Source: Terriglobus roseus | GTDB lineage: Bacteria > Acidobacteriota > Terriglobia > Terriglobales > Acidobacteriaceae | NCBI RefSeq assembly: GCF_900105625.1 | Contig: NZ_FNSD01000001.1 | Span: 2,790,001-2,854,000, forward strand | Length of the DNA: 64,000 nucleotides | Direction of reading: 5' to 3' | In this document: positions 1 through 64,000 of the stretch, piece after piece | How the letters are laid out: every line of letters starts with the position of its first letter | Position numbering within the stretch: position 1 is the first letter of the stretch | Notes under the pieces: generated by a model | What the model saw: only the letters and a program-made list of their open reading frames with translations | Databases searched by the model: none | Told to the model about the DNA's origin: nothing | Made by a program: the position numbers and the translations under genes

Positions 1-19
1 CTCCTGCTCTGGGGAATCC

Positions 20-73
20 ACCCCCAGAAGGGGGTACATCTGGGGTAAGCGGATTTTGAAACGGGGGTACATC
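20..73. repeat. Inverted and direct repeats upstream of the integrase
   Basis: A perfect 6-bp inverted repeat with a 4-nt loop (ACCCCC-AGAA-GGGGGT) lies at 20-35. The 11-mer GGGGGTACATC occurs at 30-40 and again at 63-73, each followed by a short G run. Placed immediately in front of a P4-type integrase, these are candidate arm-type integrase sites or an autoregulatory operator. The assignment is inferred from position only. Confidence 0.5.
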
Positions 74-89
74 CCGTTTTGGGGATGCT

Positions 90-1295
90 TTGAAGCTGAC
101 TGATACGCGTATCAAGAAAGCAAAGTTTGGGGAGAAGAACGTTCGTCTACCCGATGGCGGTGGTCTTTTTCTCCTTCTAACCCCTGCAAAGGGACGGCTT
201 TGGCGTTGGAAATACCGCTTCCAGGGCAAGGAGAAGCTGATGACCTTCGGGACATATCCTGAGGTGACGCTTGCCGCGGTACGCGTGAAGCATAGTGCAG
301 CAAGGAAGCTCTTGAAAGAGGGTCATGACCCGATGGCTGAGCGGAAAGCGACACGCGCAGCCGCAGAGGGTATCAACCGAGACTCCTTCAAAAAGATCGC
401 AGAGCAGTGGCATGAACACTGGGCGGTTGGAAAAAGCGAGCGACATGCGGATGCTGTTCTCCGGCGGCTAAAGGCCGATGTATTTCCTGCTTTTGGGGCG
501 CGTTCGATCCGCGAGATCGAAGCGCCAACACTGGTCGCTATGGTCAAAACGATCGAGGAGCGCGGCGCGAACGACATCGCCAAACGTGCACTGGAAACGA
601 CCGGGCAGGTCTTCCGCTATGCGATCGCTCACGGATTCGCAAGCCGGAATCCTGCAGCAGATTTCAAGCCTGCCGACGTCCTGAAATCCGCTAAGAAGAC
701 AAACTATGCCCGGGTCGATGCAAAGCAGCTACCCGCACTCTTGCGCAGCATTGAGATCTACCAGGGGACCCCAGTGACTCGGCTTGCAATCAAGCTCCTT
801 GCGCATACCTTCGTGCGCACAGGCGAACTCATTGGTGGACTCTGGAGCGAGATCGATTTTGAAGAGAAGCGTTGGACTATCCCAGCAGAGCGGATGAAGA
901 TGCGAACGCAACACATCATCCCGCTCTCGACGCAGTCGATCGAGATTTTAGAGCTGCTTCGGCAGCTCACCGGTGACGCTAAGCTCCTTCTCCCAGGCGA
1001 CAGGCTGAAGGAGAAGCCGATGTCGAACAACACGGTCCTCGTAGCTCTTGCGCGGATGGGTTACCGCGGCATCATGACCGGCCACGGGTTCCGAGGGCTG
1101 GCTTCGACGGTCTTACACGAGCAGGCATTCCCACACGAACACATCGAGCTGCAGCTCGCGCATGCGCCGCGGAATGCAGTCAGCGCGGCCTATAACCACG
1201 CTCTTTATATCGCGCCTCGCGTCAAAATGATGCAGTGGTGGAGCGACTATCTCGAAGCGCAGCAGCGTGGCAAAACACCACAGCCGAACTCGTAG
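90..1295 (+). CDS. P4-type tyrosine integrase of the integrative element
   Basis: This site-specific recombinase would catalyse integration and excision of the element, probably at a tRNA gene. Residues about 1-85 form the DUF4102 arm-binding domain typical of P4/CP4-57 integrases, then a SAM-like core-binding domain, then the catalytic domain. Visible catalytic residues are Arg243 (HTFVRTGEL), His332/Arg335 (HGFRG), His358 and the probable nucleophile Tyr368 (AAYNH). At 401 residues it has normal family length and looks intact. The frame opens with TTG at 90; no ATG in this frame gives a full N-terminal domain. It is the leftmost gene of the element, as expected next to an attachment site. 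The matching tRNA-derived end is at 25378-25400. Confidence 0.93.
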   Translation: MKLTDTRIKKAKFGEKNVRLPDGGGLFLLLTPAKGRLWRWKYRFQGKEKLMTFGTYPEVTLAAVRVKHSAARKLLKEGHDPMAERKATRAAAEGINRDSFKKIAEQWHEHWAVGKSERHADAVLRRLKADVFPAFGARSIREIEAPTLVAMVKTIEERGANDIAKRALETTGQVFRYAIAHGFASRNPAADFKPADVLKSAKKTNYARVDAKQLPALLRSIEIYQGTPVTRLAIKLLAHTFVRTGELIGGLWSEIDFEEKRWTIPAERMKMRTQHIIPLSTQSIEILELLRQLTGDAKLLLPGDRLKEKPMSNNTVLVALARMGYRGIMTGHGFRGLASTVLHEQAFPHEHIELQLAHAPRNAVSAAYNHALYIAPRVKMMQWWSDYLEAQQRGKTPQPNS

Positions 1296-1302
1296 ATAGC
1301 CA

Positions 1303-1830
1303 TCAGTGTTTGGGCAAAGCGGCTCCGTACTGGAATGCAATCTTCTGCACGACGGCAAACGTGGAACTGATGCGCTGCGATGCATTCGATTCCATTTGGG
1401 CCAAGCCTGCATCGGAACGAAGAAGGTCCTCCACGGGTGTTTCGCTTGAGCCGTTTGCCGATGCGAACAGAGACCTTATAAGGGTGCTCTCGATGGATCC
1501 ATCACTTGCCAACTCAGAACGGGCTTGCCTAGCGCGCGCAAGCTCCAGCCAGGCGTCGGTGTGGTCCAAGTAGGCGGAGCGAAACTCAGGCGGACACTCT
1601 GAGGTGTCGATGTTTTTCATCGCGCTTACGCGCTGCGGCAAGTCCCTGATCGCACTAGTCCGATCGTCCAGCTGAAGGACGCGTTCGACGGCCGCTTTGT
1701 ACTGCAGGCGCTGAGCTTCGACTCGACTCTGCTCCAAGCGCTGCTGTGCTGCCACCACTTCGTCAGCAGTGGGCCCGCATCCTGATGTAAAACACAAGCC
1801 GATGACGAGAATCGCTCCAAAAATACGCAT
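1303..1830 (-). CDS. Predicted lipoprotein of unknown function
   Basis: The 175-residue product starts with a signal peptide ending in a lipobox (CFTSGC, Cys at about 18), so it should be lipid-anchored. The mature part starts with a heptad-like, Gln/Arg-rich helix (roughly 22-55) and stays mainly helical; no known domain is recognised. The ATG at 1830 is preceded by a GGAGG six bases upstream. It converges on the integrase and diverges from the sigma-factor gene at 1971, so it may belong to the sigma/kinase/exported-protein group to its right. Function is unknown. Confidence 0.72.
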   Translation of the reverse strand: MRIFGAILVIGLCFTSGCGPTADEVVAAQQRLEQSRVEAQRLQYKAAVERVLQLDDRTSAIRDLPQRVSAMKNIDTSECPPEFRSAYLDHTDAWLELARARQARSELASDGSIESTLIRSLFASANGSSETPVEDLLRSDAGLAQMESNASQRISSTFAVVQKIAFQYGAALPKH

Positions 1831-1970
1831 ATATCCTCCAGAGGAGCGAAGGCGATGTCTCGTCCAGCGGTGCTAGTATGCGGACATTCCACGCTCATCT
1901 GTTCTTTGCGAAATAAGTCGGTGAGAACCGTCAGAGCTATCGGTGCCCATCCTTAGGAGAAGGTGCAGTC

Positions 1971-2579
1971 ATGGACTCTCTATCGAAACAGCAGCATTTG
2001 AACGACCTCTTCAGCCTGATCTACGAAGAACTGAAGCGACTAGCACGCAGCGTGCTGCGACGTGAGTACACGCCAGTAGAGCTATCGCCAACGACACTGG
2101 TACATGAAGCGTGGATTAAACTCTCAGCCTCGCCGCGGCTTGCTACGACGTCACCACTCCACTTCCGCAACATCGCTGCACGCGCGATGCGTCAGATCCT
2201 GGTGGACGCCGCACGCCGCCGCAAGGCTCGCATTCATGGCGGTGGCCTAGTCCGCGTCGACATCGATTTGTGTCTTGAAATGGGCAAGCCAATGGAAGAC
2301 CGCGAAATCATCGCTTTGGACGATGCCCTGGACCTATTGAATAAGCAGGAGCCTCGGTTGGCCCAAGTAGTCGAGGCGCGGTATTTCGGCGGACTGACCT
2401 GCGCAGAATGCGCTGAGTTATTCGGCTTTGCCGAGGAAACTATCCAGCGAGACTGGCGTATAGCCCGCGCTTGGCTCGTTACCGAGATCCGCGGGACACT
2501 GCAGCGCAAATCCAACCAGCAGGAAGGCGGAGCCACTCATGCAAATAACGAGCTGGAACGAGGTTCAGCGGGCCTTTGA
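1971..2579 (+). CDS. ECF-type sigma factor, TIGR02999-like
   Basis: A 202-residue sigma-70 factor of the ECF class. Region 2 spans roughly residues 10-100 and region 4 roughly 115-180 (ALDLLNKQEPRLAQVV, then an HTH including FGFAEETIQRDWRIARAWL). The motif LSPTTLVHEAWIKL is characteristic of the TIGR02999 group, which in Acidobacteria and Planctomycetes is usually next to a Ser/Thr kinase. The ATG follows an AGGAGAAGG ribosome site. Its end overlaps the kinase gene by 41 bases, so the two are translated from one message and probably act in one pathway, with the kinase controlling the sigma factor. That partnership is inferred from context. Confidence 0.9.
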   Translation: MDSLSKQQHLNDLFSLIYEELKRLARSVLRREYTPVELSPTTLVHEAWIKLSASPRLATTSPLHFRNIAARAMRQILVDAARRRKARIHGGGLVRVDIDLCLEMGKPMEDREIIALDDALDLLNKQEPRLAQVVEARYFGGLTCAECAELFGFAEETIQRDWRIARAWLVTEIRGTLQRKSNQQEGGATHANNELERGSAGL

Positions 2580-5118
2580 GGCCATCTGCGTACTGCCTGC
2601 AGGTCAGCAAAAGGCCGCGATCGTGGCGATGCGAGACCGTGACCCTAAGCTAGCCGCCATCGTAGCGGAATTGCTCGACGCCGACTCGCAGCATTCCTTG
2701 CTCGACGCCTCGCTTTCAGAGCTAGCTGCAGCGGCGCTAAGTCACGATCATGTGGGTGACTTGATCGCCACGCAAATAGGACCTTATCGCCTCCTGCGCC
2801 TGTTGGGCGAAGGAGGCATGGGCGTGGTCTACCTCGCGGAGCGTTTGGATATAGGCGGCTATGTAGCCATAAAGCTGCTACGGGACGCCTGGATGTCGCC
2901 AATGCGGCGCGAGCGCTTCCAGCTAGAGCAACAGAGCCTCGCGCGGTTGCACCACCCCAACATCGCCCGTATCTATGACGCTGGAACTCTGCAGGGCGAC
3001 ACGCCCTGGTTTGTCATGGAGTACGTTGACGGCGTGCCGCTCACTCTTTGGGCAGAAACACACAAAGCCTCGCTGCCGGCTCTGGTCGATGTCATGGTGC
3101 AGGTCGTAGACGCTGTGGCCTATGCTCATCGTCACGCGCTTGTGCATCGTGACCTTAAACCTTCCAACATCCTTGTAAATGAGGCAGGAGAGGTTCGCCT
3201 CCTAGACTTCGGGATAGTGAAAGATCTTGCCGACAGTGAAGTCGCAGGACGATCTATAGATGGTCTCCGCCCACTTTCTCTCGGCTATGCGGCGCCAGAG
3301 CAAATACGTGGCGGTGGCATCGGACTCTTCACAGACGTGTACGCAGTTGGCGTTCTGCTGCATGAACTGCTCACCGGCACTCTTCCGGAGTTAGATGGCG
3401 AGGGCAATGCCCGCAAACCTTCACGTGTCGCACGCGCGGAAATTGTTAAAGCGCGCCTCCCACTCACCCGCGCCGAGTGGAACGACATGGACGCCATATG
3501 CGAAAAAGCTTTGGAATCAGACGCCGAGAGCCGATATGCTTCCGCCGACGCTCTCCTCCAAGACTTGATCGCTTTCCGGGAAGGACGAGTTCTGCAGGCG
3601 CGTCCGCATACGTTTCTTCACAGCGCAGTAAAGTTCATCCGCCGAAACCGGATCGAGTTCGCCGTGCTTAGCATCGCTTTGCTGTTGTTGATGACTATGG
3701 CCGTGGTTGCCGGGGTGCGCGTCACGCGTTCAAGAGATCTTGCCTTGCAGCAGATAGCGCGCATGGCCCGTCTTCGCCACTTCACCGAGAGCCTATTCGA
3801 CGGTGGGAATCGCACGGAAGGTCCTTCGGCCGAGCTTACTATTCCGATGCTTCTGAGGCGCGGTGAGGTAGAGGCCGATGGCCTTCATGACGATCCGCAG
3901 CTGCAGGCAAGCATGTTCAGCACGTTGGGCAATGCCTACCAAAGGCTTGGAGACCTGGGCCGAGCTGATGTTCTGTTGCGCCGTGCACTTGATGAACGAC
4001 GAGCCAACAGTGGAAGTGATCGCTCGCAGTTTGCCGAGAGCCTCATCGACATGGGAATGCTGCGACGAGATCAGCGACGCATGGACGAGGCCGAATCCTT
4101 CGTACGGCAAGCGATAGCAGTGCAGAACAAGCAAGGAATACGCGGCACGGAGGCCGGCCGGGCCCTTCTAGCCCTAGGCAGTGTGCTGGCCTTGCGTGGC
4201 GACTATGTTCAGAGCGAGAGCGTGCTGGGACGGATGATCGCGCAGGAAAAAGGAGAAACTCAGCAGCTTGCCGACGGCCTGTCGGAACTTGCCGATGTGC
4301 GCTTTTACTTAGGTGACTTCCCTCGTTCGGGTGAGCTGAACAGGAAAGCTTTGGCGATCTATCGCCGCACTGCAGGTGACGGTCATCCTGCAGTCGCACA
4401 CGTAACCAACAGCCTGGGCATACTTGCCAGTGAACAGGGGCATTATGCAGAGGCGGAGAAGGATTTCAACGCTAGCCTGGCGCTCGATCAACGCTGGTAC
4501 GGTTCCGCCAATCCGGTGGTGGCCGAGGACCTTGCAGCGCTCGCAAAGGTCTACTCTCACACGGGACGGGAGCCGCAAGCGCGCGCCTCGCTACTGCATG
4601 CTCTTGCAATTCAGGAAGCCACTTTCGGTCACAAGCATGCTCAAGTGGCTTCCACCTTAAACGACCTAGGCACGATGGCCTACAACCGCGACATGGACGA
4701 CGAGGCTGAAAAAGACTTTCGTGACGCTCTTGGCATTTGGACGGAACTCTACGGGGAAAATCATCAGTTCATCGGTTTGGCCTATGCAAATCTAGCCGGC
4801 GTCTTCATGGATCGAAAAAACTACCCTGTCGCAGAAGACATGGCACGCCGGGCTCTAGCAATCTATGAGCAAAAGCTCACTCCTGACAATGGGAAGCTCG
4901 GAGTCATCCATGTCAAGCTCGGACGCATCCTGCTGCGCGAGGGCAAGTATGCCGAAGCTGAAGGGGAAACAAGGGCGGGCCTGCGATTCTTTATGACCCA
5001 CGAAACGAATGAACCCAGCTATCTTGCGGGCGCGCGCAAGGACATGGCTTTGATCGCTGCTGCCGAACATAAGCCGGAGCTACTCAAGGAGCTTGCCACT
5101 ACCACACAGCATCACTAG
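2539..5118 (+). CDS. Transmembrane Ser/Thr protein kinase with C-terminal TPR repeats
   Basis: 859 residues. An N-terminal helical segment of about 80 residues precedes a complete Hanks-type kinase domain: glycine loop GEGGMG at 90-95, Lys112, catalytic HRDLKPSN at 203-210, DFG at 223-225 and a YAAPEQ activation segment. A single transmembrane helix follows at about 370-395. The remainder is an array of tetratricopeptide repeats of the kinesin-light-chain type, probably for protein binding on the far side of the membrane. All catalytic residues are present, so it should be active. The start ATG lies inside the sigma-factor gene behind a GGCGGAG site. The stop overlaps the convergent gene at 5115 by four bases (CTAG). 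Its substrate is unknown; the overlapping sigma factor is the natural candidate. Confidence 0.93.
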   Translation: MQITSWNEVQRAFEAICVLPAGQQKAAIVAMRDRDPKLAAIVAELLDADSQHSLLDASLSELAAAALSHDHVGDLIATQIGPYRLLRLLGEGGMGVVYLAERLDIGGYVAIKLLRDAWMSPMRRERFQLEQQSLARLHHPNIARIYDAGTLQGDTPWFVMEYVDGVPLTLWAETHKASLPALVDVMVQVVDAVAYAHRHALVHRDLKPSNILVNEAGEVRLLDFGIVKDLADSEVAGRSIDGLRPLSLGYAAPEQIRGGGIGLFTDVYAVGVLLHELLTGTLPELDGEGNARKPSRVARAEIVKARLPLTRAEWNDMDAICEKALESDAESRYASADALLQDLIAFREGRVLQARPHTFLHSAVKFIRRNRIEFAVLSIALLLLMTMAVVAGVRVTRSRDLALQQIARMARLRHFTESLFDGGNRTEGPSAELTIPMLLRRGEVEADGLHDDPQLQASMFSTLGNAYQRLGDLGRADVLLRRALDERRANSGSDRSQFAESLIDMGMLRRDQRRMDEAESFVRQAIAVQNKQGIRGTEAGRALLALGSVLALRGDYVQSESVLGRMIAQEKGETQQLADGLSELADVRFYLGDFPRSGELNRKALAIYRRTAGDGHPAVAHVTNSLGILASEQGHYAEAEKDFNASLALDQRWYGSANPVVAEDLAALAKVYSHTGREPQARASLLHALAIQEATFGHKHAQVASTLNDLGTMAYNRDMDDEAEKDFRDALGIWTELYGENHQFIGLAYANLAGVFMDRKNYPVAEDMARRALAIYEQKLTPDNGKLGVIHVKLGRILLREGKYAEAEGETRAGLRFFMTHETNEPSYLAGARKDMALIAAAEHKPELLKELATTTQHH

Positions 5119-6461
5119 GGCGCGTCGGTTAGGCGACAACTTGCGTTATTCAGCACCTGCATCGTGCGGGGAATAGTGATAGCTATTCGCTCCGCCTCAA
5201 TGCGTGCAGACTCTTCACTCACGCGAATCCGGAGCGCAGCAATCTCCTTCGAGCGTTCTTCCTCGTCCGCTATTTCCGCGCGGCACATTTGCTGCACCTG
5301 CTGCTGCGCTCTTGCATCTCGTTCAGGTGCGGTACGCTGCATCTCGTTCCAGCTTTCAAGCTTGGTACGGAGCTGGGTCTGGCCGTCGACTACGCAGCGC
5401 GAATAGGACTCGAGGGACCCCCCGATGAAGGATGCTATGTCCTCCGCATCTGGCTGCGGTGCGTTCGGCAGATGTAGCAGGAAGGCAAAGACCCGCTCTG
5501 CTGAAAGTTGCGTTATTGACTGCACATGTAGTTGGTCGCGAGCAGTTCCGATAGGGGGATCGGTGTAGCCGTCCGCTGTAGCGGCCCATCGCTTCCAGTC
5601 CGAGTTGAAAGCATGCAACTGTGCACGCCGTTCCTGCAGAGAGGTGTCATGCGGGCGCTTCCTTTGCAAAATATCGAGCAACGCCTCGAGCAGCGCAGGC
5701 TTTTGCACCTCAAGAGCAATTTCCTTGAATGTATCTGCATCAAGTTGAGAGGGGTCGCTCAGCAGCCTGTCGACCGCTTCAGCAACGCGTACAACGCGGC
5801 TCACGCACACGCGACGCGCGACGCCCTCATGCTCCGACGAGGGCATGACGTCCGGCGGCTTCTGCTTAATCGCGAAGGATGTAGCATGAGCGGTGCCACA
5901 CGCGTCAGCAGACGTCCACCCACGCTTCTGCGCGGTCTGCCGCTGATCATCGTAGGCGCCTTGCTTTGCGCGCAGCGAATCCTGCAAAACGTGCAAAGTA
6001 GTGTCGTTCCGGGCCGATCGGGTTTGCTGCACCGCGGCCTCTTCCCACGCGAGATCACGGAACCGGACCGGATCTTGCAAATGCCCGCTCAGGCGGCGCA
6101 CCGGGAGCAGATGTTGAGTCGCTGTCACAATGGACAGACACACAGGTCCGGTAGGTTGCTGCGTCAATCGTTGCGGAAGTGTGAACGTGATGACTCGGCT
6201 TTGCGCGCCGGTGGCACGACTGGTGCCTAGACGCTCAGCCACCACACCGCGGTCCTTCGTCGAGTACTCTGCCATCAAGGTCGCGCCACGACCCAGAAGT
6301 TCCGTATCCCAAGGGTGCTTGTCGTCCCATAACAATGTGAGCGACTCACCAACGGCTGTCACGCGAGTTTCCAATGTGTCGCGTGATTGGCCAGGGAGGC
6401 GCAATGCGAATAGGAGGGGCATCAAGCACGCTACGGCCACAAAACATTTGCATTGGAACAT
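5115..6461 (-). CDS. Exported helical protein of unknown function
   Basis: 448 residues, beginning with a hydrophobic signal peptide (about 1-25). The rest is polar, with long helical or coiled-coil stretches, especially the C-terminal 90 residues, which are rich in Glu, Arg and Gln. Several Cys residues are scattered through the mature part. No known domain is recognised. The ATG is preceded by AGGAG. It is the last gene of a three-gene minus-strand operon (8041 to 5115), ten bases after the ClpP-like gene, and converges on the kinase gene. The context suggests an output or sensor partner of the sigma/kinase pair; this is inference. Confidence 0.65.
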   Translation of the reverse strand: MFQCKCFVAVACLMPLLFALRLPGQSRDTLETRVTAVGESLTLLWDDKHPWDTELLGRGATLMAEYSTKDRGVVAERLGTSRATGAQSRVITFTLPQRLTQQPTGPVCLSIVTATQHLLPVRRLSGHLQDPVRFRDLAWEEAAVQQTRSARNDTTLHVLQDSLRAKQGAYDDQRQTAQKRGWTSADACGTAHATSFAIKQKPPDVMPSSEHEGVARRVCVSRVVRVAEAVDRLLSDPSQLDADTFKEIALEVQKPALLEALLDILQRKRPHDTSLQERRAQLHAFNSDWKRWAATADGYTDPPIGTARDQLHVQSITQLSAERVFAFLLHLPNAPQPDAEDIASFIGGSLESYSRCVVDGQTQLRTKLESWNEMQRTAPERDARAQQQVQQMCRAEIADEEERSKEIAALRIRVSEESARIEAERIAITIPRTMQVLNNASCRLTDAP

Positions 6462-6471
6462 GCTCTTGCTC

Positions 6472-7509
6472 CTAGGGTTTGTCGAAATCCGCGGTTATGT
6501 AACCCTGCTTCAGCATCGTTACGCGGTTCATCAGCGATGTTTCCTTGATGGATGTCTGATACATGCTGCGGATCATCTGGAAGGCTGCCTCTCTGTAAGG
6601 GAGGTCGCTAGGGAGCGTAGCTCGGATCGCTGGAATTGCTTCCAGCGTCTGCTCTCGTTCCAGACGCATAAGAATGTCCTGCAGGCCGCCGACACCCTCG
6701 CTCTTGACACGCGCGATGTCGGTTTGCAACTCACGGCTACCCTTTTGCGCGTATGCCAGGGGAGGGAGATTGCCCTCGGCCCAACTCCGAAACACTGCGT
6801 CGTCTTCTTTGAATTGCTCATGCTTCGTCATAAGCAACAGGGTGTTTTCGAAGAGATAGAAGAAGCGAATCGCTTGGTATCGGGCACTGATGCGGATGTT
6901 TTCCGCGAGCGCCGGCAGACCCTCTTCCGGATCCTTCGCGACAGCCTGCAACAAACGATGCCGATCCGAGCCCTCAGGCTGCAGCCAGCTCGATGCAGAG
7001 TGGACTTCGTATTTGCCGCCGTCGTCCACGTAGCGAAATAGACCGCCCATGAACGCCAGCGTGCATGAGCTTACGCAACGATAGTTAGCGGGCACTCGCA
7101 CCGTTGCGCGATGATTTCTCAGACTACGAGCTATGCCGACGCCGGCGTCAACATCACCACCGCCTGAGAATAACCAAACCTCTTGATATGGCTTATTCGC
7201 GCGTTCGGCTTGGGCGAGCAACCGATCGAGCAGCACCTCGTCGCCCTCGTAGAAAGTACCGTCTTCTTGCTTCCCACGCGCAGTGAAGCTTGACTCGCTT
7301 GCGTTGCAAGCTTTGCTTTTGTCCTCAGCCTTGAACGTTGGATTTTGGTCGGTCATGCCGCCGCAGTCGCGGACGACGAGAACGCGAGCGCCCGACGGTG
7401 CCACATGGGTGTCGAAGCGAAGCGCCAGCACGCTGCTTGGGAGCAGGGTGATTAGAAGAACCGCCATTGCCACGGGGTACCGCCGGCAATTACGCGGTGG
7501 CCAGTTCAT
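6472..7509 (-). CDS. Exported protein with ClpP/crotonase-like fold (COG3904-like)
   Basis: 345 residues with a signal peptide (to about residue 29). Residues roughly 90-190 resemble the ClpP-like periplasmic proteins of COG3904: the strand-turn WLFSGGGDVDAGVGIA, then VSSCTLAFMGG, where a Ser in the SSC or following position would take the place of the ClpP nucleophile, then YEVHSAS containing the candidate His. The C-terminal part is helical and unrecognised. A proteolytic or peptide-binding role is possible but untested. The ATG has GGAGGG five bases upstream and overlaps the end of the preceding gene by 20 bases, so the two are translationally coupled. Confidence 0.7.
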   Translation of the reverse strand: MNWPPRNCRRYPVAMAVLLITLLPSSVLALRFDTHVAPSGARVLVVRDCGGMTDQNPTFKAEDKSKACNASESSFTARGKQEDGTFYEGDEVLLDRLLAQAERANKPYQEVWLFSGGGDVDAGVGIARSLRNHRATVRVPANYRCVSSCTLAFMGGLFRYVDDGGKYEVHSASSWLQPEGSDRHRLLQAVAKDPEEGLPALAENIRISARYQAIRFFYLFENTLLLMTKHEQFKEDDAVFRSWAEGNLPPLAYAQKGSRELQTDIARVKSEGVGGLQDILMRLEREQTLEAIPAIRATLPSDLPYREAAFQMIRSMYQTSIKETSLMNRVTMLKQGYITADFDKP

Positions 7510-8041
7510 AGCGGCCCTCCGGCGGCTTGCGGCAAAATTTCACTAGAGCATCATCACTGCTGGCGCCTTCTGAGACGTAGTCCTTGACGATCTTGCACTC
7601 GTTGCTGCCCTCCATTACCGGTTCGCTCGCGGTGAGCGTCTCTGTCATGCCGGGATTATCCGGTAGTGCAATGTTCTTCGTAACGGGCTGCGAGCTTGCC
7701 ACCGCCTCGTCCATATCCTTCTGTCTTGCGTCTCGATCCTTCTGCGTCATCTTTCCGAAGAGAGTGCCTTGCACCATCTTGCCGCCGTTGCACAGCGCCA
7801 TGGCCAAGCCAATCTGAAATTGCCTGCGCTGCTGCGCTACCATTGCTGGCGGTAATTTCAGCCGTTTCGATTCAAACTCTGCGAGTTTGTCCCATGGGCT
7901 AATGCCCAGCATTGGGGCGCCTTTGCACAACATCCAGCTCACTGCGCCGTTCCGCACGAACTGCGAACGCGCTTTGGCGGGAATGGTCATCTGCATCAAC
8001 AGCAGCATGAAGCAGAGGTAACTTGCGGTTGTTTTTCGCAT
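7490..8041 (-). CDS. Small exported protein of unknown function
   Basis: About 183 residues from the ATG at 8041, chosen because TTGGAGAGCGTG upstream supplies a ribosome site; a TTG at 8053 would add four residues. A signal peptide covers about the first 25 residues. The mature protein contains four Cys residues (two near positions 39-85 and two near the C-terminus), which could form disulfides in the periplasm. No family is recognised. It is the first gene of the minus-strand operon with the ClpP-like and coiled-coil exported proteins, sharing a 20-base overlap with the former. Confidence 0.62.
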   Translation of the reverse strand: MRKTTASYLCFMLLLMQMTIPAKARSQFVRNGAVSWMLCKGAPMLGISPWDKLAEFESKRLKLPPAMVAQQRRQFQIGLAMALCNGGKMVQGTLFGKMTQKDRDARQKDMDEAVASSQPVTKNIALPDNPGMTETLTASEPVMEGSNECKIVKDYVSEGASSDDALVKFCRKPPEGRYELATA

Positions 8042-8053
8042 CACGCTCTCCAA

Positions 8054-8436
8054 GGAGCGGCCCTCTCAGAGGCCCGCAGGCGCGAGTGAACAGCGCTTGT
8101 ATAGATTTGCGTAATGCTTGCGCGTAAACCGCAAATCTGTCTCGCACTTTCTGGTGCTCCGAACGTGCAAATCTCGTCGCGACAGAAAACGCGACCGTGC
8201 CTATCCTTTCAGTACGAGCTGTCTTCTTGCCGGCATGTAACCGTTTTGGAGACATTGCAAATAGTGCTGTGAAGCCAGAGGTAGTTCGGTATAGCGTAGT
8301 GTTGTACCTGTCTTCACCGGGCAATTCCATCCCGATTACGTCGGGCGTTCTTCCGGTGGTGCCCCAGCGATATGGGTGATCTAAGCAACAACGCTTTGGG
8401 ACACCTGCGTCTTCTTTCCCTGAAGAAGGAAAATCT
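8054..8436. other. Divergent intergenic region, 383 bases
   Basis: No convincing gene is seen between the exported-protein operon (minus) and the small phage-type gene at 8437 (plus). Both promoters must lie here; no clear -35/-10 pair could be assigned. Confidence 0.5.
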
Positions 8437-8778
8437 ATGCCCCGTATGATCCAACTCCAAAATCCTGACAAGTCTCTCAGCCGGTTTATCGGCCCCAGCG
8501 AATTGGCAGACATGGAGCGACGGGACGAAATCCACGTCTTCAGCAAGGGTAAAAAAGGGCAGATCGTCGCCCGCCTCAAGCCGCGCGTCGAGCCGCTGCG
8601 CTCCATGTACGAAGCCTCGAACACCTCGATCAGTCACGCAGACATTCTGGCGAACGTGGGCTTGACCAGTCGTGCGAACAGCACAGCCGAAATAACTCGC
8701 TCAAGGGCAGCTGCGACGCGATTGAAAATCGCCGCACACGATCCGCGCGGTGGGCGCGAAAGCGCGACCGCGCCCTAA
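8437..8778 (+). CDS. Small protein upstream of the tape-measure-like gene, unknown
   Basis: 113 residues, basic and hydrophilic, with no signal peptide or membrane segment and no recognised domain. The ATG follows GAAGAAGGAAA at a normal distance. It precedes the tape-measure-like gene in the same direction with an 80-base gap that contains a hairpin. In phages the genes just before the tape measure encode tail assembly chaperones, but nothing in the sequence confirms that role. Confidence 0.55.
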   Translation: MPRMIQLQNPDKSLSRFIGPSELADMERRDEIHVFSKGKKGQIVARLKPRVEPLRSMYEASNTSISHADILANVGLTSRANSTAEITRSRAAATRLKIAAHDPRGGRESATAP

Positions 8779-8817
8779 CCGATTTGCTGTGATTTCAGAC
8801 AGTTCCCAACCCATACA

Positions 8818-8838
8818 GGGCCGCATAAGCGGCCTTTT
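8818..8838 (+). terminator. Short hairpin with T run before the tape-measure gene
   Basis: GGCCGC at 8819-8824 pairs with GCGGCC at 8829-8834 around an ATAA loop, followed by TTTT. It resembles a weak intrinsic terminator or attenuator. It sits only about 20 bases before the ATG at 8859, so it may instead modulate translation of that gene. Confidence 0.5.
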
Positions 8839-8858
8839 CTCGTTGAAAAGAGGCAAAC

Positions 8859-11609
8859 ATGGCTCAAAAAATCGTGTTTTCGGCAGATACCGCTCAGTTC
8901 TCCCAGCCCGTCCAGAAGTCAGCCGGCGAAGTGCGCGCACTTGGCGCGGAGCTCAAGAAGGTTGAGCAGAATGCCAAAACAGCGTTTCGCGAGGCACAGG
9001 TGGCGGCGAAGGCTGCCGGCGCAAGCTCGGAGGATCTACGGAAGATTGAACAGGCGTACTACCGCGAGATCCTGGCAATCCGTCAGGCACGTAAGCAGGT
9101 CGACGCCGAGCACGTGGCCGGCAGCAAGGACGTTGTCGGCGCTGAGGAAGCGAAGCGCCGTGCCACCGATACAGTCACAGAGGCCCTGAAGCGCCAGCGG
9201 GCCGAGGTGGAGCGTCGCCTACCGTCCGGACCTCGCGAACAGCACTACACGCCCAGCCGTCAGCAGCAGGCATCTGCAATTCTCCGCGGCGGAGGCCTGC
9301 GCGCGGGTGAGTCCTTCGCGTCGATGATCCCCGGGTTCTCGCAGTTCGCTGAGATCGCCTTTCCCGTCGCTGGCGCCGCTGCGCTGACTGCGGAGGTACT
9401 GCGCGGTGAAGAGGCGCTGCGTAAGGAGTACACAACGGCCATCAAAGCATCCGAAGCCATCCGTGGCGCCTATGCCGAGCAGCACGCTTCCGCCCAGGTG
9501 ACGGTTGATGAGTTGGCGGTTGAGGCGGATAAGCTCCAAGACAACATCGACAAGCTCAACGGTCATCCCGGTAACGGCCTGAAGACGGCGCTCGATGAGG
9601 CGCGAGTCTATGCTGACAAGCTGCAGCAGTCCTTGTTTGCAGATCGCAAAGAGCTTGAGTCGCTGCTCAAGGAACATCAAGTCAGTGGGTTCGCATCATT
9701 GCTGAGTGGAGTCGCCGGCACTAAGGGGCAAAGCGATCAAATCCTCGAAGACCACAAGAAGGTCGAGGCGCAGATTGATGCTGCAAACTCCACGTTTAAT
9801 TCTGATTCTGCCAATGCGAAATCGCTGGAGGATATCAAGAAGGCAGGCGAGAGGCGCGACAAAGCAATCCGCGACGCTCTGCAGGCCACAATTTCCACGT
9901 ACAAGACGGAGTCGAAGCGCCTCGCAGCTGAGCAAGCCCAAAGTGAAAAGGACGCCTACGACGCCACCATCGGCGGTGGGGCGGCCGGTAGCGTTGTCGA
10001 CAACTCCGCCAAGATTGCCAATATCGATGTAGCGACAGGGAAATATAAGGACTGGCTCAATAAGTACAACGGCCAGACTGCGGTCTCTTCGCTGACCGAG
10101 AAGGACAATGCGGGGAAGGGAGCCAAAGAGCGGGACACGCTCGCACGAGAGGGAGCGCGCAGGGCTCTTGAAGCACAAAAGAAGGCAGAGGAGGAGCAGC
10201 GTAAGCAGTGGGATGAAGACCTCAAGTCTGCTGAGCAGAACGGCAAACTGACTGCAGCGCAGGAGAAACAACTCTGGATCGACAAGGAGAACACGGTCAA
10301 GCGCGGCTCCGCGAACTACCTCTACGCTCAAGGGAAAGAGCTGGATGCCTCAAAGAAAGATGCGGACGAGCAAAAGAAGCGGGCTGAAGAGAGTCTGAAA
10401 TGGCAGATCGACCTGGACAAGCAGCAGCGCGCAGCTCTGACAAACGGACCTATCGTCCGTGTCAATGACGAGTATGCGAAGGGGCAGGCGGCGGCCGCAG
10501 CATCTGGTCGTCTCCTCCAGGAGCAATCCGAAGACGCCGCGCGATCTATTGCGCTCTCTACGGTGCAGTGGCAGTTGCAGGCCCATTACATCTCCAAAGC
10601 AGATGCGGCGGTGATGACGCAGACACTGCACACGATGCAGTACGAAGCGGCAGTGAAGCGCCTCGCGGACCAATACGAGGCCATTCAGAACGGGCCTAAT
10701 GCAGACGAACAGCGTAATGCCGTTCGGTCGAAGGTTGTTGACCTGGAGACGCGTCGATCGGCGGAGGTTATGCAGGACCAAGCTGCTGTCGCTGGTCAGA
10801 CTTGGAGCGGAGCCTTGAAGCAGGCAAACGCCGAATGGGTTCAGAACTCGCTGGACACAGCAAAGCAGGTCTCCTCGATCTACAGCGGCGTTATGGACGG
10901 GTTGAATGCCGACCTGGAGACCTACTTTCAGAATGTCGGGCGTCGCGGTGTTCATCACGCCGGACGTGACCTCGGCAACGCTGTGGGCGGAACACTGCGG
11001 AACGTGGGTGGGCAGATTGCCGAGACAGGCTTGAAGCGTGCGGAAGCAGGAGTACTTAGCGCGTTCGGTCTGGGTGGTGGTACCAAGCCAGACGGTACAA
11101 AAGACAACAAGTTCTGGGTGCAGTTCGACTCGCCGATGGCTGGAATGAGCACGAACCCGGGGAACGTGTTCAGTGGCGATTTAGCGAAGGAACTAGGCTT
11201 CGGAAGTGATGACAGCAGTGATGGGACGTCGAGTCAAAGCAGCTTTGGGGCCAAGCTGCTTGGGTCCGTCATCGGCACTTTGGTCGGTGGCTTATTCGGC
11301 GGCGGCAAAGCAATCGGCGGAAATGTCTCGCTCGGGAAAACCTATCTCGTCGGGGAAAATGGGCCCGAGTACTTCTCGCCGGGTGCCACCGGCTACATTA
11401 CGCCAAATGATCGAATCGGCGCCGGAGGAGGTCCGACAAACCATATGGCCTTTACTGTCGACGCTCGCGGAGCGCACGATCCTGCAGCGGTGCAAGCAGC
11501 AGTACAGCGGGGCATCACTGATGCTGCGCCGCACATCGTGGCAGCAACACTCGCTGCTGCAACAGACCGCCGTGCGCGCCTGCCATCCTCGAAGGCAGGC
11601 AGCCTTTAG
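8859..11609 (+). CDS. Phage tail tape-measure-like protein
   Basis: 916 residues dominated by Ala/Lys/Glu/Gln-rich coiled coil (about 15-120, 195-330 and 420-660), with hydrophobic Ala/Gly segments near 150-185 and a Gly-rich patch near 790-820. The C-terminus carries the typical tape-measure ending: a Gly-rich GGLFGGG patch, then YLVGENGPEYFSPGATGYI, then a final segment of about 60 residues. The class is clear from architecture. By the rule of about 0.15 nm per residue it would suit a tail of roughly 135 nm. No other tail, capsid or packaging gene is visible around it, so it is either a prophage leftover or a protein kept by a satellite-like element. Confidence 0.82.
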   Translation: MAQKIVFSADTAQFSQPVQKSAGEVRALGAELKKVEQNAKTAFREAQVAAKAAGASSEDLRKIEQAYYREILAIRQARKQVDAEHVAGSKDVVGAEEAKRRATDTVTEALKRQRAEVERRLPSGPREQHYTPSRQQQASAILRGGGLRAGESFASMIPGFSQFAEIAFPVAGAAALTAEVLRGEEALRKEYTTAIKASEAIRGAYAEQHASAQVTVDELAVEADKLQDNIDKLNGHPGNGLKTALDEARVYADKLQQSLFADRKELESLLKEHQVSGFASLLSGVAGTKGQSDQILEDHKKVEAQIDAANSTFNSDSANAKSLEDIKKAGERRDKAIRDALQATISTYKTESKRLAAEQAQSEKDAYDATIGGGAAGSVVDNSAKIANIDVATGKYKDWLNKYNGQTAVSSLTEKDNAGKGAKERDTLAREGARRALEAQKKAEEEQRKQWDEDLKSAEQNGKLTAAQEKQLWIDKENTVKRGSANYLYAQGKELDASKKDADEQKKRAEESLKWQIDLDKQQRAALTNGPIVRVNDEYAKGQAAAAASGRLLQEQSEDAARSIALSTVQWQLQAHYISKADAAVMTQTLHTMQYEAAVKRLADQYEAIQNGPNADEQRNAVRSKVVDLETRRSAEVMQDQAAVAGQTWSGALKQANAEWVQNSLDTAKQVSSIYSGVMDGLNADLETYFQNVGRRGVHHAGRDLGNAVGGTLRNVGGQIAETGLKRAEAGVLSAFGLGGGTKPDGTKDNKFWVQFDSPMAGMSTNPGNVFSGDLAKELGFGSDDSSDGTSSQSSFGAKLLGSVIGTLVGGLFGGGKAIGGNVSLGKTYLVGENGPEYFSPGATGYITPNDRIGAGGGPTNHMAFTVDARGAHDPAAVQAAVQRGITDAAPHIVAATLAAATDRRARLPSSKAGSL

Positions 11610-11922
11610 GCCCCTGTGGGCTGATCACTAAACGTCGAATTAGAAAGTAAAAAATTCCATTTCGCGGTCGCGAATGGCGGCCCAACAGGCGGTCCGCAAA
11701 ACTGAATGGCTGAACTAAATGACCCCCTTACCCCTCGGGCCGTCCATGGCATGTCGCGGTGTCGTCGAGATGTGTCGCGACCTGTTGAAACGCGATGCTC
11801 GGCCAATGCTCCAGCACTCGGGCGAAGCTTGGTACCGTATGCCGTTGCATCACGACCGACCCGTCAACATCCCTTGACACCTCAAGGGACCCACGAAACC
11901 ACATAGTGTGGAGGTGCTAGTG
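11610..11922. other. Intergenic region, 313 bases
   Basis: Nothing convincing is seen here apart from short inverted repeats such as CGCGGTCGCG near 11663. Small open frames in the region have no ribosome site and atypical composition. Confidence 0.5.
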
Positions 11923-12120
11923 ATGCCGTCTGAGATGTTGTCTATTTCCAAGCTCTGTGAACGAGTTGGGATCTCTGAGTCCTTCTATTACAAGCTCAAG
12001 CGCAGTGGAGCTGGGCCAGCGGAGACGTCGGTTGGTAGGCGAAAGCTGATCTCTCAGAGCGCCGCTGAAGCGTGGCTAAAGAACAGGGAAGAGCAGCCAA
12101 CCACGACCGGCTGTCGCTAG
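11923..12120 (+). CDS. AlpA/excisionase-like small DNA-binding protein
   Basis: About 65 residues from the ATG at 11923, which has a GGAGGT site eight bases upstream; a GTG at 11908 in the same frame overlaps that site and is less likely. The sequence LSISKLCERVGISESFYYKLK is a winged-helix/HTH of the type found in AlpA regulators and excisionases, and a C-terminal RRKLISQSAAEAWL strand-helix completes the fold. In P4-like elements such proteins act as excisionases or activate the integrase. It is one of three such small regulators within 1.6 kb. Confidence 0.75.
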   Translation: MPSEMLSISKLCERVGISESFYYKLKRSGAGPAETSVGRRKLISQSAAEAWLKNREEQPTTTGCR

Positions 12121-12122
12121 TC

Positions 12123-12347
12123 CTAGACCTCGCCAGTCCACAGGAAGAGTTCCAGTCTGGCCCGGGGTATGCGCCACACGCTTCCCACCTTCACGCCTGG
12201 TAGCTTTCCTTCTGTCAGGTGTCTCACCACCGTACGTTCGTTGAGCTTCAGTTCAGAAGCCACTTCCTTTGGTGTCAGTACCTCGCCGGCAAGGCGAGAC
12301 CGCATTCGTTCTGATACTAGCGGCACTCGTTCTTCGCTGTTTGGCAT
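12123..12347 (-). CDS. Excisionase-family HTH protein
   Basis: About 74 residues. The core LTPKEVASELKLNERTVVRHLTEG...VGSVWRIPRARLELFL matches the excisionase/MerR-like HTH_17 pattern in which a final helix follows a WRIP turn. The ATG at 12347 is chosen because GGAGAG lies just upstream; longer frames reaching 12491 run into unrelated, Arg-rich sequence. It ends two bases after the AlpA-like gene (convergent) and is divergent from the zinc-ribbon gene at 12490. Confidence 0.75.
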   Translation of the reverse strand: MPNSEERVPLVSERMRSRLAGEVLTPKEVASELKLNERTVVRHLTEGKLPGVKVGSVWRIPRARLELFLWTGEV

Positions 12348-12489
12348 AGGGCTCTCCATGGTCACGCTACCACCGTAGCGCCGGACTCTGTCCAGCACCA
12401 ACCGCAATATGCGGCATTCCCCAATCCCTCCCGCGACAGCCTCCCTCTGGCCATCGCAATTCCTGCTTAGTCTCTCCACGAAGGAACCC

Positions 12490-12906
12490 ATGGCACAATC
12501 TGCGTCGACTCGGCCGCGTTCGCGCGGTCACCGCGTACCCGCGTCTGTACTCGAACAGACGCTTCACGCTCTCTTAACGACCTGCGACAAGTCACCGCGT
12601 CAGCCGGGGCGTGGACTGCAGGACATTTCCGACATCATCACGGACGTTGCTCTTGGCCGGCTATCCGAACTAGAGCGTTCCCCGAAGCAGACCGGGCCAT
12701 CGCGTTCCAGCGTGCTTGGACCGGTGGATCTTCGCCGCGTGTCGCCGCACTGCGCGACCTGGACATGCCAATGCACAAACACGTCAGAGGTGGCATTTGC
12801 GAATGAACTGAAGATCGGCACGGTGTTTCCCTATGTGCTGACATGTAGGTGCGGCCGCCGCTACCGCGGGCAGTTCATTACTGACTTTCAAGGACGGATG
12901 CGATAG
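12490..12906 (+). CDS. Small protein with a C-terminal zinc-ribbon-like Cys cluster
   Basis: About 138 residues from the ATG at 12490, with GAAGGA upstream. The N-terminal half is basic and helical. The C-terminal half contains CATWTCQC and, about 30 residues later, VLTCRCGRRYRG: paired CxC groups that could hold zinc. Function is unknown; such small zinc-ribbon proteins are common in phage and plasmid early regions. It diverges from the excisionase-like gene. Confidence 0.6.
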   Translation: MAQSASTRPRSRGHRVPASVLEQTLHALLTTCDKSPRQPGRGLQDISDIITDVALGRLSELERSPKQTGPSRSSVLGPVDLRRVSPHCATWTCQCTNTSEVAFANELKIGTVFPYVLTCRCGRRYRGQFITDFQGRMR

Positions 12907-13268
12907 CAGCGTGAACTCCAGCGCCGAAGAGACCGTTTGGGACCTGTTTTCAACAGGCGGCTGAGCGTATGCCGATAAAGTCCGATGGTTTCCGATTGAT
13001 TCCATGAACGTGCGTGAGTAACAATCGAGTGGCGCATGATTCTCGTGCGTTGTGTTTACCCCGCTCCTTTGGGACGGGTTCTCAGTGCCCCGGGCAGATA
13101 AACTGCCGTTCGCCTCCAGCGGTCCAACCGGCTGAAATGCGGAAGAAGGGCCGCCGACAGTGTTGGACGGTTAGCGGGCTTCGGCCTCGACTGCGTGCAC
13201 TGCATGTCCTGCATCAATGGGGGCTGTAAGTCGGTGCATAGAGAACCCTGTTCTGCATAGGAGTTCCA
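12907..13268. other. Intergenic region, 362 bases
   Basis: No supported gene. The only clear signal is the AGGAG site at its right end that serves the GTG start at 13269. Confidence 0.5.
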
Positions 13269-13472
13269 GTGACAACGACTGCCCCCGATCGTCTTTTGCG
13301 TCTCAAAGCTGTGCAAGCGATTGTGCCTCTTGGCCGGAGTGCAATCTACGACCGCATTCAGGCGCAAACGTTTCCGCGGCCAGTGAGCCTTGGAGGCAAC
13401 GCCGTCGCCTGGCGCCAATCCGACATCGATGCATGGGTTGCGAAGCTTGAAAGAGCGAAGCGAGGTGCGTAG
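13269..13472 (+). CDS. AlpA-family regulator
   Basis: 67 residues from a GTG start with AGGAG six bases upstream. The protein follows the AlpA pattern: a first helix-turn with LLRLKAVQAIVPLGRSAIYDRI, an FPRPVSLGGNAVAWRQSDIDAW segment, and a short basic tail. AlpA proteins are small activators or excisionases of P4-like integrated elements. It heads a likely operon with the small frame at 13475 and the replication-type gene at 13626. Confidence 0.85.
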   Translation: MTTTAPDRLLRLKAVQAIVPLGRSAIYDRIQAQTFPRPVSLGGNAVAWRQSDIDAWVAKLERAKRGA

Positions 13473-13474
13473 CG

Positions 13475-13648
13475 ATGCGCACCATCGCCCAACCTCCGCG
13501 CCCGCCTCATGCCCCCTGGCTGTCCTTAACGACACCCGGAACTGATTTCCTTCCGAGGAACAACTCGGTACAGCGCCTTGCAGTACAGAGGCTGCACCGC
13601 AGCCCGTTTACGGGGTGCGGGATGCATGTACAACAAAATCTTCAGTAA
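13475..13648 (+). CDS. Possible 57-residue protein between AlpA and the replication gene
   Basis: A short open frame starts two bases after the AlpA stop, with GAGGTG about eight bases upstream of its ATG, and overlaps the start of the next gene by about 22 bases. The product is Pro- and Arg-rich with no recognised motif. The tight spacing favours a translated coupling peptide; the composition does not clearly support a folded protein. Confidence 0.3.
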   Translation: MRTIAQPPRPPHAPWLSLTTPGTDFLPRNNSVQRLAVQRLHRSPFTGCGMHVQQNLQ

Positions 13649-14465
13649 GATCCTCGACTCATCCGTCTGGTTCGAATCGAATGCGACACGCTTGGTTTGG
13701 ATCACGTTCTTGGCCGCGATGGATCAAGACGGGATGTGTGAGTTGGCCTCACCCTTGGTGGTGGCACATAGGGCCCGCGTATCGGTTGACGAGGCAGAGG
13801 CTGCCCTTGCGATCCTGGAAGCACCCGATAGGTATTCATCGGACACCGATCACGAAGGCCGCAGGATCGAGCGGACGGCGGGAGGATGGCTGATTTTGAA
13901 TGCACACAAGTACCGCGAGATATCCACGGCGGCCAACAAGCGAGAGAAGACGCGCGCGAGAGTGAGAGCCTACCGAGTGCGCAGAAATGCGGTCGCAAAC
14001 TCGGGTAGCGGTAACGCAGCAGAGGCAGTATGTAACGCAGAAAGCGTTACAGCTAACGATGTTGTAACTACATCAGAGGCAGAGGCAGAGACAGAGACAG
14101 AGGAAAAGCTTCCTCGCGGCAAGCGCGAGCGAAAAGAAGTTCATCCTCTGTTTGGACACGTTAGGGATCTCATCTCGCGCTACTACCGGAACCGAAATCA
14201 GGTCGAGGCGCCATGGGGAGCCGGCGAAGCGAGACAACTCTCAACGCTCCTGGCGGAGCAGCCCCAAGCCCCTCGGGAGTACTGGAACAAATGCATCCTT
14301 GGCCGTAGTGAGTCCGACGTCAATCACGCCGAAAGACCGCGACTCTGGATCGCCAATCTGCCGAGCTACCGAAACGCGGTGAACGCGTATAGCTGCGCAA
14401 CCATCGGCGAGGTCAGCATGTCAGTAGCGATAGGATCGTCGCCCCACTCGAAAGTGAAATCGTGA
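13626..14465 (+). CDS. O-like phage replication protein
   Basis: About 279 residues from the ATG at 13626 (MYNKIFSKILDSSVWFE); the upstream extension to 13578 is compositionally poor. The N-terminal 120 residues resemble the winged-helix replication-initiator domain of phage O/DnaD-type proteins (SVWFE...TRLVWITFLAAMDQDG). A low-complexity linker at roughly 125-175 is rich in Ala, Ser, Thr and Glu. A C-terminal domain with RYYRNRNQVEAPWGAGEARQ follows. The linker DNA carries iteron-like repeats, as in phage lambda gene O, so gene and origin may be combined. The last 100 bases overlap a minus-strand gene. Confidence 0.7.
   Translation: MYNKIFSKILDSSVWFESNATRLVWITFLAAMDQDGMCELASPLVVAHRARVSVDEAEAALAILEAPDRYSSDTDHEGRRIERTAGGWLILNAHKYREISTAANKREKTRARVRAYRVRRNAVANSGSGNAAEAVCNAESVTANDVVTTSEAEAETETEEKLPRGKRERKEVHPLFGHVRDLISRYYRNRNQVEAPWGAGEARQLSTLLAEQPQAPREYWNKCILGRSESDVNHAERPRLWIANLPSYRNAVNAYSCATIGEVSMSVAIGSSPHSKVKS
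14011..14108 (+). other. Candidate replication origin inside the replication gene
   Basis: The 9-mer GTAACGCAG occurs at 14011-14019 and 14032-14040, exactly 21 bases apart (two helical turns), with an inverted GCGTTAC at 14044-14050. A purine-only-biased tract of GAGGCA/GAGACA hexamers follows at 14075-14104. The arrangement resembles lambda-type origins, where iterons sit inside the initiator gene and encode its linker. Origin function is inferred. Confidence 0.45.
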
Positions 14466-14656
14466 TTGCTTTCACAGTCTGCGGCGATCGCAAGATCTGT
14501 GTTGATGTCAGAGCCGGTGTAGGCAAAGCTCATTTCAAGGCTAGCGTCGGTTTCATCAAGATACTTGGGCAGATCCCATTTACTGGTTGCCGGCGGATCG
14601 TACGGCTTTTGTGGGAGCGTGATTTTGCGGGGTGGGGATACGATGGTCTTAGCCAC
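14366..14656 (-). CDS. Small acidic protein, possibly a degenerate antitoxin
   Basis: 96 residues from a GTG at 14656 with a strong AAGGAG site six bases upstream, which is the main reason to accept it. The motif KWDLPKYLDETDASLEMSF followed by DLAIAAD recalls the WDxxxYL...AL start of HigA-type antidote proteins, but the C-terminal HTH expected in that family is missing. It overlaps the 3' end of the replication gene on the other strand by 100 bases. The antitoxin reading is tentative, and no toxin gene is seen beside it. Confidence 0.5.
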   Translation of the reverse strand: MAKTIVSPPRKITLPQKPYDPPATSKWDLPKYLDETDASLEMSFAYTGSDINTDLAIAADCESNHDFTFEWGDDPIATDMLTSPMVAQLYAFTAFR

Positions 14657-14739
14657 TGGAGTCTCCTTTGAAGACTTCTTGGGTTAGCCCTCGCTCAGTG
14701 CTGGTAACACTGTGTGGGGGCGTTACTGTTTGCCCGCTG

Positions 14740-14904
14740 CTACTTGTCCTGCTTCTTTTCTGCCTGATAGAGCCGGCGGAGTGCTAGGCGCAAAACGGGT
14801 GACGACTTCATGCCTAACCGCTCTCGCAGATAAGCGAGCATTTCCTGGTCTTCGTCGCTTAGACGGAACGAGTGTGGATGCGGAGTAGTATTGTCGTCGC
14901 CCAT
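14740..14904 (-). CDS. Ribbon-helix-helix-type small regulator
   Basis: About 54 residues from the ATG at 14904. The short N-terminal segment PHSFRLSDEDQEMLAYLRER gives a strand followed by two helices, as in ribbon-helix-helix DNA-binding proteins, and the C-terminus is basic. The longer frame to 15099 is rejected because a promoter lies directly in front of this ATG. That promoter places the transcription start at or one base before the ATG, implying a leaderless mRNA, and a dyad within it suggests autorepression. Confidence 0.6.
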   Translation of the reverse strand: MGDDNTTPHPHSFRLSDEDQEMLAYLRERLGMKSSPVLRLALRRLYQAEKKQDK

Positions 14905-14910
14905 GAGCGA

Positions 14911-14940
14911 ACTGTAGTGAAAAACGACTACAAATGTCAA
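14911..14940 (-). promoter_or_regulatory. Promoter with embedded operator dyad for the RHH gene
   Basis: On the minus strand TTGACA (14940-14935) and TACAGT (14916-14911) are separated by 18 bases. A 6-bp inverted repeat, TGTAGT at 14913-14918 and ACTACA at 14927-14932, covers the spacer and the -10. The ATG follows six bases after the -10. Confidence 0.65.
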
Positions 14941-15114
14941 TGCCGAAGGCAGCAGGACAAACTCGATACGTGCGGAGATCCAGAAACTGGACTTGTCACT
15001 CTCGCGACCGCCGAACTTGCAGTCTGGAGAGTCACCTGGCAAGCGACGTAACGACCGGAACGTCGGCAACGACTTGGGGTCCTTTGCCGCTAGCTCCAAG
15101 ACACACGCAAACCG

Positions 15115-15498
15115 TCACCTTGTGAAGAGCTGGCAAATGACTCCGCCGCAAAACGATGCAATACCTAAACACGCAAAAATACCAAGACACGCTGTATAGG
15201 CAGCGAAGCTTCCAAGGTTTGCTCGCCAAAGGTATGTTTCGCGGAGCTCGACGTGCTGACCCTTGCCGATATGCTCATGCGCATTTGGGATGCTTGACAG
15301 TATGAAACCCGCGGTGATGACCGACAGCGCGAAGAAAATGAGTGCTGCCCCAGAACACTGACGAAAGGTCCGATTTAGGTGATCACCTTTTGCCGCGATG
15401 CCCCCGATGACAGCGATCGCTCCGCTCTGCACAGTTGCTACCCACTTGCACCAATCTGCGGTTGCGTTTAGTGCCGCCGCTTGACCCGGTGATGCCAT
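15115..15498 (-). CDS. Small membrane protein of unknown function
   Basis: About 127 residues from the ATG at 15498, which has GGGAGA just upstream. Hydrophobic stretches at roughly 20-40, 55-75 and 95-125 suggest three transmembrane helices, with a polar loop (HEHIGKGQHVELRE) between the second and third. No family is recognised. It stands alone among other small minus-strand membrane genes of the element cargo. Confidence 0.55.
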   Translation of the reverse strand: MASPGQAAALNATADWCKWVATVQSGAIAVIGGIAAKGDHLNRTFRQCSGAALIFFALSVITAGFILSSIPNAHEHIGKGQHVELRETYLWRANLGSFAAYTACLGIFACLGIASFCGGVICQLFTR

Positions 15499-16236
15499 GG
15501 TGTCTCCCGATGCGGCAATCATAAAGCAGGCGGGAGCAAATCGAGTCCAATCCGATGGCCACTCGAGCGGGCTATCCACCGCCTCCAGCGGTTCCGGTTC
15601 AGGCCAGACGCACTATCCGTTCGACCTAGGTCGTATCGGCGGAGGGCGGGAAGATCCCTAAGCAAACACGGTCGCAGACCAGCCCTTCACCAGTCAAGCG
15701 CAACGCTGAAGAATGGATGACACCCACTTTGGGACGGTCCGAAATCAAGGTAAGAGAAGCGTGCTGAAGATCAAGCTTACGAATGCACTTGCGATCGCGC
15801 TCATCTACGCAATCTTGAAGCACTTCGCGTGACCCAGCCGAATGCGAGTGCAAGTCGAACCATGATGTAAAGCAGCCATCTGATGGTTCAATGTCAGTCG
15901 CTATGAGGACTACACCGTGCTAAGGCCTCTATCCGTTAAGCGACTGGCGCGGCATGGAAACACACAAGCGTTCCGCTTACACATATTGACATCCATGAAG
16001 CAGGCACGTTGGCAGTCCGGACCTGTGCGGCGATGATCTGGCAGAGGCGATATCTCCAATACGCTCTAGCGAAACGCGGGATCACTCAGGCCGCGCGTTT
16101 CGCGCGCTGACAGCAGACGCACGAGTCGCCGAAGTGTACTGCCTCGGCGAATTAGCGCTCCGTGGGTTATTTCAATGCGGACGGCAGTCCTCACTTTCAG
16201 ACAAGCCTTCAGGCAAACGAAGCGTTGCGTGCACAC
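15499..16236. other. Long intergenic region, 738 bases
   Basis: No supported gene. An open frame at 15626-15853 (minus) has no ribosome site and an unconvincing product. Short GC-rich palindromes occur near 16085-16110 (CGCGCG repeats). It may be decayed coding sequence. Confidence 0.5.
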
Positions 16237-17484
16237 TCAGCGGGAAGGAAGCATTTCGCAATAAGGCTTTTGTTCCAGCCTGTCCTTGACCGGCGTAGCT
16301 TCTGAAAGCTCAAGCTCACGGACTCTGAGTTCTCCAGCTCTGTCCACAATGATTGGTGAAGTGCAGCTTTTGGACCTTAGAGCGCTGTAGTCCTTCTCTG
16401 ATAGATTGACGGCGCCGTTCTCCCTAGCGAACCTCACGAAATCCGCAGACATTGCGGCGTCACGGATATTCGCGTATTTGATTGAAGCAAGTTCGCGCCA
16501 GTCCGCAACGCGAGACAGATCAGCGCCTGAAAGATCAGCGCAGGTGAGGTCAACGCATCGCAAGCTCGCCTCAGACAAGTTGGCTTGGCTCAGATCTATG
16601 AAATAAAGATTCAGGTAAGAGAGATCAGCTGTTGAAAGATGCGCCCTACTAGCGCTGTAGATGGAGAGAATGTTCTGGATTCTCATAGCGAGCTGCAGAC
16701 GCGCTGGCCCTAAATCAATAAAGGTTTCTGGCCGTCTATCGGCGCCTCCGACTTGAGCGTACTTTGACGGTATTGTATCTCTCGAAAATTGCTGAGAACT
16801 CGGTGGCTGAGGTATCTCGTCGTTCTGCAGCCTGCGAGGTGGCGGCCCGGTCATACTTCCCTGCCTCTGCATAAGTTGCGATTCCTCCCCCTCCAAGACT
16901 TCAAGCACGTATGACAGCGATCCGCGTTTGCTGTTGCCAGCCTCGCCGAAGAAGAGGGCAGTCGCTTTTTTCTCCTGTGTTGTTTGCTTGCGATCACCTG
17001 GTCCCCCGGTGGCTTCGGTGATCAATGTGACAGCAGCTCTGCTGGCCAAAACGTCGCGTTCTAGAGACGCGGCATCCCGGGCGTCGGAGCCGCTGAGAAA
17101 TGTTCCAGCGGCGACATCCGCAATAGCTTCGTCCCGCCCCTTACCCCAGAAGGTCGACAAACTAAGAAGCCCAGCGACGTTTTGAATGCCGTCTTTTGGT
17201 CGTTGACTAGCGCTGGCGATCGCGGAGTTGAACAGTTCCGTGTCCTTTGCCTCTGACTGAGTTCTCTGAATCTGGACGGTTGAAAACCCAATCATCAGCG
17301 TTAGAGCTGTGGAGACAATCGGCCAAAAGAGACGTGTAAACTTTCCTACCCGCGAAACTTCCGACTGAAGCTTCGCTATCTCCAAATCCTGTCGAACTTC
17401 AGCGCACCTCTGCGATGCTAGTTCACCCAGCAGCTTCGAAACTTCCAGCATGGCTTTCTGTTGGTCCAACTCGGGATTGGTCAT
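16237..17484 (-). CDS. Membrane-anchored pentapeptide-repeat protein
   Basis: 415 residues. An N-terminal coiled coil (about 5-45) leads into one transmembrane helix (FWPIVSTALTLMIGFSTVQ, about 53-71). A helical region and a Pro/Gln-rich linker (about 205-245) follow. A pentapeptide-repeat segment lies near 285-325, with A(D/N)L-centred units such as ADLSYLNLYFIDLSQANLS. The repeat block is short, about eight units. Pentapeptide proteins form right-handed quadrilateral helices that often mediate binding. The role is unknown; it lies in the cargo next to another membrane protein on the same strand. Confidence 0.7.
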   Translation of the reverse strand: MTNPELDQQKAMLEVSKLLGELASQRCAEVRQDLEIAKLQSEVSRVGKFTRLFWPIVSTALTLMIGFSTVQIQRTQSEAKDTELFNSAIASASQRPKDGIQNVAGLLSLSTFWGKGRDEAIADVAAGTFLSGSDARDAASLERDVLASRAAVTLITEATGGPGDRKQTTQEKKATALFFGEAGNSKRGSLSYVLEVLEGEESQLMQRQGSMTGPPPRRLQNDEIPQPPSSQQFSRDTIPSKYAQVGGADRRPETFIDLGPARLQLAMRIQNILSIYSASRAHLSTADLSYLNLYFIDLSQANLSEASLRCVDLTCADLSGADLSRVADWRELASIKYANIRDAAMSADFVRFARENGAVNLSEKDYSALRSKSCTSPIIVDRAGELRVRELELSEATPVKDRLEQKPYCEMLPSR

Positions 17485-17555
17485 GCGCCACAGCGTAAAT
17501 CAAGGCGCGGGGATTCGAGAAAGAAAGTGTGAGGCTACGTTTACCTTCACCGTCT

Positions 17556-17640
17556 ACGCGCTTCTGGCGAGAGGAGGTGATTTGTCTGGTTGCCCTCAGC
17601 GACACGCGCGGGGATTCCCGTATGCGTCACCTCAACGGAA
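17556..17640 (+). pseudogene. Relic copy of the zinc-ribbon gene at 18532
   Basis: The plus-strand translation here reads RFWREEVICLVALSD...DSRMRHL, closely matching RFWREGLVWRVALSD...EHRMRDL of the minus-strand gene 18532-18924, and the DNA is similar as well. It is a partial copy in inverted orientation, lying between two minus-strand genes, with no complete frame. Confidence 0.6.
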
Positions 17641-18162
17641 CATCAAAGATCCCATTGAGAGGCAGAAGAAGACCAGACCGGCGAAAAGCAGCACAATTGA
17701 GATTCTCAACAGGGTTCCAGACCACAGAAATCGCCTATCGCGCTTGATCTCTTGCCGCTTCGCAAGCTCTTCGTCAGAAGGAGATTTGCTAGAGCTCGGG
17801 CGGTTTCGGGAACGCCGCCGTAAAGCGGTCAGGTGATATGCCAGGCTGTCCGCTGCGGCGTAGCGATGGAGCAGCGAAGCCCCGGCCGAAAGTGCCGTAC
17901 TTGTGAACGCTAGCGCAAATAAGGCGCTAGTGCGCTGCGCAGGGGTAACTTCTGCAGCAGGAACATAGAGCTTGAGCCAGACAGCGCCGAGCCCCGCAAT
18001 CATTAGGAGGGAGAGACGCAGGAGCTCTGCCGAGTATCCCTGATACCCCTCATTGATTTTGAGATCAAGCTCGAAAGCCTCTTTGTTGATCGCAACTTCC
18101 CCAAGGCGCTTGCTTGACTGCCGAGAGGGATCTGGCGCAGCCGTAGTCACAGGATTATCCAT
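17632..18162 (-). CDS. Membrane protein of unknown function
   Basis: 176 residues. A polar N-terminus of about 45 residues precedes two transmembrane helices (LLRLSLLMIAGLGAVWLKLY and SALFALAFTSTALSAGASLL), an Arg/Ser-rich cytoplasmic loop (about 112-145) and a last helix (LLRISIVLLFAGLVFFCL). The layout is reminiscent of small two-plus-one helix membrane effectors, but no family is recognised. The ATG at 18162 lacks a strong ribosome site. It is the upstream neighbour of the pentapeptide-repeat membrane gene, about 150 bases apart. Confidence 0.65.
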   Translation of the reverse strand: MDNPVTTAAPDPSRQSSKRLGEVAINKEAFELDLKINEGYQGYSAELLRLSLLMIAGLGAVWLKLYVPAAEVTPAQRTSALFALAFTSTALSAGASLLHRYAAADSLAYHLTALRRRSRNRPSSSKSPSDEELAKRQEIKRDRRFLWSGTLLRISIVLLFAGLVFFCLSMGSLMFR

Positions 18163-18327
18163 TCACAATAACTCCCAGGGTCCGCAGCATCAATCTATGC
18201 CGTCGGAACCCAAACTATCAATCGAGGACGTTGCTAGACGAAGACCATCGATCATCTCGGCCTGTCTCGCAATTCTTGGCCTCGGCATCCTCCAGCTTCA
18301 GCGGATCAGCCTTCCGTGGGCGCTGTC

Positions 18328-18522
18328 TCAGTTGTCATCGTCGACGATGACAGTCATGCTCTGGCCACTCGCTAGTTGCAATATTTGTGCTTGATTCTCG
18401 CCGCCTATATGGAGATCAGTGAAGATCGCATCGATTCCGTGTCTCGTGATCGTTCTAGCCGCACCATGCGCATATATCACTCGAAACCCGGCCTTAGTGC
18501 GAAGGAACGTCGTGGCTGCCAT
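18328..18522 (-). CDS. Possible 64-residue protein
   Basis: An open frame with balanced composition (FLRTKAGFRVIYAHGAARTI...), ending in an acidic VIVDDDN tail. No good ribosome site precedes the ATG at 18522 and no family is recognised. It starts nine bases after the end of the zinc-ribbon gene on the same strand, which is the main support for it. Confidence 0.4.
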   Translation of the reverse strand: MAATTFLRTKAGFRVIYAHGAARTITRHGIDAIFTDLHIGGENQAQILQLASGQSMTVIVDDDN

Positions 18523-18531
18523 GCCCGCAGC

Positions 18532-18924
18532 CTACCACTTCGCTCCCAGCGACACCTTAGCGAACTGGTTGTTGTCCAGGATCATCTTGAAGCCGCCGGC
18601 GCCGTTGCGGATGCCAACTGCGATTCCCTGCTTTGCGGCCAGATCCTTCATCGCGCCGCCGCGCTGGGCCAGGGCTTCGATCTTCTCCGGACTCGCGAAG
18701 GTCAGGTCACGCATGCGGTGCTCTCCTGTCAAGTCGCTGAGGGCGACACGCCAGACCAGGCCCTCACGCCAGAAGCGAGCATAGACGTTGCGGGTCACCG
18801 CGGCCTCACATTTCGCGCAACGGCGCTCACGCCACGGATACGGCGGCGGAATGCTGCTCCGGCACCTGCAACAGATCTTCCCCCGCTCGCGCTGACGAGT
18901 TGTAGATGCACGCTCGCCCCCCAT
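18532..18924 (-). CDS. Zinc-ribbon protein of unknown function
   Basis: 130 residues. The N-terminal CCRCRSS...RRCAKC gives two CxxC-type pairs spaced about 16 residues, likely one zinc ribbon. The C-terminal half is basic and mixed alpha/beta (RMRDLTFASPEKIEALAQRGG...). Part of the central region is duplicated in inverted orientation as a relic at 17556-17640. The ATG at 18924 has no clear ribosome site. Function is unknown. Confidence 0.55.
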   Translation of the reverse strand: MGGERASTTRQRERGKICCRCRSSIPPPYPWRERRCAKCEAAVTRNVYARFWREGLVWRVALSDLTGEHRMRDLTFASPEKIEALAQRGGAMKDLAAKQGIAVGIRNGAGGFKMILDNNQFAKVSLGAKW

Positions 18925-18990
18925 GACCAGAGCTTAGGCGAAAGGGAGGCGAATATATAGCCACAAGATGTGGGGGCTGTGGAAGCCGCT

Positions 18991-19287
18991 TTACCAACTC
19001 GGACGCGTGGACCAAGGGCGCTTAAAGGCGTCGACGAACCTTATTGCAGCGCCTTCTTCTATGTCGATGGACAGTCGATACGAGCCCTTTAGGTGATTGA
19101 TTGCCTCTATCATCCCTGGCTCGAGTGCTTCCGTCATCTGCAGCGTTCTGACGATTTGACCGATCGCGGTAGGAGTCGGGTGGCGCAGAACCATTCGCTG
19201 GCCGTCGCTGAGTACTCCTTCCACGGAGTACGTGACCAAGCTCAGTTCTCCGTCGGATTCGATGGACAGAACAAAGCAGGATTCCAT
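18991..19287 (-). CDS. Unknown small protein, maybe the 3' half of a split gene
   Basis: About 98 residues from an ATG at 19287 (MESCFVLSIESDGELSL...), ending KRPWSTRPSW. Composition is that of a real soluble protein. The frame is -1 relative to the gene that starts at 19564. That gene's sensible sequence ends just where this one begins, after which its own frame becomes Arg-rich nonsense. The two may be adjacent overlapping genes with a weak GGCGGG site, or one gene broken by a frameshift. Confidence 0.5.
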   Translation of the reverse strand: MESCFVLSIESDGELSLVTYSVEGVLSDGQRMVLRHPTPTAIGQIVRTLQMTEALEPGMIEAINHLKGSYRLSIDIEEGAAIRFVDAFKRPWSTRPSW

Positions 19288-19564
19288 CCCGCCAATGTAG
19301 CACGGAGTCCGGCGCGAAGAACCTTGCAGCCCTCTGAAGCGAATCGAAGAGGTGTGCAGCTTCGTGGTCACTGAGCTCTGCTTCGGCATTCTTCCCGGAG
19401 ATGAGGTTCATGAGGAATCTGTCGGCCAGATCCATCCTGCCAACTAGCTTCCGGATCTTCACCAGTTCGCCGCTGCTGATATTCCGCGGCGGATCGTACG
19501 ACTTCAGAGCATCAGGTTCTGCGGGGGAAAAAGGTGAGCTTGCAGCGCACACCTCGCCGATCAA
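19022..19564 (-). CDS. Unknown protein coupled to the DUF5677 gene; 3' part doubtful
   Basis: The frame opens with TTG at 19564, overlapping the TGA of the preceding gene (TTGA), so translation is probably coupled. The first 90 residues look real: PPRNISSGELVKIRKLVGRM, then a helical stretch through DHEAAHLFDSLQRAARFF. From about 19290 to the stop at 19022 the product is Arg-rich and out of character, while the alternative frame (18991-19287) looks coding. The true product is therefore either about 95 residues plus a junk tail or a frameshifted fusion with the next frame. Confidence 0.45.
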   Translation of the reverse strand: MIGEVCAASSPFSPAEPDALKSYDPPRNISSGELVKIRKLVGRMDLADRFLMNLISGKNAEAELSDHEAAHLFDSLQRAARFFAPDSVLHWRDGILLCSVHRIRRRTELGHVLRGRSTQRRPANGSAPPDSYRDRSNRQNAADDGSTRARDDRGNQSPKGLVSTVHRHRRRRCNKVRRRL

Positions 19565-20379
19565 ACCAATCCTAGCTCCGCGCGTACAAGCTGTTCATCA
19601 AAAGCATTCTCCGTAAGGGGCAGAAACTGCGCATAGGTGATCTTAGAATCTAGCGAAGGGTCCGCTTGGTCCAAATTAAAACGCCTAACTAGCTTGCGTA
19701 GGATTCTGCTGTACTGCGTTCGCGCCAGCTCTAGACTTATCGAACACATCACCGGGAAGGCACGCGCTGGGAGATCCATATGGCCAGCCAAACCCGAGTG
19801 CACACTCCAACTCAATTGACGGTAGTGCTCAACGTAGTCGCTCTGCATCTCCTCACCTAAAAGGGCTACCCGGGCGTGAAGATTTAGCTCAGACCAATGA
19901 TTTACCCGATCTAGCTTCTTTTGCCATATCCTCGCGGCCACACTCTCTATGTCTTTTTCGCGGCGAGTGATGAAGCCCAGATGGAGCGAAACGTCTTTCC
20001 CTCGATGTGGGTGATCTTTTGCAAAGCGGACGTGTGCTCTGGCGGCACGAAGCTTTTCTACTTCCATGTAATGGAACATCTGATGCTCAGCACCTTGTTT
20101 CAGATCCATAAGTTCAAGATCGACCGCTAGTTCGAATAAGGAGCGCGCGGAAGAAGCGATAGTTTGGAAATGAACGATATTCCGAAGCGCAAGAAGCGAC
20201 TGCACATATGAATTTGCCCTTACGTGGATGAGATGCCTGCATTCCTCGCCAACCGTCTTTTTTAGGATTCCACCGAGAACGGGACTTATCTCCTGCTGAT
20301 CTAAAGTGTGCAGGCTACTGAGCATCGACAGATAAAGACCGACCTGCTCAAGTGGCTGTAATTCCCCCGGATCGAGCAT
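19561..20379 (-). CDS. DUF5677-like protein
   Basis: 272 residues, largely helical. The central segment ARSLFELAVDLELM and later YRQLSWSVHSGLAGH match the pattern of DUF5677 proteins, a family of unknown function often found in mobile or defence-rich regions. The ATG is at 20379. It starts a minus-strand unit that continues through the coupled frame at 19564, and is divergent from the XRE regulator at 20495, which may control both. Confidence 0.65.
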   Translation of the reverse strand: MLDPGELQPLEQVGLYLSMLSSLHTLDQQEISPVLGGILKKTVGEECRHLIHVRANSYVQSLLALRNIVHFQTIASSARSLFELAVDLELMDLKQGAEHQMFHYMEVEKLRAARAHVRFAKDHPHRGKDVSLHLGFITRREKDIESVAARIWQKKLDRVNHWSELNLHARVALLGEEMQSDYVEHYRQLSWSVHSGLAGHMDLPARAFPVMCSISLELARTQYSRILRKLVRRFNLDQADPSLDSKITYAQFLPLTENAFDEQLVRAELGLV

Positions 20380-20454
20380 GCGACGAGGATACGCTACGTG
20401 CTCTTCAGCGTATACAGCATGAGCCTATGCTCCGCTGCTCTCCAGCAAGAGCTC

Positions 20455-20476
20455 CATGTCCAGAAAGCAAGACATG
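20455..20476. promoter_or_regulatory. Candidate operator between the DUF5677 and XRE genes
   Basis: CATGTC at 20455-20460 and GACATG at 20471-20476 form an inverted repeat with a 10-base spacer, and a further GGACATGG lies at the XRE start codon. The position between divergent genes suggests an autoregulatory operator for the XRE protein. Confidence 0.45.
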
Positions 20477-20494
20477 GCCGCTTGAACATGGGAC

Positions 20495-20698
20495 ATGGAT
20501 ATTCGGGTCAAAGTGGGGAGGCGCATTCTTCAGATGCGCCGGAATAGAGAGTGGCGCCAGACGGATCTTCGCGAACGCTGCGAGATCGGTCGCGGTCACC
20601 TTAGCGAACTGGAAAACGGTCGACGTGAGATATGCCTACTCATGATTGAGAAGCTGGCTAAAGCCTTCAATGTCACATCGGCCGAGCTGCTTAAGTGA
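20495..20698 (+). CDS. XRE-family HTH regulator
   Basis: 67 residues that consist almost entirely of a Cro/CI-type HTH: VGRRILQMRRNREWRQTDLRERCEIGRGHLSELENGRREI, then LMIEKLAKAFNVTSAELLK. Length and order are standard for stand-alone XRE repressors. The ATG is at 20495. The gene is followed by a strong intrinsic terminator and diverges from the DUF5677 unit. Confidence 0.88.
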   Translation: MDIRVKVGRRILQMRRNREWRQTDLRERCEIGRGHLSELENGRREICLLMIEKLAKAFNVTSAELLK

Positions 20699-20746
20699 CC
20701 GATAATTCTCAAAGCCAGATGGTAGTATCCCGTGCCGTAAAGAGTT

Positions 20747-20785
20747 GGGGTTGGTTCGATCCTTGATCGAACCAGCCCCTTTTTT
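20747..20785 (+). terminator. Intrinsic terminator after the XRE gene
   Basis: GGGG-T-TGGTTCGATC pairs with GATCGAACCA-G-CCCC around a CTT loop, followed by a six-T run. The stem is about 15 bp. Confidence 0.9.
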
Positions 20786-20931
20786 CTGCTGCTCGGATCG
20801 CGGCGTCGCCTAAAGACTACAAAGCCGTTCGTGCCGAAATCCTAAAATATTGCCAAGTCGTTGTGTACTGCAGAACAAGAGTCGTTCGTATTAACGGCTT
20901 CAGAGTGTCTGCAGTGCTTAGAAAACGATTG

Positions 20932-20980
20932 GTAGAGCCTTGGGTCGCTCTGGGGAGGGCGACCCGATTCTTAGCTCTAC
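20932..20980. other. Nested two-stem hairpin element
   Basis: An outer stem GTAGAGC (20932-20938) / GCTCTAC (20974-20980) encloses an inner stem GGGTCGC (20942-20948) / GCGACCC (20959-20965). There is no T run, so it is not a standard terminator. It could be a small structured RNA or a recombination/replication site. Confidence 0.45.
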
Positions 20981-21133
20981 GTTTCGGCTGCTCGTGGATG
21001 TGCACTGTGGACGGCGGCCTGCGATCGAGCTAAGACATCGAATACAAATCCAGTCTTGTGGTCCATTGTTTTACAGTGCCTCAGGAGAAGCGAAAAGAGC
21101 AGGGGGATAGGCAGCTTCGCCCGCCCATTAGCA

Positions 21134-21310
21134 TTACTTCCCAATCTCCTGCCGGATCTTGCTCGCCATAACGCCATGCTCCTTGACGAGTTCCCGCAGC
21201 TTCGCTGCACTGACGCCCAATTCCTTGGTCCAGTATTCAAGTTCGTATGACTCGTTTACGTTGATGCGGGCCCGATCTGCCGGTCCCCGATTCGACTTGT
21301 CATCTGACAT
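21134..21310 (-). CDS. DUF3606 family small protein
   Basis: 58 residues from the ATG at 21310, preceded by GGGAGA. The signature INVNESYELEYWTKELGVSAAKLRELV is that of DUF3606, a short family in which a helix pair follows the YWTKxxGVS motif; its function is not known. Longer frames to 21403 add unrelated sequence before the ribosome site. It stands alone on the minus strand. Confidence 0.85.
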   Translation of the reverse strand: MSDDKSNRGPADRARINVNESYELEYWTKELGVSAAKLRELVKEHGVMASKIRQEIGK

Positions 21311-21817
21311 GCTGTCTCCCTCAATGCTTGGCCCTATTGGGTCACAAACTGCGATGGAGTCTGGTGGCGGCCCAGTTGTATGTGCAGGAAACCCGTTGGG
21401 CATAAAACTTGTTCTAGTCGGAGCACTGCTCGAGCCATTTGTTCTCTCCCTTCATGCGAACAATAGTGGAGAGGGCGAAGCGAAGCTAGACGACATCCAG
21501 GCGAACGCCTTCGCGGACTTCTTGAGGCGATCGGCGGATTCCATGAGGGCATTTTTCCCGCCGGTACCGCGACGAAGATCGAGGTCGGCATCAGCTCGTT
21601 CATACCCATTACCTGGGAGCTCGCCCTGGAGCCGCCGAGTATGTTCAAGCAGAGCTCCCGCTTCTTCTTCCCGGTGCCCGCGTCGCCGTGCGCGACACGG
21701 CCCGTGGCCAAGCTGAAAACGGACGCTGCTTAAGCCGTTGAGTACCCGCAGCTTTCGGTCGGTCCACCCTGATCTGGTTCGTCGAGACTGCTCTGCAGGC
21801 CGAGGTAGCAAAGGGGC
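21311..21817. other. Region with a possible frameshifted plus-strand gene, 507 bases
   Basis: From an ATG near 21355 a plus-strand frame gives a plausible protein up to DSMRAFFP near 21560. After a -1 shift at a TTTTTCCC run, a second frame continues sensibly (GTATKIEVGISSFIPITWEL...) to a TAA near 21730. Neither half is recognised. It could be a broken gene or chance open frames in GC-rich DNA. Confidence 0.25.
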
Positions 21818-22078
21818 TCAGTTTGGCCGCCGCCGCCCACGTCTAAAGATCGACCGCACAAAAGACATGAAGCCTGAGCCTGATAGGTCGGGCTTCTTGT
21901 CTGTTTTCAGGAGCTTTGGGCTGTCCGAACATACATGGCAGGATTTCATATGAAGTACGAGGGCAGCCCATTCGGGGGACGGCTCAACGGAACTGCTGTA
22001 AGCAGACGACCTGAGAAGCCACTGCTTCCGGAGCACATCGCCAATCTGGCAGAATTTCGTCTCGCTATCGATCATCAT
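21818..22078 (-). CDS. Mini-protein with W-x-A-L-x2-H-x3-C-x2-C motif, copy 1
   Basis: About 86 residues from the ATG at 22078. It shares the pattern C-x2-G-x2-L-x3-W-L-x15-W-x-A-L-x2-H-x3-C-x2-C with the plus-strand gene at 22402, so the two are homologous. The H-x3-C-x2-C core resembles the zinc-binding core of ZAS anti-sigma domains, but the rest of that fold cannot be recognised. A hairpin with T runs on both sides (21863-21906) lies inside its 3' end, at the place where the other copy has its terminator, so the last 25 residues may not be native. The frame is open far upstream (to 22351), so the start is uncertain. Confidence 0.5.
   Translation of the reverse strand: MMIDSETKFCQIGDVLRKQWLLRSSAYSSSVEPSPEWAALVLHMKSCHVCSDSPKLLKTDKKPDLSGSGFMSFVRSIFRRGRRRPN
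21863..21906. terminator. Possible bidirectional terminator
   Basis: AGACA (21863) and GAAGCC (21869-21874) pair with GGCTTC (21891-21896) and TGTCT (21898-21902), with T runs on both strands. It lies within the 3' end of the copy 1 mini-protein frame. Confidence 0.55.
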
Positions 22079-22401
22079 GCGACGTCGGATGCCTGAGTTC
22101 GCTGATTCGCCACTTGAGCGCGCGTAAGGCTCTCCTGCCGCTTCCAGGTATTTAGCCGGAGCTGGCGAAGCTTCCGGTTGAACTGAAGCTTTACGGGCCT
22201 CTGCGATCGCCGTCCACGTCTCACTCGACCCTGAGATAAGCAGAAAAGCTCGATCAAACTGGATCGGGTTTTTTTGTGCAGCAACGACCTCGCTAGGAGG
22301 GTTGGTGCAGGAGAGCAAACCAGATCGAGAGGAAGAAACTTCCGGCCGCAAAGGCAGATTTGTCGCCCTTTTCGTACCGCCGTTTCCGCATCTCTAGAGA
22401 C

Positions 22402-22596
22402 ATGTATATCGTATGTTTGACCGGAAGTGAGCTCTTCCGAAGTTGGCTAAACAAGGGCATTACACCTCCCGGATCCGCACAGAAACCCTCACACCAATGG
22501 ATTGCTCTCAGGGCTCACGTGAGTCAATGTTCCTCCTGCATCACAAACCCAAAGGTCGCTAGTGCGCTGCAGACCTTGGTTCGCGAGGAGATTTGA
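22402..22596 (+). CDS. Mini-protein with W-x-A-L-x2-H-x3-C-x2-C motif, copy 2
   Basis: 64 residues from the ATG at 22402 (MYIVCLTGSELFRSWL...). It matches copy 1 at the conserved Cys, Gly, Leu, Trp, His and Cys-pair positions over about 42 residues, although the two lie on opposite strands and are otherwise diverged. A zinc-binding role is likely from the HxxxCxxC group; partner and function are unknown. A near-perfect terminator follows 41 bases after the stop, making it a single-gene unit. Confidence 0.6.
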   Translation: MYIVCLTGSELFRSWLNKGITPPGSAQKPSHQWIALRAHVSQCSSCITNPKVASALQTLVREEI

Positions 22597-22637
22597 CATC
22601 GCAGCATCATACTGGCCGGACCACAGAAAAGGGATTT

Positions 22638-22667
22638 GGCTGCAGGAGGATCCTGCAGCCTTTTTTT
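22638..22667 (+). terminator. Strong intrinsic terminator after mini-protein copy 2
   Basis: A perfect 10-bp stem GGCTGCAGGA / TCCTGCAGCC with a GGA loop is followed by seven T residues. Confidence 0.93.
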
Positions 22668-22679
22668 ACCGCAGGAGTC

Positions 22680-22846
22680 GCGCCGGTCATTGCGAAGATG
22701 GCATCGGGCGCCGCAAAACTCCGTGGGATCGCTGCGAGACTCAACATAAGGGAAGAAAAGACCAGCCGAGGTGGGCGGTGGTCAGCAGTTTCAAGTACAG
22801 CGCGTGCTAGTTTCCAGCAGCGGCGGACGTCCAGCCCTTCTCGCCG
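22680..22846 (+). pseudogene. Frameshifted fragment of a serine recombinase
   Basis: The plus-strand translation gives GAAKLRGIAARLNIREEKTS and then RGGRWSAV. The consensus continuation QVQRVL is recovered only after skipping one extra T (22783-22800 region), giving VQVQRVLVSS. The pattern LRxIAxxLNxxxxxTxRGGxWxAxxVxRVL is that of the recombinase domain following the catalytic domain in large serine recombinases. No catalytic domain is present, so this is a dead remnant. Confidence 0.6.
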
Positions 22847-22924
22847 CCTGCTAGTCGTCTTAGTACGGCAACTTCAGGCGCCCATTCTGAAAGCTAATCC
22901 AGCCGGATACAAAAACTTCCTTGT

Positions 22925-22956
22925 TTTACATCAGAAAGTGTAAAGTGAAGTGTAAA
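22925..22956 (+). promoter_or_regulatory. TGTAAA operator-like repeats before the three-gene operon
   Basis: TTTACA (22925-22930) and TGTAAA (22939-22944) form a dyad, and TGTAAA is repeated at 22951-22956, 12 bases on. The cluster ends 15 bases before the ATG at 22972. The HTH protein encoded by the second gene is the obvious candidate ligand. Confidence 0.55.
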
Positions 22957-22971
22957 GTTGGATCGACTGGT

Positions 22972-23787
22972 ATGAGCCCAAAACTATTGTTCCCTCCCAT
23001 CTTCTATGCGGTCGCCGTGATCAAGTTCAATCCTGTGTTGAACATGGGCGATTACATCGTCCCTATTCAGACGGACATGCGCAAGAAGTACCCCGACTTT
23101 CAGAAGGGCGTCTCCTCTGAGATACAGATTCAAGTGAACGGCCAAAACGCCCCGACAGTGAAGAGCAATCCGGCCGAGTTGTGGGAGTTCAGAAATACCA
23201 GTCTTACGTCGGGATTCTCGTTAACGCAGAACCACCTGCGCTTCCAGACGACAGCCTACGAAGACTCTGACACCTTTGTGAAGGCGATCTTGGAGGGATT
23301 CGAGACGATACACAAACACGTGGGCTTGGCCTATACCGAGATCGCTGCTGTCCGTCTCCTAGATGCCGTCATTCCAAAGGATGGAGAGGATCTGACGACC
23401 TATCTCACACCTGGTCCTTTGGGACTTCGTAATATTCTCGATGGAGAGATCACGCAAGGTGTCTGTCAGGCAGTTTTCAAAACGCCTGCCGGCTTGGCGA
23501 CGTCCCGCACTATATTGGTTCGCGGCGCTCTTGGGTTCCCACAAGACTTGCTTCCTCTGAACCTGAAGCTGAACACGCGGTTGAAGTCAAACACGCTGCA
23601 CGCCGTCATTGATAATGACTGTCAGTATCAGAGTCGAATCAGCCCGATTGATACTGTAGAAATTGAGAAGAGAATCCGAGCCGCTAAGGCGCAAGCAACA
23701 AAAGCCTTTAAGAACGCTTTGACACCAGCAGCACTTGATATCTGGAACGGCATTGGAGCTAAGCATGGATCTACAACAAGACATTAG
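22972..23787 (+). CDS. TIGR04255-family protein
   Basis: About 271 residues from the ATG at 22972; an open TTG extension to 22921 would run through the operator repeats. The N-terminus FPPIFYAVAVIKFNPV and the spacing of later blocks (WEFRNTSLTSGFSLTQNHLRFQTTAYED; GLAYTEIAAVRLLDAV) match TIGR04255, a sporadically distributed family of unknown function typical of mobile regions. Normal family length, intact. First gene of a three-gene operon; its end overlaps the HTH gene by 23 bases. Confidence 0.75.
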   Translation: MSPKLLFPPIFYAVAVIKFNPVLNMGDYIVPIQTDMRKKYPDFQKGVSSEIQIQVNGQNAPTVKSNPAELWEFRNTSLTSGFSLTQNHLRFQTTAYEDSDTFVKAILEGFETIHKHVGLAYTEIAAVRLLDAVIPKDGEDLTTYLTPGPLGLRNILDGEITQGVCQAVFKTPAGLATSRTILVRGALGFPQDLLPLNLKLNTRLKSNTLHAVIDNDCQYQSRISPIDTVEIEKRIRAAKAQATKAFKNALTPAALDIWNGIGAKHGSTTRH

Positions 23788-24400
23788 CCCAATCAGCACT
23801 GATTTTACCGCCCTCTTGCCTTCGAAGCGCACCTCTCGAGCAGTCACGAGTGTGATTCTCGTGGGCGCGATGGGCGCTACAGTCCTAGGCGTCGGCAATT
23901 CCATCACCCTAGCCACCATAGGCGGCGTGAGCGATGCAAACATACGAGTTGTAGCTCAAGACCTATCCAGCGAGGCGGAGTCCGATGTTGAAAGCGCGCT
24001 TGCGCGCATGGACCTAGAAGAGGTGCGGTCAGCGTTTCAGGTGAGCATGACCGATCTGGCGCTTCTATTTGGCGTATCACGTACAGCTCTCTACGGTTGG
24101 TTCCAAGGGAAGAACACCCAACGCAAGCATGCAGAGAGACTTCGGGATCTCCTGAATTATGCGGCCGAGATCCGCAGTAAAGAGATCGCCCGTCTAGATT
24201 TGTTGATGAAAGTTCCGTTACTGGGCGGCAGTTCATTCTTCGACCGACTCCGCCAGGACGAGAACGTGCCTGAGGCTCTAGATGCATTGGTGCACCTTTC
24301 CTCAGATCGGATGCAATCGGTGCGTGCCCGTGCAATTTCGACGCGACGGCCAACGCATGAGATAGAAGATGTGTCTACGGGATTCTCTGAGCTGGAGTGA
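23765..24400 (+). CDS. HTH protein with hydrophobic N-terminal segment
   Basis: About 211 residues from the ATG at 23765, supported by GGAG upstream within the preceding gene. A hydrophobic, Gly-rich segment (about 26-54, SVILVGAMGATVLGVGNSIT) could be one membrane helix. Residues about 86-122 form an HTH (FQVSMTDLALLFGVSRTALYGWFQGK) followed by a helical C-terminal half. It overlaps both neighbours (23 and 4 bases), so the three products are probably made in fixed ratio. It may regulate the operon through the TGTAAA repeats, or join TIGR04255 in a membrane complex. Confidence 0.7.
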   Translation: MDLQQDISPISTDFTALLPSKRTSRAVTSVILVGAMGATVLGVGNSITLATIGGVSDANIRVVAQDLSSEAESDVESALARMDLEEVRSAFQVSMTDLALLFGVSRTALYGWFQGKNTQRKHAERLRDLLNYAAEIRSKEIARLDLLMKVPLLGGSSFFDRLRQDENVPEALDALVHLSSDRMQSVRARAISTRRPTHEIEDVSTGFSELE

Positions 24401-25242
24401 CGAAAGCAGCCAACGCGAGTGCTTCCTCGATCCCGTGTGCGTGGACGACAGCAGAATGGCGGCAAGGCGCAGCGCTCACCCGTGAAACTGCTTTAAGGCT
24501 TTCTCTCATCGATCCGTCCCGGACGGATGAGGTCCCTGTCGTAGTTACACATGACTGTGACTGTTTCGCTGATGCCGAGCGCGAGCCGGAGGTCGAGATT
24601 ATTGTCTGCACAGTCTTGCAAAAGGCGGACAGCGGTTTACGGCATACCAGGAGTGCACGAAGACTCCATTTGAGAATAGCCTCTCAGGATGCATATCTTG
24701 CACTTGACGCGCAGCGGAAGCTCTCGCTGGCCAAGCGTGAGCTAGCTAGCGAGGAACCAGACAAGAAATGGAAGCTCGCTGACGGCGAACGGAAAGAGTT
24801 GGCTCGATGGCTCGCTTCGCGATACAACCGTGCCTCCTTCCCAAATGATCTTGTAGGCCAGCTGAACCGCATCTATAAGGAATTCAAAAAGTCCGCCGAG
24901 CAACACGGTCAAGATGTCTTAGGAATTTACATGGCCTTTGATCCACCAGGCGAACTGGAATCCCCAGGGGAAGAATGCTACGAACTGTCGATCACCGTGG
25001 TCTATGACGCGTACATCCTATCGGCGGTTGACGATGCCGAGAATCTGCGAACCAAGATCGAAGAGATGTTTCGAGGCGAGTTTTTCGATGGAGAAATTTG
25101 GGTTGGGATTGAACTCAACCGGTGTATTGCCGTCCCAGACACTGACTTCACGCTGAGGGAAGTGCGCACGAGCTTCTTATACAACTTTGATTATGTGAGT
25201 TTCGCTTCCGGTCTATCGTCTGCCCTCCCTCCAACGCACTGA
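24397..25242 (+). CDS. Unknown protein with a THDCD motif
   Basis: 281 residues from a GTG whose last bases form the TGA of the preceding gene (GTGA overlap). The motif VVVTHDCDC near residue 50 followed by an acidic stretch and EIIVCTVL suggests a metal-binding or catalytic His/Asp/Cys site. The centre is helical with many Lys and Arg (about 105-170), and the C-terminal third is beta-rich. No family could be named with confidence. Last gene of the TIGR04255 operon and the final gene before the right end of the element. Confidence 0.65.
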   Translation: MTKAANASASSIPCAWTTAEWRQGAALTRETALRLSLIDPSRTDEVPVVVTHDCDCFADAEREPEVEIIVCTVLQKADSGLRHTRSARRLHLRIASQDAYLALDAQRKLSLAKRELASEEPDKKWKLADGERKELARWLASRYNRASFPNDLVGQLNRIYKEFKKSAEQHGQDVLGIYMAFDPPGELESPGEECYELSITVVYDAYILSAVDDAENLRTKIEEMFRGEFFDGEIWVGIELNRCIAVPDTDFTLREVRTSFLYNFDYVSFASGLSSALPPTH

Positions 25243-25377
25243 AGGGTTCGAGAGGACTTCGCTGACCTGTGACGCAAACTTCCTCGAAAAAGTTAAGGTT
25301 CATCTTGGGGGTAGGTTTAGGGGTAGATGATGGATAGTATACTGTAAACCGCACAAAAACATGCACTTACTACGCTA

Positions 25378-25400
25378 TTCGAATCCCCCACTCTCCGCCA
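25378..25400 (+). other. Attachment-site copy: 3' end of a tRNA-Ser-like gene
   Basis: The sequence runs from the T-loop (TTCGAAT) through CCCCC, the 3' acceptor strand ACTCTCC, discriminator G and CCA. The bases before the T-loop do not complete a tRNA, so this is a fragment, as left by integration into a tRNA 3' end. A G discriminator and a GGAGAGT-type partner strand fit tRNA-Ser. The intact gene should lie left of base 1, beside the integrase. Confidence 0.75.
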
Positions 25401-25436
25401 GTTCCTCCTTGAAATTCGCCAGGATACCGAAAACGT

Positions 25437-25466
25437 GCGTCGATCAGTATCGACGCGGGTTTCTTT
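25437..25466 (+). terminator. Displaced terminator of the target tRNA
   Basis: GCGTCGAT / ATCGACGC with a CAGT loop, followed by GGGTTTCTTT, 36 bases after the tRNA fragment. Confidence 0.75.
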
Positions 25467-25622
25467 GCTGCGGACTTCCCCCGTAACAGTTGCAGCGCCA
25501 CTCTACGGTCCGATGAATGCAACGGGTAGCCTTCGAGGTAGCCCTTTCCACCGCGGAAGTCGAGCTGCCTGCTGAGTTCGCGCTTCTCTGCACACTGCGA
25601 GGATGGAGTGAGCGGAACGAGC

Positions 25623-25655
25623 GAAGCCCTTGCCGGGAACTGCGGTAAGGGCTTC
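25623..25655 (-). terminator. Hairpin after the TIGR03118 gene
   Basis: A 12-bp stem GAAGCCCTTGCC / GGTAAGGGCTTC lies 30 bases beyond the stop of the minus-strand gene. A T run is lacking, so its efficiency as a terminator is uncertain. Confidence 0.55.
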
Positions 25656-25684
25656 CTGCTTCTCGGTGATGCTGCGTGTGGTTG

Positions 25685-27328
25685 TTACTTGATTGTGAGA
25701 GCCATGACGGTCTGTTGCGAGACTGCCCCGGCGGTTGCGGTGAACGTTACGTTGGAGGTTCCTGCCGGCGTTACGGGTGCGGGTGTCGTGCTGGTTTGGG
25801 TTGTGCTGTAGCCTCCGCATCCGCCGGCGGCTGCGAAAGAGAGCATAAGAACCATCGCAACACAGGCCAGACGTACCGTCATGACGGAGCGCCGCTTCCC
25901 GATGGCGAGGAAAGAAGCAAACGGCAGAAGGGCCGCGACTACGATGCCGGACAACATGCCAGGGCCATGCATCGGGCTCATATTTGCTGTCTTGGTATTG
26001 GTGGTGATCGTCGCCGTCACAATGGTCGGCGCCGTGGATGAGACGCTGGCTTGTGCTGGTGAAAAGCTGCAGGTGGCATTCGCGGGAAGGCCTGTGCAGG
26101 CCAGTGACACGTTGCCCGTGAAGCTGTTCACGGGTACGACGCTCAGTTGAACCTGCGTGCTGCCGCCTGCGGTGATGGTGGCTGACGGATTGGCCGTGCT
26201 GAAACCAATCGTGGGAGTCGCTCCTGCGGTGGTTGCATTGGTGATGCCGGCCAGCAATCCATGCTGTTCTTTGTCCAGGCCGGCTGTGAAGTAGACGGTG
26301 CTTGCGTCGCCACCGCCGACTGCGGTGGTCCCGGTGACGGGGGCAGCGCCGGGAAGCAGTTCCCACAGGCTGGCATACTGCAGCGGCTTGCCCGTACCGT
26401 CCACCAGTTGACCCAGATAGGAGAAAGTCTTTGGATCGAAGACATTGATCATGCCATCACCGAAGTTTCCGATGAGCAGGTCGTTGGAGAAGACGCCGAA
26501 GTTAGCAGGGGCGAAGGTAATCCCCCACGGTGAGTTGAGGTTGCCACCTGTTGCCACGCGGCTGACGAAGTTGCCGGCCGTGTCAAACACGCTCACCACG
26601 CCGTTGCCGGGAGCGTTCACACTCAGGTACGGAACCGTGGTGGTACGCAGCGCGTAAGCCACGAATACCTGCGTTCCGATCACATGCACTGAGAAGGGCG
26701 AGTAGCCTGCGGGCAGCGTGGGGTCCGTGAAGTTACCCGCGAGCGCCGTGGGTGCGAAGTTACTGTCGTAGACCTCAATCTTATTTCCCACGCCGAAGTT
26801 CGCTGCAAGGATGTAGCTCTTGCTGGTGACACCGGCCGTGGCGATGTTGAGAATGGCGAGTCCCGGATAGGAAGCGCCTGCTGCCTTGTTGTTGACCGAT
26901 ATGGTGGAGATTGCGCCTTCCGTTCCCAGCTTGCCGTTCCAGCCGGAGATGGTGCCATCGAGCGTGGAGAAGATGAAGCTGGCCTTGGTGGCATTCGCCA
27001 GCAGCATTCCAACAGCGCCACCCGTCGTTACGGAACCGGCCGGTAGACCCGGAGCCGTGTTGGGTGCGGTTCCAGTGGGTACGATCACCTTGAACGCAAC
27101 GGTCCCGCTGGCCGGGACGACGTAGTTGTAGCCGGTGCCGGCGGCACTAATCCAGAAATTACCGCTGGCGCTGATCGCCCAGGGATTCTTGAAGTTTGCG
27201 TCGGTATTGGTGGCTGCAACTGAGCCGTCAGACAGTAGATTGGTTACCTTGTACGACTGCGCTGCAGCCGGAATAACGGCGGCGAGCACAGTCACAGTGT
27301 GCAGAACAGCCTTACGAAGAAACTGCAT
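25685..27328 (-). CDS. TIGR03118 family secreted protein
   Basis: 547 residues with a signal peptide (to about 23). Residues about 25-380 form the TIGR03118 beta-propeller-like domain (VTNLLSDG...NPWAISAS near the start, NLNSPWGITFAP near the middle), a family abundant in Acidobacteria. An Ig-like stretch follows (SLACTGLPANATCSFSPA). The C-terminus has two hydrophobic segments and an AGGCGGYSTT motif with a further small Ig-like repeat, suggesting membrane anchoring. The ATG at 27328 is preceded by GAAGGTG. Monocistronic; biochemical role unknown. Confidence 0.85.
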   Translation of the reverse strand: MQFLRKAVLHTVTVLAAVIPAAAQSYKVTNLLSDGSVAATNTDANFKNPWAISASGNFWISAAGTGYNYVVPASGTVAFKVIVPTGTAPNTAPGLPAGSVTTGGAVGMLLANATKASFIFSTLDGTISGWNGKLGTEGAISTISVNNKAAGASYPGLAILNIATAGVTSKSYILAANFGVGNKIEVYDSNFAPTALAGNFTDPTLPAGYSPFSVHVIGTQVFVAYALRTTTVPYLSVNAPGNGVVSVFDTAGNFVSRVATGGNLNSPWGITFAPANFGVFSNDLLIGNFGDGMINVFDPKTFSYLGQLVDGTGKPLQYASLWELLPGAAPVTGTTAVGGGDASTVYFTAGLDKEQHGLLAGITNATTAGATPTIGFSTANPSATITAGGSTQVQLSVVPVNSFTGNVSLACTGLPANATCSFSPAQASVSSTAPTIVTATITTNTKTANMSPMHGPGMLSGIVVAALLPFASFLAIGKRRSVMTVRLACVAMVLMLSFAAAGGCGGYSTTQTSTTPAPVTPAGTSNVTFTATAGAVSQQTVMALTIK

Positions 27329-27465
27329 GGGAGCACCTTCTCTCTCGCACCTGGCGATGTGAGAAGGCTATTGAGAGGGGAAGGGCGAGATGTCCCAATC
27401 TTGTCTCGCCAAGGTCATTTGACCGTCACGTCGCATCGCCTTGTGACTGCATCCGGAGTAGGTCG

Positions 27466-28152
27466 TCAATAAGTCTTGTGGTCTATTTCATAGCTCTGGC
27501 CAAACTTGTTCAGGTGCGTTGCGGGTTGTGACGGCGGGCCAGCGTCAATCCGGCCAAGGTCCGTGGCTTCCTCCGCAGGGACGGTTACCTGCCGCGTTAG
27601 ATGATTGAGTGCATCGTCCCGTCGGCCTTCCACCCAAACGTGTAACTCGTACGTCCCGCCCGGAACAGCCGTCATGCGGAAGACGCCATCGTCGGCTGCC
27701 ACGCTGAAATAGGGTGTCGCCAATGACAGGACTACTGCGCTCATGTCGGGATGGATGTTGCAGAAGATGTAGGACACCCCTTCGCGGGAAAACGTGACCG
27801 TGCGCATGGAGCCCGCTTCATAGAGCCCCAGGTCAAACCGCTTTCCATCGAAGAGAGAAAACACATTGTGAAAGAAGGGGTCGGCGTTGGGGAAGCTGAC
27901 GGCGCTGCCGAGGGGAACAACCAGCAGGTGGGGCGAAAACATCTTGTTCTTCTGCAGCAGCGTGAACTTTCCCGGATGCACGGGCACTGCATCCGGAGAC
28001 AGGGGAGTGAGCCACGCCACGGCAGGAGGCATGCGCTCGTTTTTGCCCTTGGGCGCAAGCGAGAGGCGCGCCGTCACATCCGCAGCATGGGCCACAGCGC
28101 CTGACAGCAACATGCCCGCGAGCAGGCCTGACCTGTAGTGACGAGTCCGCAT
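27466..28152 (-). CDS. Periplasmic cupredoxin-like protein
   Basis: About 228 residues from an ATG at 28152 that overlaps the stop of the preceding gene (TGATG), implying coupled translation. A signal peptide ends near residue 24. The mature protein has the layout of plastocyanin-like methylamine-utilisation-type proteins: VSFPNADPFFHNVFS, then FCNIHPDMSAVV, giving His, Cys, His and Met in the order of a type I copper site. A carboxypeptidase-regulatory-like segment follows (GVFRMTAVPGGTYELHVWV). Likely a copper redox protein. Last gene of the two-component/OMP operon. Confidence 0.8.
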   Translation of the reverse strand: MRTRHYRSGLLAGMLLSGAVAHAADVTARLSLAPKGKNERMPPAVAWLTPLSPDAVPVHPGKFTLLQKNKMFSPHLLVVPLGSAVSFPNADPFFHNVFSLFDGKRFDLGLYEAGSMRTVTFSREGVSYIFCNIHPDMSAVVLSLATPYFSVAADDGVFRMTAVPGGTYELHVWVEGRRDDALNHLTRQVTVPAEEATDLGRIDAGPPSQPATHLNKFGQSYEIDHKTY

Positions 28153-29603
28153 CAGAAGCGATACCCCGCGGCTACGCCGATGGCGTCTGAGGTTCGAGTG
28201 GGTCCGACCAGATAGTTCGACCAGAGACGACGATACTCGAGCGATAGCTGAAGGTAACTGCTGGGGCTGACGATGACATTGCCGTACGCCGCGCGGTTCC
28301 GGGTCAGGCCCGGATACGACGCTGCCTGGGAAGAGGACGCAGAGCGAACATCGGCCGCAAAAGGTGCATCGATGCCGAAGCCACCATTGAACTGCAACCG
28401 GTCGTTCCGGCGGATGGATGCCTGCACCCATCCGCCGGCATTATTCAATGGTCTGGCAGTGTCCGCCGCATTGATTGGGTAGACATAGTCGACATAGCCG
28501 CCACCACCCAGACCGCCAAGCCCTGCGCCGCGGTACGCATTGGAGGTGATCTGTACATGCCTGCCGAGCGGCAGGCGCAGATCAGCCGAAGCTGCCCAGG
28601 CATTGAAGCGATAGCCTTCCAGCGTGCGATGCGGACTGAAGTACTGTCCTACGCCAACACGAAACCCGGTATCCCGATCGCCCATCGCATAGCCAAGGCG
28701 CGATTCCAGTCCGGGCCATCGGCTTCGTTGTGCCAGGCTAAAGGACGCGGTTGCGGTTGAGTTCGGCAGGCGAGGATCCTGCACGTCGATCACGGCGCCT
28801 TCCAATTGCAGATGCTGGTTGGTCCGGATTGCGATCTCCTGCTTTACGCCAGCCTGCGGGTTCCACGTCCACAGGTCGCCGCTCCACGCCAGGTTCGGCT
28901 GAGCGGTGGATACCAGTGACGTTGGCATGTTTGGTGCAAGCAAGGGGCGATCCAGCGAGAAGAACGCTTCGGTGCTCTTCCAGCGCAGCGATGCGTGCGC
29001 TGTGCGAAGACGCACAAGGCCAGAGCCGCCGTAAGTCTGCTGGGAGCCATTGCCAAAGAAGTCGATGTTGAGATCGGCGTGGCTTGTAGCACCGAGCAGA
29101 TGTGGGCCGGTGGCTTGCAGTCCAAGGATCGTCTGCCGAATGGACATGCCGGTTGTGCCGCTGCCATTCAGCGCATAGGTGGGGTCGATCGGATCGTCGA
29201 CGCGCCGCGTGTTGATAAATGCGTTGAACAGGATCAGGCCACTCACACGCAACGGATATTTCGACTCAGATTCGACCTTCGCCTGTTCATGCGTTGCAAT
29301 CTGCGACTCGGCGATTGCCTGGCGCTCCCGCAACTCACCCAGAGACGCGGAGGTGCTGGTGTCGGCGGGTGACGACGAAGGTTTCGCCTCCGGCTTGGCG
29401 TCTAGCTGGGACTGGAGTTCTGCCAACTGCTCCTGCAGGAATTGCAGTTGTTTTTGATATGCCGTGACCTGCGACTGGACTTGAACGACTGCATCGCTCA
29501 GGCGTTGCAGCTTCTGCTGTGCCGTCTCCGTTGGAGATACTTGCGCCAGCACACACCGGGCAGATCCCACGATCAAGCATGTGACGAGAAGGTTGCGTTT
29601 CAT
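28152..29603 (-). CDS. Outer-membrane beta-barrel protein with N-terminal coiled coil
   Basis: About 483 residues from the ATG at 29603, chosen because it overlaps the kinase stop (ATGA). After the signal peptide comes a coiled coil (about 25-70, QKLQRLSDAVVQVQSQVTAY) with a Pro/Ser-rich linker. The remainder alternates hydrophobic and polar residues and ends in YRF, the typical C-terminal aromatic of outer-membrane barrels. This resembles porin-like proteins that trimerise through a coiled coil. Substrate unknown. Coupled to the histidine kinase before it and to the cupredoxin after it. Confidence 0.75.
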   Translation of the reverse strand: MKRNLLVTCLIVGSARCVLAQVSPTETAQQKLQRLSDAVVQVQSQVTAYQKQLQFLQEQLAELQSQLDAKPEAKPSSSPADTSTSASLGELRERQAIAESQIATHEQAKVESESKYPLRVSGLILFNAFINTRRVDDPIDPTYALNGSGTTGMSIRQTILGLQATGPHLLGATSHADLNIDFFGNGSQQTYGGSGLVRLRTAHASLRWKSTEAFFSLDRPLLAPNMPTSLVSTAQPNLAWSGDLWTWNPQAGVKQEIAIRTNQHLQLEGAVIDVQDPRLPNSTATASFSLAQRSRWPGLESRLGYAMGDRDTGFRVGVGQYFSPHRTLEGYRFNAWAASADLRLPLGRHVQITSNAYRGAGLGGLGGGGYVDYVYPINAADTARPLNNAGGWVQASIRRNDRLQFNGGFGIDAPFAADVRSASSSQAASYPGLTRNRAAYGNVIVSPSSYLQLSLEYRRLWSNYLVGPTRTSDAIGVAAGYRF

Positions 29604-31399
29604 GGTGTCACCAGGGAGGCATTCGTCGACGGTTTCGTTGCTTCGCCCGGAGGGCACTTGCGTTCAATCGTCAGCCGAAAGACGGTTGCGCCGGGCTCGC
29701 TGCTGACTAACTCCACGCTTCCGTTGTGATCCTGCGCAACGCTGTGGGTCAGTGTAAGCCCAAGGCCGGTCCCCTTCTGCTTTCCATTACTTACAAATGC
29801 GTCGAAGAGCGTGTGACGAATGATTTCCGGTACGCCCGGTCCCGTATCTTGCACTGTGATCGCAATGTGTTTTTCGTTTACTGAAACAGAGACGAGGACC
29901 TCGCGGCGGCCGTTGCTTTGACCCGCGGACTGGCAGGCGTTCAGCAGCAGGTTATAGACGGCACGTTCCATCTGTCGTGCGTCGATGATGGCGTTGGTGT
30001 CATCGTCGGCGTAATCGGCGCGCACGGTGACGCGCTCCGCGTCAGGATGCGCGTGGATCAGTGCGATCGCACGATCGACCACTGTGTTCATCGGGACCGC
30101 ATGGCGTGGTGGTGTCGACCCGGTGGTGCTGAAGAGCAGCAGGGTATCGAGCATGTCCGTGGTGCCAAGCACGGCGACCCGGATTTCTTCGAAGACTTCG
30201 AGCCGTTCGCTTTCAGGCAGTGAGGGTGACGCGAGGAATTCCGCGTTGGCATAGACAGCTGCAAGGTAATGACGCAGATCATGCGATACGGAATGCGCCA
30301 TGCGGCCAATCGTCGCCAGCCGTTCCGATTCCAGCAGGGCACGGTTCTTCTTCTGGATGTCGGCGCGCATGCCGGCGATGACCTCACTCAGGTAGCGCAC
30401 TTCACGTGGTCCGTCCGCCGGCAGGGCATAGGCTTCATCCCCGTTCGCAAACGCACTTACGGCAGCGGCCAGGCGCTCCAGCGGCTTCGTCAGCGTACGG
30501 GCAAGCACCAGCATCAGCACCGACCCAATGGCGATCGCAAATACGGCAGCCAGCAGGAGCACGCGGCTGATCTCCCGTTCCGCTTGCTCTGCCGTATCGA
30601 AGGACTTCAGCACGATGAGGTGCAGCGGTACATTGGCGCTGCGCGTCAGATCGCGCGAGACGGTGAGGAAGCGGCCCGCTCCCAAGCGCAGAGCGCGCGG
30701 CGACGCGTCTTCCGCAGACGAAGCGCTTTCAATCACGCCGGCCGATACATCGATGGGCAGGGTCGTAGCCGCAACGCGATTGCCTGCCAGGAAGATGCCT
30801 TCCGCCCCGGCGCCGCGACCCACTTCACGCAGCAGCTCATGGTCGACGGAGTATCCGCCCACCACGTATCCCAGCAGGGTCCCGTTGGTTGCCGTTCCGA
30901 AGTAGATCGGGGTGTACGTGTACTCATACAAATTGCCGGATGCCAGAAGATAGTGTTTCGCGGACTGAGACATGGCTGCCTGCAGCTGCTGCCTCAAGTC
31001 CGCAGCATTCGTGGCGCCTTTGGCATAAGCGGCGATGACCCTGCCTTCGCTGTCGGCAAGTGCAAACAGTTCGTTGCCGCTTAGCTTCCAGAAATCCTGA
31101 GCGCTGTCCTGGATGGTGCGTTCATCATGCGTCGTCATTAGCGCCCGCAGCGTGGGCAGCGTTGCCAGCAGTGTGTTCTCGCGCTCAAGCGCGCTGCGCC
31201 GGCGTTCCTGCAGGTCCTGAAATGTTTGCAGGGAGTGTTGCAGATCATCATGCAACGAGCGCTGCACGTCTGTGCGCATGCGGTCGCGGACCACCAGCAG
31301 GCTCAGTGCCATGGTCACTGCGATGATCAAAGCCACTGAGATCTGCAGCAACAGCCGCGTGCGGATTCCTTTGGTTTGTTTCCCGTGGGCCAAAGTCAT
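29600..31399 (-). CDS. Sensor histidine kinase
   Basis: 599 residues. A first transmembrane helix (about 16-37) and a second (about 280-303) flank a large periplasmic sensor region of the double-Cache type. A HAMP linker follows, then a dimerisation domain with the phosphoacceptor His in HSVSHDLRHYLAA. The ATPase domain shows NLLLNACQS (N box), DTGPGVP (G1) and GTGLGLTL (G2). All catalytic motifs are intact. It starts five bases after the response-regulator gene and overlaps the outer-membrane gene by four bases, so regulator, kinase and output proteins form one transcript. The ligand is unknown. Confidence 0.92.
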   Translation of the reverse strand: MTLAHGKQTKGIRTRLLLQISVALIIAVTMALSLLVVRDRMRTDVQRSLHDDLQHSLQTFQDLQERRRSALERENTLLATLPTLRALMTTHDERTIQDSAQDFWKLSGNELFALADSEGRVIAAYAKGATNAADLRQQLQAAMSQSAKHYLLASGNLYEYTYTPIYFGTATNGTLLGYVVGGYSVDHELLREVGRGAGAEGIFLAGNRVAATTLPIDVSAGVIESASSAEDASPRALRLGAGRFLTVSRDLTRSANVPLHLIVLKSFDTAEQAEREISRVLLLAAVFAIAIGSVLMLVLARTLTKPLERLAAAVSAFANGDEAYALPADGPREVRYLSEVIAGMRADIQKKNRALLESERLATIGRMAHSVSHDLRHYLAAVYANAEFLASPSLPESERLEVFEEIRVAVLGTTDMLDTLLLFSTTGSTPPRHAVPMNTVVDRAIALIHAHPDAERVTVRADYADDDTNAIIDARQMERAVYNLLLNACQSAGQSNGRREVLVSVSVNEKHIAITVQDTGPGVPEIIRHTLFDAFVSNGKQKGTGLGLTLTHSVAQDHNGSVELVSSEPGATVFRLTIERKCPPGEATKPSTNASLVTP

Positions 31400-31404
31400 T
31401 CTCG

Positions 31405-32139
31405 CTAAGGAATGAATTTGTATCCGGCACCGTGAACGGTCCGGATGTAGCGCGGCTCCGCAGCGTCAGGCTCAAGCTTCTGCCTGAGCTTCAGAATCTG
31501 GTTATCAACTGTGCGCGTTGTTGGGTAGGAGTTATAACCCCACACTTCATTCAGCAACTCTTCCCGGCTGAGGACGCGTTCGGGATGATCGGCGAAGTAA
31601 CGCAACAACTTGAACTCATGCGCCGTCAGGGTGGCAGGCTCGCCGGCGCGCTGTGCCGTCATGCGAGCGAAGTCAATCTCGCATTCGCCGAAGCGAAAGA
31701 CGGAAGCGGAGGGGGCTTTCTGTGTACGCCGGATGGCAGCCTGGACGCGCGCCAGGAGTTCGCGCGGACTGAAGGGTTTCGTGACGTAATCATCCGCGCC
31801 GATGTCAAAGAGCAACACTTTGTCCGCAACTTCGCTGATGGCGCTGAGGATGACGACGGGCGTCCCGGCACGTTCCGCCTTCACCATTCGGCACAGATCG
31901 CGGCCATAGATATTTGGCAGCATCAGGTCAAGCACCACGGCGGCAGGCCGTCCGGCGCGGAAAGCATCGAGTCCCGACTGGCCGTCGCCGCAGAGAGTTA
32001 CGGCATACCCCTGCTCGGAGAAGAGACGGTAAAGAATCTTCTGCATACGAACGTCATCTTCCACGACCAGTATCTGGGCTTTGGTCCCGAGGATGACACC
32101 CGCTCCGCTCTTCGCCGCATCGCGTTCCTGCATCTGCAT
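31405..32139 (-). CDS. OmpR-family response regulator
   Basis: About 244 residues from the ATG at 32139; the frame is open further upstream but that part is poor in composition. The receiver domain has acidic residues EDD at 27-29, phosphoacceptor Asp71 (VVLDLMLP) and Lys in YVTKPF. The C-terminal winged helix has the OmpR/PhoB layout (LTAHEFKLLRYFADHPERV...SREELLNEVWGY...VDNQILKLRQKLE...TVHGAGYKF). First gene of the minus-strand operon; its 250-base upstream region is shared with the divergent PQQ dehydrogenase gene, which may also be a target. Confidence 0.93.
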   Translation of the reverse strand: MQMQERDAAKSGAGVILGTKAQILVVEDDVRMQKILYRLFSEQGYAVTLCGDGQSGLDAFRAGRPAAVVLDLMLPNIYGRDLCRMVKAERAGTPVVILSAISEVADKVLLFDIGADDYVTKPFSPRELLARVQAAIRRTQKAPSASVFRFGECEIDFARMTAQRAGEPATLTAHEFKLLRYFADHPERVLSREELLNEVWGYNSYPTTRTVDNQILKLRQKLEPDAAEPRYIRTVHGAGYKFIP

Positions 32140-32388
32140 CGTGCCGTTTATTTTCCGCCTTTCGATCGACGATGTGCGGGAAATCTGAATGCAGTGACAA
32201 GGTTGTGACAATTGCCGGTGCCTCTTCGCGGAGGATTGGACGCCCTTGCGGTTGCGCGCTGCGGGATAACAGCAAAAGAACAGGACGGTGACATGTCGCT
32301 GACATCCCGCCGGTCGGTCCTCTCTAGCGTGATCGCAGCCAGCCACTCCTCCCCTTGGGTGGTCTGAGCCAAAGGAGAGGCCCCCTCT

Positions 32389-34080
32389 ATGCGCATTCCT
32401 CTAACGCACCCCCGTTCTTTCCCCTGTAATCGACTCGCCTGTCTTGCAGGCCTGGCAGTGGCAGCGCTTTGCATCGCCCCGATCGCCCAGGCGCAGTACG
32501 GTAACGACCATGACGACCACGGCGGTGGCCACAGCCAACATAGCTGGCCATCGTGGGGTGGCAACCTCGAAAACTCGCACGGCAGCGATGCGGAGTCCGC
32601 AATCACCACAGAAACAGTCCGCGACCTGAAGGTGAAATGGCAGTTCACGACGGGAGGCGATGTCTCCTCGACACCGACAGTGGAGGATGGCTCGGTATAC
32701 GTCACCGACTGGGGTGGCTTCATTCATCGCGTCGATGCTGAAACCGGCAAAGCCATCTGGTCACACAAGGTGTCGGAATACACCAATCTCGACACGTCTC
32801 TCTCACGCACATCGCCTGCTCTGGCCGGCGACCTTGTCGTAATCGGCGACCAGGGCGCAGCGACTGTGGTCGTCATCAACAAGCGCGACGGCTCGCTCGT
32901 CTGGAAGCGGACGCTTGATACGACGCGCACCGCCTACATCACCAGCTCTCCCGTGATTGACGGCGATCGCATCTTTGTAGGGATTGCCTCGGGCCAGGAG
33001 GGCCTGGCCGCCAGCGATCCTACCCTTGTCCCCGACTTCCGCGGTTCCGTCGTCGCGCTGGATCGCAAGTCCGGCGATGTGCTCTGGCGCACCTTTACGG
33101 TTCCCGATGGCTACAGTGGAGGCGCGGTCTGGGGTGGCAACTTCGTCATCGATCACAAGCGCGGCCAGCTGTATGCGAGCAGCGGCAACAACTACTCGAT
33201 TCCTTCGAGCGCGAACGCCTGTATCAGTGGCGCCATGACACCCGAGGCGAAGTTCAACTGCCTGGACCGGGCAGACAACATCGATTCCATCCTGGCCATC
33301 GACCTTCGCACGGGCAAACCGCGCTGGGCTCGTCGCCTGTTTGGTCCCGATACCTGGACAGTCGCCTGCGTTGCCAAGCCCAACCTGGGTATCCCGTGCC
33401 CGGACAATAGTGGCCCGGACTTCGACTTCGGTTCTGCTCCCAACTTCTTCACCGTGCATGCCGGTGGCCGCGAGCGGGACATCGTCGGTGCGGGTCAGAA
33501 GAGCGGCATGTACTGGGCGCTCGATCCAGACACTGGTGCAATCCTTTGGGGCACGCAGGTAGGGCCGGGTGGAACCACGGGCGGCATTGAATGGGGCTCC
33601 GCGACCGATGGCAAGCGCGTCTATGTTGCGCTCAACAACAGTGGTCGCCTGCCTTACACCTTTCCCAACGGTCAGACCTCCATCGCAGGATCGTGGGCTG
33701 CGCTGGACGCGCTGACCGGTAAGGTCGAGTGGCAGGTTCCTGCATCCGGACAGAGTGCAGTGAACCCCACACTTGCGGCGGGAGCTACCGGGCAGATGTC
33801 CATTGCGAATGGCGTCGTCTTTGCACCCTCCTTGTCCGGAGACATGGTTGCGCTGGATGCCGCGAACGGAAAGACCCTCTGGAAGTTTGCCAGCGGCGGT
33901 TCCGTGGTGGATGGTCCTTCGATCGTCGACGGAACGGTCTATTGGGGAAGTGGCTACGGACACTTCCGCATCGGCACGCCCAACAATAAGTTGTATGCCT
34001 TTGAGCTTCCGCATGGGCATCATGAGGAACACGGCGACGACCACGGCGATGGGAGGGATGGGCGCGAACGCGGCAAGTAA
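32389..34080 (+). CDS. Periplasmic PQQ beta-propeller dehydrogenase, polyvinyl-alcohol-dehydrogenase-like
   Basis: 563 residues with a signal peptide (cleavage near AQAQ, about 36). Eight-bladed PQQ repeats cover most of the chain (SSTPTVEDGSVYVTDWGG; SSPVIDGDRIFVGIA; ALDRKSGDVLWR; IEWGSATDGKRVYVALNN), with the overall layout of polyvinyl-alcohol dehydrogenases. A His-rich stretch follows the signal peptide (HDDHGGGHSQHSW) and the C-terminus is also His/Asp-rich (HGHHEEHGDDHGDG), suggesting metal binding at both ends. No heme motif is present, so electrons must go to a separate acceptor. Divergent from the two-component operon with the cupredoxin, a plausible partner. Confidence 0.8.
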   Translation: MRIPLTHPRSFPCNRLACLAGLAVAALCIAPIAQAQYGNDHDDHGGGHSQHSWPSWGGNLENSHGSDAESAITTETVRDLKVKWQFTTGGDVSSTPTVEDGSVYVTDWGGFIHRVDAETGKAIWSHKVSEYTNLDTSLSRTSPALAGDLVVIGDQGAATVVVINKRDGSLVWKRTLDTTRTAYITSSPVIDGDRIFVGIASGQEGLAASDPTLVPDFRGSVVALDRKSGDVLWRTFTVPDGYSGGAVWGGNFVIDHKRGQLYASSGNNYSIPSSANACISGAMTPEAKFNCLDRADNIDSILAIDLRTGKPRWARRLFGPDTWTVACVAKPNLGIPCPDNSGPDFDFGSAPNFFTVHAGGRERDIVGAGQKSGMYWALDPDTGAILWGTQVGPGGTTGGIEWGSATDGKRVYVALNNSGRLPYTFPNGQTSIAGSWAALDALTGKVEWQVPASGQSAVNPTLAAGATGQMSIANGVVFAPSLSGDMVALDAANGKTLWKFASGGSVVDGPSIVDGTVYWGSGYGHFRIGTPNNKLYAFELPHGHHEEHGDDHGDGRDGRERGK

Positions 34081-34233
34081 AGTCCTGAAGATGCCGTGGA
34101 GATGCTGGGAACCGGGCGCGTCAAGCTGCCCGGTTCCAGCACCTGAAGCGATCGCGCTCTAGCCACCGGGGCGTGCAAAAAGCTTCCAGCGGGAGGCCGG
34201 GCCGGTGCGTGCTCGTGCCTTAGACTCTTGAGC

Positions 34234-36945
34234 ATGCGAACATCTCACCGCGTGCTCCTCTTGGCCTTCGTTGGCAACGTTGCGGCCGCCTTGTGCGCGG
34301 CCCAAACGCCGCTTGTGGAATTGGACAAACCATCGCAGGCCACGTCATTCGCGGTAGCGGCGCAGGGCAGAGCAGCGGCAATCTATGTTGCACCCGGCAA
34401 TCCGGAAAGCGTACGGACTGCTGCGGAGGCATTTGCCGGCGATGTCGAGCGCGTTACGGGCATACGTCCCGCACTCCTGACCAGCCTGAAGGCGCCTTTG
34501 CCTGCACAGTTGATCCTGGTCGGGGTTGTCGGAAAGACGTCCGAGTTCGACCAGCTCCAGAAACAGCATCGTCTTGAGACTGCTGCGATCGATGGCAAGT
34601 GGGAAGCGGCGGAGACGCTTGTGATCTCCAATCCGCCCGCCGCTCTTCTTCCGGGAGTAAAGTCGGCCCTGATCGTTGCAGGAAGCGACCGGAGAGGGAC
34701 TGCCTTCGCACTGTTTGCGATGTCGCGGGCCATGGGCGTCTCTCCCTGGTACTGGTGGGCTGACGTGCCCGTGGCGAAACATCGCGCAATTTATGTCTCG
34801 CCGGGGTTGCACACACAGGCTCCGCCTTCGGTGCAATACCGCGGCATCTTCCTGAACGATGAAGACTGGGGTCTTCGTCCGTGGGCTGCGAAGAAGATGG
34901 ATCCCGCGGTCGACGGCGGCAAGGGGAATTTCGGTCCACACACGTACGAGCACATCTTTGAGCTTCTTCTGCGCTTGCACGCTAACTCGCTTTGGCCGGC
35001 GATGCATCCGGGATCGTTGGCGTTCAATGCGATTCCTGAGAATGCAGTATTGGCCGACAAGTGGGGCGTCGTGATGGGTTCCTCGCATTCTGAGGCCCTG
35101 CTGCGAAACAACGTTGGCGAGTGGAGCGAGGCAGCGCCGCCCCGGGGCGATGGTCCCTGGAACTACCAGAAGAATGCCGATGCGATGAATGCGTATTGGG
35201 ACAAGCGTCTGCAGGTGAACGGCAAGTACGAGAACTTCTACACGGTGGGCCTGCGAGGGCTCCACGACTCGGGACTGCAGGCGACCGGATCAGCCGAGGT
35301 GAAAGCTCGCCTTGTGGAAGGCGCGATGACGAAACAGCGGCAGTTGTTGGAGGAGCGGGTAAACCGAAACGTCGCAACACTGCCGCAGGTGATCTGGCTC
35401 TACAAGGAATCGTTGGATCTGTACCGCGCGGGCATGAAGGTGCCGGAGGATGTAACGCTCGGCTGGACGGACGACAACTATGGCTACATTCGGCAGTTGC
35501 CCAACGCCGTGGAGCAGAAGCGGCCGGGCGGTTCAGGCGTGTATTACCACGTCAGCTACTGGGGAGCTCCGCACGATCATCTCTGGTTAAGTTCGACTCC
35601 CCCCGCACTGATCCGCGAAGAGATGACCAAAGCGTACGACCACAATGCCAGGAAGTATTGGGTTCTGAATGTAGGCGACATCAAGCCGGCGGAAATGGAC
35701 ATTGACTACTTCATGCAACTGGCCGTGGATGAACCGGGAATGTCGAAGATCAGCCAACGACAGTTCCTGCAGGGCTGGTTGCATGAGCAGATTCCGTCCG
35801 CCAATGCTGCAGCGGCTGCAGACCTGATGACCCGCTACTACGCCTTGAACTTTGTCCGCAGGCCAGAGTTCATGGGCTTCAACGGGTACGACGACGGGGT
35901 CAAGCGAACCGACTTCAATCCGCTTGCCTGGCCAAGCCATGGCCAGCCGGACCAAAATCATGCACGCACGGCCGAGTGGGCACGGGCCAGTGAAGAGGCG
36001 CGCGTCCTCTCGAAGTCACTTCCGGCTGACGAGACTGCGGCGTACTTCGAGCTTGTCGGCTATCCCGTGGAAGCGGCTGCAGCGATGAACGAAAAGTTTC
36101 TTGCGACGGACCTGAGCTTTCTGGATGCAGCGAAACAGAAGTCAGCAGAGACACAGCGCGATGCGTCACGAGCGCAGGCGGCCTACCAGACCATTCAGGC
36201 GCTCACAGCGAAATACAACAACCTGCTAGGAGGGAAGTGGGACGGCATCATGTCCGCCTCGCCGCGCGAACGACGTGTGTTCGAAATGCCCGCTACTGCC
36301 ACAGCAGCCGATGCAAAGACCCCTTTGCCCGCAAGTTGGGGTGAGGGCCAGATGCAACCGGAACGCGCCCCGAAGAGTGTCACTGGCTTTACGGAGCAGC
36401 ACGGGGCCGTGTCGATCAATGCAGCTCACTATGGGACGAAGATCGATGGCGATATCGCGCATTGGCAGACGCTCGATGATCTCGGCATCTCCGGGAGTTC
36501 GGTGGTTTATGGCAGCCCCGGCGCGCTCGCGAATACGGCGGCTTCGGGAACGCCCTCATCGAATGCAGCGTCGCTGGACTACGACTTCACAACAGTAACG
36601 ACTGACCCGGGCAAGCTGTCGATCTATCTGCTGCCAACGTTTCCGCTGGATTCGGAGCATCGTCTTCGCTACGCGGTTGTACTTGACGTCGGAGCGCCGA
36701 TGGAGCGCGTGATCAACGGTAACGGCATGCAGGCGGCAGAATCCGGAGACGGCCCAAGCGGCGCGGAGTGGCCCCGGAACGTGTTGCGGAATGCTGCGGT
36801 CGACAGCATCGAACTGCCCTCGTTGGCACCCGGCAAACATCACATCAAGCTTCTCTATCGCGACCCGGGTGTCGTGTTCCAACATCTCCTGCTGACGTTC
36901 AAGGGTGCCGCTCCGGCTTACCCGGTTCCCCCTGAGACGCGCTGA
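34234..36945 (+). CDS. GH115 family glycosidase, probable xylan alpha-1,2-glucuronidase
   Basis: About 903 residues from the ATG at 34234 with a signal peptide (to about 23). The chain follows the GH115 layout: an N-terminal alpha/beta domain, then the catalytic barrel with SPWYWWADVPV, YRGIFLNDEDWGLRPWA, HANSLWPAMHP and WTDDNYGYIRQ. A C-terminal beta-sandwich completes it (PVPPETR end). GH115 enzymes remove glucuronic or methylglucuronic acid from xylan side chains, acting in the periplasm or outside the cell. Full length. Monocistronic; neighbours are not obviously related, but uronic acid released here could feed the KDG pathway encoded at 58745-60508. Confidence 0.9.
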   Translation: MRTSHRVLLLAFVGNVAAALCAAQTPLVELDKPSQATSFAVAAQGRAAAIYVAPGNPESVRTAAEAFAGDVERVTGIRPALLTSLKAPLPAQLILVGVVGKTSEFDQLQKQHRLETAAIDGKWEAAETLVISNPPAALLPGVKSALIVAGSDRRGTAFALFAMSRAMGVSPWYWWADVPVAKHRAIYVSPGLHTQAPPSVQYRGIFLNDEDWGLRPWAAKKMDPAVDGGKGNFGPHTYEHIFELLLRLHANSLWPAMHPGSLAFNAIPENAVLADKWGVVMGSSHSEALLRNNVGEWSEAAPPRGDGPWNYQKNADAMNAYWDKRLQVNGKYENFYTVGLRGLHDSGLQATGSAEVKARLVEGAMTKQRQLLEERVNRNVATLPQVIWLYKESLDLYRAGMKVPEDVTLGWTDDNYGYIRQLPNAVEQKRPGGSGVYYHVSYWGAPHDHLWLSSTPPALIREEMTKAYDHNARKYWVLNVGDIKPAEMDIDYFMQLAVDEPGMSKISQRQFLQGWLHEQIPSANAAAAADLMTRYYALNFVRRPEFMGFNGYDDGVKRTDFNPLAWPSHGQPDQNHARTAEWARASEEARVLSKSLPADETAAYFELVGYPVEAAAAMNEKFLATDLSFLDAAKQKSAETQRDASRAQAAYQTIQALTAKYNNLLGGKWDGIMSASPRERRVFEMPATATAADAKTPLPASWGEGQMQPERAPKSVTGFTEQHGAVSINAAHYGTKIDGDIAHWQTLDDLGISGSSVVYGSPGALANTAASGTPSSNAASLDYDFTTVTTDPGKLSIYLLPTFPLDSEHRLRYAVVLDVGAPMERVINGNGMQAAESGDGPSGAEWPRNVLRNAAVDSIELPSLAPGKHHIKLLYRDPGVVFQHLLLTFKGAAPAYPVPPETR

Positions 36946-37014
36946 GCAGATGACCTTAAGCGGACACGAGGTGGCTCTGCGTTATTGCTGAGCCATCTAC
37001 CTCCCGGTTGTCAC

Positions 37015-38385
37015 TCAGCGCGAAATAAGCGCAGGTGTGGTGGCATGAAGCGGGGCGTGTGACTTCCTTTGCCATACCGTGAAGAGCGCGATCGAGATCA
37101 GAATGAGCGCGGTCGTGAGACCGATCCAAACACCGAAGATACCCATGCGAGCCACAAAGCACAGCGCCGCTCCCAGGGGCACGCCGATGACCCAGTAGCC
37201 AACCAGGTTCGCCCACATGGAGGTGCGCGTCTCCCCCATGCCGCGCAACGCTCCGCTGGCAATGATCTGGACACCATCGAACACCGCGAAGAGCGACGCA
37301 AGCGCGAAGAGCGGTACACCAATCGCGGTGACGTCCTGATCATGCGTATAGAGCGCGATCAGGTGCTTTGGCACGGCAAAGAACAACACCGTCGCGCACA
37401 GCATGAAGCCCACGCCCAGACCGAATGCCAGCAACGCCCGCAGCCGTGCACCCTTCGGATCGCCCGCGCCTAACGAGTGCCCAACGGCGATGGCCGCTGC
37501 CGCGCTGATGCCCAGCGGCACCATGAACGCGAGTGCCGCATAGTTCAGCACGATCTGGTGTGCGGCCAGCGCATCCGGCGAGATCTTTCCAGCCAGGACG
37601 GTCGCGACACCAAAGGCACCCACTTCCAGCACAAGCTGTGTTGCGGCGGGCAGGCCCAGCTTTAGCAACTCCCGCATCTCGCGCAGCACGGGCCTCGCCC
37701 AGTGCGCGAACAGCGGATGGCCGCGCTGCTTCTCATAGCGCCACGCGAACGCGAACAACGTCAATGCCATCAGGCAGCGTGACAACACGGTCGAGATGGC
37801 GGATCCGCCCACACCCAGTGCAGGCAGACCCAGCTTGCCGTTGATCAGGACGTAGTTGCCGCCCCAGTTCAGCAGGTTCGCTGCAACAAACGTAACGGTG
37901 ATGACCCGCACCTGCCCTACGGCCTGAAGGTAGCGGCGCGATGCTGCGTACAGCAGCAGGGGCAGCGTGCCCAGCAGCAGGATGTCAATGTATGTCCGGG
38001 TGGGATGGATGAGTTCGGCTGCGACACCGAAGTGCGGGGTCAACGTACTCAGGCCGAAGGTGATCAGCATCAGTGGCACGGTCGCGATCAACGCCACATA
38101 GACACCCTGCGCCAGCCAGCGATGGCACGCTTCATGGTCGCCGCGACCATACGCGTGCGCCACTACGGTATCCAGACCAAGCATCAACCCCAGACCGAAG
38201 AGCGACGGAGCGTAGTACAGCGCATTGCCCAGCGCGACGGCGCCAATCGCAACAGGGCCAAGGCGACCCACCATGATCACGTCAACGACACCCTGCAGCA
38301 TCCAGCCAAGTTCAGCCAGCACCACGGGCCACGCCAGTTTCAGCATGAATCGAAGTTCCATCCGCCACGGGTGTGTCTGAGCCAT
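37015..38385 (-). CDS. MATE-family efflux transporter
   Basis: 456 residues with 12 hydrophobic segments in two homologous halves. Typical MATE features are the N-terminal WPVVLAELGWMLQGVVDVIMVGRLG and the second-half LGLPAATQLVLEVGAFGVATVLAG. It would export cationic compounds using a sodium or proton gradient. Start ATG at 38385. It converges on the GH115 gene and is divergent from the beta-helix gene. Confidence 0.93.
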   Translation of the reverse strand: MAQTHPWRMELRFMLKLAWPVVLAELGWMLQGVVDVIMVGRLGPVAIGAVALGNALYYAPSLFGLGLMLGLDTVVAHAYGRGDHEACHRWLAQGVYVALIATVPLMLITFGLSTLTPHFGVAAELIHPTRTYIDILLLGTLPLLLYAASRRYLQAVGQVRVITVTFVAANLLNWGGNYVLINGKLGLPALGVGGSAISTVLSRCLMALTLFAFAWRYEKQRGHPLFAHWARPVLREMRELLKLGLPAATQLVLEVGAFGVATVLAGKISPDALAAHQIVLNYAALAFMVPLGISAAAAIAVGHSLGAGDPKGARLRALLAFGLGVGFMLCATVLFFAVPKHLIALYTHDQDVTAIGVPLFALASLFAVFDGVQIIASGALRGMGETRTSMWANLVGYWVIGVPLGAALCFVARMGIFGVWIGLTTALILISIALFTVWQRKSHAPLHATTPALISR

Positions 38386-38517
38386 CCGAAGATTCTATCG
38401 AGATTGGCCTGTTGCCTGAGCAACTGGTCCGTGTGGCCGCATTGTCTACTCCCGCGAGACCGAACGGGGTGGGAGTGGAAGATACGTCCGCATACCGTTC
38501 GGAGCTACATTGGTAGT

Positions 38518-40425
38518 GTGATCGGCGTCGGAATCCCACCAAGCTGCCATGGAGCAAGCGTCCACTCCGCGCAACCAGGTCCACCAGCAGCCTACGTCTG
38601 CGTCGGCAACGTCTATGTGCCGGCGACAGCAAGTGCTCTCCCCGCGGCGGTGGCAACATTGCGTCCTCCGGAGGCAGCCGCTGCGGCTTATCCGTCGGGA
38701 CCTGCGGCCGACCATTCCGATGTGGCGATAAGGAACACAGACCTGCCGGTGCAGACGATCGGGGCCCCTCGGTACTTTGTGAACTCGCTCACCGGGAATG
38801 AGGCAAACGATGGTCTGACCCCAGCCACCGCTCTGGCGACCGGTGTCAGCAAGATGGGTGTTGCAAATGCCACGCTCCTGCTCTACTCGGCCGGCACCTA
38901 TCGTGTGCAGTATTTGCCCACAGCTTCGGGCATCACATTTGCGCCATACGGGCCTGCACCCGTGTGCAATGCGCCGCAGGACGGTAGCACGCCGCAGTGC
39001 TCCAACATCCCCACCATCAAGGGGTCGGACATCGTCTCTGGCTGGACGGATGACGGAACAGGCAGCCACACCTATAAGGCAAACTTCACTGCCATTGCAG
39101 ATCCGGCGAAGACCAAGGTCTACCTCGATAACCTGGACAACTTTGAAACGACGCCCTTGGCTCGCACCACCAGCCTGGCCCTTGTGCGCTCAGAACCCGG
39201 CAGTTTCTTTATCACCGGAGGCCACTTGTACCTGCATCTCGCGGACAACACCAGTCCCGCCAGCCACGCGGTCGAAGCCTCGACACGCGACTACGGCATC
39301 TGGTCGGGCGCGAACAGTAACCTGACGGTGCGGGGCATCCGCTTGATGGCGGCCAATCATGCCGGCTTGATGGATTGGGCGAATGGCGGCACAGCGAATG
39401 GACTGGTCCTCGACGGCGGATGGATGGCCTACAACAACGGCCTGAGCGACCAGGTCTCTGACCCCAACACGCACGACACGACAGACGGCAACATCGTTGC
39501 GTTCACCGGCACCGGAGCGGACTCCGCCACACAAAGTTTGACTGGGATTGTTATCCAGGACGGCTTCGCAGGAAGGCGCGACACGGAGAGCATGGTGCTC
39601 AACGATCACGGTGCCGGGATCGCCGTGATGTCGGCCACGGGCGCGCGGATCCAGCATGTAAAAATCCGGTCGACCAATGGTCACGGCTTTGTTCTGCGCC
39701 GTTACTACGCGGGTCTGATGGCGAATGACGTGATTGACGATGTTGAGGTGACGAAGTCGCAGGGCAATGGCTACGTAGTGAATTGCACCAATTGCCAGAT
39801 GACCAACGTTCGGGCGCATGACAGCGCAGGCAACATCCAGACAGGCAGCAACACAAACTTCATCAACGCCCACAACTGGGTCTACAACCTGACGTCCGCA
39901 TTCCAGCACGGCCTGTACAACGGCTTCGACGACCAGAGCAGCTCGAACACCTCTGAATTCGACAACCATTGCTGGCATGTTGCGAACAACTGTTCGACCC
40001 ATGAGTCCGATAGTGGTGTCGGCAGCACCGGCACCATCACCTCGAATCACTATGACGCCAGCGGCAACACCACCAATCAGGATGTGGCGCCCACCCCCAG
40101 GGATGTCGTCGTGCCCATCTACGCAACATTGGCCTCTGTTGCCGGTGGACTCAGGGGATCCGGCAATACGCTTATCCCCGGCAGTGCGCCAGGAAACCTG
40201 GTGGCCTGGTGGGGTGCCAGGGATGCGGGCGATCACGCACCCCGGTACACCGACGAGCAATTCGCCGTTGTGGCTCCGGGATTCTCGCTGACGGGACACG
40301 CGCCGACGGCACCAACCGGCCCCTGCTCCGCACCGACCTTCACAAATGCCTGGCGCCAGTGGGTCACCGGTGATGACGGCCGCAAGAGCTACTGTGACGG
40401 AAGCCAGTGGCTCCCGAAGTTCTAA
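38518..40425 (+). CDS. Right-handed parallel beta-helix protein, start uncertain
   Basis: The C-terminal 550 residues form a typical parallel beta-helix protein: RYFVNSLTGNEANDGLTPATALATG at the front, then repeated short strand motifs (LTVRGIRLMAANHAG, IQHVKIRSTNGHGF), and a Trp-rich C-terminal tag (WRQWVTGDDGRKSYCDGSQWLPKF). Such proteins are often polysaccharide lyases or surface adhesins. No signal peptide is found: the frame is open back into the divergent MATE gene. The GTG at 38518 is the best start after the MATE promoter region, with TTG at 38404 an alternative. A disrupted 5' end is possible. Confidence 0.65.
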   Translation: MIGVGIPPSCHGASVHSAQPGPPAAYVCVGNVYVPATASALPAAVATLRPPEAAAAAYPSGPAADHSDVAIRNTDLPVQTIGAPRYFVNSLTGNEANDGLTPATALATGVSKMGVANATLLLYSAGTYRVQYLPTASGITFAPYGPAPVCNAPQDGSTPQCSNIPTIKGSDIVSGWTDDGTGSHTYKANFTAIADPAKTKVYLDNLDNFETTPLARTTSLALVRSEPGSFFITGGHLYLHLADNTSPASHAVEASTRDYGIWSGANSNLTVRGIRLMAANHAGLMDWANGGTANGLVLDGGWMAYNNGLSDQVSDPNTHDTTDGNIVAFTGTGADSATQSLTGIVIQDGFAGRRDTESMVLNDHGAGIAVMSATGARIQHVKIRSTNGHGFVLRRYYAGLMANDVIDDVEVTKSQGNGYVVNCTNCQMTNVRAHDSAGNIQTGSNTNFINAHNWVYNLTSAFQHGLYNGFDDQSSSNTSEFDNHCWHVANNCSTHESDSGVGSTGTITSNHYDASGNTTNQDVAPTPRDVVVPIYATLASVAGGLRGSGNTLIPGSAPGNLVAWWGARDAGDHAPRYTDEQFAVVAPGFSLTGHAPTAPTGPCSAPTFTNAWRQWVTGDDGRKSYCDGSQWLPKF

Positions 40426-40654
40426 CTGCCTTCGGTACGAGCACGGGTGCTCCGAAGTGAAGACAATCCAAAGAGGAGTTACCCAACCAAGAGTGTCCAT
40501 CCTGAGGAAAAAGTAACGGTGAGGGTATTCAACCGCGTCATTCGGTCAATCAAACAGAAATCTATTTGGCTCGTATGTACAAGCAAGGAATAGGGTTAAT
40601 GCACTCGCGTCCAAGCAAGTCAACATTCCTGAAAGAAAATGCGATCCGAAGTGT

Positions 40655-40683
40655 TGACGAAGCTCGATCTGCTTGTTACATTA
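40655..40683 (+). promoter_or_regulatory. Probable rRNA operon promoter
   Basis: TTGACG at 40655-40660 and TACATT at 40678-40683 are separated by 17 bases. Transcription would start near 40690, about 370 bases before the 16S gene. Confidence 0.6.
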
Positions 40684-40903
40684 GAAAAGTCGTCGCGAGC
40701 GGTTCTGAAACATCTCGCGACCCAAGCGCTTAGAGTACTGGATGCGTCGAGCTCAGCTCCTCCCGGTCCTTAAGCCCAAGTCACCGACAACATATAAGAC
40801 TCACACCCTTAAAGGGGTGAGTTAAGTTCGAGGACACAACCGTTGAGTCAATGACTTGCGGCGTCCTTGATCCAAAGCGGACGGCTTAGGCCTGATCTGA
40901 CTA

Positions 40904-40916
40904 GGATCTTTGACAA
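40904..40916 (+). promoter_or_regulatory. BoxA-like antitermination element before 16S
   Basis: GGATCTTTGACAA matches the boxA core (TGCTCTTTGACA-type) found in rRNA leaders. Confidence 0.6.
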
Positions 40917-41056
40917 CATGGTTGAACGTGCCAGTCGTGAGATGCATTGGACCTTACGGTTTAGTCATTCTCACTTGTTTTAAACCGGCTAGTTTTCGAG
41001 ACTAGACCGGGCACCTATGCTAACCACCTCCGTGAGTTAGTAAGTGCAACCAGCAT

Positions 41057-42558
<1,502 letters not shown>

Positions 42559-42851
42559 CTAAAGAGAACCAGTCTGACAAAGTCAAAACGCCTCGCGTAT
42601 CGCGAGCAGCTTACGAGCTGAGTTCGACTGAGGTCAGACAACCTCCAGGATTTATCCTGGAGAGCTTGAACTAAGCCTCTCTTTGGTCTAATTCCCATCT
42701 ATGCGATGGTCATCACTGGCGTAGCCGGTGAGCACGTTCAACTGTGTCCTCGAAATCTTTCGAGAGCCAACTGCTTTGCAGTGAGCTCAAGGTAAATCAG
42801 AGGGTTGCCGGCAGGGTTCCGCGAGGGGCTCTGCCGGTATCGCCCTGATCT

Positions 42852-42928
<77 letters not shown>

Positions 42929-42983
42929 CCAACCACTTGATTGGAAGCCGTGCGAGCGGTACTCTGGTGAAGTTGTTCTGAAT

Positions 42984-43059
42984 GGGGCTGTAGCTCAGTT
43001 GGGAGAGCGCCTGCTTTGCAAGCAGGATGTCATCGGTTCGATCCCGGTCAGCTCCACCA
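42984..43059 (+). tRNA. tRNA-Ala (TGC)
   Basis: 76 bases. Acceptor GGGGCTG with CAGCTCC, anticodon loop TTTGCAA with anticodon TGC, T-loop TTCGATC, CCA encoded. It is the second spacer tRNA. Confidence 0.98.
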
Positions 43060-43395
43060 TTCTCTCGAAAGAATGAGTCTGTATGAGGTTGAGGAAGCTA
43101 CTTCGGTAGTGCTCCTGAGCCTTGGACAGAACGCGTGTGCGGCTAAGTGATTAGTCTGCCGCGAGGAAAAGTCCCGCACCCCAGGGTGTGATGGTAAGCG
43201 AGATAGCTTGCCTGTGATGTTTGACAACTGAATAGATTGGGTAAATATAACTACAAGGCTGAGCCTTCAGTTTCCCGGGTTTTCTCTGGGAGTAAATCTG
43301 AAGATTTAGTGTTGAGTGTCTTTAGGATAATAAACGGCGAAGTAAAGGACTTGCAGCATTAGCAGAGTATGTTTCTGCGTGCGAGTAAATTCTAT
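43060..43395. other. tRNA-Ala to 23S spacer
   Basis: Non-coding transcribed spacer. It contains a boxA-like element at 43214-43234 and presumably the 5' strand of the 23S processing stem. Confidence 0.7.
43214..43234 (+). promoter_or_regulatory. BoxA-like element before 23S
   Basis: TGATGTTTGACAACTGAATA is the common pre-23S boxA context. Confidence 0.7.
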
Positions 43396-46343
<2,948 letters not shown>

Positions 46344-46524
46344 TAGAATTTACTCTGCGCAGAAACATCGTTTCTGTCCTGAGACAATTCAACACAAGCT
46401 AAGTAGTTATGTTCGGAGCGCAAGCTCTGCGACGAAACTAAGTACGAAAATTACGAAGTATATGTCTACTCAATCTATTCAGTCGTGAAACTTCGCAGCA
46501 GGTATTGCGCGAGTTTTGACAATT

Positions 46525-46642
<118 letters not shown>

Positions 46643-46650
46643 TAAACAAC

Positions 46651-46679
46651 AAAGGCCCACTCTTCGGAGTGGGCCTTTT
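46651..46679 (+). terminator. rRNA operon terminator
   Basis: AAAGGCCCACTC / GAGTGGGCCTTTT with a TTCG tetraloop, nine bases after 5S. Confidence 0.95.
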
Positions 46680-46744
46680 GTCTTGAGCGGCAAAAACTGG
46701 ATTGTTTGCTTGCCTGTGAGATCTTCTACGGACATCGAAAGCAT

Positions 46745-47215
46745 TTAGTTCTTCTTCCAGTCAGCGGTCAGGTGTGCCGTGTACGGCGGCAGGCAGAGGC
46801 GGTCGTTGCAGGCCTGGAAACGTACGTCCACCGGGATAACATCGACTGCCGCTGAGCCCTGCTTCTTGACATCGACGACCAGGTTCACCTCGTTCAGGTA
46901 GTAGACGGCCTCCATCTTGAAGGTGGGGTCGTCATGACGCGTCACCTTCGTCTCCGCTACCGGTGCCTGCAGGACAAACGGAGCGCCTGTTGGAATGGTG
47001 ATCCTGAGCGGTGTCGGCCCTCCGGAAGGCTGCGAGAGTGCGTAGACATGCCACCCATCCTGGATCGTTGCAGCCAGTCCGACCGACGCTGAAGCCGCGG
47101 TGGACTTCGTCACCTTCGCGCTCCACTTCACGACTTCGTAAGGCCGCTGACCGGCGCTCACAGCTGTCGACGAAAGCAGACCGAGTGACGCGATCAGGAT
47201 GCATTGATTGGTGGT
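46745..47215 (-). CDS. DsbD alpha-domain-like periplasmic protein
   Basis: About 156 residues from the ATG at 47215 (AAGGA upstream), with a signal peptide to about residue 22. The fold signature is that of the N-terminal domain of DsbD: GWHVYALSQPSGGPTPLRI, and near the end VRFQACNDRLCLPPYT with the two Cys residues that in DsbD pass electrons to periplasmic partners. No membrane or thioredoxin domain is attached, so it must work with other proteins. It lies downstream of two thioredoxin-fold genes on the same strand; the three form a likely operon for periplasmic thiol or peroxide chemistry. Confidence 0.85.
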   Translation of the reverse strand, partial: TTNQCILIASLGLLSSTAVSAGQRPYEVVKWSAKVTKSTAASASVGLAATIQDGWHVYALSQPSGGPTPLRITIPTGAPFVLQAPVAETKVTRHDDPTFKMEAVYYLNEVNLVVDVKKQGSAAVDVIPVDVRFQACNDRLCLPPYTAHLTADWKKN

Positions 47216-47265
47216 CATGGAGTCAGTCCTTAAAAAGCTCGGAATACCTGGATGTTTTGCGAAAC

Positions 47266-48459
47266 TCACTTTGTCCGCGAAGCCCAGTACTCCGCTTGAC
47301 CGGGATAGTGAGGGTTATCTGTGAAGCTTCCTAGAATTGCGTGCCGCACCTCAAGAATATCCACCGGACCCTTATGCGCGTAGACGAGTTTGCCACCCGG
47401 CGCAATCACTGCGGTGAACTCTTCATTCGGTTGCCATGTGCTGCCAAAGGCGCTCTGCACAGCCTTCAGATCTGCCGGGGCAAGCTGCAGATTCTTGCTG
47501 GAAGCGTATTGGGCATGCAGGAAGTCCGTTGCTTTGGCCGTGTTCGCCGGGGCATCAGTATCCACCGTCACAAAGTTGTAAGAGCGTCCGCGATACATGC
47601 GCCAGGTGGTCTGCAGGTCGGCGAAATCTTTGTCAGCATTCTGACCTGCTGTGCTCCAGAAATGGACCACCGTGACCTTGTCACCACTGTTCGCACGGAG
47701 GGCTGTAAGGTCGGCCGTCGATGCAGGCGTGAGTTCCACCGGCTCCGCGTGAATCCTTGTCATCTCGCGCTCAACGTCGCCGGATTTCGAAAGCCACTTC
47801 GTCGAGCATCCAAACGCAGGCCGATGTGGCACCGCAACGGCACCACCTGACAGCAGCGCCTCGATTGCATCATGCGCATCGTGCACCTTCACCAGCGCCT
47901 CGTTCTGGTTGTCATCGATGCGTCCCTCGTAGCGCAGCTTGCGATCAGAATCAAAGATGAAGATGTGAGGCGTGGCGACTGCTCCGAACTTTTGCGCAGT
48001 GCTCTGCGTCTCGCCGTCGGAGACATAGGGCCACGGGATCTGCCGATCGCGCACACGGATCTTCATGTCCTCGGGTGAGTCGGTCAAGTCCGTGTAGCCG
48101 AGTTCGTCCAGGCGAACAGCCTTCGGGTTGTTTGGATTGATGGCGACGAACTCCACTCCCTTGCCGTGGTAGGTGTCGTACAGGGCGCGCATGCGACCCT
48201 CGTAGTTTTCCGAGACCGGGCAATGGACCGACTCGAACATCACAACAAGCACCTTCCCTTTGCTGAACTCCGACAGCGTGTGCGTTTTGTCATCTGTCCC
48301 TTTCAGCGCGAAGTCGGGTGCGGCCGTGCCGATGGGCATGAGCGGATGTTCGAGATTCGCTGTCATAGGGATCGTGCCGGCGGGCGGCGGCGGTGTCTGC
48401 GAGTGTGCCTGGAAGGTGCCGACGACTGCTGCGAGTAGAAGGAAGGAAAGGCGGCGCAT
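47266..48459 (-). CDS. Double thioredoxin-fold protein, second domain without CxxC
   Basis: About 397 residues from the ATG at 48459 (AGGAG upstream), with a signal peptide. The first domain is AhpC/TSA-like (VVMFESVHCPVSENYEGRM) with one Cys followed by Pro-Val-Ser. The second thioredoxin-like domain has HFWSTAGQNADKDF, where the WCxxC of the paralog upstream is replaced by STAGQ, so it cannot do thiol exchange there. Paired with its paralog at 48501, it looks like a duplicated gene with one active site lost, perhaps acting as a binding partner. Confidence 0.8.
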   Translation of the reverse strand: MRRLSFLLLAAVVGTFQAHSQTPPPPAGTIPMTANLEHPLMPIGTAAPDFALKGTDDKTHTLSEFSKGKVLVVMFESVHCPVSENYEGRMRALYDTYHGKGVEFVAINPNNPKAVRLDELGYTDLTDSPEDMKIRVRDRQIPWPYVSDGETQSTAQKFGAVATPHIFIFDSDRKLRYEGRIDDNQNEALVKVHDAHDAIEALLSGGAVAVPHRPAFGCSTKWLSKSGDVEREMTRIHAEPVELTPASTADLTALRANSGDKVTVVHFWSTAGQNADKDFADLQTTWRMYRGRSYNFVTVDTDAPANTAKATDFLHAQYASSKNLQLAPADLKAVQSAFGSTWQPNEEFTAVIAPGGKLVYAHKGPVDILEVRHAILGSFTDNPHYPGQAEYWASRTK

Positions 48460-48500
48460 GAGTCTGCTCCTATACGGAAATAAGTCTGTTTGGGCGGAGA

Positions 48501-49640
48501 TCATTTCGCCGCCCAGTATGCCTGCGCTCCCACGTGTTCGGGATCGTCCGGCAGATTGGCCAGAATGGCGCGACGGATCTGCATGAGGTCAATCTCACCT
48601 TGTTCGTGAAAGAGGACGTCGCCACGCGGCGAAAGCAGTACCGTCACTGGAACTGCTGACCCCGCGTTGGGGTCAAAGGCGTCCTGCATGGCGTACGTGT
48701 CATCGGAGCCATAGAGCAAATTCGCAGTGGTAGCGTTCATCCTCTTGAGAAAGGCGAGCACCTCGGGCTGCTCTGCCGGCACGTTGGACGAGACCGTGGT
48801 GAAGGCGAACGCGCGATCGCGATACATGCGATTGGTCGCCATAAGATCTGGAAATTCGGTGACACAAGGTCCGCACCAAGTGGCGTAGAAGTTGACCAGC
48901 AGCAGCTTACCCGTGGGATTTTGCCGAAGCTTCGAAAGCATTTGTGCGCTGGCGAGTGTAACGCTAATGGGGCCGTTGTCGATGGTGGCTTTGACCTCTG
49001 CATGCGGTCCCAGATGAAGCGTGCAACCTGCCGCCTTGGTCGACGCCACAGAGACTGGCTTCTCCGCGAGAAGCTCTTCCACTGCGGTTGTCGCGCTATG
49101 CACGGTGGCCGGGCCATTTGCTGGATCGCTGTCGAAGCTGCCGGTGTAGCGGAGCTTGCGATTCTTGTCGAAGATGAAGACGGACGGAGCGACCGTTGCG
49201 CCGAAGGCCTCAGCGGTACTGCCGGTATTGCCGTCATACAGATAAGGGAAGTGGAAGTTGCGGAAGGTGGCCCGCTCCTTCATCTCCTCAAGGCTGTCGC
49301 CCACGTCGGACCATGCGAGGTCCTTCTCTGTAACAGCCTTTGGATTACTCGACTGGATTGCGACGACGGAGACACCGTTGCCGGTGAATCTCTTGGTCAT
49401 GTCGTTCAGGCGGGACTCGTAGAGCTGCGATTCCGTGCAGTGGTTGCATAGAAAGGCGACGACCAGCACCTGGCTCTGCTGCCAGTCAGCGGGTTTGTGA
49501 ACGACACCGTCCGTTCCCGGAAGGCTGAAGGCCGGCAACGCATCCCCGAGCGCGAGCGGCCTCGCCGTCGCCTGGCCCCAACCGGCCGACACGGAGACTG
49601 CTACCAACATAAGAAGGATGGCGGGAAAATTTCTGCGCAC
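48501..49640 (-). CDS. Double thioredoxin-fold protein with WCGPC active site
   Basis: 379 residues from a GTG at 49640, with a signal peptide (to about 23). The first domain is redoxin-like with FLCNHCTESQ. The second is a full thioredoxin/TlpA-type domain with NFYATWCGPCVTEFPDL. It probably acts as a periplasmic thiol reductase or peroxide-linked redoxin. Homologous over its whole length to the next gene, separated by 41 bases. Confidence 0.85.
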   Translation of the reverse strand: MRRNFPAILLMLVAVSVSAGWGQATARPLALGDALPAFSLPGTDGVVHKPADWQQSQVLVVAFLCNHCTESQLYESRLNDMTKRFTGNGVSVVAIQSSNPKAVTEKDLAWSDVGDSLEEMKERATFRNFHFPYLYDGNTGSTAEAFGATVAPSVFIFDKNRKLRYTGSFDSDPANGPATVHSATTAVEELLAEKPVSVASTKAAGCTLHLGPHAEVKATIDNGPISVTLASAQMLSKLRQNPTGKLLLVNFYATWCGPCVTEFPDLMATNRMYRDRAFAFTTVSSNVPAEQPEVLAFLKRMNATTANLLYGSDDTYAMQDAFDPNAGSAVPVTVLLSPRGDVLFHEQGEIDLMQIRRAILANLPDDPEHVGAQAYWAAK

Positions 49641-49752
49641 GCGCTCTGCCCCTAACTTCGGTGGCCATCATCTATATGCCTTCGAACTACGGGAATGCAA
49701 GTACAACGCGCCGAGCAACCGCCCGGCGCGTGTGTCCTTCGGGAACCATGCG

Positions 49753-50745
49753 CTAGCGCAGCGGTCTACCGGCGATGGTTGCTGCCGTCGTGTCGCGTGA
49801 CAGGTTCGGATTGGCCGCAAAGCCTCCGCCCTGTCCCTGCGGACGCGGTGGCGCATTCGGATTCACCGGGCTGCGCGCGATGTATAAAAACCACTCCGTC
49901 TTGTCCTTGCTCAGGTTCAGATTAGAGTGATCGGTCTTGCCGGTCGGCGGCACCAGGTAGGACGAGTTCTGTTGCATCTCTCGCAGTTCGCTCCCGATGA
50001 GTACGGGGATCGTCCCGGGCGACAGCTTCGTCCAGACCTCTTCCATACCCTGCGGATGGCTATGTGGTTGCGATACAGACCACGGTGGCAGCATGACGGT
50101 GTAGATTCGCTCGCCCTGAACCAGACCATCGGCTGTGCCGAAGATGCAGTGGGAGGCATTATTCCAGTGCGCGTTCTCCTCGCACCACGGCAACGCGTAG
50201 CTGTTGCGGACGATCAGGGCCTTCTTCGCATCGGGCCCCGCTGTCCATTGCAGCATAATCATCTCGAGCGGCTTGTCCGACGTGTTGACTAAGCGATGCG
50301 GCACGGATGGAGGCACCATGATGGCGATACCATCTTTCAAGTCCCACATCTGCTTGCCATCATCCAGTCGACCTTCGCCGCTCTTCACATAGAAGAAGTA
50401 GCTGTCCGGGTAGGTTTCGAGCGGCGTCTGCGCGCCCGGCAGCAGCTTGGCAGTCGCAAGATTCTTCCGGTACTGCAGCACCTGGCCGTAAGCGCCGGGA
50501 TGGTCCGGGTCGCCGGGACCCAGGATCTGCTGGATAAGCAGCGTGCCGTGCGACAGGTGGACCGGCTGATCTTCCGGCCTGCGAAGGAAGCGATCGATGG
50601 AGACGCCCTCATCCTCATTGCTGCGAACTGCCGGTGCCCGTCCAGCAGCAGCCGGTGCCGCCGACGCGGGAGGTGTGGCCGCGGGTGTCTGCGCGTAGCT
50701 GCAGCCGAGGCCGCCAAGAAACAGGGCAATGCAGGCGAGCTTCAT
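49753..50745 (-). CDS. Secreted bicupin protein
   Basis: About 330 residues from the ATG at 50745 with AAAGGA upstream; the longer frame is rejected. A signal peptide ends near residue 19, followed by an Ala/Pro-rich linker. Two cupin domains follow. The first has GEGRLDDG...MVPPSVPHRLVNTSDKPLEMIMLQW. The second has SQPHSHPQGMEEVWTKLSPGT, with the His-x-His of the metal site. Substrate unknown. The promoter region carries the CCTGT-N3-ACAGG operator shared by the sugar-acid locus, so it belongs to that regulon and not to the redox genes next to it. Confidence 0.8.
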   Translation of the reverse strand: MKLACIALFLGGLGCSYAQTPAATPPASAAPAAAGRAPAVRSNEDEGVSIDRFLRRPEDQPVHLSHGTLLIQQILGPGDPDHPGAYGQVLQYRKNLATAKLLPGAQTPLETYPDSYFFYVKSGEGRLDDGKQMWDLKDGIAIMVPPSVPHRLVNTSDKPLEMIMLQWTAGPDAKKALIVRNSYALPWCEENAHWNNASHCIFGTADGLVQGERIYTVMLPPWSVSQPHSHPQGMEEVWTKLSPGTIPVLIGSELREMQQNSSYLVPPTGKTDHSNLNLSKDKTEWFLYIARSPVNPNAPPRPQGQGGGFAANPNLSRDTTAATIAGRPLR

Positions 50746-50828
50746 GGATTTCCTTTCGTACCTGACTGTTCGTGAAAGGTCGGAACGGGCGGGTGTGCCC
50801 TGTCTTTCGCGCCCAAAGCATAGCGGCA

Positions 50829-50846
50829 ACCTGTAGCACAGGTCAA
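50829..50846 (-). promoter_or_regulatory. Regulon operator 1, before the bicupin gene
   Basis: A perfect dyad ACCTGT-AGC-ACAGGT (50829-50843) overlaps the minus-strand -35 TTGACC (50846-50841). Confidence 0.75.
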
Positions 50847-50904
50847 CCGGTGATTGAAAATTTCGCGCAGGTCGTTTGAGCCTCTGTCGCACGGCAGGAA
50901 GTCG

Positions 50905-50921
50905 TTGACCTATCCAACAGG
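50905..50921 (+). promoter_or_regulatory. Regulon operator 2, before the mutarotase-fold gene
   Basis: TTGACC (50905-50910) is followed by CCTAT-CCA-ACAGG (50909-50921), one mismatch from the dyad. A TACTAT -10 lies 18 bases on. Confidence 0.65.
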
Positions 50922-50971
50922 CTGTTGCTACTATTCGCACGTTCCGACACAAACACCCAAAGGAATCCCGA

Positions 50972-51994
50972 ATGACGATGAGGGCTGTACTGAGCGTTTC
51001 GATGGCCGCATGTCTTTGCGCCGGCATGCAGGCCCAGGCGCCGCAGGCCGAGATCAGCAATGGCGCGATTCGCGCGAAGGTGTACACGCCGGATGCCAGG
51101 ACCGGATTCTATCGGGGGACACGCTTCGACTGGTCCGGCGTGATCAGCGATCTGGAGTTTGCCGGACATCATCTTTACAAGCCGTGGTTCGCTTCCACAG
51201 ATGAGACGGTGCGCGATTTTTCGTATGTGGGAGACGGAATCGTCGCGGCTCCGAACAGTGCCATGACGGGGCCTGTCGAAGAGTTCCAGAGGCCTATCGG
51301 CTATGACACCGCAAAACCAGGAGAGACGTTCCTCAAGGTTGGTGTTGGCCTGCTTCGAAAGGCGGATAACGATCCGTACCAGTTCGGAAAACATTTCGAG
51401 CTGGTAGATGGCGGCAAGTGGATCACGCGTAAGACCGCCACGTCCATCACCTTTGAGCAGGTGCTGGGAGGTGCGGATTCGACCTACGGCTACGTGTATA
51501 CCAAAACGCTTCGACTCGTGGGGAAGGAGTCGAAGCTGGTGATCGAGCACCATCTCAAAAACACGGGCAAAACTTCCATCGCCACCGCTGTTTATGATCA
51601 CAACTTCCTCACGATCGATAGCGCCGGTGTGGGTTCGGCATACACGGTGACGGTGCCGTACACGATCAAGCCGACTCGATCACCCGACCCGAAGTTTGTC
51701 ACCATTGAGGGCAGCAAGGCCACTTACATTGCGGATCTCCATGACAAAGATCGCGTTGCATTTGGTCTGCAGGGATTTGGTGGAGCTGCGAGCGATTATG
51801 ACTTTCGCATCGCAAACTCTGCCGCGCAGGTCGAGGTACGAATGCAGGGAGACCGGCCATTATCCAATGCGAGTGTCTGGTCGATTCGCGATGTGCTGGC
51901 CGTGGAACCGTTTGTGGACATCAGTGCTGAACCGGGGAAAGAGATGTCCTGGTCTTACACCTACACGTATACCGACCTGGCAAAACATCGCTGA
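50972..51994 (+). CDS. Galactose-mutarotase-fold exported protein
   Basis: 340 residues with a signal peptide (to about 23). The chain is beta-rich, beginning EISNGAIRAKVYTPDARTGFYRGTRFDWSGVI; later blocks (YTKTLRLVGKESKLVIEHHLKNTG) and an HNFL segment resemble aldose-1-epimerase-like domains, which open sugar rings or bind carbohydrate. This form is common in acidobacterial genomes and usually annotated hypothetical. The operator upstream and a terminator after it make it a monocistronic member of the regulon. Confidence 0.75.
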   Translation: MTMRAVLSVSMAACLCAGMQAQAPQAEISNGAIRAKVYTPDARTGFYRGTRFDWSGVISDLEFAGHHLYKPWFASTDETVRDFSYVGDGIVAAPNSAMTGPVEEFQRPIGYDTAKPGETFLKVGVGLLRKADNDPYQFGKHFELVDGGKWITRKTATSITFEQVLGGADSTYGYVYTKTLRLVGKESKLVIEHHLKNTGKTSIATAVYDHNFLTIDSAGVGSAYTVTVPYTIKPTRSPDPKFVTIEGSKATYIADLHDKDRVAFGLQGFGGAASDYDFRIANSAAQVEVRMQGDRPLSNASVWSIRDVLAVEPFVDISAEPGKEMSWSYTYTYTDLAKHR

Positions 51995-52054
51995 TTCAAC
52001 GGCGATACCGGCCTTTCGAGGTTTTTCTACCTGTAGAACACGACGGATGTTGAA

Positions 52055-52079
52055 CGGGCCCTGCAATTTGCAGGGCCCG
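52055..52079 (+). terminator. Terminator after the mutarotase-fold gene
   Basis: Perfect 11-bp stem CGGGCCCTGCA / TGCAGGGCCCG with an ATT loop; no long T run follows. Confidence 0.7.
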
Positions 52080-52157
52080 ACTTCGTTATGCCCCAGCAGG
52101 CCGCTTTTTAACGTACCCGCGCTGCTTCAGGTCGAACAAAAAAAGTTTTTGAGATGC

Positions 52158-52175
52158 TTGACCTGTTGTACAGGT
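52158..52175 (+). promoter_or_regulatory. Regulon operator 3, before the TonB receptor
   Basis: TTGACC (52158-52163) fused to a perfect ACCTGT-TGT-ACAGGT dyad (52161-52175). A TATTGT -10 lies 18 bases after the -35. Confidence 0.8.
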
Positions 52176-52272
52176 AGTTGCTATTGTTCGTCCGTCTCCG
52201 AGGAAGGACCAATACCTGGAGCGAACGAAATCCGGAAGCGGATCGCTGGCGGGATTTTCGGGAGGAGTTGAA

Positions 52273-55200
52273 ATGAGCAACCGCAATACTTTTCTGAGGC
52301 TGGTTCCAGTGGTCCCTCTCGCGTTCCTCGCCTGCACTGCAGCGTATGGACAGGCGAGTGGGTCGCTGGTGGGTACGGTGACCGATGCTGGTGGCGCCTC
52401 CGTCCCGAACGCGAACGTAACCTACACCAACGTGGGCACCAATGAGACGAAGACGGCCAAGACGGATGACAGCGGCAACTACCAGTTCCTGCAACTGCTG
52501 CCCGGCAACTACCGTATTACGGTCGAGGGCAATGGCTTCAAGCAGTTCGTCCGCACAAACGTTGAGGTGACGCTGAACAACGCGACACGCATCGACGCCG
52601 CAATGCAGTTGGGTGGCGTCACGGAGACCGTCGAGGTCTCTACGGAAAGCCCGCTTGTCAGCACGCAGTCGTCTTCGTTGAACTACGAAGTGGGCGCCAA
52701 GCAGGTGGATGCACTGCCGCTGAACGGACGCAACGTGCTGAACCTGACAGCGCTGGTTCCCGGCGTTGTACCGCAAGGAAATACGTCGGGTAACGCATCC
52801 ACGCTGAATGTCAATGGCTGGGGAAATTATCAGATTGGCGGAGGCGCAGCGAACCAGAGCCAGACATTCATCGATGGCGCGCCCGTCAACATCAGCTATA
52901 CCAACAGCACCTCGCTGGTGCCAACGCAGGATGTCATCCAGGAGTTCCAGGTTGCGACCAATAACGTGTCGCCGGAGTTTGGACGGTTCGCCGGCGGCGT
53001 GATCAACATGGCGACCAAGGCCGGCACCAATGACCTGCATGGCACCGCTTATGAGTACTACCGCAACGCAGCGTTGAACGCGAACCTGTACTTCAACAAG
53101 CACAATCCGGCGAACCTGATCGATAGACCTCTGTTCACGCAGCACCAGTTCGGTGCGGCCATTGGTGGACCCGTCATCAAGAACAAGACGTTCTTCTTCT
53201 TGAGCTGGGAGGAGTTCAGCCTGAGGCAGGCAGCTACCACGACGACAACGGTACCGAGCGCGGCCTTTCTTGCAGGAGACTTCAGTTCCATCTGCACGAG
53301 CAGCTTTAATTCGGCAGGCGTCTGCAACACGGCGAGCCAGCAGATCTATGACCCGATTAACAAGGACGTGAACGGCAATCGTTTGCCTTTTGCAAACAAC
53401 AGAATTCCAGGCACGCGGCTGAACGCTTCCGCGATCGCAATTGCAAAACTGATTTTTCCTGCACCGACCAATAACGGCCTGACGAATAACTTCGTCGTCA
53501 GCGTGCCGCGTCAGACGGTCTACAACCAGTACAGCGCGCGCTTCGATCACCAGTTGAATGCCAAGAACCAATTGTTCGCGCGCTTTACGAACTGGCACAA
53601 GAATCGTTCGGGTTCGTCCGCACTTCTGAACCAGATCGGCAACAACGCAAACTTCGGCACCATCCAGACCGTTGTTGGTGATTCCTTCACGTTGACACCG
53701 AACCTTGTAGGACAGGCGCGGGCATCCTATCTGCGGTTCCGGAACCAGTCGATCCCGTTCCTCTGCTGCAGCTTCAACGAAGGCTCGCTGGGCGGTAACT
53801 GGGGAAGCTATCAGAGCCAAATTGCCTTTGCGCAGGCACCGCAGCCAAATATTACGGGCTTCAATAACTTCAGCACCGGTGCCACCATTCTCGATACAGA
53901 CAATGCGTATGTGTTGTCGGGAAGCCTGAATTGGACGCGCGGACGTCACTCGATCCAGTTCGGTGGTGAGTCTCGCCGCATTGAATGGGGTTATGTGCAG
54001 TCCAACAGCCCAGGCGGCACCTTCACGGCGGATAACCAGTTCACCGCAACCAGGACTGGCGGCACGGGTGGTTACAGCTTCGCAAGCTGGGCCCTAGGGT
54101 TTCCATCATCCGGAAGCGCGCAGGAGCCGTCGCAGTCTCTTGGCACCATGTACTACTCGGGTCTGTTTGTCGGTGACTCGTTTCGCTTGAACAAGCGACT
54201 TACAATCAACGCCGGCTTGCGTTGGGAGCAGCCTGGTTCCTTCCATGAGCGCAACGGCAGCCTGACGACGCTGGACCTGACGCGCCCGACGAATTTGCCC
54301 GCGGTGAATGGCAAGGTACCTGTTGGCGGCCTGTCGCTGGTCGACACGGACCGTCAGTCGAGCCGCAACTGGCAGAACCTGCATTGGACACTCTTCTCGC
54401 CACGCGTTGGATTTGCCTTCAGCCCGAATGAGAAGTCGGTACTGCGCGGAGGCTTCGGTATCTCGTACCTGCCGAACACGGTTGCGTTCAGCCTTGGACC
54501 GTACAACAACCCACCGAACAGTGCGACGACGACGATGAATGTGTCGAACAACGGCAACGTGGATCCGAACACAGCCACGACGCTCAGCAACCCATTTCCG
54601 AGCGGCATTCTGCAGCCGCCGGGTCGTAACCAGGCTGCGCTGGCCCTCGTCGGTCAGGGCATCCAATCGCCACTGCCAAGCACGAGCTATCCCTATGCCG
54701 AACAGTGGAACCTCGGACTGCAGCACCAGTTTGGTCAGGGTCTTGTGGTGGATGCCGGCTATGTCGGATCGCACGGTGTCGACCTGCCGCTGTACTCCAT
54801 CAACCATAATCAGTTGCCCTACCAGTACATCGCGCAGGGCGCCGCAGCAATGGCGACGAAGGTTGCGAATCCGTTCTTCGGCATCGCTCCTTCCACGTCG
54901 GTGCTGGGTGGCCAGACCATCAGCCAGGGCTACCTGTTGAGACCGTTCCCGCAGTACCTCTATGTCACGGAAGACGCGCCGGCTATCGCAGGCTCTTCTT
55001 ACCAGGCGTTGCAGGTGCGAGTGGAAGAGCGATTCAAGTCAGCCGGCGTACTGCTCGTCTCGTACACGCATGCGCATCTCGAAGGCACGGCCGATACGCT
55101 GACCGGGTACCTGGAAGGCAGCCGCTTTGGCGTCGGCGGTGCCTCCGGCGTGCAGGACAACAACAACATCGCGGGCGAGTACTCGAAGTCAAGCTTCGAC

Positions 55201-55794
55201 ATCCCGGATCGCGCGGTCATCAGCTATACCCTCGGTCTGCCCTTTGGTCGCGGAAAGGCACTGCTCAGCAACGCGAATGGCTTCGTGGATCGTGTCGTGG
55301 GTGGATGGACGTTGAACGGCATCTTCACCTTCCAGTCGGGTCTGCCGATTGCGTTCCAGTACTCAAGCCCCAACACGCTTGAGACGCTCTACGCCGCAGG
55401 CAATGCGGGCCCCGGTCTTCCAGCCGGTGTCTCGCGTCCCGACTATGTCGCGGGCTGCAAGAAGACCATTGATGGAGCACCGAAGGACAAGTTGACCAAG
55501 TACTTCAACACGGCCTGCTTTGTGAAATCAAACGATTTCGCTTTTGGAAACGAACCACGTGTCGATGACACACTTCGCGCGCAGGGGCAGAACAACTTCG
55601 ATCTCTCCCTCGCAAAGAAGATCCCGGTAACAGATCGGTTCAACTTCGATCTTCGCGCGGAGTCGTTCAACCTGTTTAACCGGACGCAGTTTGCACCGCC
55701 GAACGCACAGGTGGATGTGTCCACGTACGGCACGGTCACGACGCAGGTTAACCAGCCACGTTTAATCCAGCTTTCGGCGCGCGTCAGCTTTTAA
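52273..55794 (+). CDS. Oar-like TonB-dependent outer-membrane receptor
   Basis: 1173 residues with a signal peptide (to about 29). Residues about 30-115 form a carboxypeptidase-regulatory-like beta-sandwich (GSLVGTVTDAGGASVPNANV), then a plug domain and a long barrel that ends in VSF. This is the giant TonB-dependent receptor type found in large numbers in Acidobacteria; it takes up oligosaccharides or other large substrates through the outer membrane. The operator upstream places it under the same control as the sugar-acid genes, so it is the probable uptake route for this locus. A terminator follows. Confidence 0.93.
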   Translation: MSNRNTFLRLVPVVPLAFLACTAAYGQASGSLVGTVTDAGGASVPNANVTYTNVGTNETKTAKTDDSGNYQFLQLLPGNYRITVEGNGFKQFVRTNVEVTLNNATRIDAAMQLGGVTETVEVSTESPLVSTQSSSLNYEVGAKQVDALPLNGRNVLNLTALVPGVVPQGNTSGNASTLNVNGWGNYQIGGGAANQSQTFIDGAPVNISYTNSTSLVPTQDVIQEFQVATNNVSPEFGRFAGGVINMATKAGTNDLHGTAYEYYRNAALNANLYFNKHNPANLIDRPLFTQHQFGAAIGGPVIKNKTFFFLSWEEFSLRQAATTTTTVPSAAFLAGDFSSICTSSFNSAGVCNTASQQIYDPINKDVNGNRLPFANNRIPGTRLNASAIAIAKLIFPAPTNNGLTNNFVVSVPRQTVYNQYSARFDHQLNAKNQLFARFTNWHKNRSGSSALLNQIGNNANFGTIQTVVGDSFTLTPNLVGQARASYLRFRNQSIPFLCCSFNEGSLGGNWGSYQSQIAFAQAPQPNITGFNNFSTGATILDTDNAYVLSGSLNWTRGRHSIQFGGESRRIEWGYVQSNSPGGTFTADNQFTATRTGGTGGYSFASWALGFPSSGSAQEPSQSLGTMYYSGLFVGDSFRLNKRLTINAGLRWEQPGSFHERNGSLTTLDLTRPTNLPAVNGKVPVGGLSLVDTDRQSSRNWQNLHWTLFSPRVGFAFSPNEKSVLRGGFGISYLPNTVAFSLGPYNNPPNSATTTMNVSNNGNVDPNTATTLSNPFPSGILQPPGRNQAALALVGQGIQSPLPSTSYPYAEQWNLGLQHQFGQGLVVDAGYVGSHGVDLPLYSINHNQLPYQYIAQGAAAMATKVANPFFGIAPSTSVLGGQTISQGYLLRPFPQYLYVTEDAPAIAGSSYQALQVRVEERFKSAGVLLVSYTHAHLEGTADTLTGYLEGSRFGVGGASGVQDNNNIAGEYSKSSFDIPDRAVISYTLGLPFGRGKALLSNANGFVDRVVGGWTLNGIFTFQSGLPIAFQYSSPNTLETLYAAGNAGPGLPAGVSRPDYVAGCKKTIDGAPKDKLTKYFNTACFVKSNDFAFGNEPRVDDTLRAQGQNNFDLSLAKKIPVTDRFNFDLRAESFNLFNRTQFAPPNAQVDVSTYGTVTTQVNQPRLIQLSARVSF

Positions 55795-55823
55795 GGATGC
55801 GCTGGTAAGTGGTCCTCCCAACA

Positions 55824-55857
55824 AGGGCCGGCACACTCCCTGTGCCGGCCCTGCTTT
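55824..55857 (+). terminator. Terminator after the TonB receptor
   Basis: 11-bp stem GGGCCGGCACA / TGTGCCGGCCC with a CTCCC loop and a short T run. Confidence 0.85.
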
Positions 55858-55894
55858 ATCCGGATGACATAATGGGGATGGGGAATTGAACTTA

Positions 55895-56587
55895 ATGCCG
55901 ACGGATTCGCTGACAACCCGTGTGATCGATCACGTATTCGATCACATACGGCTGAATGGACTTACTTCCGGCGAAACACTGCCTTCCGAGATGCGCACCA
56001 GCACTGATCTGAAGATCAGTCGCGGCATCGTGCGTGAGGCCTTCCGTTCGCTGGAAGTGGCAGGCATTATCGAGAAGGGAAATGGTCGCTCGCCTAAAGT
56101 CGGTGAACTGAACAATTCCTTCCTGACACACCTGATGCTGCACGCTCTTTCGACCAGCCAGGTATCCATGAAACAGGTACTTGAGATCCGAACACTGCTG
56201 GAAGTTCATGCAGCGCAGATGGCTGCGAAGCGCCGCACGAAGTCCGATATTGCACGTCTTCGAGCAGCAGTCAGCGGCATGAAAAAAGCAGCGGGCACGC
56301 CCGACGTGTTCGTTGCGCATGACCTCGAATTTCACGCCGTCATCGATGGTGCCACGGGTAATCCGCTCGTCGATATGATGTGTGGCGCAATGCATGAATG
56401 CATGCAGCAAACGATGCGTGTGGGCATTGTGAATCGCAGGGCAAAGGCCGACATACTCAAGGTGGTGGAAACTCACCATCAGATTGTCGATGCAGTCGAA
56501 GAAGGTAACTCGCAACGTGCCGGTGTCCTGATGCGGAAGCACTTTGAAGAAGCGAAAAAGTCCATCGCGCGTTCCGGCGTGGAGTAA
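55895..56587 (+). CDS. FadR-subfamily GntR transcriptional regulator
   Basis: About 230 residues from the ATG at 55895, with a GGGGAA site upstream. The N-terminal winged helix (about 5-70) has the GntR pattern (LPSEMRTSTDLKISRGIVREAFRSLEVAGIIEKGNG). The C-terminal FCD domain (about 85-215) shows the expected metal or ligand residues (HDLEFH, VETHHQIVDA, MRKHFEE). FCD regulators respond to small organic acids and commonly bind sites with a GT-N3-AC core, which the dyads of this locus contain. It is the only regulator in the locus and the natural candidate for the CCTGT-N3-ACAGG sites. Its own promoter lacks the dyad. Confidence 0.93.
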   Translation: MPTDSLTTRVIDHVFDHIRLNGLTSGETLPSEMRTSTDLKISRGIVREAFRSLEVAGIIEKGNGRSPKVGELNNSFLTHLMLHALSTSQVSMKQVLEIRTLLEVHAAQMAAKRRTKSDIARLRAAVSGMKKAAGTPDVFVAHDLEFHAVIDGATGNPLVDMMCGAMHECMQQTMRVGIVNRRAKADILKVVETHHQIVDAVEEGNSQRAGVLMRKHFEEAKKSIARSGVE

Positions 56588-56665
56588 CTTCGTGCTTCGC
56601 CAAAGACCTCATTTGCGATGTGTCATGGGCTCTGCACGCACCTCGAAATATCGCCTCGGAACTCG

Positions 56666-56683
56666 TTGACCTGTCCTACAGGT
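56666..56683 (+). promoter_or_regulatory. Regulon operator 4, before the PQQ dehydrogenase
   Basis: TTGACC (56666-56671) overlaps the dyad ACCTGT-CCT-ACAGGT (56669-56683). A TAGATT -10 follows after 18 bases. Confidence 0.8.
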
Positions 56684-56728
56684 GCATGCTAGATTTCTGC
56701 AGTTACCTGCCCGTTCCCAGGAGCTGTC

Positions 56729-58630
56729 ATGAAACTTCGTCTCCGGCGGTTTGCCATTTGCCTGCCACTTTCCATCGCCCTTAGCTGCGCAGCACAGTCG
56801 GTTGGCGATTGGCCCATGTATGGGCATGACGACGGCAGCAGCCGCTACTCCCCTCTGACAGATCTCAACCTGAAGAACGTTGCAGGGTTGAAGCGTGCGT
56901 GGACGTACCACATGGCGCCCGCCACAACCGTAGCGGCGCCGGCTCCACCGGCGGGCTCGCTGGCCGCCCGTCTGCGCCAACGCCGGACGGAAACCACGCC
57001 GCTGATGGTGAATGGCATGCTCTTCCTTCCTACGCCCTACAACTCTGTCCTCGCGCTGGATCCGGTCACGGGCAAGCAGATCTGGGAGCATAAGCTGGCC
57101 GCGGGTGCGAACGCGTCGACCCGTGGCGTTGCCTACTGGGGCGGTAGCGGCACGACGCCCGCACGGATCGTCTTTGGCACGAGCGACGGCCTGCTGATCG
57201 CGCTCGACGCGAAGACAGGCGAGCCCGCTGCAGGTTTTGGTACTGACGGCATCGTGGACATGAAGCCGGGCGTGCAGAACGGCATTGCAAACGCGCGTGT
57301 CAGCATGACGTCTCCTCCCAGCATCTATAAGAACGTCATCATCACCGGCTCTGTCGTGCAGGAGTCGCCAAGCATCGGCGCCTCGGGTGATGCACGCGGA
57401 TGGGATGCCGTGACCGGCAAACTGTTATGGCAGTTCCACTCCGTGCCACGGCCCGGCGAGCCTGGTAATGAAACGTGGGAGACACCGGATTCGTGGAAGG
57501 ATCGCTCCGGCACCAACGCGTGGGGCTTCCTCAGCGTCGATGCGCAGACTGGCCAGGTGTTTCTGCCGTTTGGCTCACCGACGACCGATGCCTACGGCGG
57601 GGACCGCAAGGGCAATAACCTGTACGGTGATTCGCTGGTGGCACTGGACGCGAGCACCGGCAAGCTGAAGTGGTTCTACCAACTGATTCACCACGACACG
57701 TGGGATTACGATCCCGAATCTGCGCCGATTCTCGTCACGGTGCACCGCGGCTCGAAGAAGATTCCTGCGGTGGTGGTGACCTCGAAGACGGGACTGATCT
57801 TCGTTCTGGATCGCAACACCGGCAAGCCTGTCTACGACGTGAAGGAGACAGCCGTACCAGCGAGCGATGTTCCGGGTGAGTTCTCCGTCAACACCCAGCC
57901 GGTGCCGGCGAAGCCTGCTCCGCTGGCAAGGATGAGCTTCGATCCGAAGGACATTGCAACGGTCACGCCAGAGCACCAGAAGTTCTGCGAGAACCTGCTG
58001 AAGTCCGACGGTGGTCTGCACAACGATGGTCCGTTCACACGTTACGGGTTGAAAGGTTCCATCGTCTTTCCGGGCACGCTCGGTGCGACGAACTGGCATG
58101 GTGGCTCCTACGATCCGAAGTTAAATTACGTCTTCTTCAACACCATTGAGTTGGCAGATGTAGGCAAGGACACTCCGGCTCCTGCGGGATCGCCCTGGCC
58201 CTATCAGCGCGCAGGCTATGGACGCTTCTGGGACGGTGACAAGTATTGGCCGTGCCAGCAGCCGCCATGGGGCCAGATGGTTGCATTGAACCTCGACACG
58301 GGTGAGTATGCGTGGCGTGTGCCGCTCGGCATCATCCCGGAGCTCGATGCGAAGGGTGTTCATAACACCGGCGCGATGAACATGGGCGGCAGCATTGCAA
58401 CAGCGGGCGGGCTCGTATTCATCTCTGCCACGAACGATCATCACTTCCGCGCCTTCGACGCGAAGACCGGCAAGATCGCCTGGGATACCGAGATGGAAGC
58501 GGGCGCCTACGCCACGCCAATCACCTACAAGGCCAAGGATGGCAAGCAGTACGTTGTCATCGTGGCGACTGGCGGCGGATATTACGACAAGACGGGTGGT
58601 GACAGCGTTGCCGCTTACGCTCTACCCTAG
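56729..58630 (+). CDS. Periplasmic PQQ-dependent dehydrogenase, glucose/quinate-dehydrogenase type
   Basis: 633 residues with a signal peptide (to about 23) and no membrane domain, so a soluble periplasmic quinoprotein. The eight-bladed propeller starts GDWPMYGHDDGSSRYSPLTDLN. It contains HHDTWDYDPES (PQQ/Ca site region) and WPCQQPPWGQMVALNLDTGEY, the block typical of glucose, quinate and related dehydrogenases, and ends with TAGGLVFISATNDHHFRAFD. It would oxidise a sugar or polyol in the periplasm and pass electrons to a cytochrome; the heme gene at 62096 is a candidate partner. Under operator 4. Confidence 0.88.
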   Translation: MKLRLRRFAICLPLSIALSCAAQSVGDWPMYGHDDGSSRYSPLTDLNLKNVAGLKRAWTYHMAPATTVAAPAPPAGSLAARLRQRRTETTPLMVNGMLFLPTPYNSVLALDPVTGKQIWEHKLAAGANASTRGVAYWGGSGTTPARIVFGTSDGLLIALDAKTGEPAAGFGTDGIVDMKPGVQNGIANARVSMTSPPSIYKNVIITGSVVQESPSIGASGDARGWDAVTGKLLWQFHSVPRPGEPGNETWETPDSWKDRSGTNAWGFLSVDAQTGQVFLPFGSPTTDAYGGDRKGNNLYGDSLVALDASTGKLKWFYQLIHHDTWDYDPESAPILVTVHRGSKKIPAVVVTSKTGLIFVLDRNTGKPVYDVKETAVPASDVPGEFSVNTQPVPAKPAPLARMSFDPKDIATVTPEHQKFCENLLKSDGGLHNDGPFTRYGLKGSIVFPGTLGATNWHGGSYDPKLNYVFFNTIELADVGKDTPAPAGSPWPYQRAGYGRFWDGDKYWPCQQPPWGQMVALNLDTGEYAWRVPLGIIPELDAKGVHNTGAMNMGGSIATAGGLVFISATNDHHFRAFDAKTGKIAWDTEMEAGAYATPITYKAKDGKQYVVIVATGGGYYDKTGGDSVAAYALP

Positions 58631-58646
58631 GAGGACGGGCGGTCTT

Positions 58647-58659
58647 CCTGTTTAACAGG
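58647..58659 (+). promoter_or_regulatory. Regulon operator 5, before the KDG kinase
   Basis: The dyad CCTGT-TTA-ACAGG lies 85 bases before the ATG at 58745. The TTGACC -35 seen elsewhere is absent. Confidence 0.6.
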
Positions 58660-58744
58660 GTAAGAGTGTCGTGGCTGCTTCTGCAGCGGTCGCGCTTCCG
58701 CATGACAATTTCCAACGTAGCGGCTTGCCGCGTCCGAAAGTGAT

Positions 58745-59842
58745 ATGAACGCAAACGGTGGGCTGCAGATTCGCTCTGCTGAGACATGTAAGTGGGATCT
58801 ATTGAGCCTGGGCGAAGTGATGCTCCGCTTTGATCCCGGCGAGGACCGCATCTCGCGCACACGGCACTTTCGTGTGTGGGAGGGTGGCGGCGAATACAAT
58901 GTGGCGCGTGGTCTGCGCCGGTGCTTCGGCATGCGCACCTCGCTGGTGACAGCGCTCGCAGACAACGCCGTGGGTCGCCTGCTGGAAGACATGATGCTGC
59001 AAGGTGGAGTGGACCTGAGCCATCTGCGCTGGACTGCCTTCGATGGCGTGGGGGAAGCCAGCCGCAATGGCGTGTACTTCCTGGAGCGTGGCTTCGGCAA
59101 CCGGCCGGCGATGGGCATGATGGATCGTGGTCACACGCCCATCTCCCAGTTGCAGCCGGGCGACGTCGATTGGGACAGCATCTTCGGGGCAGAAGGGGTG
59201 CGCTGGTTCCACACCGGCGGCATCATGTGTGCGCTGTCCGCGTCTGCCACTGAGGTAGTGCGTGGGGCGATGACCTCAGCGCGTCGCCATGGCGTCCTGG
59301 TTTCTTACGACTGCAACTATCGGCCGTCGCTGTGGAAGCGTCGCGGCGGAAGACAGGGCGCTGCATCGATCAATCGTGAGCTTGCGCCGCTGGTGGATGT
59401 GCTGCTGGGCCACGATGGCGATCTTGCACGGGAAATCGGCGCATCGTCGCAGGGACCGCCGTCGCACGATGAAGAGAGCTACGCAGCGATGGCGCGGGGC
59501 ATCTGCGGTGACTTCCCGAACATCCAGGCGATCGCCACCACGACGCGCAAAGCGACCGTTGCCAATCGGAATGACTGGGGCGCCTTCGCCTGGATGGACG
59601 GCGAGGTGTATCGCGGTGCGCAGTACAACGATCTCGAAATCTTCGATCGCGTGGGTGGTGGTGATTCTTTCGCAGCGGGCTTGTTCTACGGCCTGATGAA
59701 CAATCGTGGCATGCAGTGGTCGCTGGACTGCGGCGTGGCGCACGGCGCCCTCGCCATGACAACCGCGGGAGACAACTCGATGTTCACACTGGCTGAGGTG
59801 GAACACGCCATGACCCGCAACGGCGCCGCCGTGCAACGCTAA
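58745..59842 (+). CDS. kdgK: 2-keto-3-deoxygluconate kinase, PfkB family
   Basis: 365 residues. The PfkB ribokinase fold is shown by GEVMLRFDPGEDRISRTRHF and GGGEYNVARGLRRCFG near the start, and the catalytic GGGDSFAAGLFYG at 304-316 with base Asp307. Sequence and neighbourhood (KDPG aldolase 15 bases downstream) fit phosphorylation of 2-keto-3-deoxygluconate to KDPG, the Entner-Doudoroff entry point for sugar acids. Cytoplasmic. First gene of a two-gene operon under operator 5. Confidence 0.88.
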   Translation: MNANGGLQIRSAETCKWDLLSLGEVMLRFDPGEDRISRTRHFRVWEGGGEYNVARGLRRCFGMRTSLVTALADNAVGRLLEDMMLQGGVDLSHLRWTAFDGVGEASRNGVYFLERGFGNRPAMGMMDRGHTPISQLQPGDVDWDSIFGAEGVRWFHTGGIMCALSASATEVVRGAMTSARRHGVLVSYDCNYRPSLWKRRGGRQGAASINRELAPLVDVLLGHDGDLAREIGASSQGPPSHDEESYAAMARGICGDFPNIQAIATTTRKATVANRNDWGAFAWMDGEVYRGAQYNDLEIFDRVGGGDSFAAGLFYGLMNNRGMQWSLDCGVAHGALAMTTAGDNSMFTLAEVEHAMTRNGAAVQR

Positions 59843-59857
59843 GGATAAGGAACTGAT

Positions 59858-60508
59858 ATGGACAGGACAGCAGTTTTAGAGCGTATTGGACAGGTCGGCG
59901 TCTTGCCGGTGCTGCGAGCCAGCACAAGCGACGCGGCCATGGCACTTGCCGATGCAATCGCAGAGGGCGGCATCGCAGCGCTTGAGGTCACCATGACAGT
60001 CCCCGGCGCGATCGGCGTGATGCGGCGACTGGTCACGGAACGGCCGGAGTTGTTGATTGGCGCAGGCACCGTGCTGGATCCGGAGACGGCGCGCATGTGC
60101 ATCCTGGAGGGCGCACAGTTCGTCGTCAGTCCTGCGCTGAATCTTGCGACGGTTTCGCTTTGCCGGCGCTATTCGGTTGCCGTGCTTTCAGGCGCGCTGA
60201 CACCCACTGAGGTCATCGCTGCCTGGCAGGCCGGCACTGACATCATCAAGGTCTTTCCGGCCAGCGCCATGGGCGGTGCCAAGTATCTCAAGTCACTCAA
60301 GGCGCCGCTGCCGCAAGTGGAGCTGATCCCGACCGGTGGGGTGTCGCTGTCGAACGCTCGCGAGTTTCTGGAGGCAGGCGCCTTCGCGCTTGGTGTCGGT
60401 GCAGACCTTGCGGATGAGAAAGCAATCCTGGAAGGCCGCGCGCAGGATGTCACGGCCATCGCCAGGAAGTACGAGGCGATTGTGCGCGAGTATCAGTCGA
60501 CCTTCTAA
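59858..60508 (+). CDS. eda: 2-keto-3-deoxy-6-phosphogluconate aldolase
   Basis: 216 residues, normal length for the class I KDPG aldolase family. Glu43 in ALEVTMT and the Schiff-base Lys131 in DIIKVFPAS are both present, and the Gly-rich phosphate site IPTGGVSLSNA follows. It cleaves KDPG to pyruvate and glyceraldehyde 3-phosphate. It lies 15 bases after the KDG kinase, so the two steps are co-expressed. A dehydratase producing KDG is not in the window. Confidence 0.93.
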   Translation: MDRTAVLERIGQVGVLPVLRASTSDAAMALADAIAEGGIAALEVTMTVPGAIGVMRRLVTERPELLIGAGTVLDPETARMCILEGAQFVVSPALNLATVSLCRRYSVAVLSGALTPTEVIAAWQAGTDIIKVFPASAMGGAKYLKSLKAPLPQVELIPTGGVSLSNAREFLEAGAFALGVGADLADEKAILEGRAQDVTAIARKYEAIVREYQSTF

Positions 60509-60540
60509 ATCTTCAGCAAGTATCCCAGTAGAGACGAGCG

Positions 60541-61875
60541 CTACTCGGCTAGCGCCAGGTCGCTCGTCTCTGCCATGGCGTCTACCTGTTGTACGGGTCG
60601 CAGCACCAGGATCAGGATTCCTGACACCGTCAGTGCAACGGACATCAAGAGGTAGCCTGCCTTGGAATTTCCCGTAGACGCCTGCAGATAGCCCACGAGA
60701 TAGCTGCCAAGGAACGAGCCAAGCGCTCCCATGCTATTGATCAGCGCGGTGACCTCGCCGGCGACGTTGCCCGGGAGCATCTCTGGAATGATGGCGAAGA
60801 ACGGGCCGTAGGGTGCGTACATGGCGCCACCGGCAAGGATCAGGAAGCCGAAGGCGACGAAGAAATTCATGCCGGCCGTCAGATAAGACCCGAAGAATGC
60901 TGCGCCTGCGAGTATGAGGAACGGCCACACAAAGCGTGTTCGCTGCGCCGTGCGGTCTGAGTAGAAGCTGACAACGATCATCAGCAGGGCCGCGACCGCG
61001 TAAGGGATAGCGCTCAGCAGGCCGGTGGCACCAATGCCTTGTGACGAACCTTTGCGGATCATCACCGGCAGCCACAGCACGAAGCCGTAGACGCCGATGG
61101 ACCAGAAGAAATACTGCAGGCAAAGCAGGATGACGTTAGGGTTCCGCAGCGCCACGGTAAGGCTCGCCACCTTCGGGATAACGCCTTGCTCGCTCGCCAG
61201 TGTGGCCGTCAATTCCTGGGCAGACTCCTTGCTGATCCATGCAGCATCTTCCGGCTTGTCGCGAATGACGAAGTACCAGACAACGCCCCACAGCACCGAC
61301 GGCAGACCTTCAATGATGAAGGTCATCTGCCATCCGAAGGCCTTGATGATGTAGCCCGTCACCGCGGACATCCAAAGCACCGTGACCGGATTTCCGAGGA
61401 TGAGCATGGTGTTCGTGCGTGAGCGCTCCGACCGCGTGAACCACTTGGTCAGCAGGATTAACATGCCCGGCAGGATGAAGCTTTCGGCCGCACCCAGTAA
61501 CAGGCGATCTGCGGCGAGCCACCAGTACGACTTTATGACGCCGGTCAGCGAAGCGAGAATGCCCCAGCTGATGAGCGACAGGAAGATAAGCTTCCGAGCG
61601 GAACGCTTGCGGGCGTAGGCTGCGCCGGGAATCTGGAAGATAAAGTAGCCGAAGAAGAACAGGGAACCCAGGAGCGCCGACTGTGCGGCGGTGATGTGCA
61701 GTGTTTCCGCCAGGCCAGCCGCTGCGCCAAAGCCATAGTTCGCGCGATCGACGTACGCAAGACTGTACGTAACGAAGACGGCAGGAATAATGTAGAGCCA
61801 GCGACGCTTCAGGTCGGGATATTTCGAGAGATCAGTGGTAGCCGCGCCGGAGCTTTGAGAGGGTTCGAAAGCCAT
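60541..61875 (-). CDS. MFS transporter, anion:cation symporter type
   Basis: 444 residues with 12 hydrophobic segments. The family signs of the ACS (hexuronate/phthalate) group are present: YVDRANYGFGAA after helix 1 and a PGAAYARKRSARKL loop. It likely imports a sugar acid such as glucuronate or gluconate across the inner membrane by proton symport. Convergent with the eda operon, with operator 6 in front of its own promoter on the minus strand. Confidence 0.88.
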   Translation of the reverse strand: MAFEPSQSSGAATTDLSKYPDLKRRWLYIIPAVFVTYSLAYVDRANYGFGAAAGLAETLHITAAQSALLGSLFFFGYFIFQIPGAAYARKRSARKLIFLSLISWGILASLTGVIKSYWWLAADRLLLGAAESFILPGMLILLTKWFTRSERSRTNTMLILGNPVTVLWMSAVTGYIIKAFGWQMTFIIEGLPSVLWGVVWYFVIRDKPEDAAWISKESAQELTATLASEQGVIPKVASLTVALRNPNVILLCLQYFFWSIGVYGFVLWLPVMIRKGSSQGIGATGLLSAIPYAVAALLMIVVSFYSDRTAQRTRFVWPFLILAGAAFFGSYLTAGMNFFVAFGFLILAGGAMYAPYGPFFAIIPEMLPGNVAGEVTALINSMGALGSFLGSYLVGYLQASTGNSKAGYLLMSVALTVSGILILVLRPVQQVDAMAETSDLALAE

Positions 61876-61968
61876 CGTTCATCCTTCTTGATTTCAGGAG
61901 CACCGCAGTCGAAAGATTGCCGACGCGCATCCCACCAGTCTGTACGGTGTGCGTGAGACTACCAGTAT

Positions 61969-61985
61969 CCTGTTAAACAGGTCAA
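61969..61985 (-). promoter_or_regulatory. Regulon operator 6, before the MFS transporter
   Basis: CCTGT-TAA-ACAGG (61969-61981) overlaps the minus-strand -35 TTGACC (61985-61980). Confidence 0.75.
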
Positions 61986-62040
61986 CAGCCGATAACGCCG
62001 GAATTACAGGCGCACTCGCTACGATCTTCCATGCGTCCGA

Positions 62041-62057
62041 TTGACCTGTCCAATAGG
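62041..62057 (+). promoter_or_regulatory. Regulon operator 7, before the cytochrome c gene
   Basis: TTGACC (62041-62046) fused to CCTGT-CCA-ATAGG (62045-62057), one mismatch from the dyad. It lies 60 bases from operator 6, so the two divergent promoters may be bound cooperatively. Confidence 0.65.
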
Positions 62058-62095
62058 AGTTTGATACGCTCCTCCCGTTTGACGGAGGTGCCTGC

Positions 62096-62605
62096 ATGCG
62101 GTTGGGAAGCTGGATCAGCAGCGCGGCCATGGCGACGGGAGCGTTGTTCCTGCTGCTGCCGGCGCTGGCTGGGAACTACGTGCAGACGCCCCCACCCGCG
62201 AAGGATCTGCCGCCCGGGGCGGGACATGATGCCTTTGTGCGAGTGTGCAACGGCTGCCACGTCACGGCTCTTGTTACTTCTCAGCGCAAGTCGGCCGATG
62301 ACTGGGCCTCGGTCGTGATTGAAATGCGCAATCGTGGCGCAGTGGGATCGGACCAGGATCTTGAAGACATTGTGGGGTATCTCGCTGCCAATTTTGGTCC
62401 CGCTGCCGCACCCGTTCGCGTGAACGTCAATAGCGCTTCCGCTGCCGAAATCGCCGGCGCGCTTTCCTTGCCTCTCGCACAGGGAAATGCGATCGTCGAG
62501 TTCCGCGAAAAGAGCGGCAAGTTCAAAGACATCACAGCGCTGGAACAGGTGCCGGGCGCAGACACCGCCAAGATGGAAGCTGCGAAAGACCGCATCGATT
62601 TCTGA
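62096..62605 (+). CDS. Cytochrome c with C-terminal helix-hairpin-helix domain
   Basis: 169 residues with a signal peptide (to about 25). One CNGCH heme motif at 51-55 is followed by a likely Met ligand in VVIEMRNRGA. The last 60 residues (VRVNVNSASAAEIAGALSL...FKDITALEQVPG) are a ComEA-like helix-hairpin-helix. The combination is seen next to PQQ dehydrogenases in acidobacteria; the heme domain is a plausible electron acceptor for the enzyme at 56729. First gene of a three-gene unit under operator 7. Confidence 0.88.
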   Translation: MRLGSWISSAAMATGALFLLLPALAGNYVQTPPPAKDLPPGAGHDAFVRVCNGCHVTALVTSQRKSADDWASVVIEMRNRGAVGSDQDLEDIVGYLAANFGPAAAPVRVNVNSASAAEIAGALSLPLAQGNAIVEFREKSGKFKDITALEQVPGADTAKMEAAKDRIDF

Positions 62606-62624
62606 AGCCGTACCGGAGAGAGTC

Positions 62625-63098
62625 ATGAAGCAGTGTCAACTTACCGTCCCTACCCTGCTCGCAGGTGCAGCCGTGTTGCTGTCCGGCGTGGCCCATGCAC
62701 AAAGCCTGCCACCGCAGAAGCGCCAGGCAACACCGGAGAAAGTAATCGCGGAACATATCGCGGCGCTGAATGCCTGTGACTGGAATCGCATGATGGCACA
62801 GTACAGCGACAACGTGGAATTCCTCTCAAAGGACGGCAATGTCGTCAAAGGCCGTGAGGCCATTGGAAAGATGTTCAAGACGGCACTGATGCCGCCGGCA
62901 AAGGGTGGCCAGTGCGGCATGAAGCTCATCCCGGAACACACGGTCGTTGTGGATGGCACGGTGAACGTGGTGTGGCGTGCAGAGGCTCCCTTCTTCGCCG
63001 AACCGTATAAGGGTTCTGAGGCGTTCGAGACGAAGGATGGCCTGCTGGTGTTACAGGTGACCACGTGGGATCCGGCCGCCATCAAGATGAAGAAGTAG
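62625..63098 (+). CDS. Exported NTF2/SnoaL-like protein
   Basis: About 157 residues from the ATG at 62625, with GGAGAG upstream and a signal peptide to about residue 26. The mature part has the cone-shaped NTF2-like pattern (EHIAALNACDWNRMMAQYSDNVEFLSKDG, then a beta-sheet ending in VTTWD). Such proteins bind small ligands or act as isomerases. Function unknown. Second gene of the cytochrome unit, 19 bases after it. Confidence 0.82.
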   Translation: MKQCQLTVPTLLAGAAVLLSGVAHAQSLPPQKRQATPEKVIAEHIAALNACDWNRMMAQYSDNVEFLSKDGNVVKGREAIGKMFKTALMPPAKGGQCGMKLIPEHTVVVDGTVNVVWRAEAPFFAEPYKGSEAFETKDGLLVLQVTTWDPAAIKMKK

Positions 63099-63127
63099 AC
63101 GCCTCACTCTCAGGGACATCCACACAC

Positions 63128-64000
63128 ATGAATCGCCTTATCACCACGCTGGCTTTCGCTGCTCTCTTCGCACTGCCCTGTGCGGCACAGACGCCATCGC
63201 AGCCGCGCGAGTCGCTGACGAAGGCGCAGTTCGATGAGATGTTTCACAAGCTTTCGAACTGGGGGCGCTGGGGTAAGGACGAGCAGAAGGGCACGCTGAA
63301 TCTGATCACGCCGGCGAAGCGTCAGCAGGCGGCAAAGCTGGTGACGGCGGGTATCTCTGTCTCCCTGGCGCGCGACCTCAATACGGCGAAAGAGATCGAT
63401 AACCCCGATCCATTTCAGGATGCGATGGCGCTTGGCGCTGACGGCAAGTTCAACACCGACACTTACAAGGTGAACTTCCACGGCTTTGGCTTCAGCCACT
63501 TTGATGCGCTGTCGCATACCTTCTACGACGGCAAGCTTTACAACGGATTTTCTGACCATGCGATTACACCTCATGGCGGCGAAGTGCTCGATGCCACGCA
63601 ATATCGTGATGGCATCTTCACGCGTGGTGTTCTCATCGACATCCCCTGGCTGCGCGGCCTGCCTTATCTCGAAAAGACGGGTCACATCTCTGCCGCGGAC
63701 CTCGATCTCTGGGAGCGTAAGACCGGCGTGCATGTGACCTCGGGTGATGCCGTGCTGATCCGGACGGGGCGTTGGGCTCTGCGCAATGCGAAGGGGCCAT
63801 GGGACATCTCCAGCGCCGCTGCCGGTCTCGATCCTTCAGCGGTCGCATGGCTTCACAAGCGGGACGTGGCCTTCCTGGTGAGCGACGCCGCGCATGACGC
63901 GCTACCGTCTGCGGTCCAGGGCATCGACTATCCCATCCACATCCTGACCATTGTGGCGATGGGAATGTCCCTCGCGGATCAGTGCAACCTGGAGGATGTC
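63128..64000 (+). CDS. Cyclase-family metal-dependent hydrolase, cut by window end
   Basis: At least 291 residues; the stop lies beyond the window. A signal peptide ends near residue 21. The metal motif GFSHFDALSH (His124, Asp126, His130) is that of the cyclase/kynurenine-formamidase family, and a SDAAHDAL segment lies near the end. In this context, downstream of a PQQ dehydrogenase system, a lactonase-like role on sugar lactones is possible but not shown. Third gene of the cytochrome unit, 29 bases after the NTF2-like gene. Confidence 0.85.
   Translation, partial: MNRLITTLAFAALFALPCAAQTPSQPRESLTKAQFDEMFHKLSNWGRWGKDEQKGTLNLITPAKRQQAAKLVTAGISVSLARDLNTAKEIDNPDPFQDAMALGADGKFNTDTYKVNFHGFGFSHFDALSHTFYDGKLYNGFSDHAITPHGGEVLDATQYRDGIFTRGVLIDIPWLRGLPYLEKTGHISAADLDLWERKTGVHVTSGDAVLIRTGRWALRNAKGPWDISSAAAGLDPSAVAWLHKRDVAFLVSDAAHDALPSAVQGIDYPIHILTIVAMGMSLADQCNLEDV

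Follow-up and report, generated by a model that had tools for sequence, protein, structure and literature searches.

Among described systems, the dgo operon of Escherichia coli and its regulator DgoR come closest to the locus considered here. In the part of the published account on which we draw (PMC12288454), DgoR is a FadR-family regulator of sugar-acid catabolism associated with promoter-overlapping inverted repeats; two such repeats lie close together and serve one operon, which includes the regulator gene. For the FadR subfamily more generally, the portion of Suvorova et al. (2015; PMC4494728) used here describes operators with common TKGT/ACMA boxes and 3 nt between GT and AC, in which Arg at HTH position 28 prefers G or C at the K position. 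The nearest solved relative of the regulator discussed below is LldR (CGL2915) of Corynebacterium glutamicum (PDB 2di3, E 2.5e-17, aligned over 9-220), from which the present case differs in that its targets are sugar-acid genes. The effector of LldR is lactate.

The locus of Terriglobus roseus examined here lies in a window of 64,000 nucleotides, by which we mean the whole stretch of DNA analyzed (Table 1). With DgoR it shares a FadR-family regulator, a probable role in sugar-acid catabolism and promoter-overlapping inverted repeats (at six of the seven sites the -35 hexamer contains the start of the dyad), and its targets, like those of dgo, include a relative of galactonate transporters of the MFS type and 2-keto-3-deoxy sugar-acid enzymes. 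Compared with what the same part of PMC12288454 describes, it has seven dispersed single operators over 11 kb with a sequence of their own, lacks a self-operator immediately before the regulator gene, and includes a receptor, a PQQ dehydrogenase and a cytochrome in the regulon. The occurrence of single dyads at dispersed units, none of them within the window directly upstream of the regulator gene, led us not to class the regulator as a DgoR. The palindrome with 3 nt between GT and AC and the combination of a GntR winged helix with an FCD domain agree with the FadR-subfamily pattern in the cited portion of PMC4494728; the boxes differ from it: they read CCTRT/AYAGG, T standing where K is expected and either G or A where G is usual.

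We consider it probable, at roughly 80%, that the GntR-FCD protein uses the seven dyads as its operators and that they define a local repressor regulon, repression being the mode of action that the sequence suggests. The best reading of its function is that a putative sugar or sugar-acid substrate is oxidized, taken up and cleaved through KDG/KDPG, under the control of a putative effector. As a new example of a familiar type of gene control, the neighborhood is well supported.

Table 1. Genes and promoter-operator sites of the cluster (window positions; L023 is a syntenic MAG locus).
Feature	Position	Strand	Support and details
Bicupin (Cupin_2)	49753..50745	-	PF07883; apparent signal peptide (by eye); 69% identical in L023
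Site 1, promoter-operator toward bicupin gene	50817..50846	-	Exact fused; sigma-70 scan; -35 TTGACC 50846-50841, dyad 50829-50843, 18-bp spacer, -10 TATGCT 50822-50817; L023 counterpart 4713(-)
Site 2, promoter-operator of mutarotase-fold gene	50905..50934	+	Exact fused; sigma-70 scan; -35 50905-50910, dyad 50909-50921, -10 TACTAT 50929-50934; L023 counterpart 4777
Mutarotase-fold protein	50972..51994	+	No Pfam family; predicted fold similar to aldose 1-epimerase-like structures
Site 3, promoter-operator of outer-membrane receptor	52158..52187	+	Exact fused; sigma-70 scan; -35 52158-52163, dyad 52161-52175, -10 TATTGT 52182-52187; L023 counterpart 6001
TonB-dependent-receptor-type outer-membrane protein	52273..55794	+	PF25183, PF13620, PF07715
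FadR-subfamily (GntR-FCD) regulator, proposed binder of the seven dyads	55895..56587	+	PF00392, PF07729 above cut-off
Site 4, promoter-operator of PQQ dehydrogenase	56666..56695	+	Exact fused; sigma-70 scan; -35 56666-56671, dyad 56669-56683, -10 TAGATT 56690-56695; L023 counterpart 10718
PQQ-dependent dehydrogenase	56729..58630	+	PF01011
Site 5, exact dyad lacking a -35 box, between the genes for PQQ dehydrogenase and KDG kinase	58647..58659		In L023, a weaker match close by, at 10764, differs from the fused pattern by 3 mismatches
PfkB kinase, probable KDG kinase	58745..59842	+	PF00294
KDPG/KHG aldolase	59858..60508	+	PF01081; TIGR01182 above cut-off
MFS transporter, closest to D-galactonate transporters	60541..61875	-	PF07690
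Site 6, promoter-operator of MFS gene	61956..61985	-	Exact fused; -35 61985-61980, dyad 61969-61981, -10 TAGTCT 61961-61956; L023 counterpart 14454(-)
Site 7, promoter-operator of cytochrome/HHH gene	62041..62070	+	Exact fused; -35 62041-62046, dyad 62045-62057, -10 TACGCT 62065-62070; L023 counterpart 14528, one mismatch
CxxCH cytochrome-like protein with helix-hairpin-helix (HHH) domain	62096..62605	+	PF12836; CxxCH by eye
SnoaL-like protein, probable downstream member of cytochrome/HHH unit	62625..63098	+	PF12680; also after matching site in L023
Putative cyclase, probable downstream member of cytochrome/HHH unit	63128..64000, past window end	+	PF04199; also in L023

Composite promoter-operator units and their frequency

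All seven CCTGT-N3-ACAGG dyads listed in the preliminary description were confirmed at their positions, five of them exact (13-mer starts 50830, 52162, 56670, 58647 and 61969) and two with a single-base change (50909, CCTATCCAACAGG; 62045, CCTGTCCAATAGG). Every one is intergenic, as against 1005 of the 11229 bases (9%) in the 11.2-kb cluster. The same description had the -35 hexamer running into the operator at six sites, which holds; at the seventh, 58647, neither strand carries TTGACC. At the six, the final two bases of TTGACC are the initial two of the dyad (TTGACC starts at 50905, 52158, 56666 and 62041 on the plus strand; minus-strand sites at 50830-50846 and 61969-61985), giving the 17-mer TTGACCTRTNNNAYAGG. 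All six share one layout, namely TTGACC, an 18-bp spacer and a TAnnnT -10 box; the dyad starts in the -35 hexamer and fills the early part of the spacer, so that a single 30-bp unit combines promoter and operator. Four of the five sites found by a blind sigma-70 promoter scan were dyad sites (sites 1-4), and sites 6 and 7 were not among its matches. Two more one-mismatch dyads, at 52030 and, within the MFS gene, at 60585, were not part of the preliminary description; neither has TTGACC.

A genome-wide scan, proposed earlier as a check on the local regulon, found the exact fused operator not scattered: all six genome copies of the 17-mer, a pattern partly fitted to these same sites, fall in the cluster. 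The exact dyad has eight copies in the 4.81-Mb genome, against about 5.5 expected there from base composition; five of the eight lie in the 11.2-kb cluster, and the three copies outside represent no excess; these (L038-L040), at chance level and lacking TTGACC, were rejected as distant regulon members. Five exact copies in 12 kb make the largest cluster among the window's 5-bp dyads with spacers of 0-8 (the runner-up has three), and none of 100 third-order Markov simulations of 64 kb gave five for any such dyad (maxima of 2 in 65 runs, 3 in 32 and 4 in 3). At up to two mismatches the window holds 34 matches versus 25.6 +/- 4.8, a weak signal equalled in 4 of 100 shuffles. Genome-wide there was no excess over the reversed control, either for the dyad at up to one mismatch (139 versus 153 per strand) or for the fused form at up to two mismatches on both strands (47 versus 50). 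Loose-mismatch counts are by themselves misleading in either direction.

The regulator and its operator across genomes

The assignment of the only regulator in the cluster to the FadR subfamily was borne out, with its GntR winged helix (PF00392) scoring 35.3 bits against a cut-off of 27 and its C-terminal FCD domain (PF07729) 96.6 bits against 24.3. None of the 19 listed NCBIfam FadR-subfamily equivalog models reaches its cut-off (best NanR, 111.8 bits against 260). In the FCD domain an Asp and three His align with 2di3, and these we take to be the metal ligands of the FadR subfamily. The whole genome encodes seven FCD proteins, and the recognition segments of the other six differ from that of the local regulator. 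Dyads with up to two mismatches were absent from the 1.1-1.2 kb surrounding each of three other FCD genes, and the remaining three have two-mismatch matches only.

The core GT-N3-AC had been said to fit the FadR consensus. The 3-nt spacing does fit FadR-subfamily operators, but of 18 tabulated sites 12 have G at the first position of the GT core and the other 6 have A, the sites having been chosen by a pattern that permits either base. The base before the core is T in 18/18, in place of the K of TKGT-N3-ACMA boxes, and the CCT arm and the T/A adjoining the center are constant. HTH position 28 is presumably Met or Leu, as judged from our own alignment to E. coli FadR. It is quite possible, if somewhat doubtful, that the regulator represents a separate DNA-recognition class in the FadR subfamily, one that reads the outer CCT/AGG arms, tolerates G or A at the position read as G by the subfamily, and carries Met/Leu for the common Arg together with an SRG(I/V)VREA recognition segment, and that at least two acidobacterial families have retained or regained the 30-bp operator and sigma-70 unit in front of differing sets of genes.

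Related acidobacteria had also been proposed for comparison, and there the exact fused operator again accompanies the regulator gene, which upholds the local regulon and makes this protein the most likely binder. L023, with a 65%-identical regulator, has six matching sites; identity with the window is 78% over the operators, 67% over the following 13 bases and 27-29% over ungapped flanks, and its site 10718 follows the regulator gene body although the PQQ gene is absent there. Among 200 family genomes, at least two core dyads occur in 4/4 with a close regulator homologue and in 0/196 others; since the reversed core pattern itself occurs two or three times in many of these genomes, two core matches alone are unremarkable and it is their nearness to the regulator that is striking. 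In G031, G095 and G180, close relatives that amount to about one independent event, a dyad pair some 820 bp apart surrounds the regulator gene, and the dyads adjoining it lack the fusion to TTGACC. Three same-genus genomes carry a dyad between the regulator gene and a divergent receptor gene. In another family, exact operators stand beside 41-43%-identical regulator homologues in two of three genomes, in the stretches examined without a recognized KDG kinase or aldolase; G459 has a two-mismatch site only. The mutarotase-fold gene also has a fused operator in G495 and G440. Within the best 30 mutarotase-gene loci of 99 matching genomes, the operator is found only in the 3 adjoining the regulator and in 0/26 from genomes without it. 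On a 3.2-kb contig (L024) the regulator/PQQ gap holds no site, and the sole match, with one mismatch, is within a gene. Left out of these counts as other FCD proteins were L025 (Bhargavaea, 27% identical) and eight family-genome matches at 26-34% identity.

The exact fused form occurs 11 times in the 200 family genomes (six in the window genome, two in G095, one each in G180, G071 and G088), and its reversed control gives nine single matches in nine genomes, so that the five copies outside the window genome are no excess. These five (L094-L098) were rejected as regulon sites: three of them (L094, L097 and L098) fall within open frames and the other two (L095/L096) in a gap close to a KaiC-like gene, and no gene of the programme was recognized nearby.

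Target genes and the putative pathway

The target list proposed earlier is supported. The bicupin matched small cupins only, and the mutarotase-fold model (pLDDT 69.6) reaches a TM of about 0.5 to aldose 1-epimerase-like structures. The best solved relative of the PfkB kinase is 2-keto-3-deoxygluconate kinase (2afb, E 5.6e-42); the transporter is related to 6e9n (E 2.7e-15) and falls below the cut-off of TIGR00893, as the PQQ enzyme does for its nearest NCBIfam model, the glucose/quinate/shikimate family, and none of these three proteins reaches an NCBIfam cut-off. Taken together, the results of the family and structure searches suggest chemistry of the galactonate or gluconate type. The list had been read as one programme from outer-membrane uptake to pyruvate; this reading lacks one step, in that the regulon contains no dehydratase that would make KDG. 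Elsewhere in the genome two IlvD/Edd-type and five enolase-superfamily proteins exceed their cut-offs as candidates, and none of their genes has the exact fused operator.

Mechanism, alternatives and significance

Promoter occlusion is the likely mechanism. A regulator dimer on the dyad would keep RNA polymerase off the -35 box until the regulator is freed by a small metabolite that binds to its FCD domain and is probably a sugar acid or an intermediate of the KDG type. The transcription units would then be induced jointly, providing outer-membrane uptake, periplasmic sugar handling, PQQ-linked oxidation and inner-membrane uptake, and finally a route by which KDG is phosphorylated and then cleaved to pyruvate and glyceraldehyde 3-phosphate. 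Ahead of the KDG kinase gene, the dyad at 58647 could serve as a roadblock or secondary operator, and the regulator gene may be read through from the receptor promoter.

Operators and regulator could both be real and the protein an activator that, bound in the spacer and at the -35 box, assists RNA polymerase at a promoter which is weak and has an 18-bp spacer. This spacer exceeds the usual length by one base pair and the -10 boxes match weakly; yet part of the -35 hexamer lies under the dyad, spacers of 17 bp are found in the related promoters of G495, G440 and G459, and FadR-subfamily sugar-acid regulators such as DgoR, in the part of PMC12288454 drawn on here, repress by promoter overlap. 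Activation appears unlikely. Slightly less probable still is that the dyads are recognized by a DNA-binding protein other than the local one, encoded elsewhere, leaving the local GntR-FCD protein a bystander or partial player. The presence of seven FCD proteins in the genome would allow for it, and in G095 and G180 an exact core dyad precedes a different FCD-type gene, which leaves room for its being read by another regulator. Against this, dyad clusters track the present regulator gene across two families, and both the differing recognition segments of the other six FCD proteins and the poverty of dyads around their genes speak for the local protein. That the dyads are a chance cluster or repeated-DNA artefact has hardly any probability left: the window count near chance at two mismatches would suit it, but the clustering of exact forms went unmatched in 100 simulations, the exact fused form is confined to the cluster, and L023 retains operators while its ungapped flanks diverge. 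We regard a chance cluster as ruled out by the exact-form counts and simulations.

To our knowledge, no sugar-acid regulon has been described experimentally in acidobacteria, and a search of open-access papers showed none among the matches listed; literal operator spellings likewise retrieved no relevant paper there. With regulator, operator, promoter and target list all in hand, the repressor regulon proposed here is a case that is directly testable at the bench. It links two uncharacterized proteins, one of mutarotase fold and the other a bicupin, with a catabolic programme, and its promoters would provide an inducible set for a bacterial group with few genetic tools.

Promoter-operator fusions in the cluster

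The seven dyads of the preliminary description are all present in their 11.2-kb cluster where it had placed them (7/7); five match CCTGT-N3-ACAGG exactly and two carry one change. As it states, TTGACC runs into the dyad in six of them; the dyad at 58647 lacks this hexamer. All seven are intergenic, though only 1005 of the 11229 bases of the cluster are, and two of the six fused dyads have minus-strand orientation, directed towards the bicupin gene and the MFS gene. In each fused site the dyad begins at position 5 of the -35 hexamer and occupies the first part of the spacer, and TTGACC is followed after 18 bp by TAnnnT, the best box at spacings of 15-19 as chosen by script. Of the five promoter-like sites that a blind sigma-70 scan of 50700-62200 returned, against 3.4 +/- 1.9 in shuffled sequence, four are fused promoter-operators. 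A G+C-rich inverted repeat separates the receptor and regulator genes; it is absent from the hits of a terminator scan, so that read-through into the regulator is possible.

Coordinates of the operators and of neighbouring features
Sequence	Position	Feature
Window	50829, 50909, 52161, 56669, 61969, 62045	fused dyads (starts); -10 boxes of the six: TATGCT, TACTAT, TATTGT, TAGATT, TAGTCT, TACGCT
Window	58647	dyad (start)
Window	55824-55850	inverted repeat
Window	55895-56587 (+)	regulator gene
Window	46745-49640 (-)	three genes adjoining the regulon: two AhpC/TSA-type, one with a DsbD N-terminal domain
L041, just past window end	2210-3295	type III polyketide synthase-like gene (chalcone/stilbene synthase domains), after the regulon
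L023, syntenic contig	4713(-), 4777, 6001, 10718, 14454(-)	fused operators
L023	14528	fused operator, one mismatch
L023	10718-10741	fused promoter-operator overlapping the 3' end of the regulator reading frame
L023	14548-14700	stretch before the SnoaL gene
L042, L044, L047 (G031, G095, G180)	19542-19575, 19390-19423, 599-620	dyad between receptor and regulator, then GGAAGCGCTTCC within a few bases
L083 (G095 C1:489456)	1502	core dyad before a different FCD-type gene
G180	C2:469625	core dyad before a different FCD-type gene

Loose dyads are near chance in the window (34 observed vs 25.6). Throughout the genome (4.81 Mb, 2 contigs), neither the dyad at one mismatch (139 vs 153 per strand) nor the fused form at two mismatches (47 vs 50) exceeds its reversed control, and the exact form is therefore the test. 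No other 5-bp dyad with a spacer of 0-8 exceeds three copies in any 12-kb stretch of the window, and none of 100 third-order Markov simulations reached five exact copies. Genome-wide, CCTGT-N3-ACAGG occurs exactly at 8 places, 5 of them in the cluster, against about 5.5 expected from base composition. The scan advised in the preliminary description singles out the exact fused form TTGACCTRTNNNAYAGG, confined to the cluster at all 6 of its places, but not the mismatched forms; with one mismatch, TTGACCTRTNNNAYAGG occurs at 5 places, all outside the cluster. Since this pattern was partly fitted to the cluster's own sites, the independent tests are other genomes.

Operators beside regulator homologues

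The contig L023, from the MAG Umea3_bin-3611, encodes a regulator 65% identical to that of the window and keeps the gene order bicupin, mutarotase-fold, receptor, regulator, KDG kinase, aldolase, MFS, SnoaL and cyclase-type. Across six site pairs, ungapped identity is 78% for the 17-mer, 67% for the next 13 bases and 27-29% for the 70-80 bases on each side; with the pairs aligned in register on the operator, the 78% is partly forced and the figure for the -10 stretch is not. Gapped flanks give 38-51 matches in 78-99 columns, a figure without a baseline. With the PQQ enzyme gene missing after 10718, the gene served by the promoter at this site would now be that of the KDG kinase. A short stretch before the SnoaL gene resembles, by eye, the C-terminal end of the cytochrome-HHH protein and seems to be all that is left of that gene, as if it and the PQQ gene had been deleted together; the loss of both agrees with a role of the cytochrome as partner of the PQQ enzyme.

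Among 200 family genomes, 12 contain a regulator match at E 1e-20 or better, of which four are close: the window genome itself and its congeners G031, G095 and G180 (54%). The other eight, 26-34% identical, were taken as other FCD proteins. Close homologues are rare (4/19 genus genomes; at least 7/399 class genomes at E 1e-35, with up to seven candidates scored in each). By-eye counting gave two or three copies of the core ACCTRTNNNAYAGGT in each of the four family genomes with a close homologue; of the other 196, 39 have one copy and none has two. The reversed control has two or three copies in many family genomes, so the number of core dyads alone is not striking. Placement is more telling: in G031, G095 and G180, close relatives that count as about one event, two core dyads some 820 bp apart flank the regulator gene, without TTGACC fusion. 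Among eight same-genus genomes the core dyad is found in 4/4 with the regulator and 0/4 without it. The palindrome GGAAGCGCTTCC of these three genomes is of LacI-family type, and a second regulator possibly acts there, beside genes resembling araA and araD. In G095 and G180 an exact core dyad also precedes the probable start of another FCD-type regulator gene, after which comes a gene of sugar-phosphate isomerase type by appearance; around the window genome's counterpart (L139), the stretch examined holds no dyad at up to two mismatches.

In another family, G440, G459 and G495 encode homologues 41-43% identical. G495 and G440 have an exact TTGACCTGTTTAACAGG between the regulator and mutarotase-fold genes; G495 has two further fused sites, of which one is exact and the other carries a single mismatch; G459 has only a two-mismatch site. 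KDG kinase and aldolase were not recognised in the stretches examined of these three genomes. Altogether, an exact core dyad lies near seven of nine regulator homologues (window, L023, G031, G095, G180, G440, G495), the remaining two being G459, with its degenerate site, and the 3.2-kb contig L024, with none outside a gene. Mutarotase-fold homologues occur in 99/399 class genomes; in the best 30 of their loci, each taken with at most 1.5 kb of flanking sequence, the operator is present in three (window genome, G495, G440), and of the 27 without it, 26 come from genomes lacking a close regulator match and one from G459. The operator thus tracks the regulator and not the mutarotase gene.

The regulator and its predicted programme

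The regulator has domains PF00392 and PF07729, both above cut-off, and its nearest solved relative is 2di3 (E 2.5e-17); the genome encodes six other FCD proteins, whose recognition segments all differ from SRGIVREA. According to Suvorova et al. (2015, PMC4494728), most FadR-subfamily operators read TKGT/ACMA, their GT and AC positions being separated by 3 nt, and Arg at HTH position 28 is linked with G/C at the K position. Our alignment to FadR puts Met or Leu at position 28, and the operator has T at the K position, in agreement with that rule. Of the proposed GT-N3-AC fit, the 3-nt spacing agrees, but A replaces the G of GT at 6 of 18 tabulated sites, which were collected with patterns permitting this A. 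Literal spellings of the operator, sought in the open-access literature, did not turn up this operator type.

These comparisons strongly support a putative local FadR-subfamily regulon, read from sequence, with repression as the regulator's likely sign, by inference. E. coli DgoR, as described in PMC12288454, represses via inverted repeats that overlap the promoter, and D-galactonate releases it; the window regulator may work in the same way, which does not imply that it is the same protein. The AhpC/TSA- and DsbD-type genes adjoining the regulon carry no exact dyad. The mutarotase fold is supported by a middling predicted model (pLDDT 69.6, TM about 0.5). A single programme from uptake to pyruvate had been proposed: uptake, oxidation and kinase/aldolase genes are among the targets, but the dehydratase that would link an aldonate to KDG is absent from the regulon and has candidates elsewhere in the genome. 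As judged from their sequences, the targets fit outer-membrane uptake, PQQ-linked oxidation with the CxxCH cytochrome as a possible acceptor, import by the galactonate-type MFS protein, and processing by KDG kinase and KDPG aldolase.
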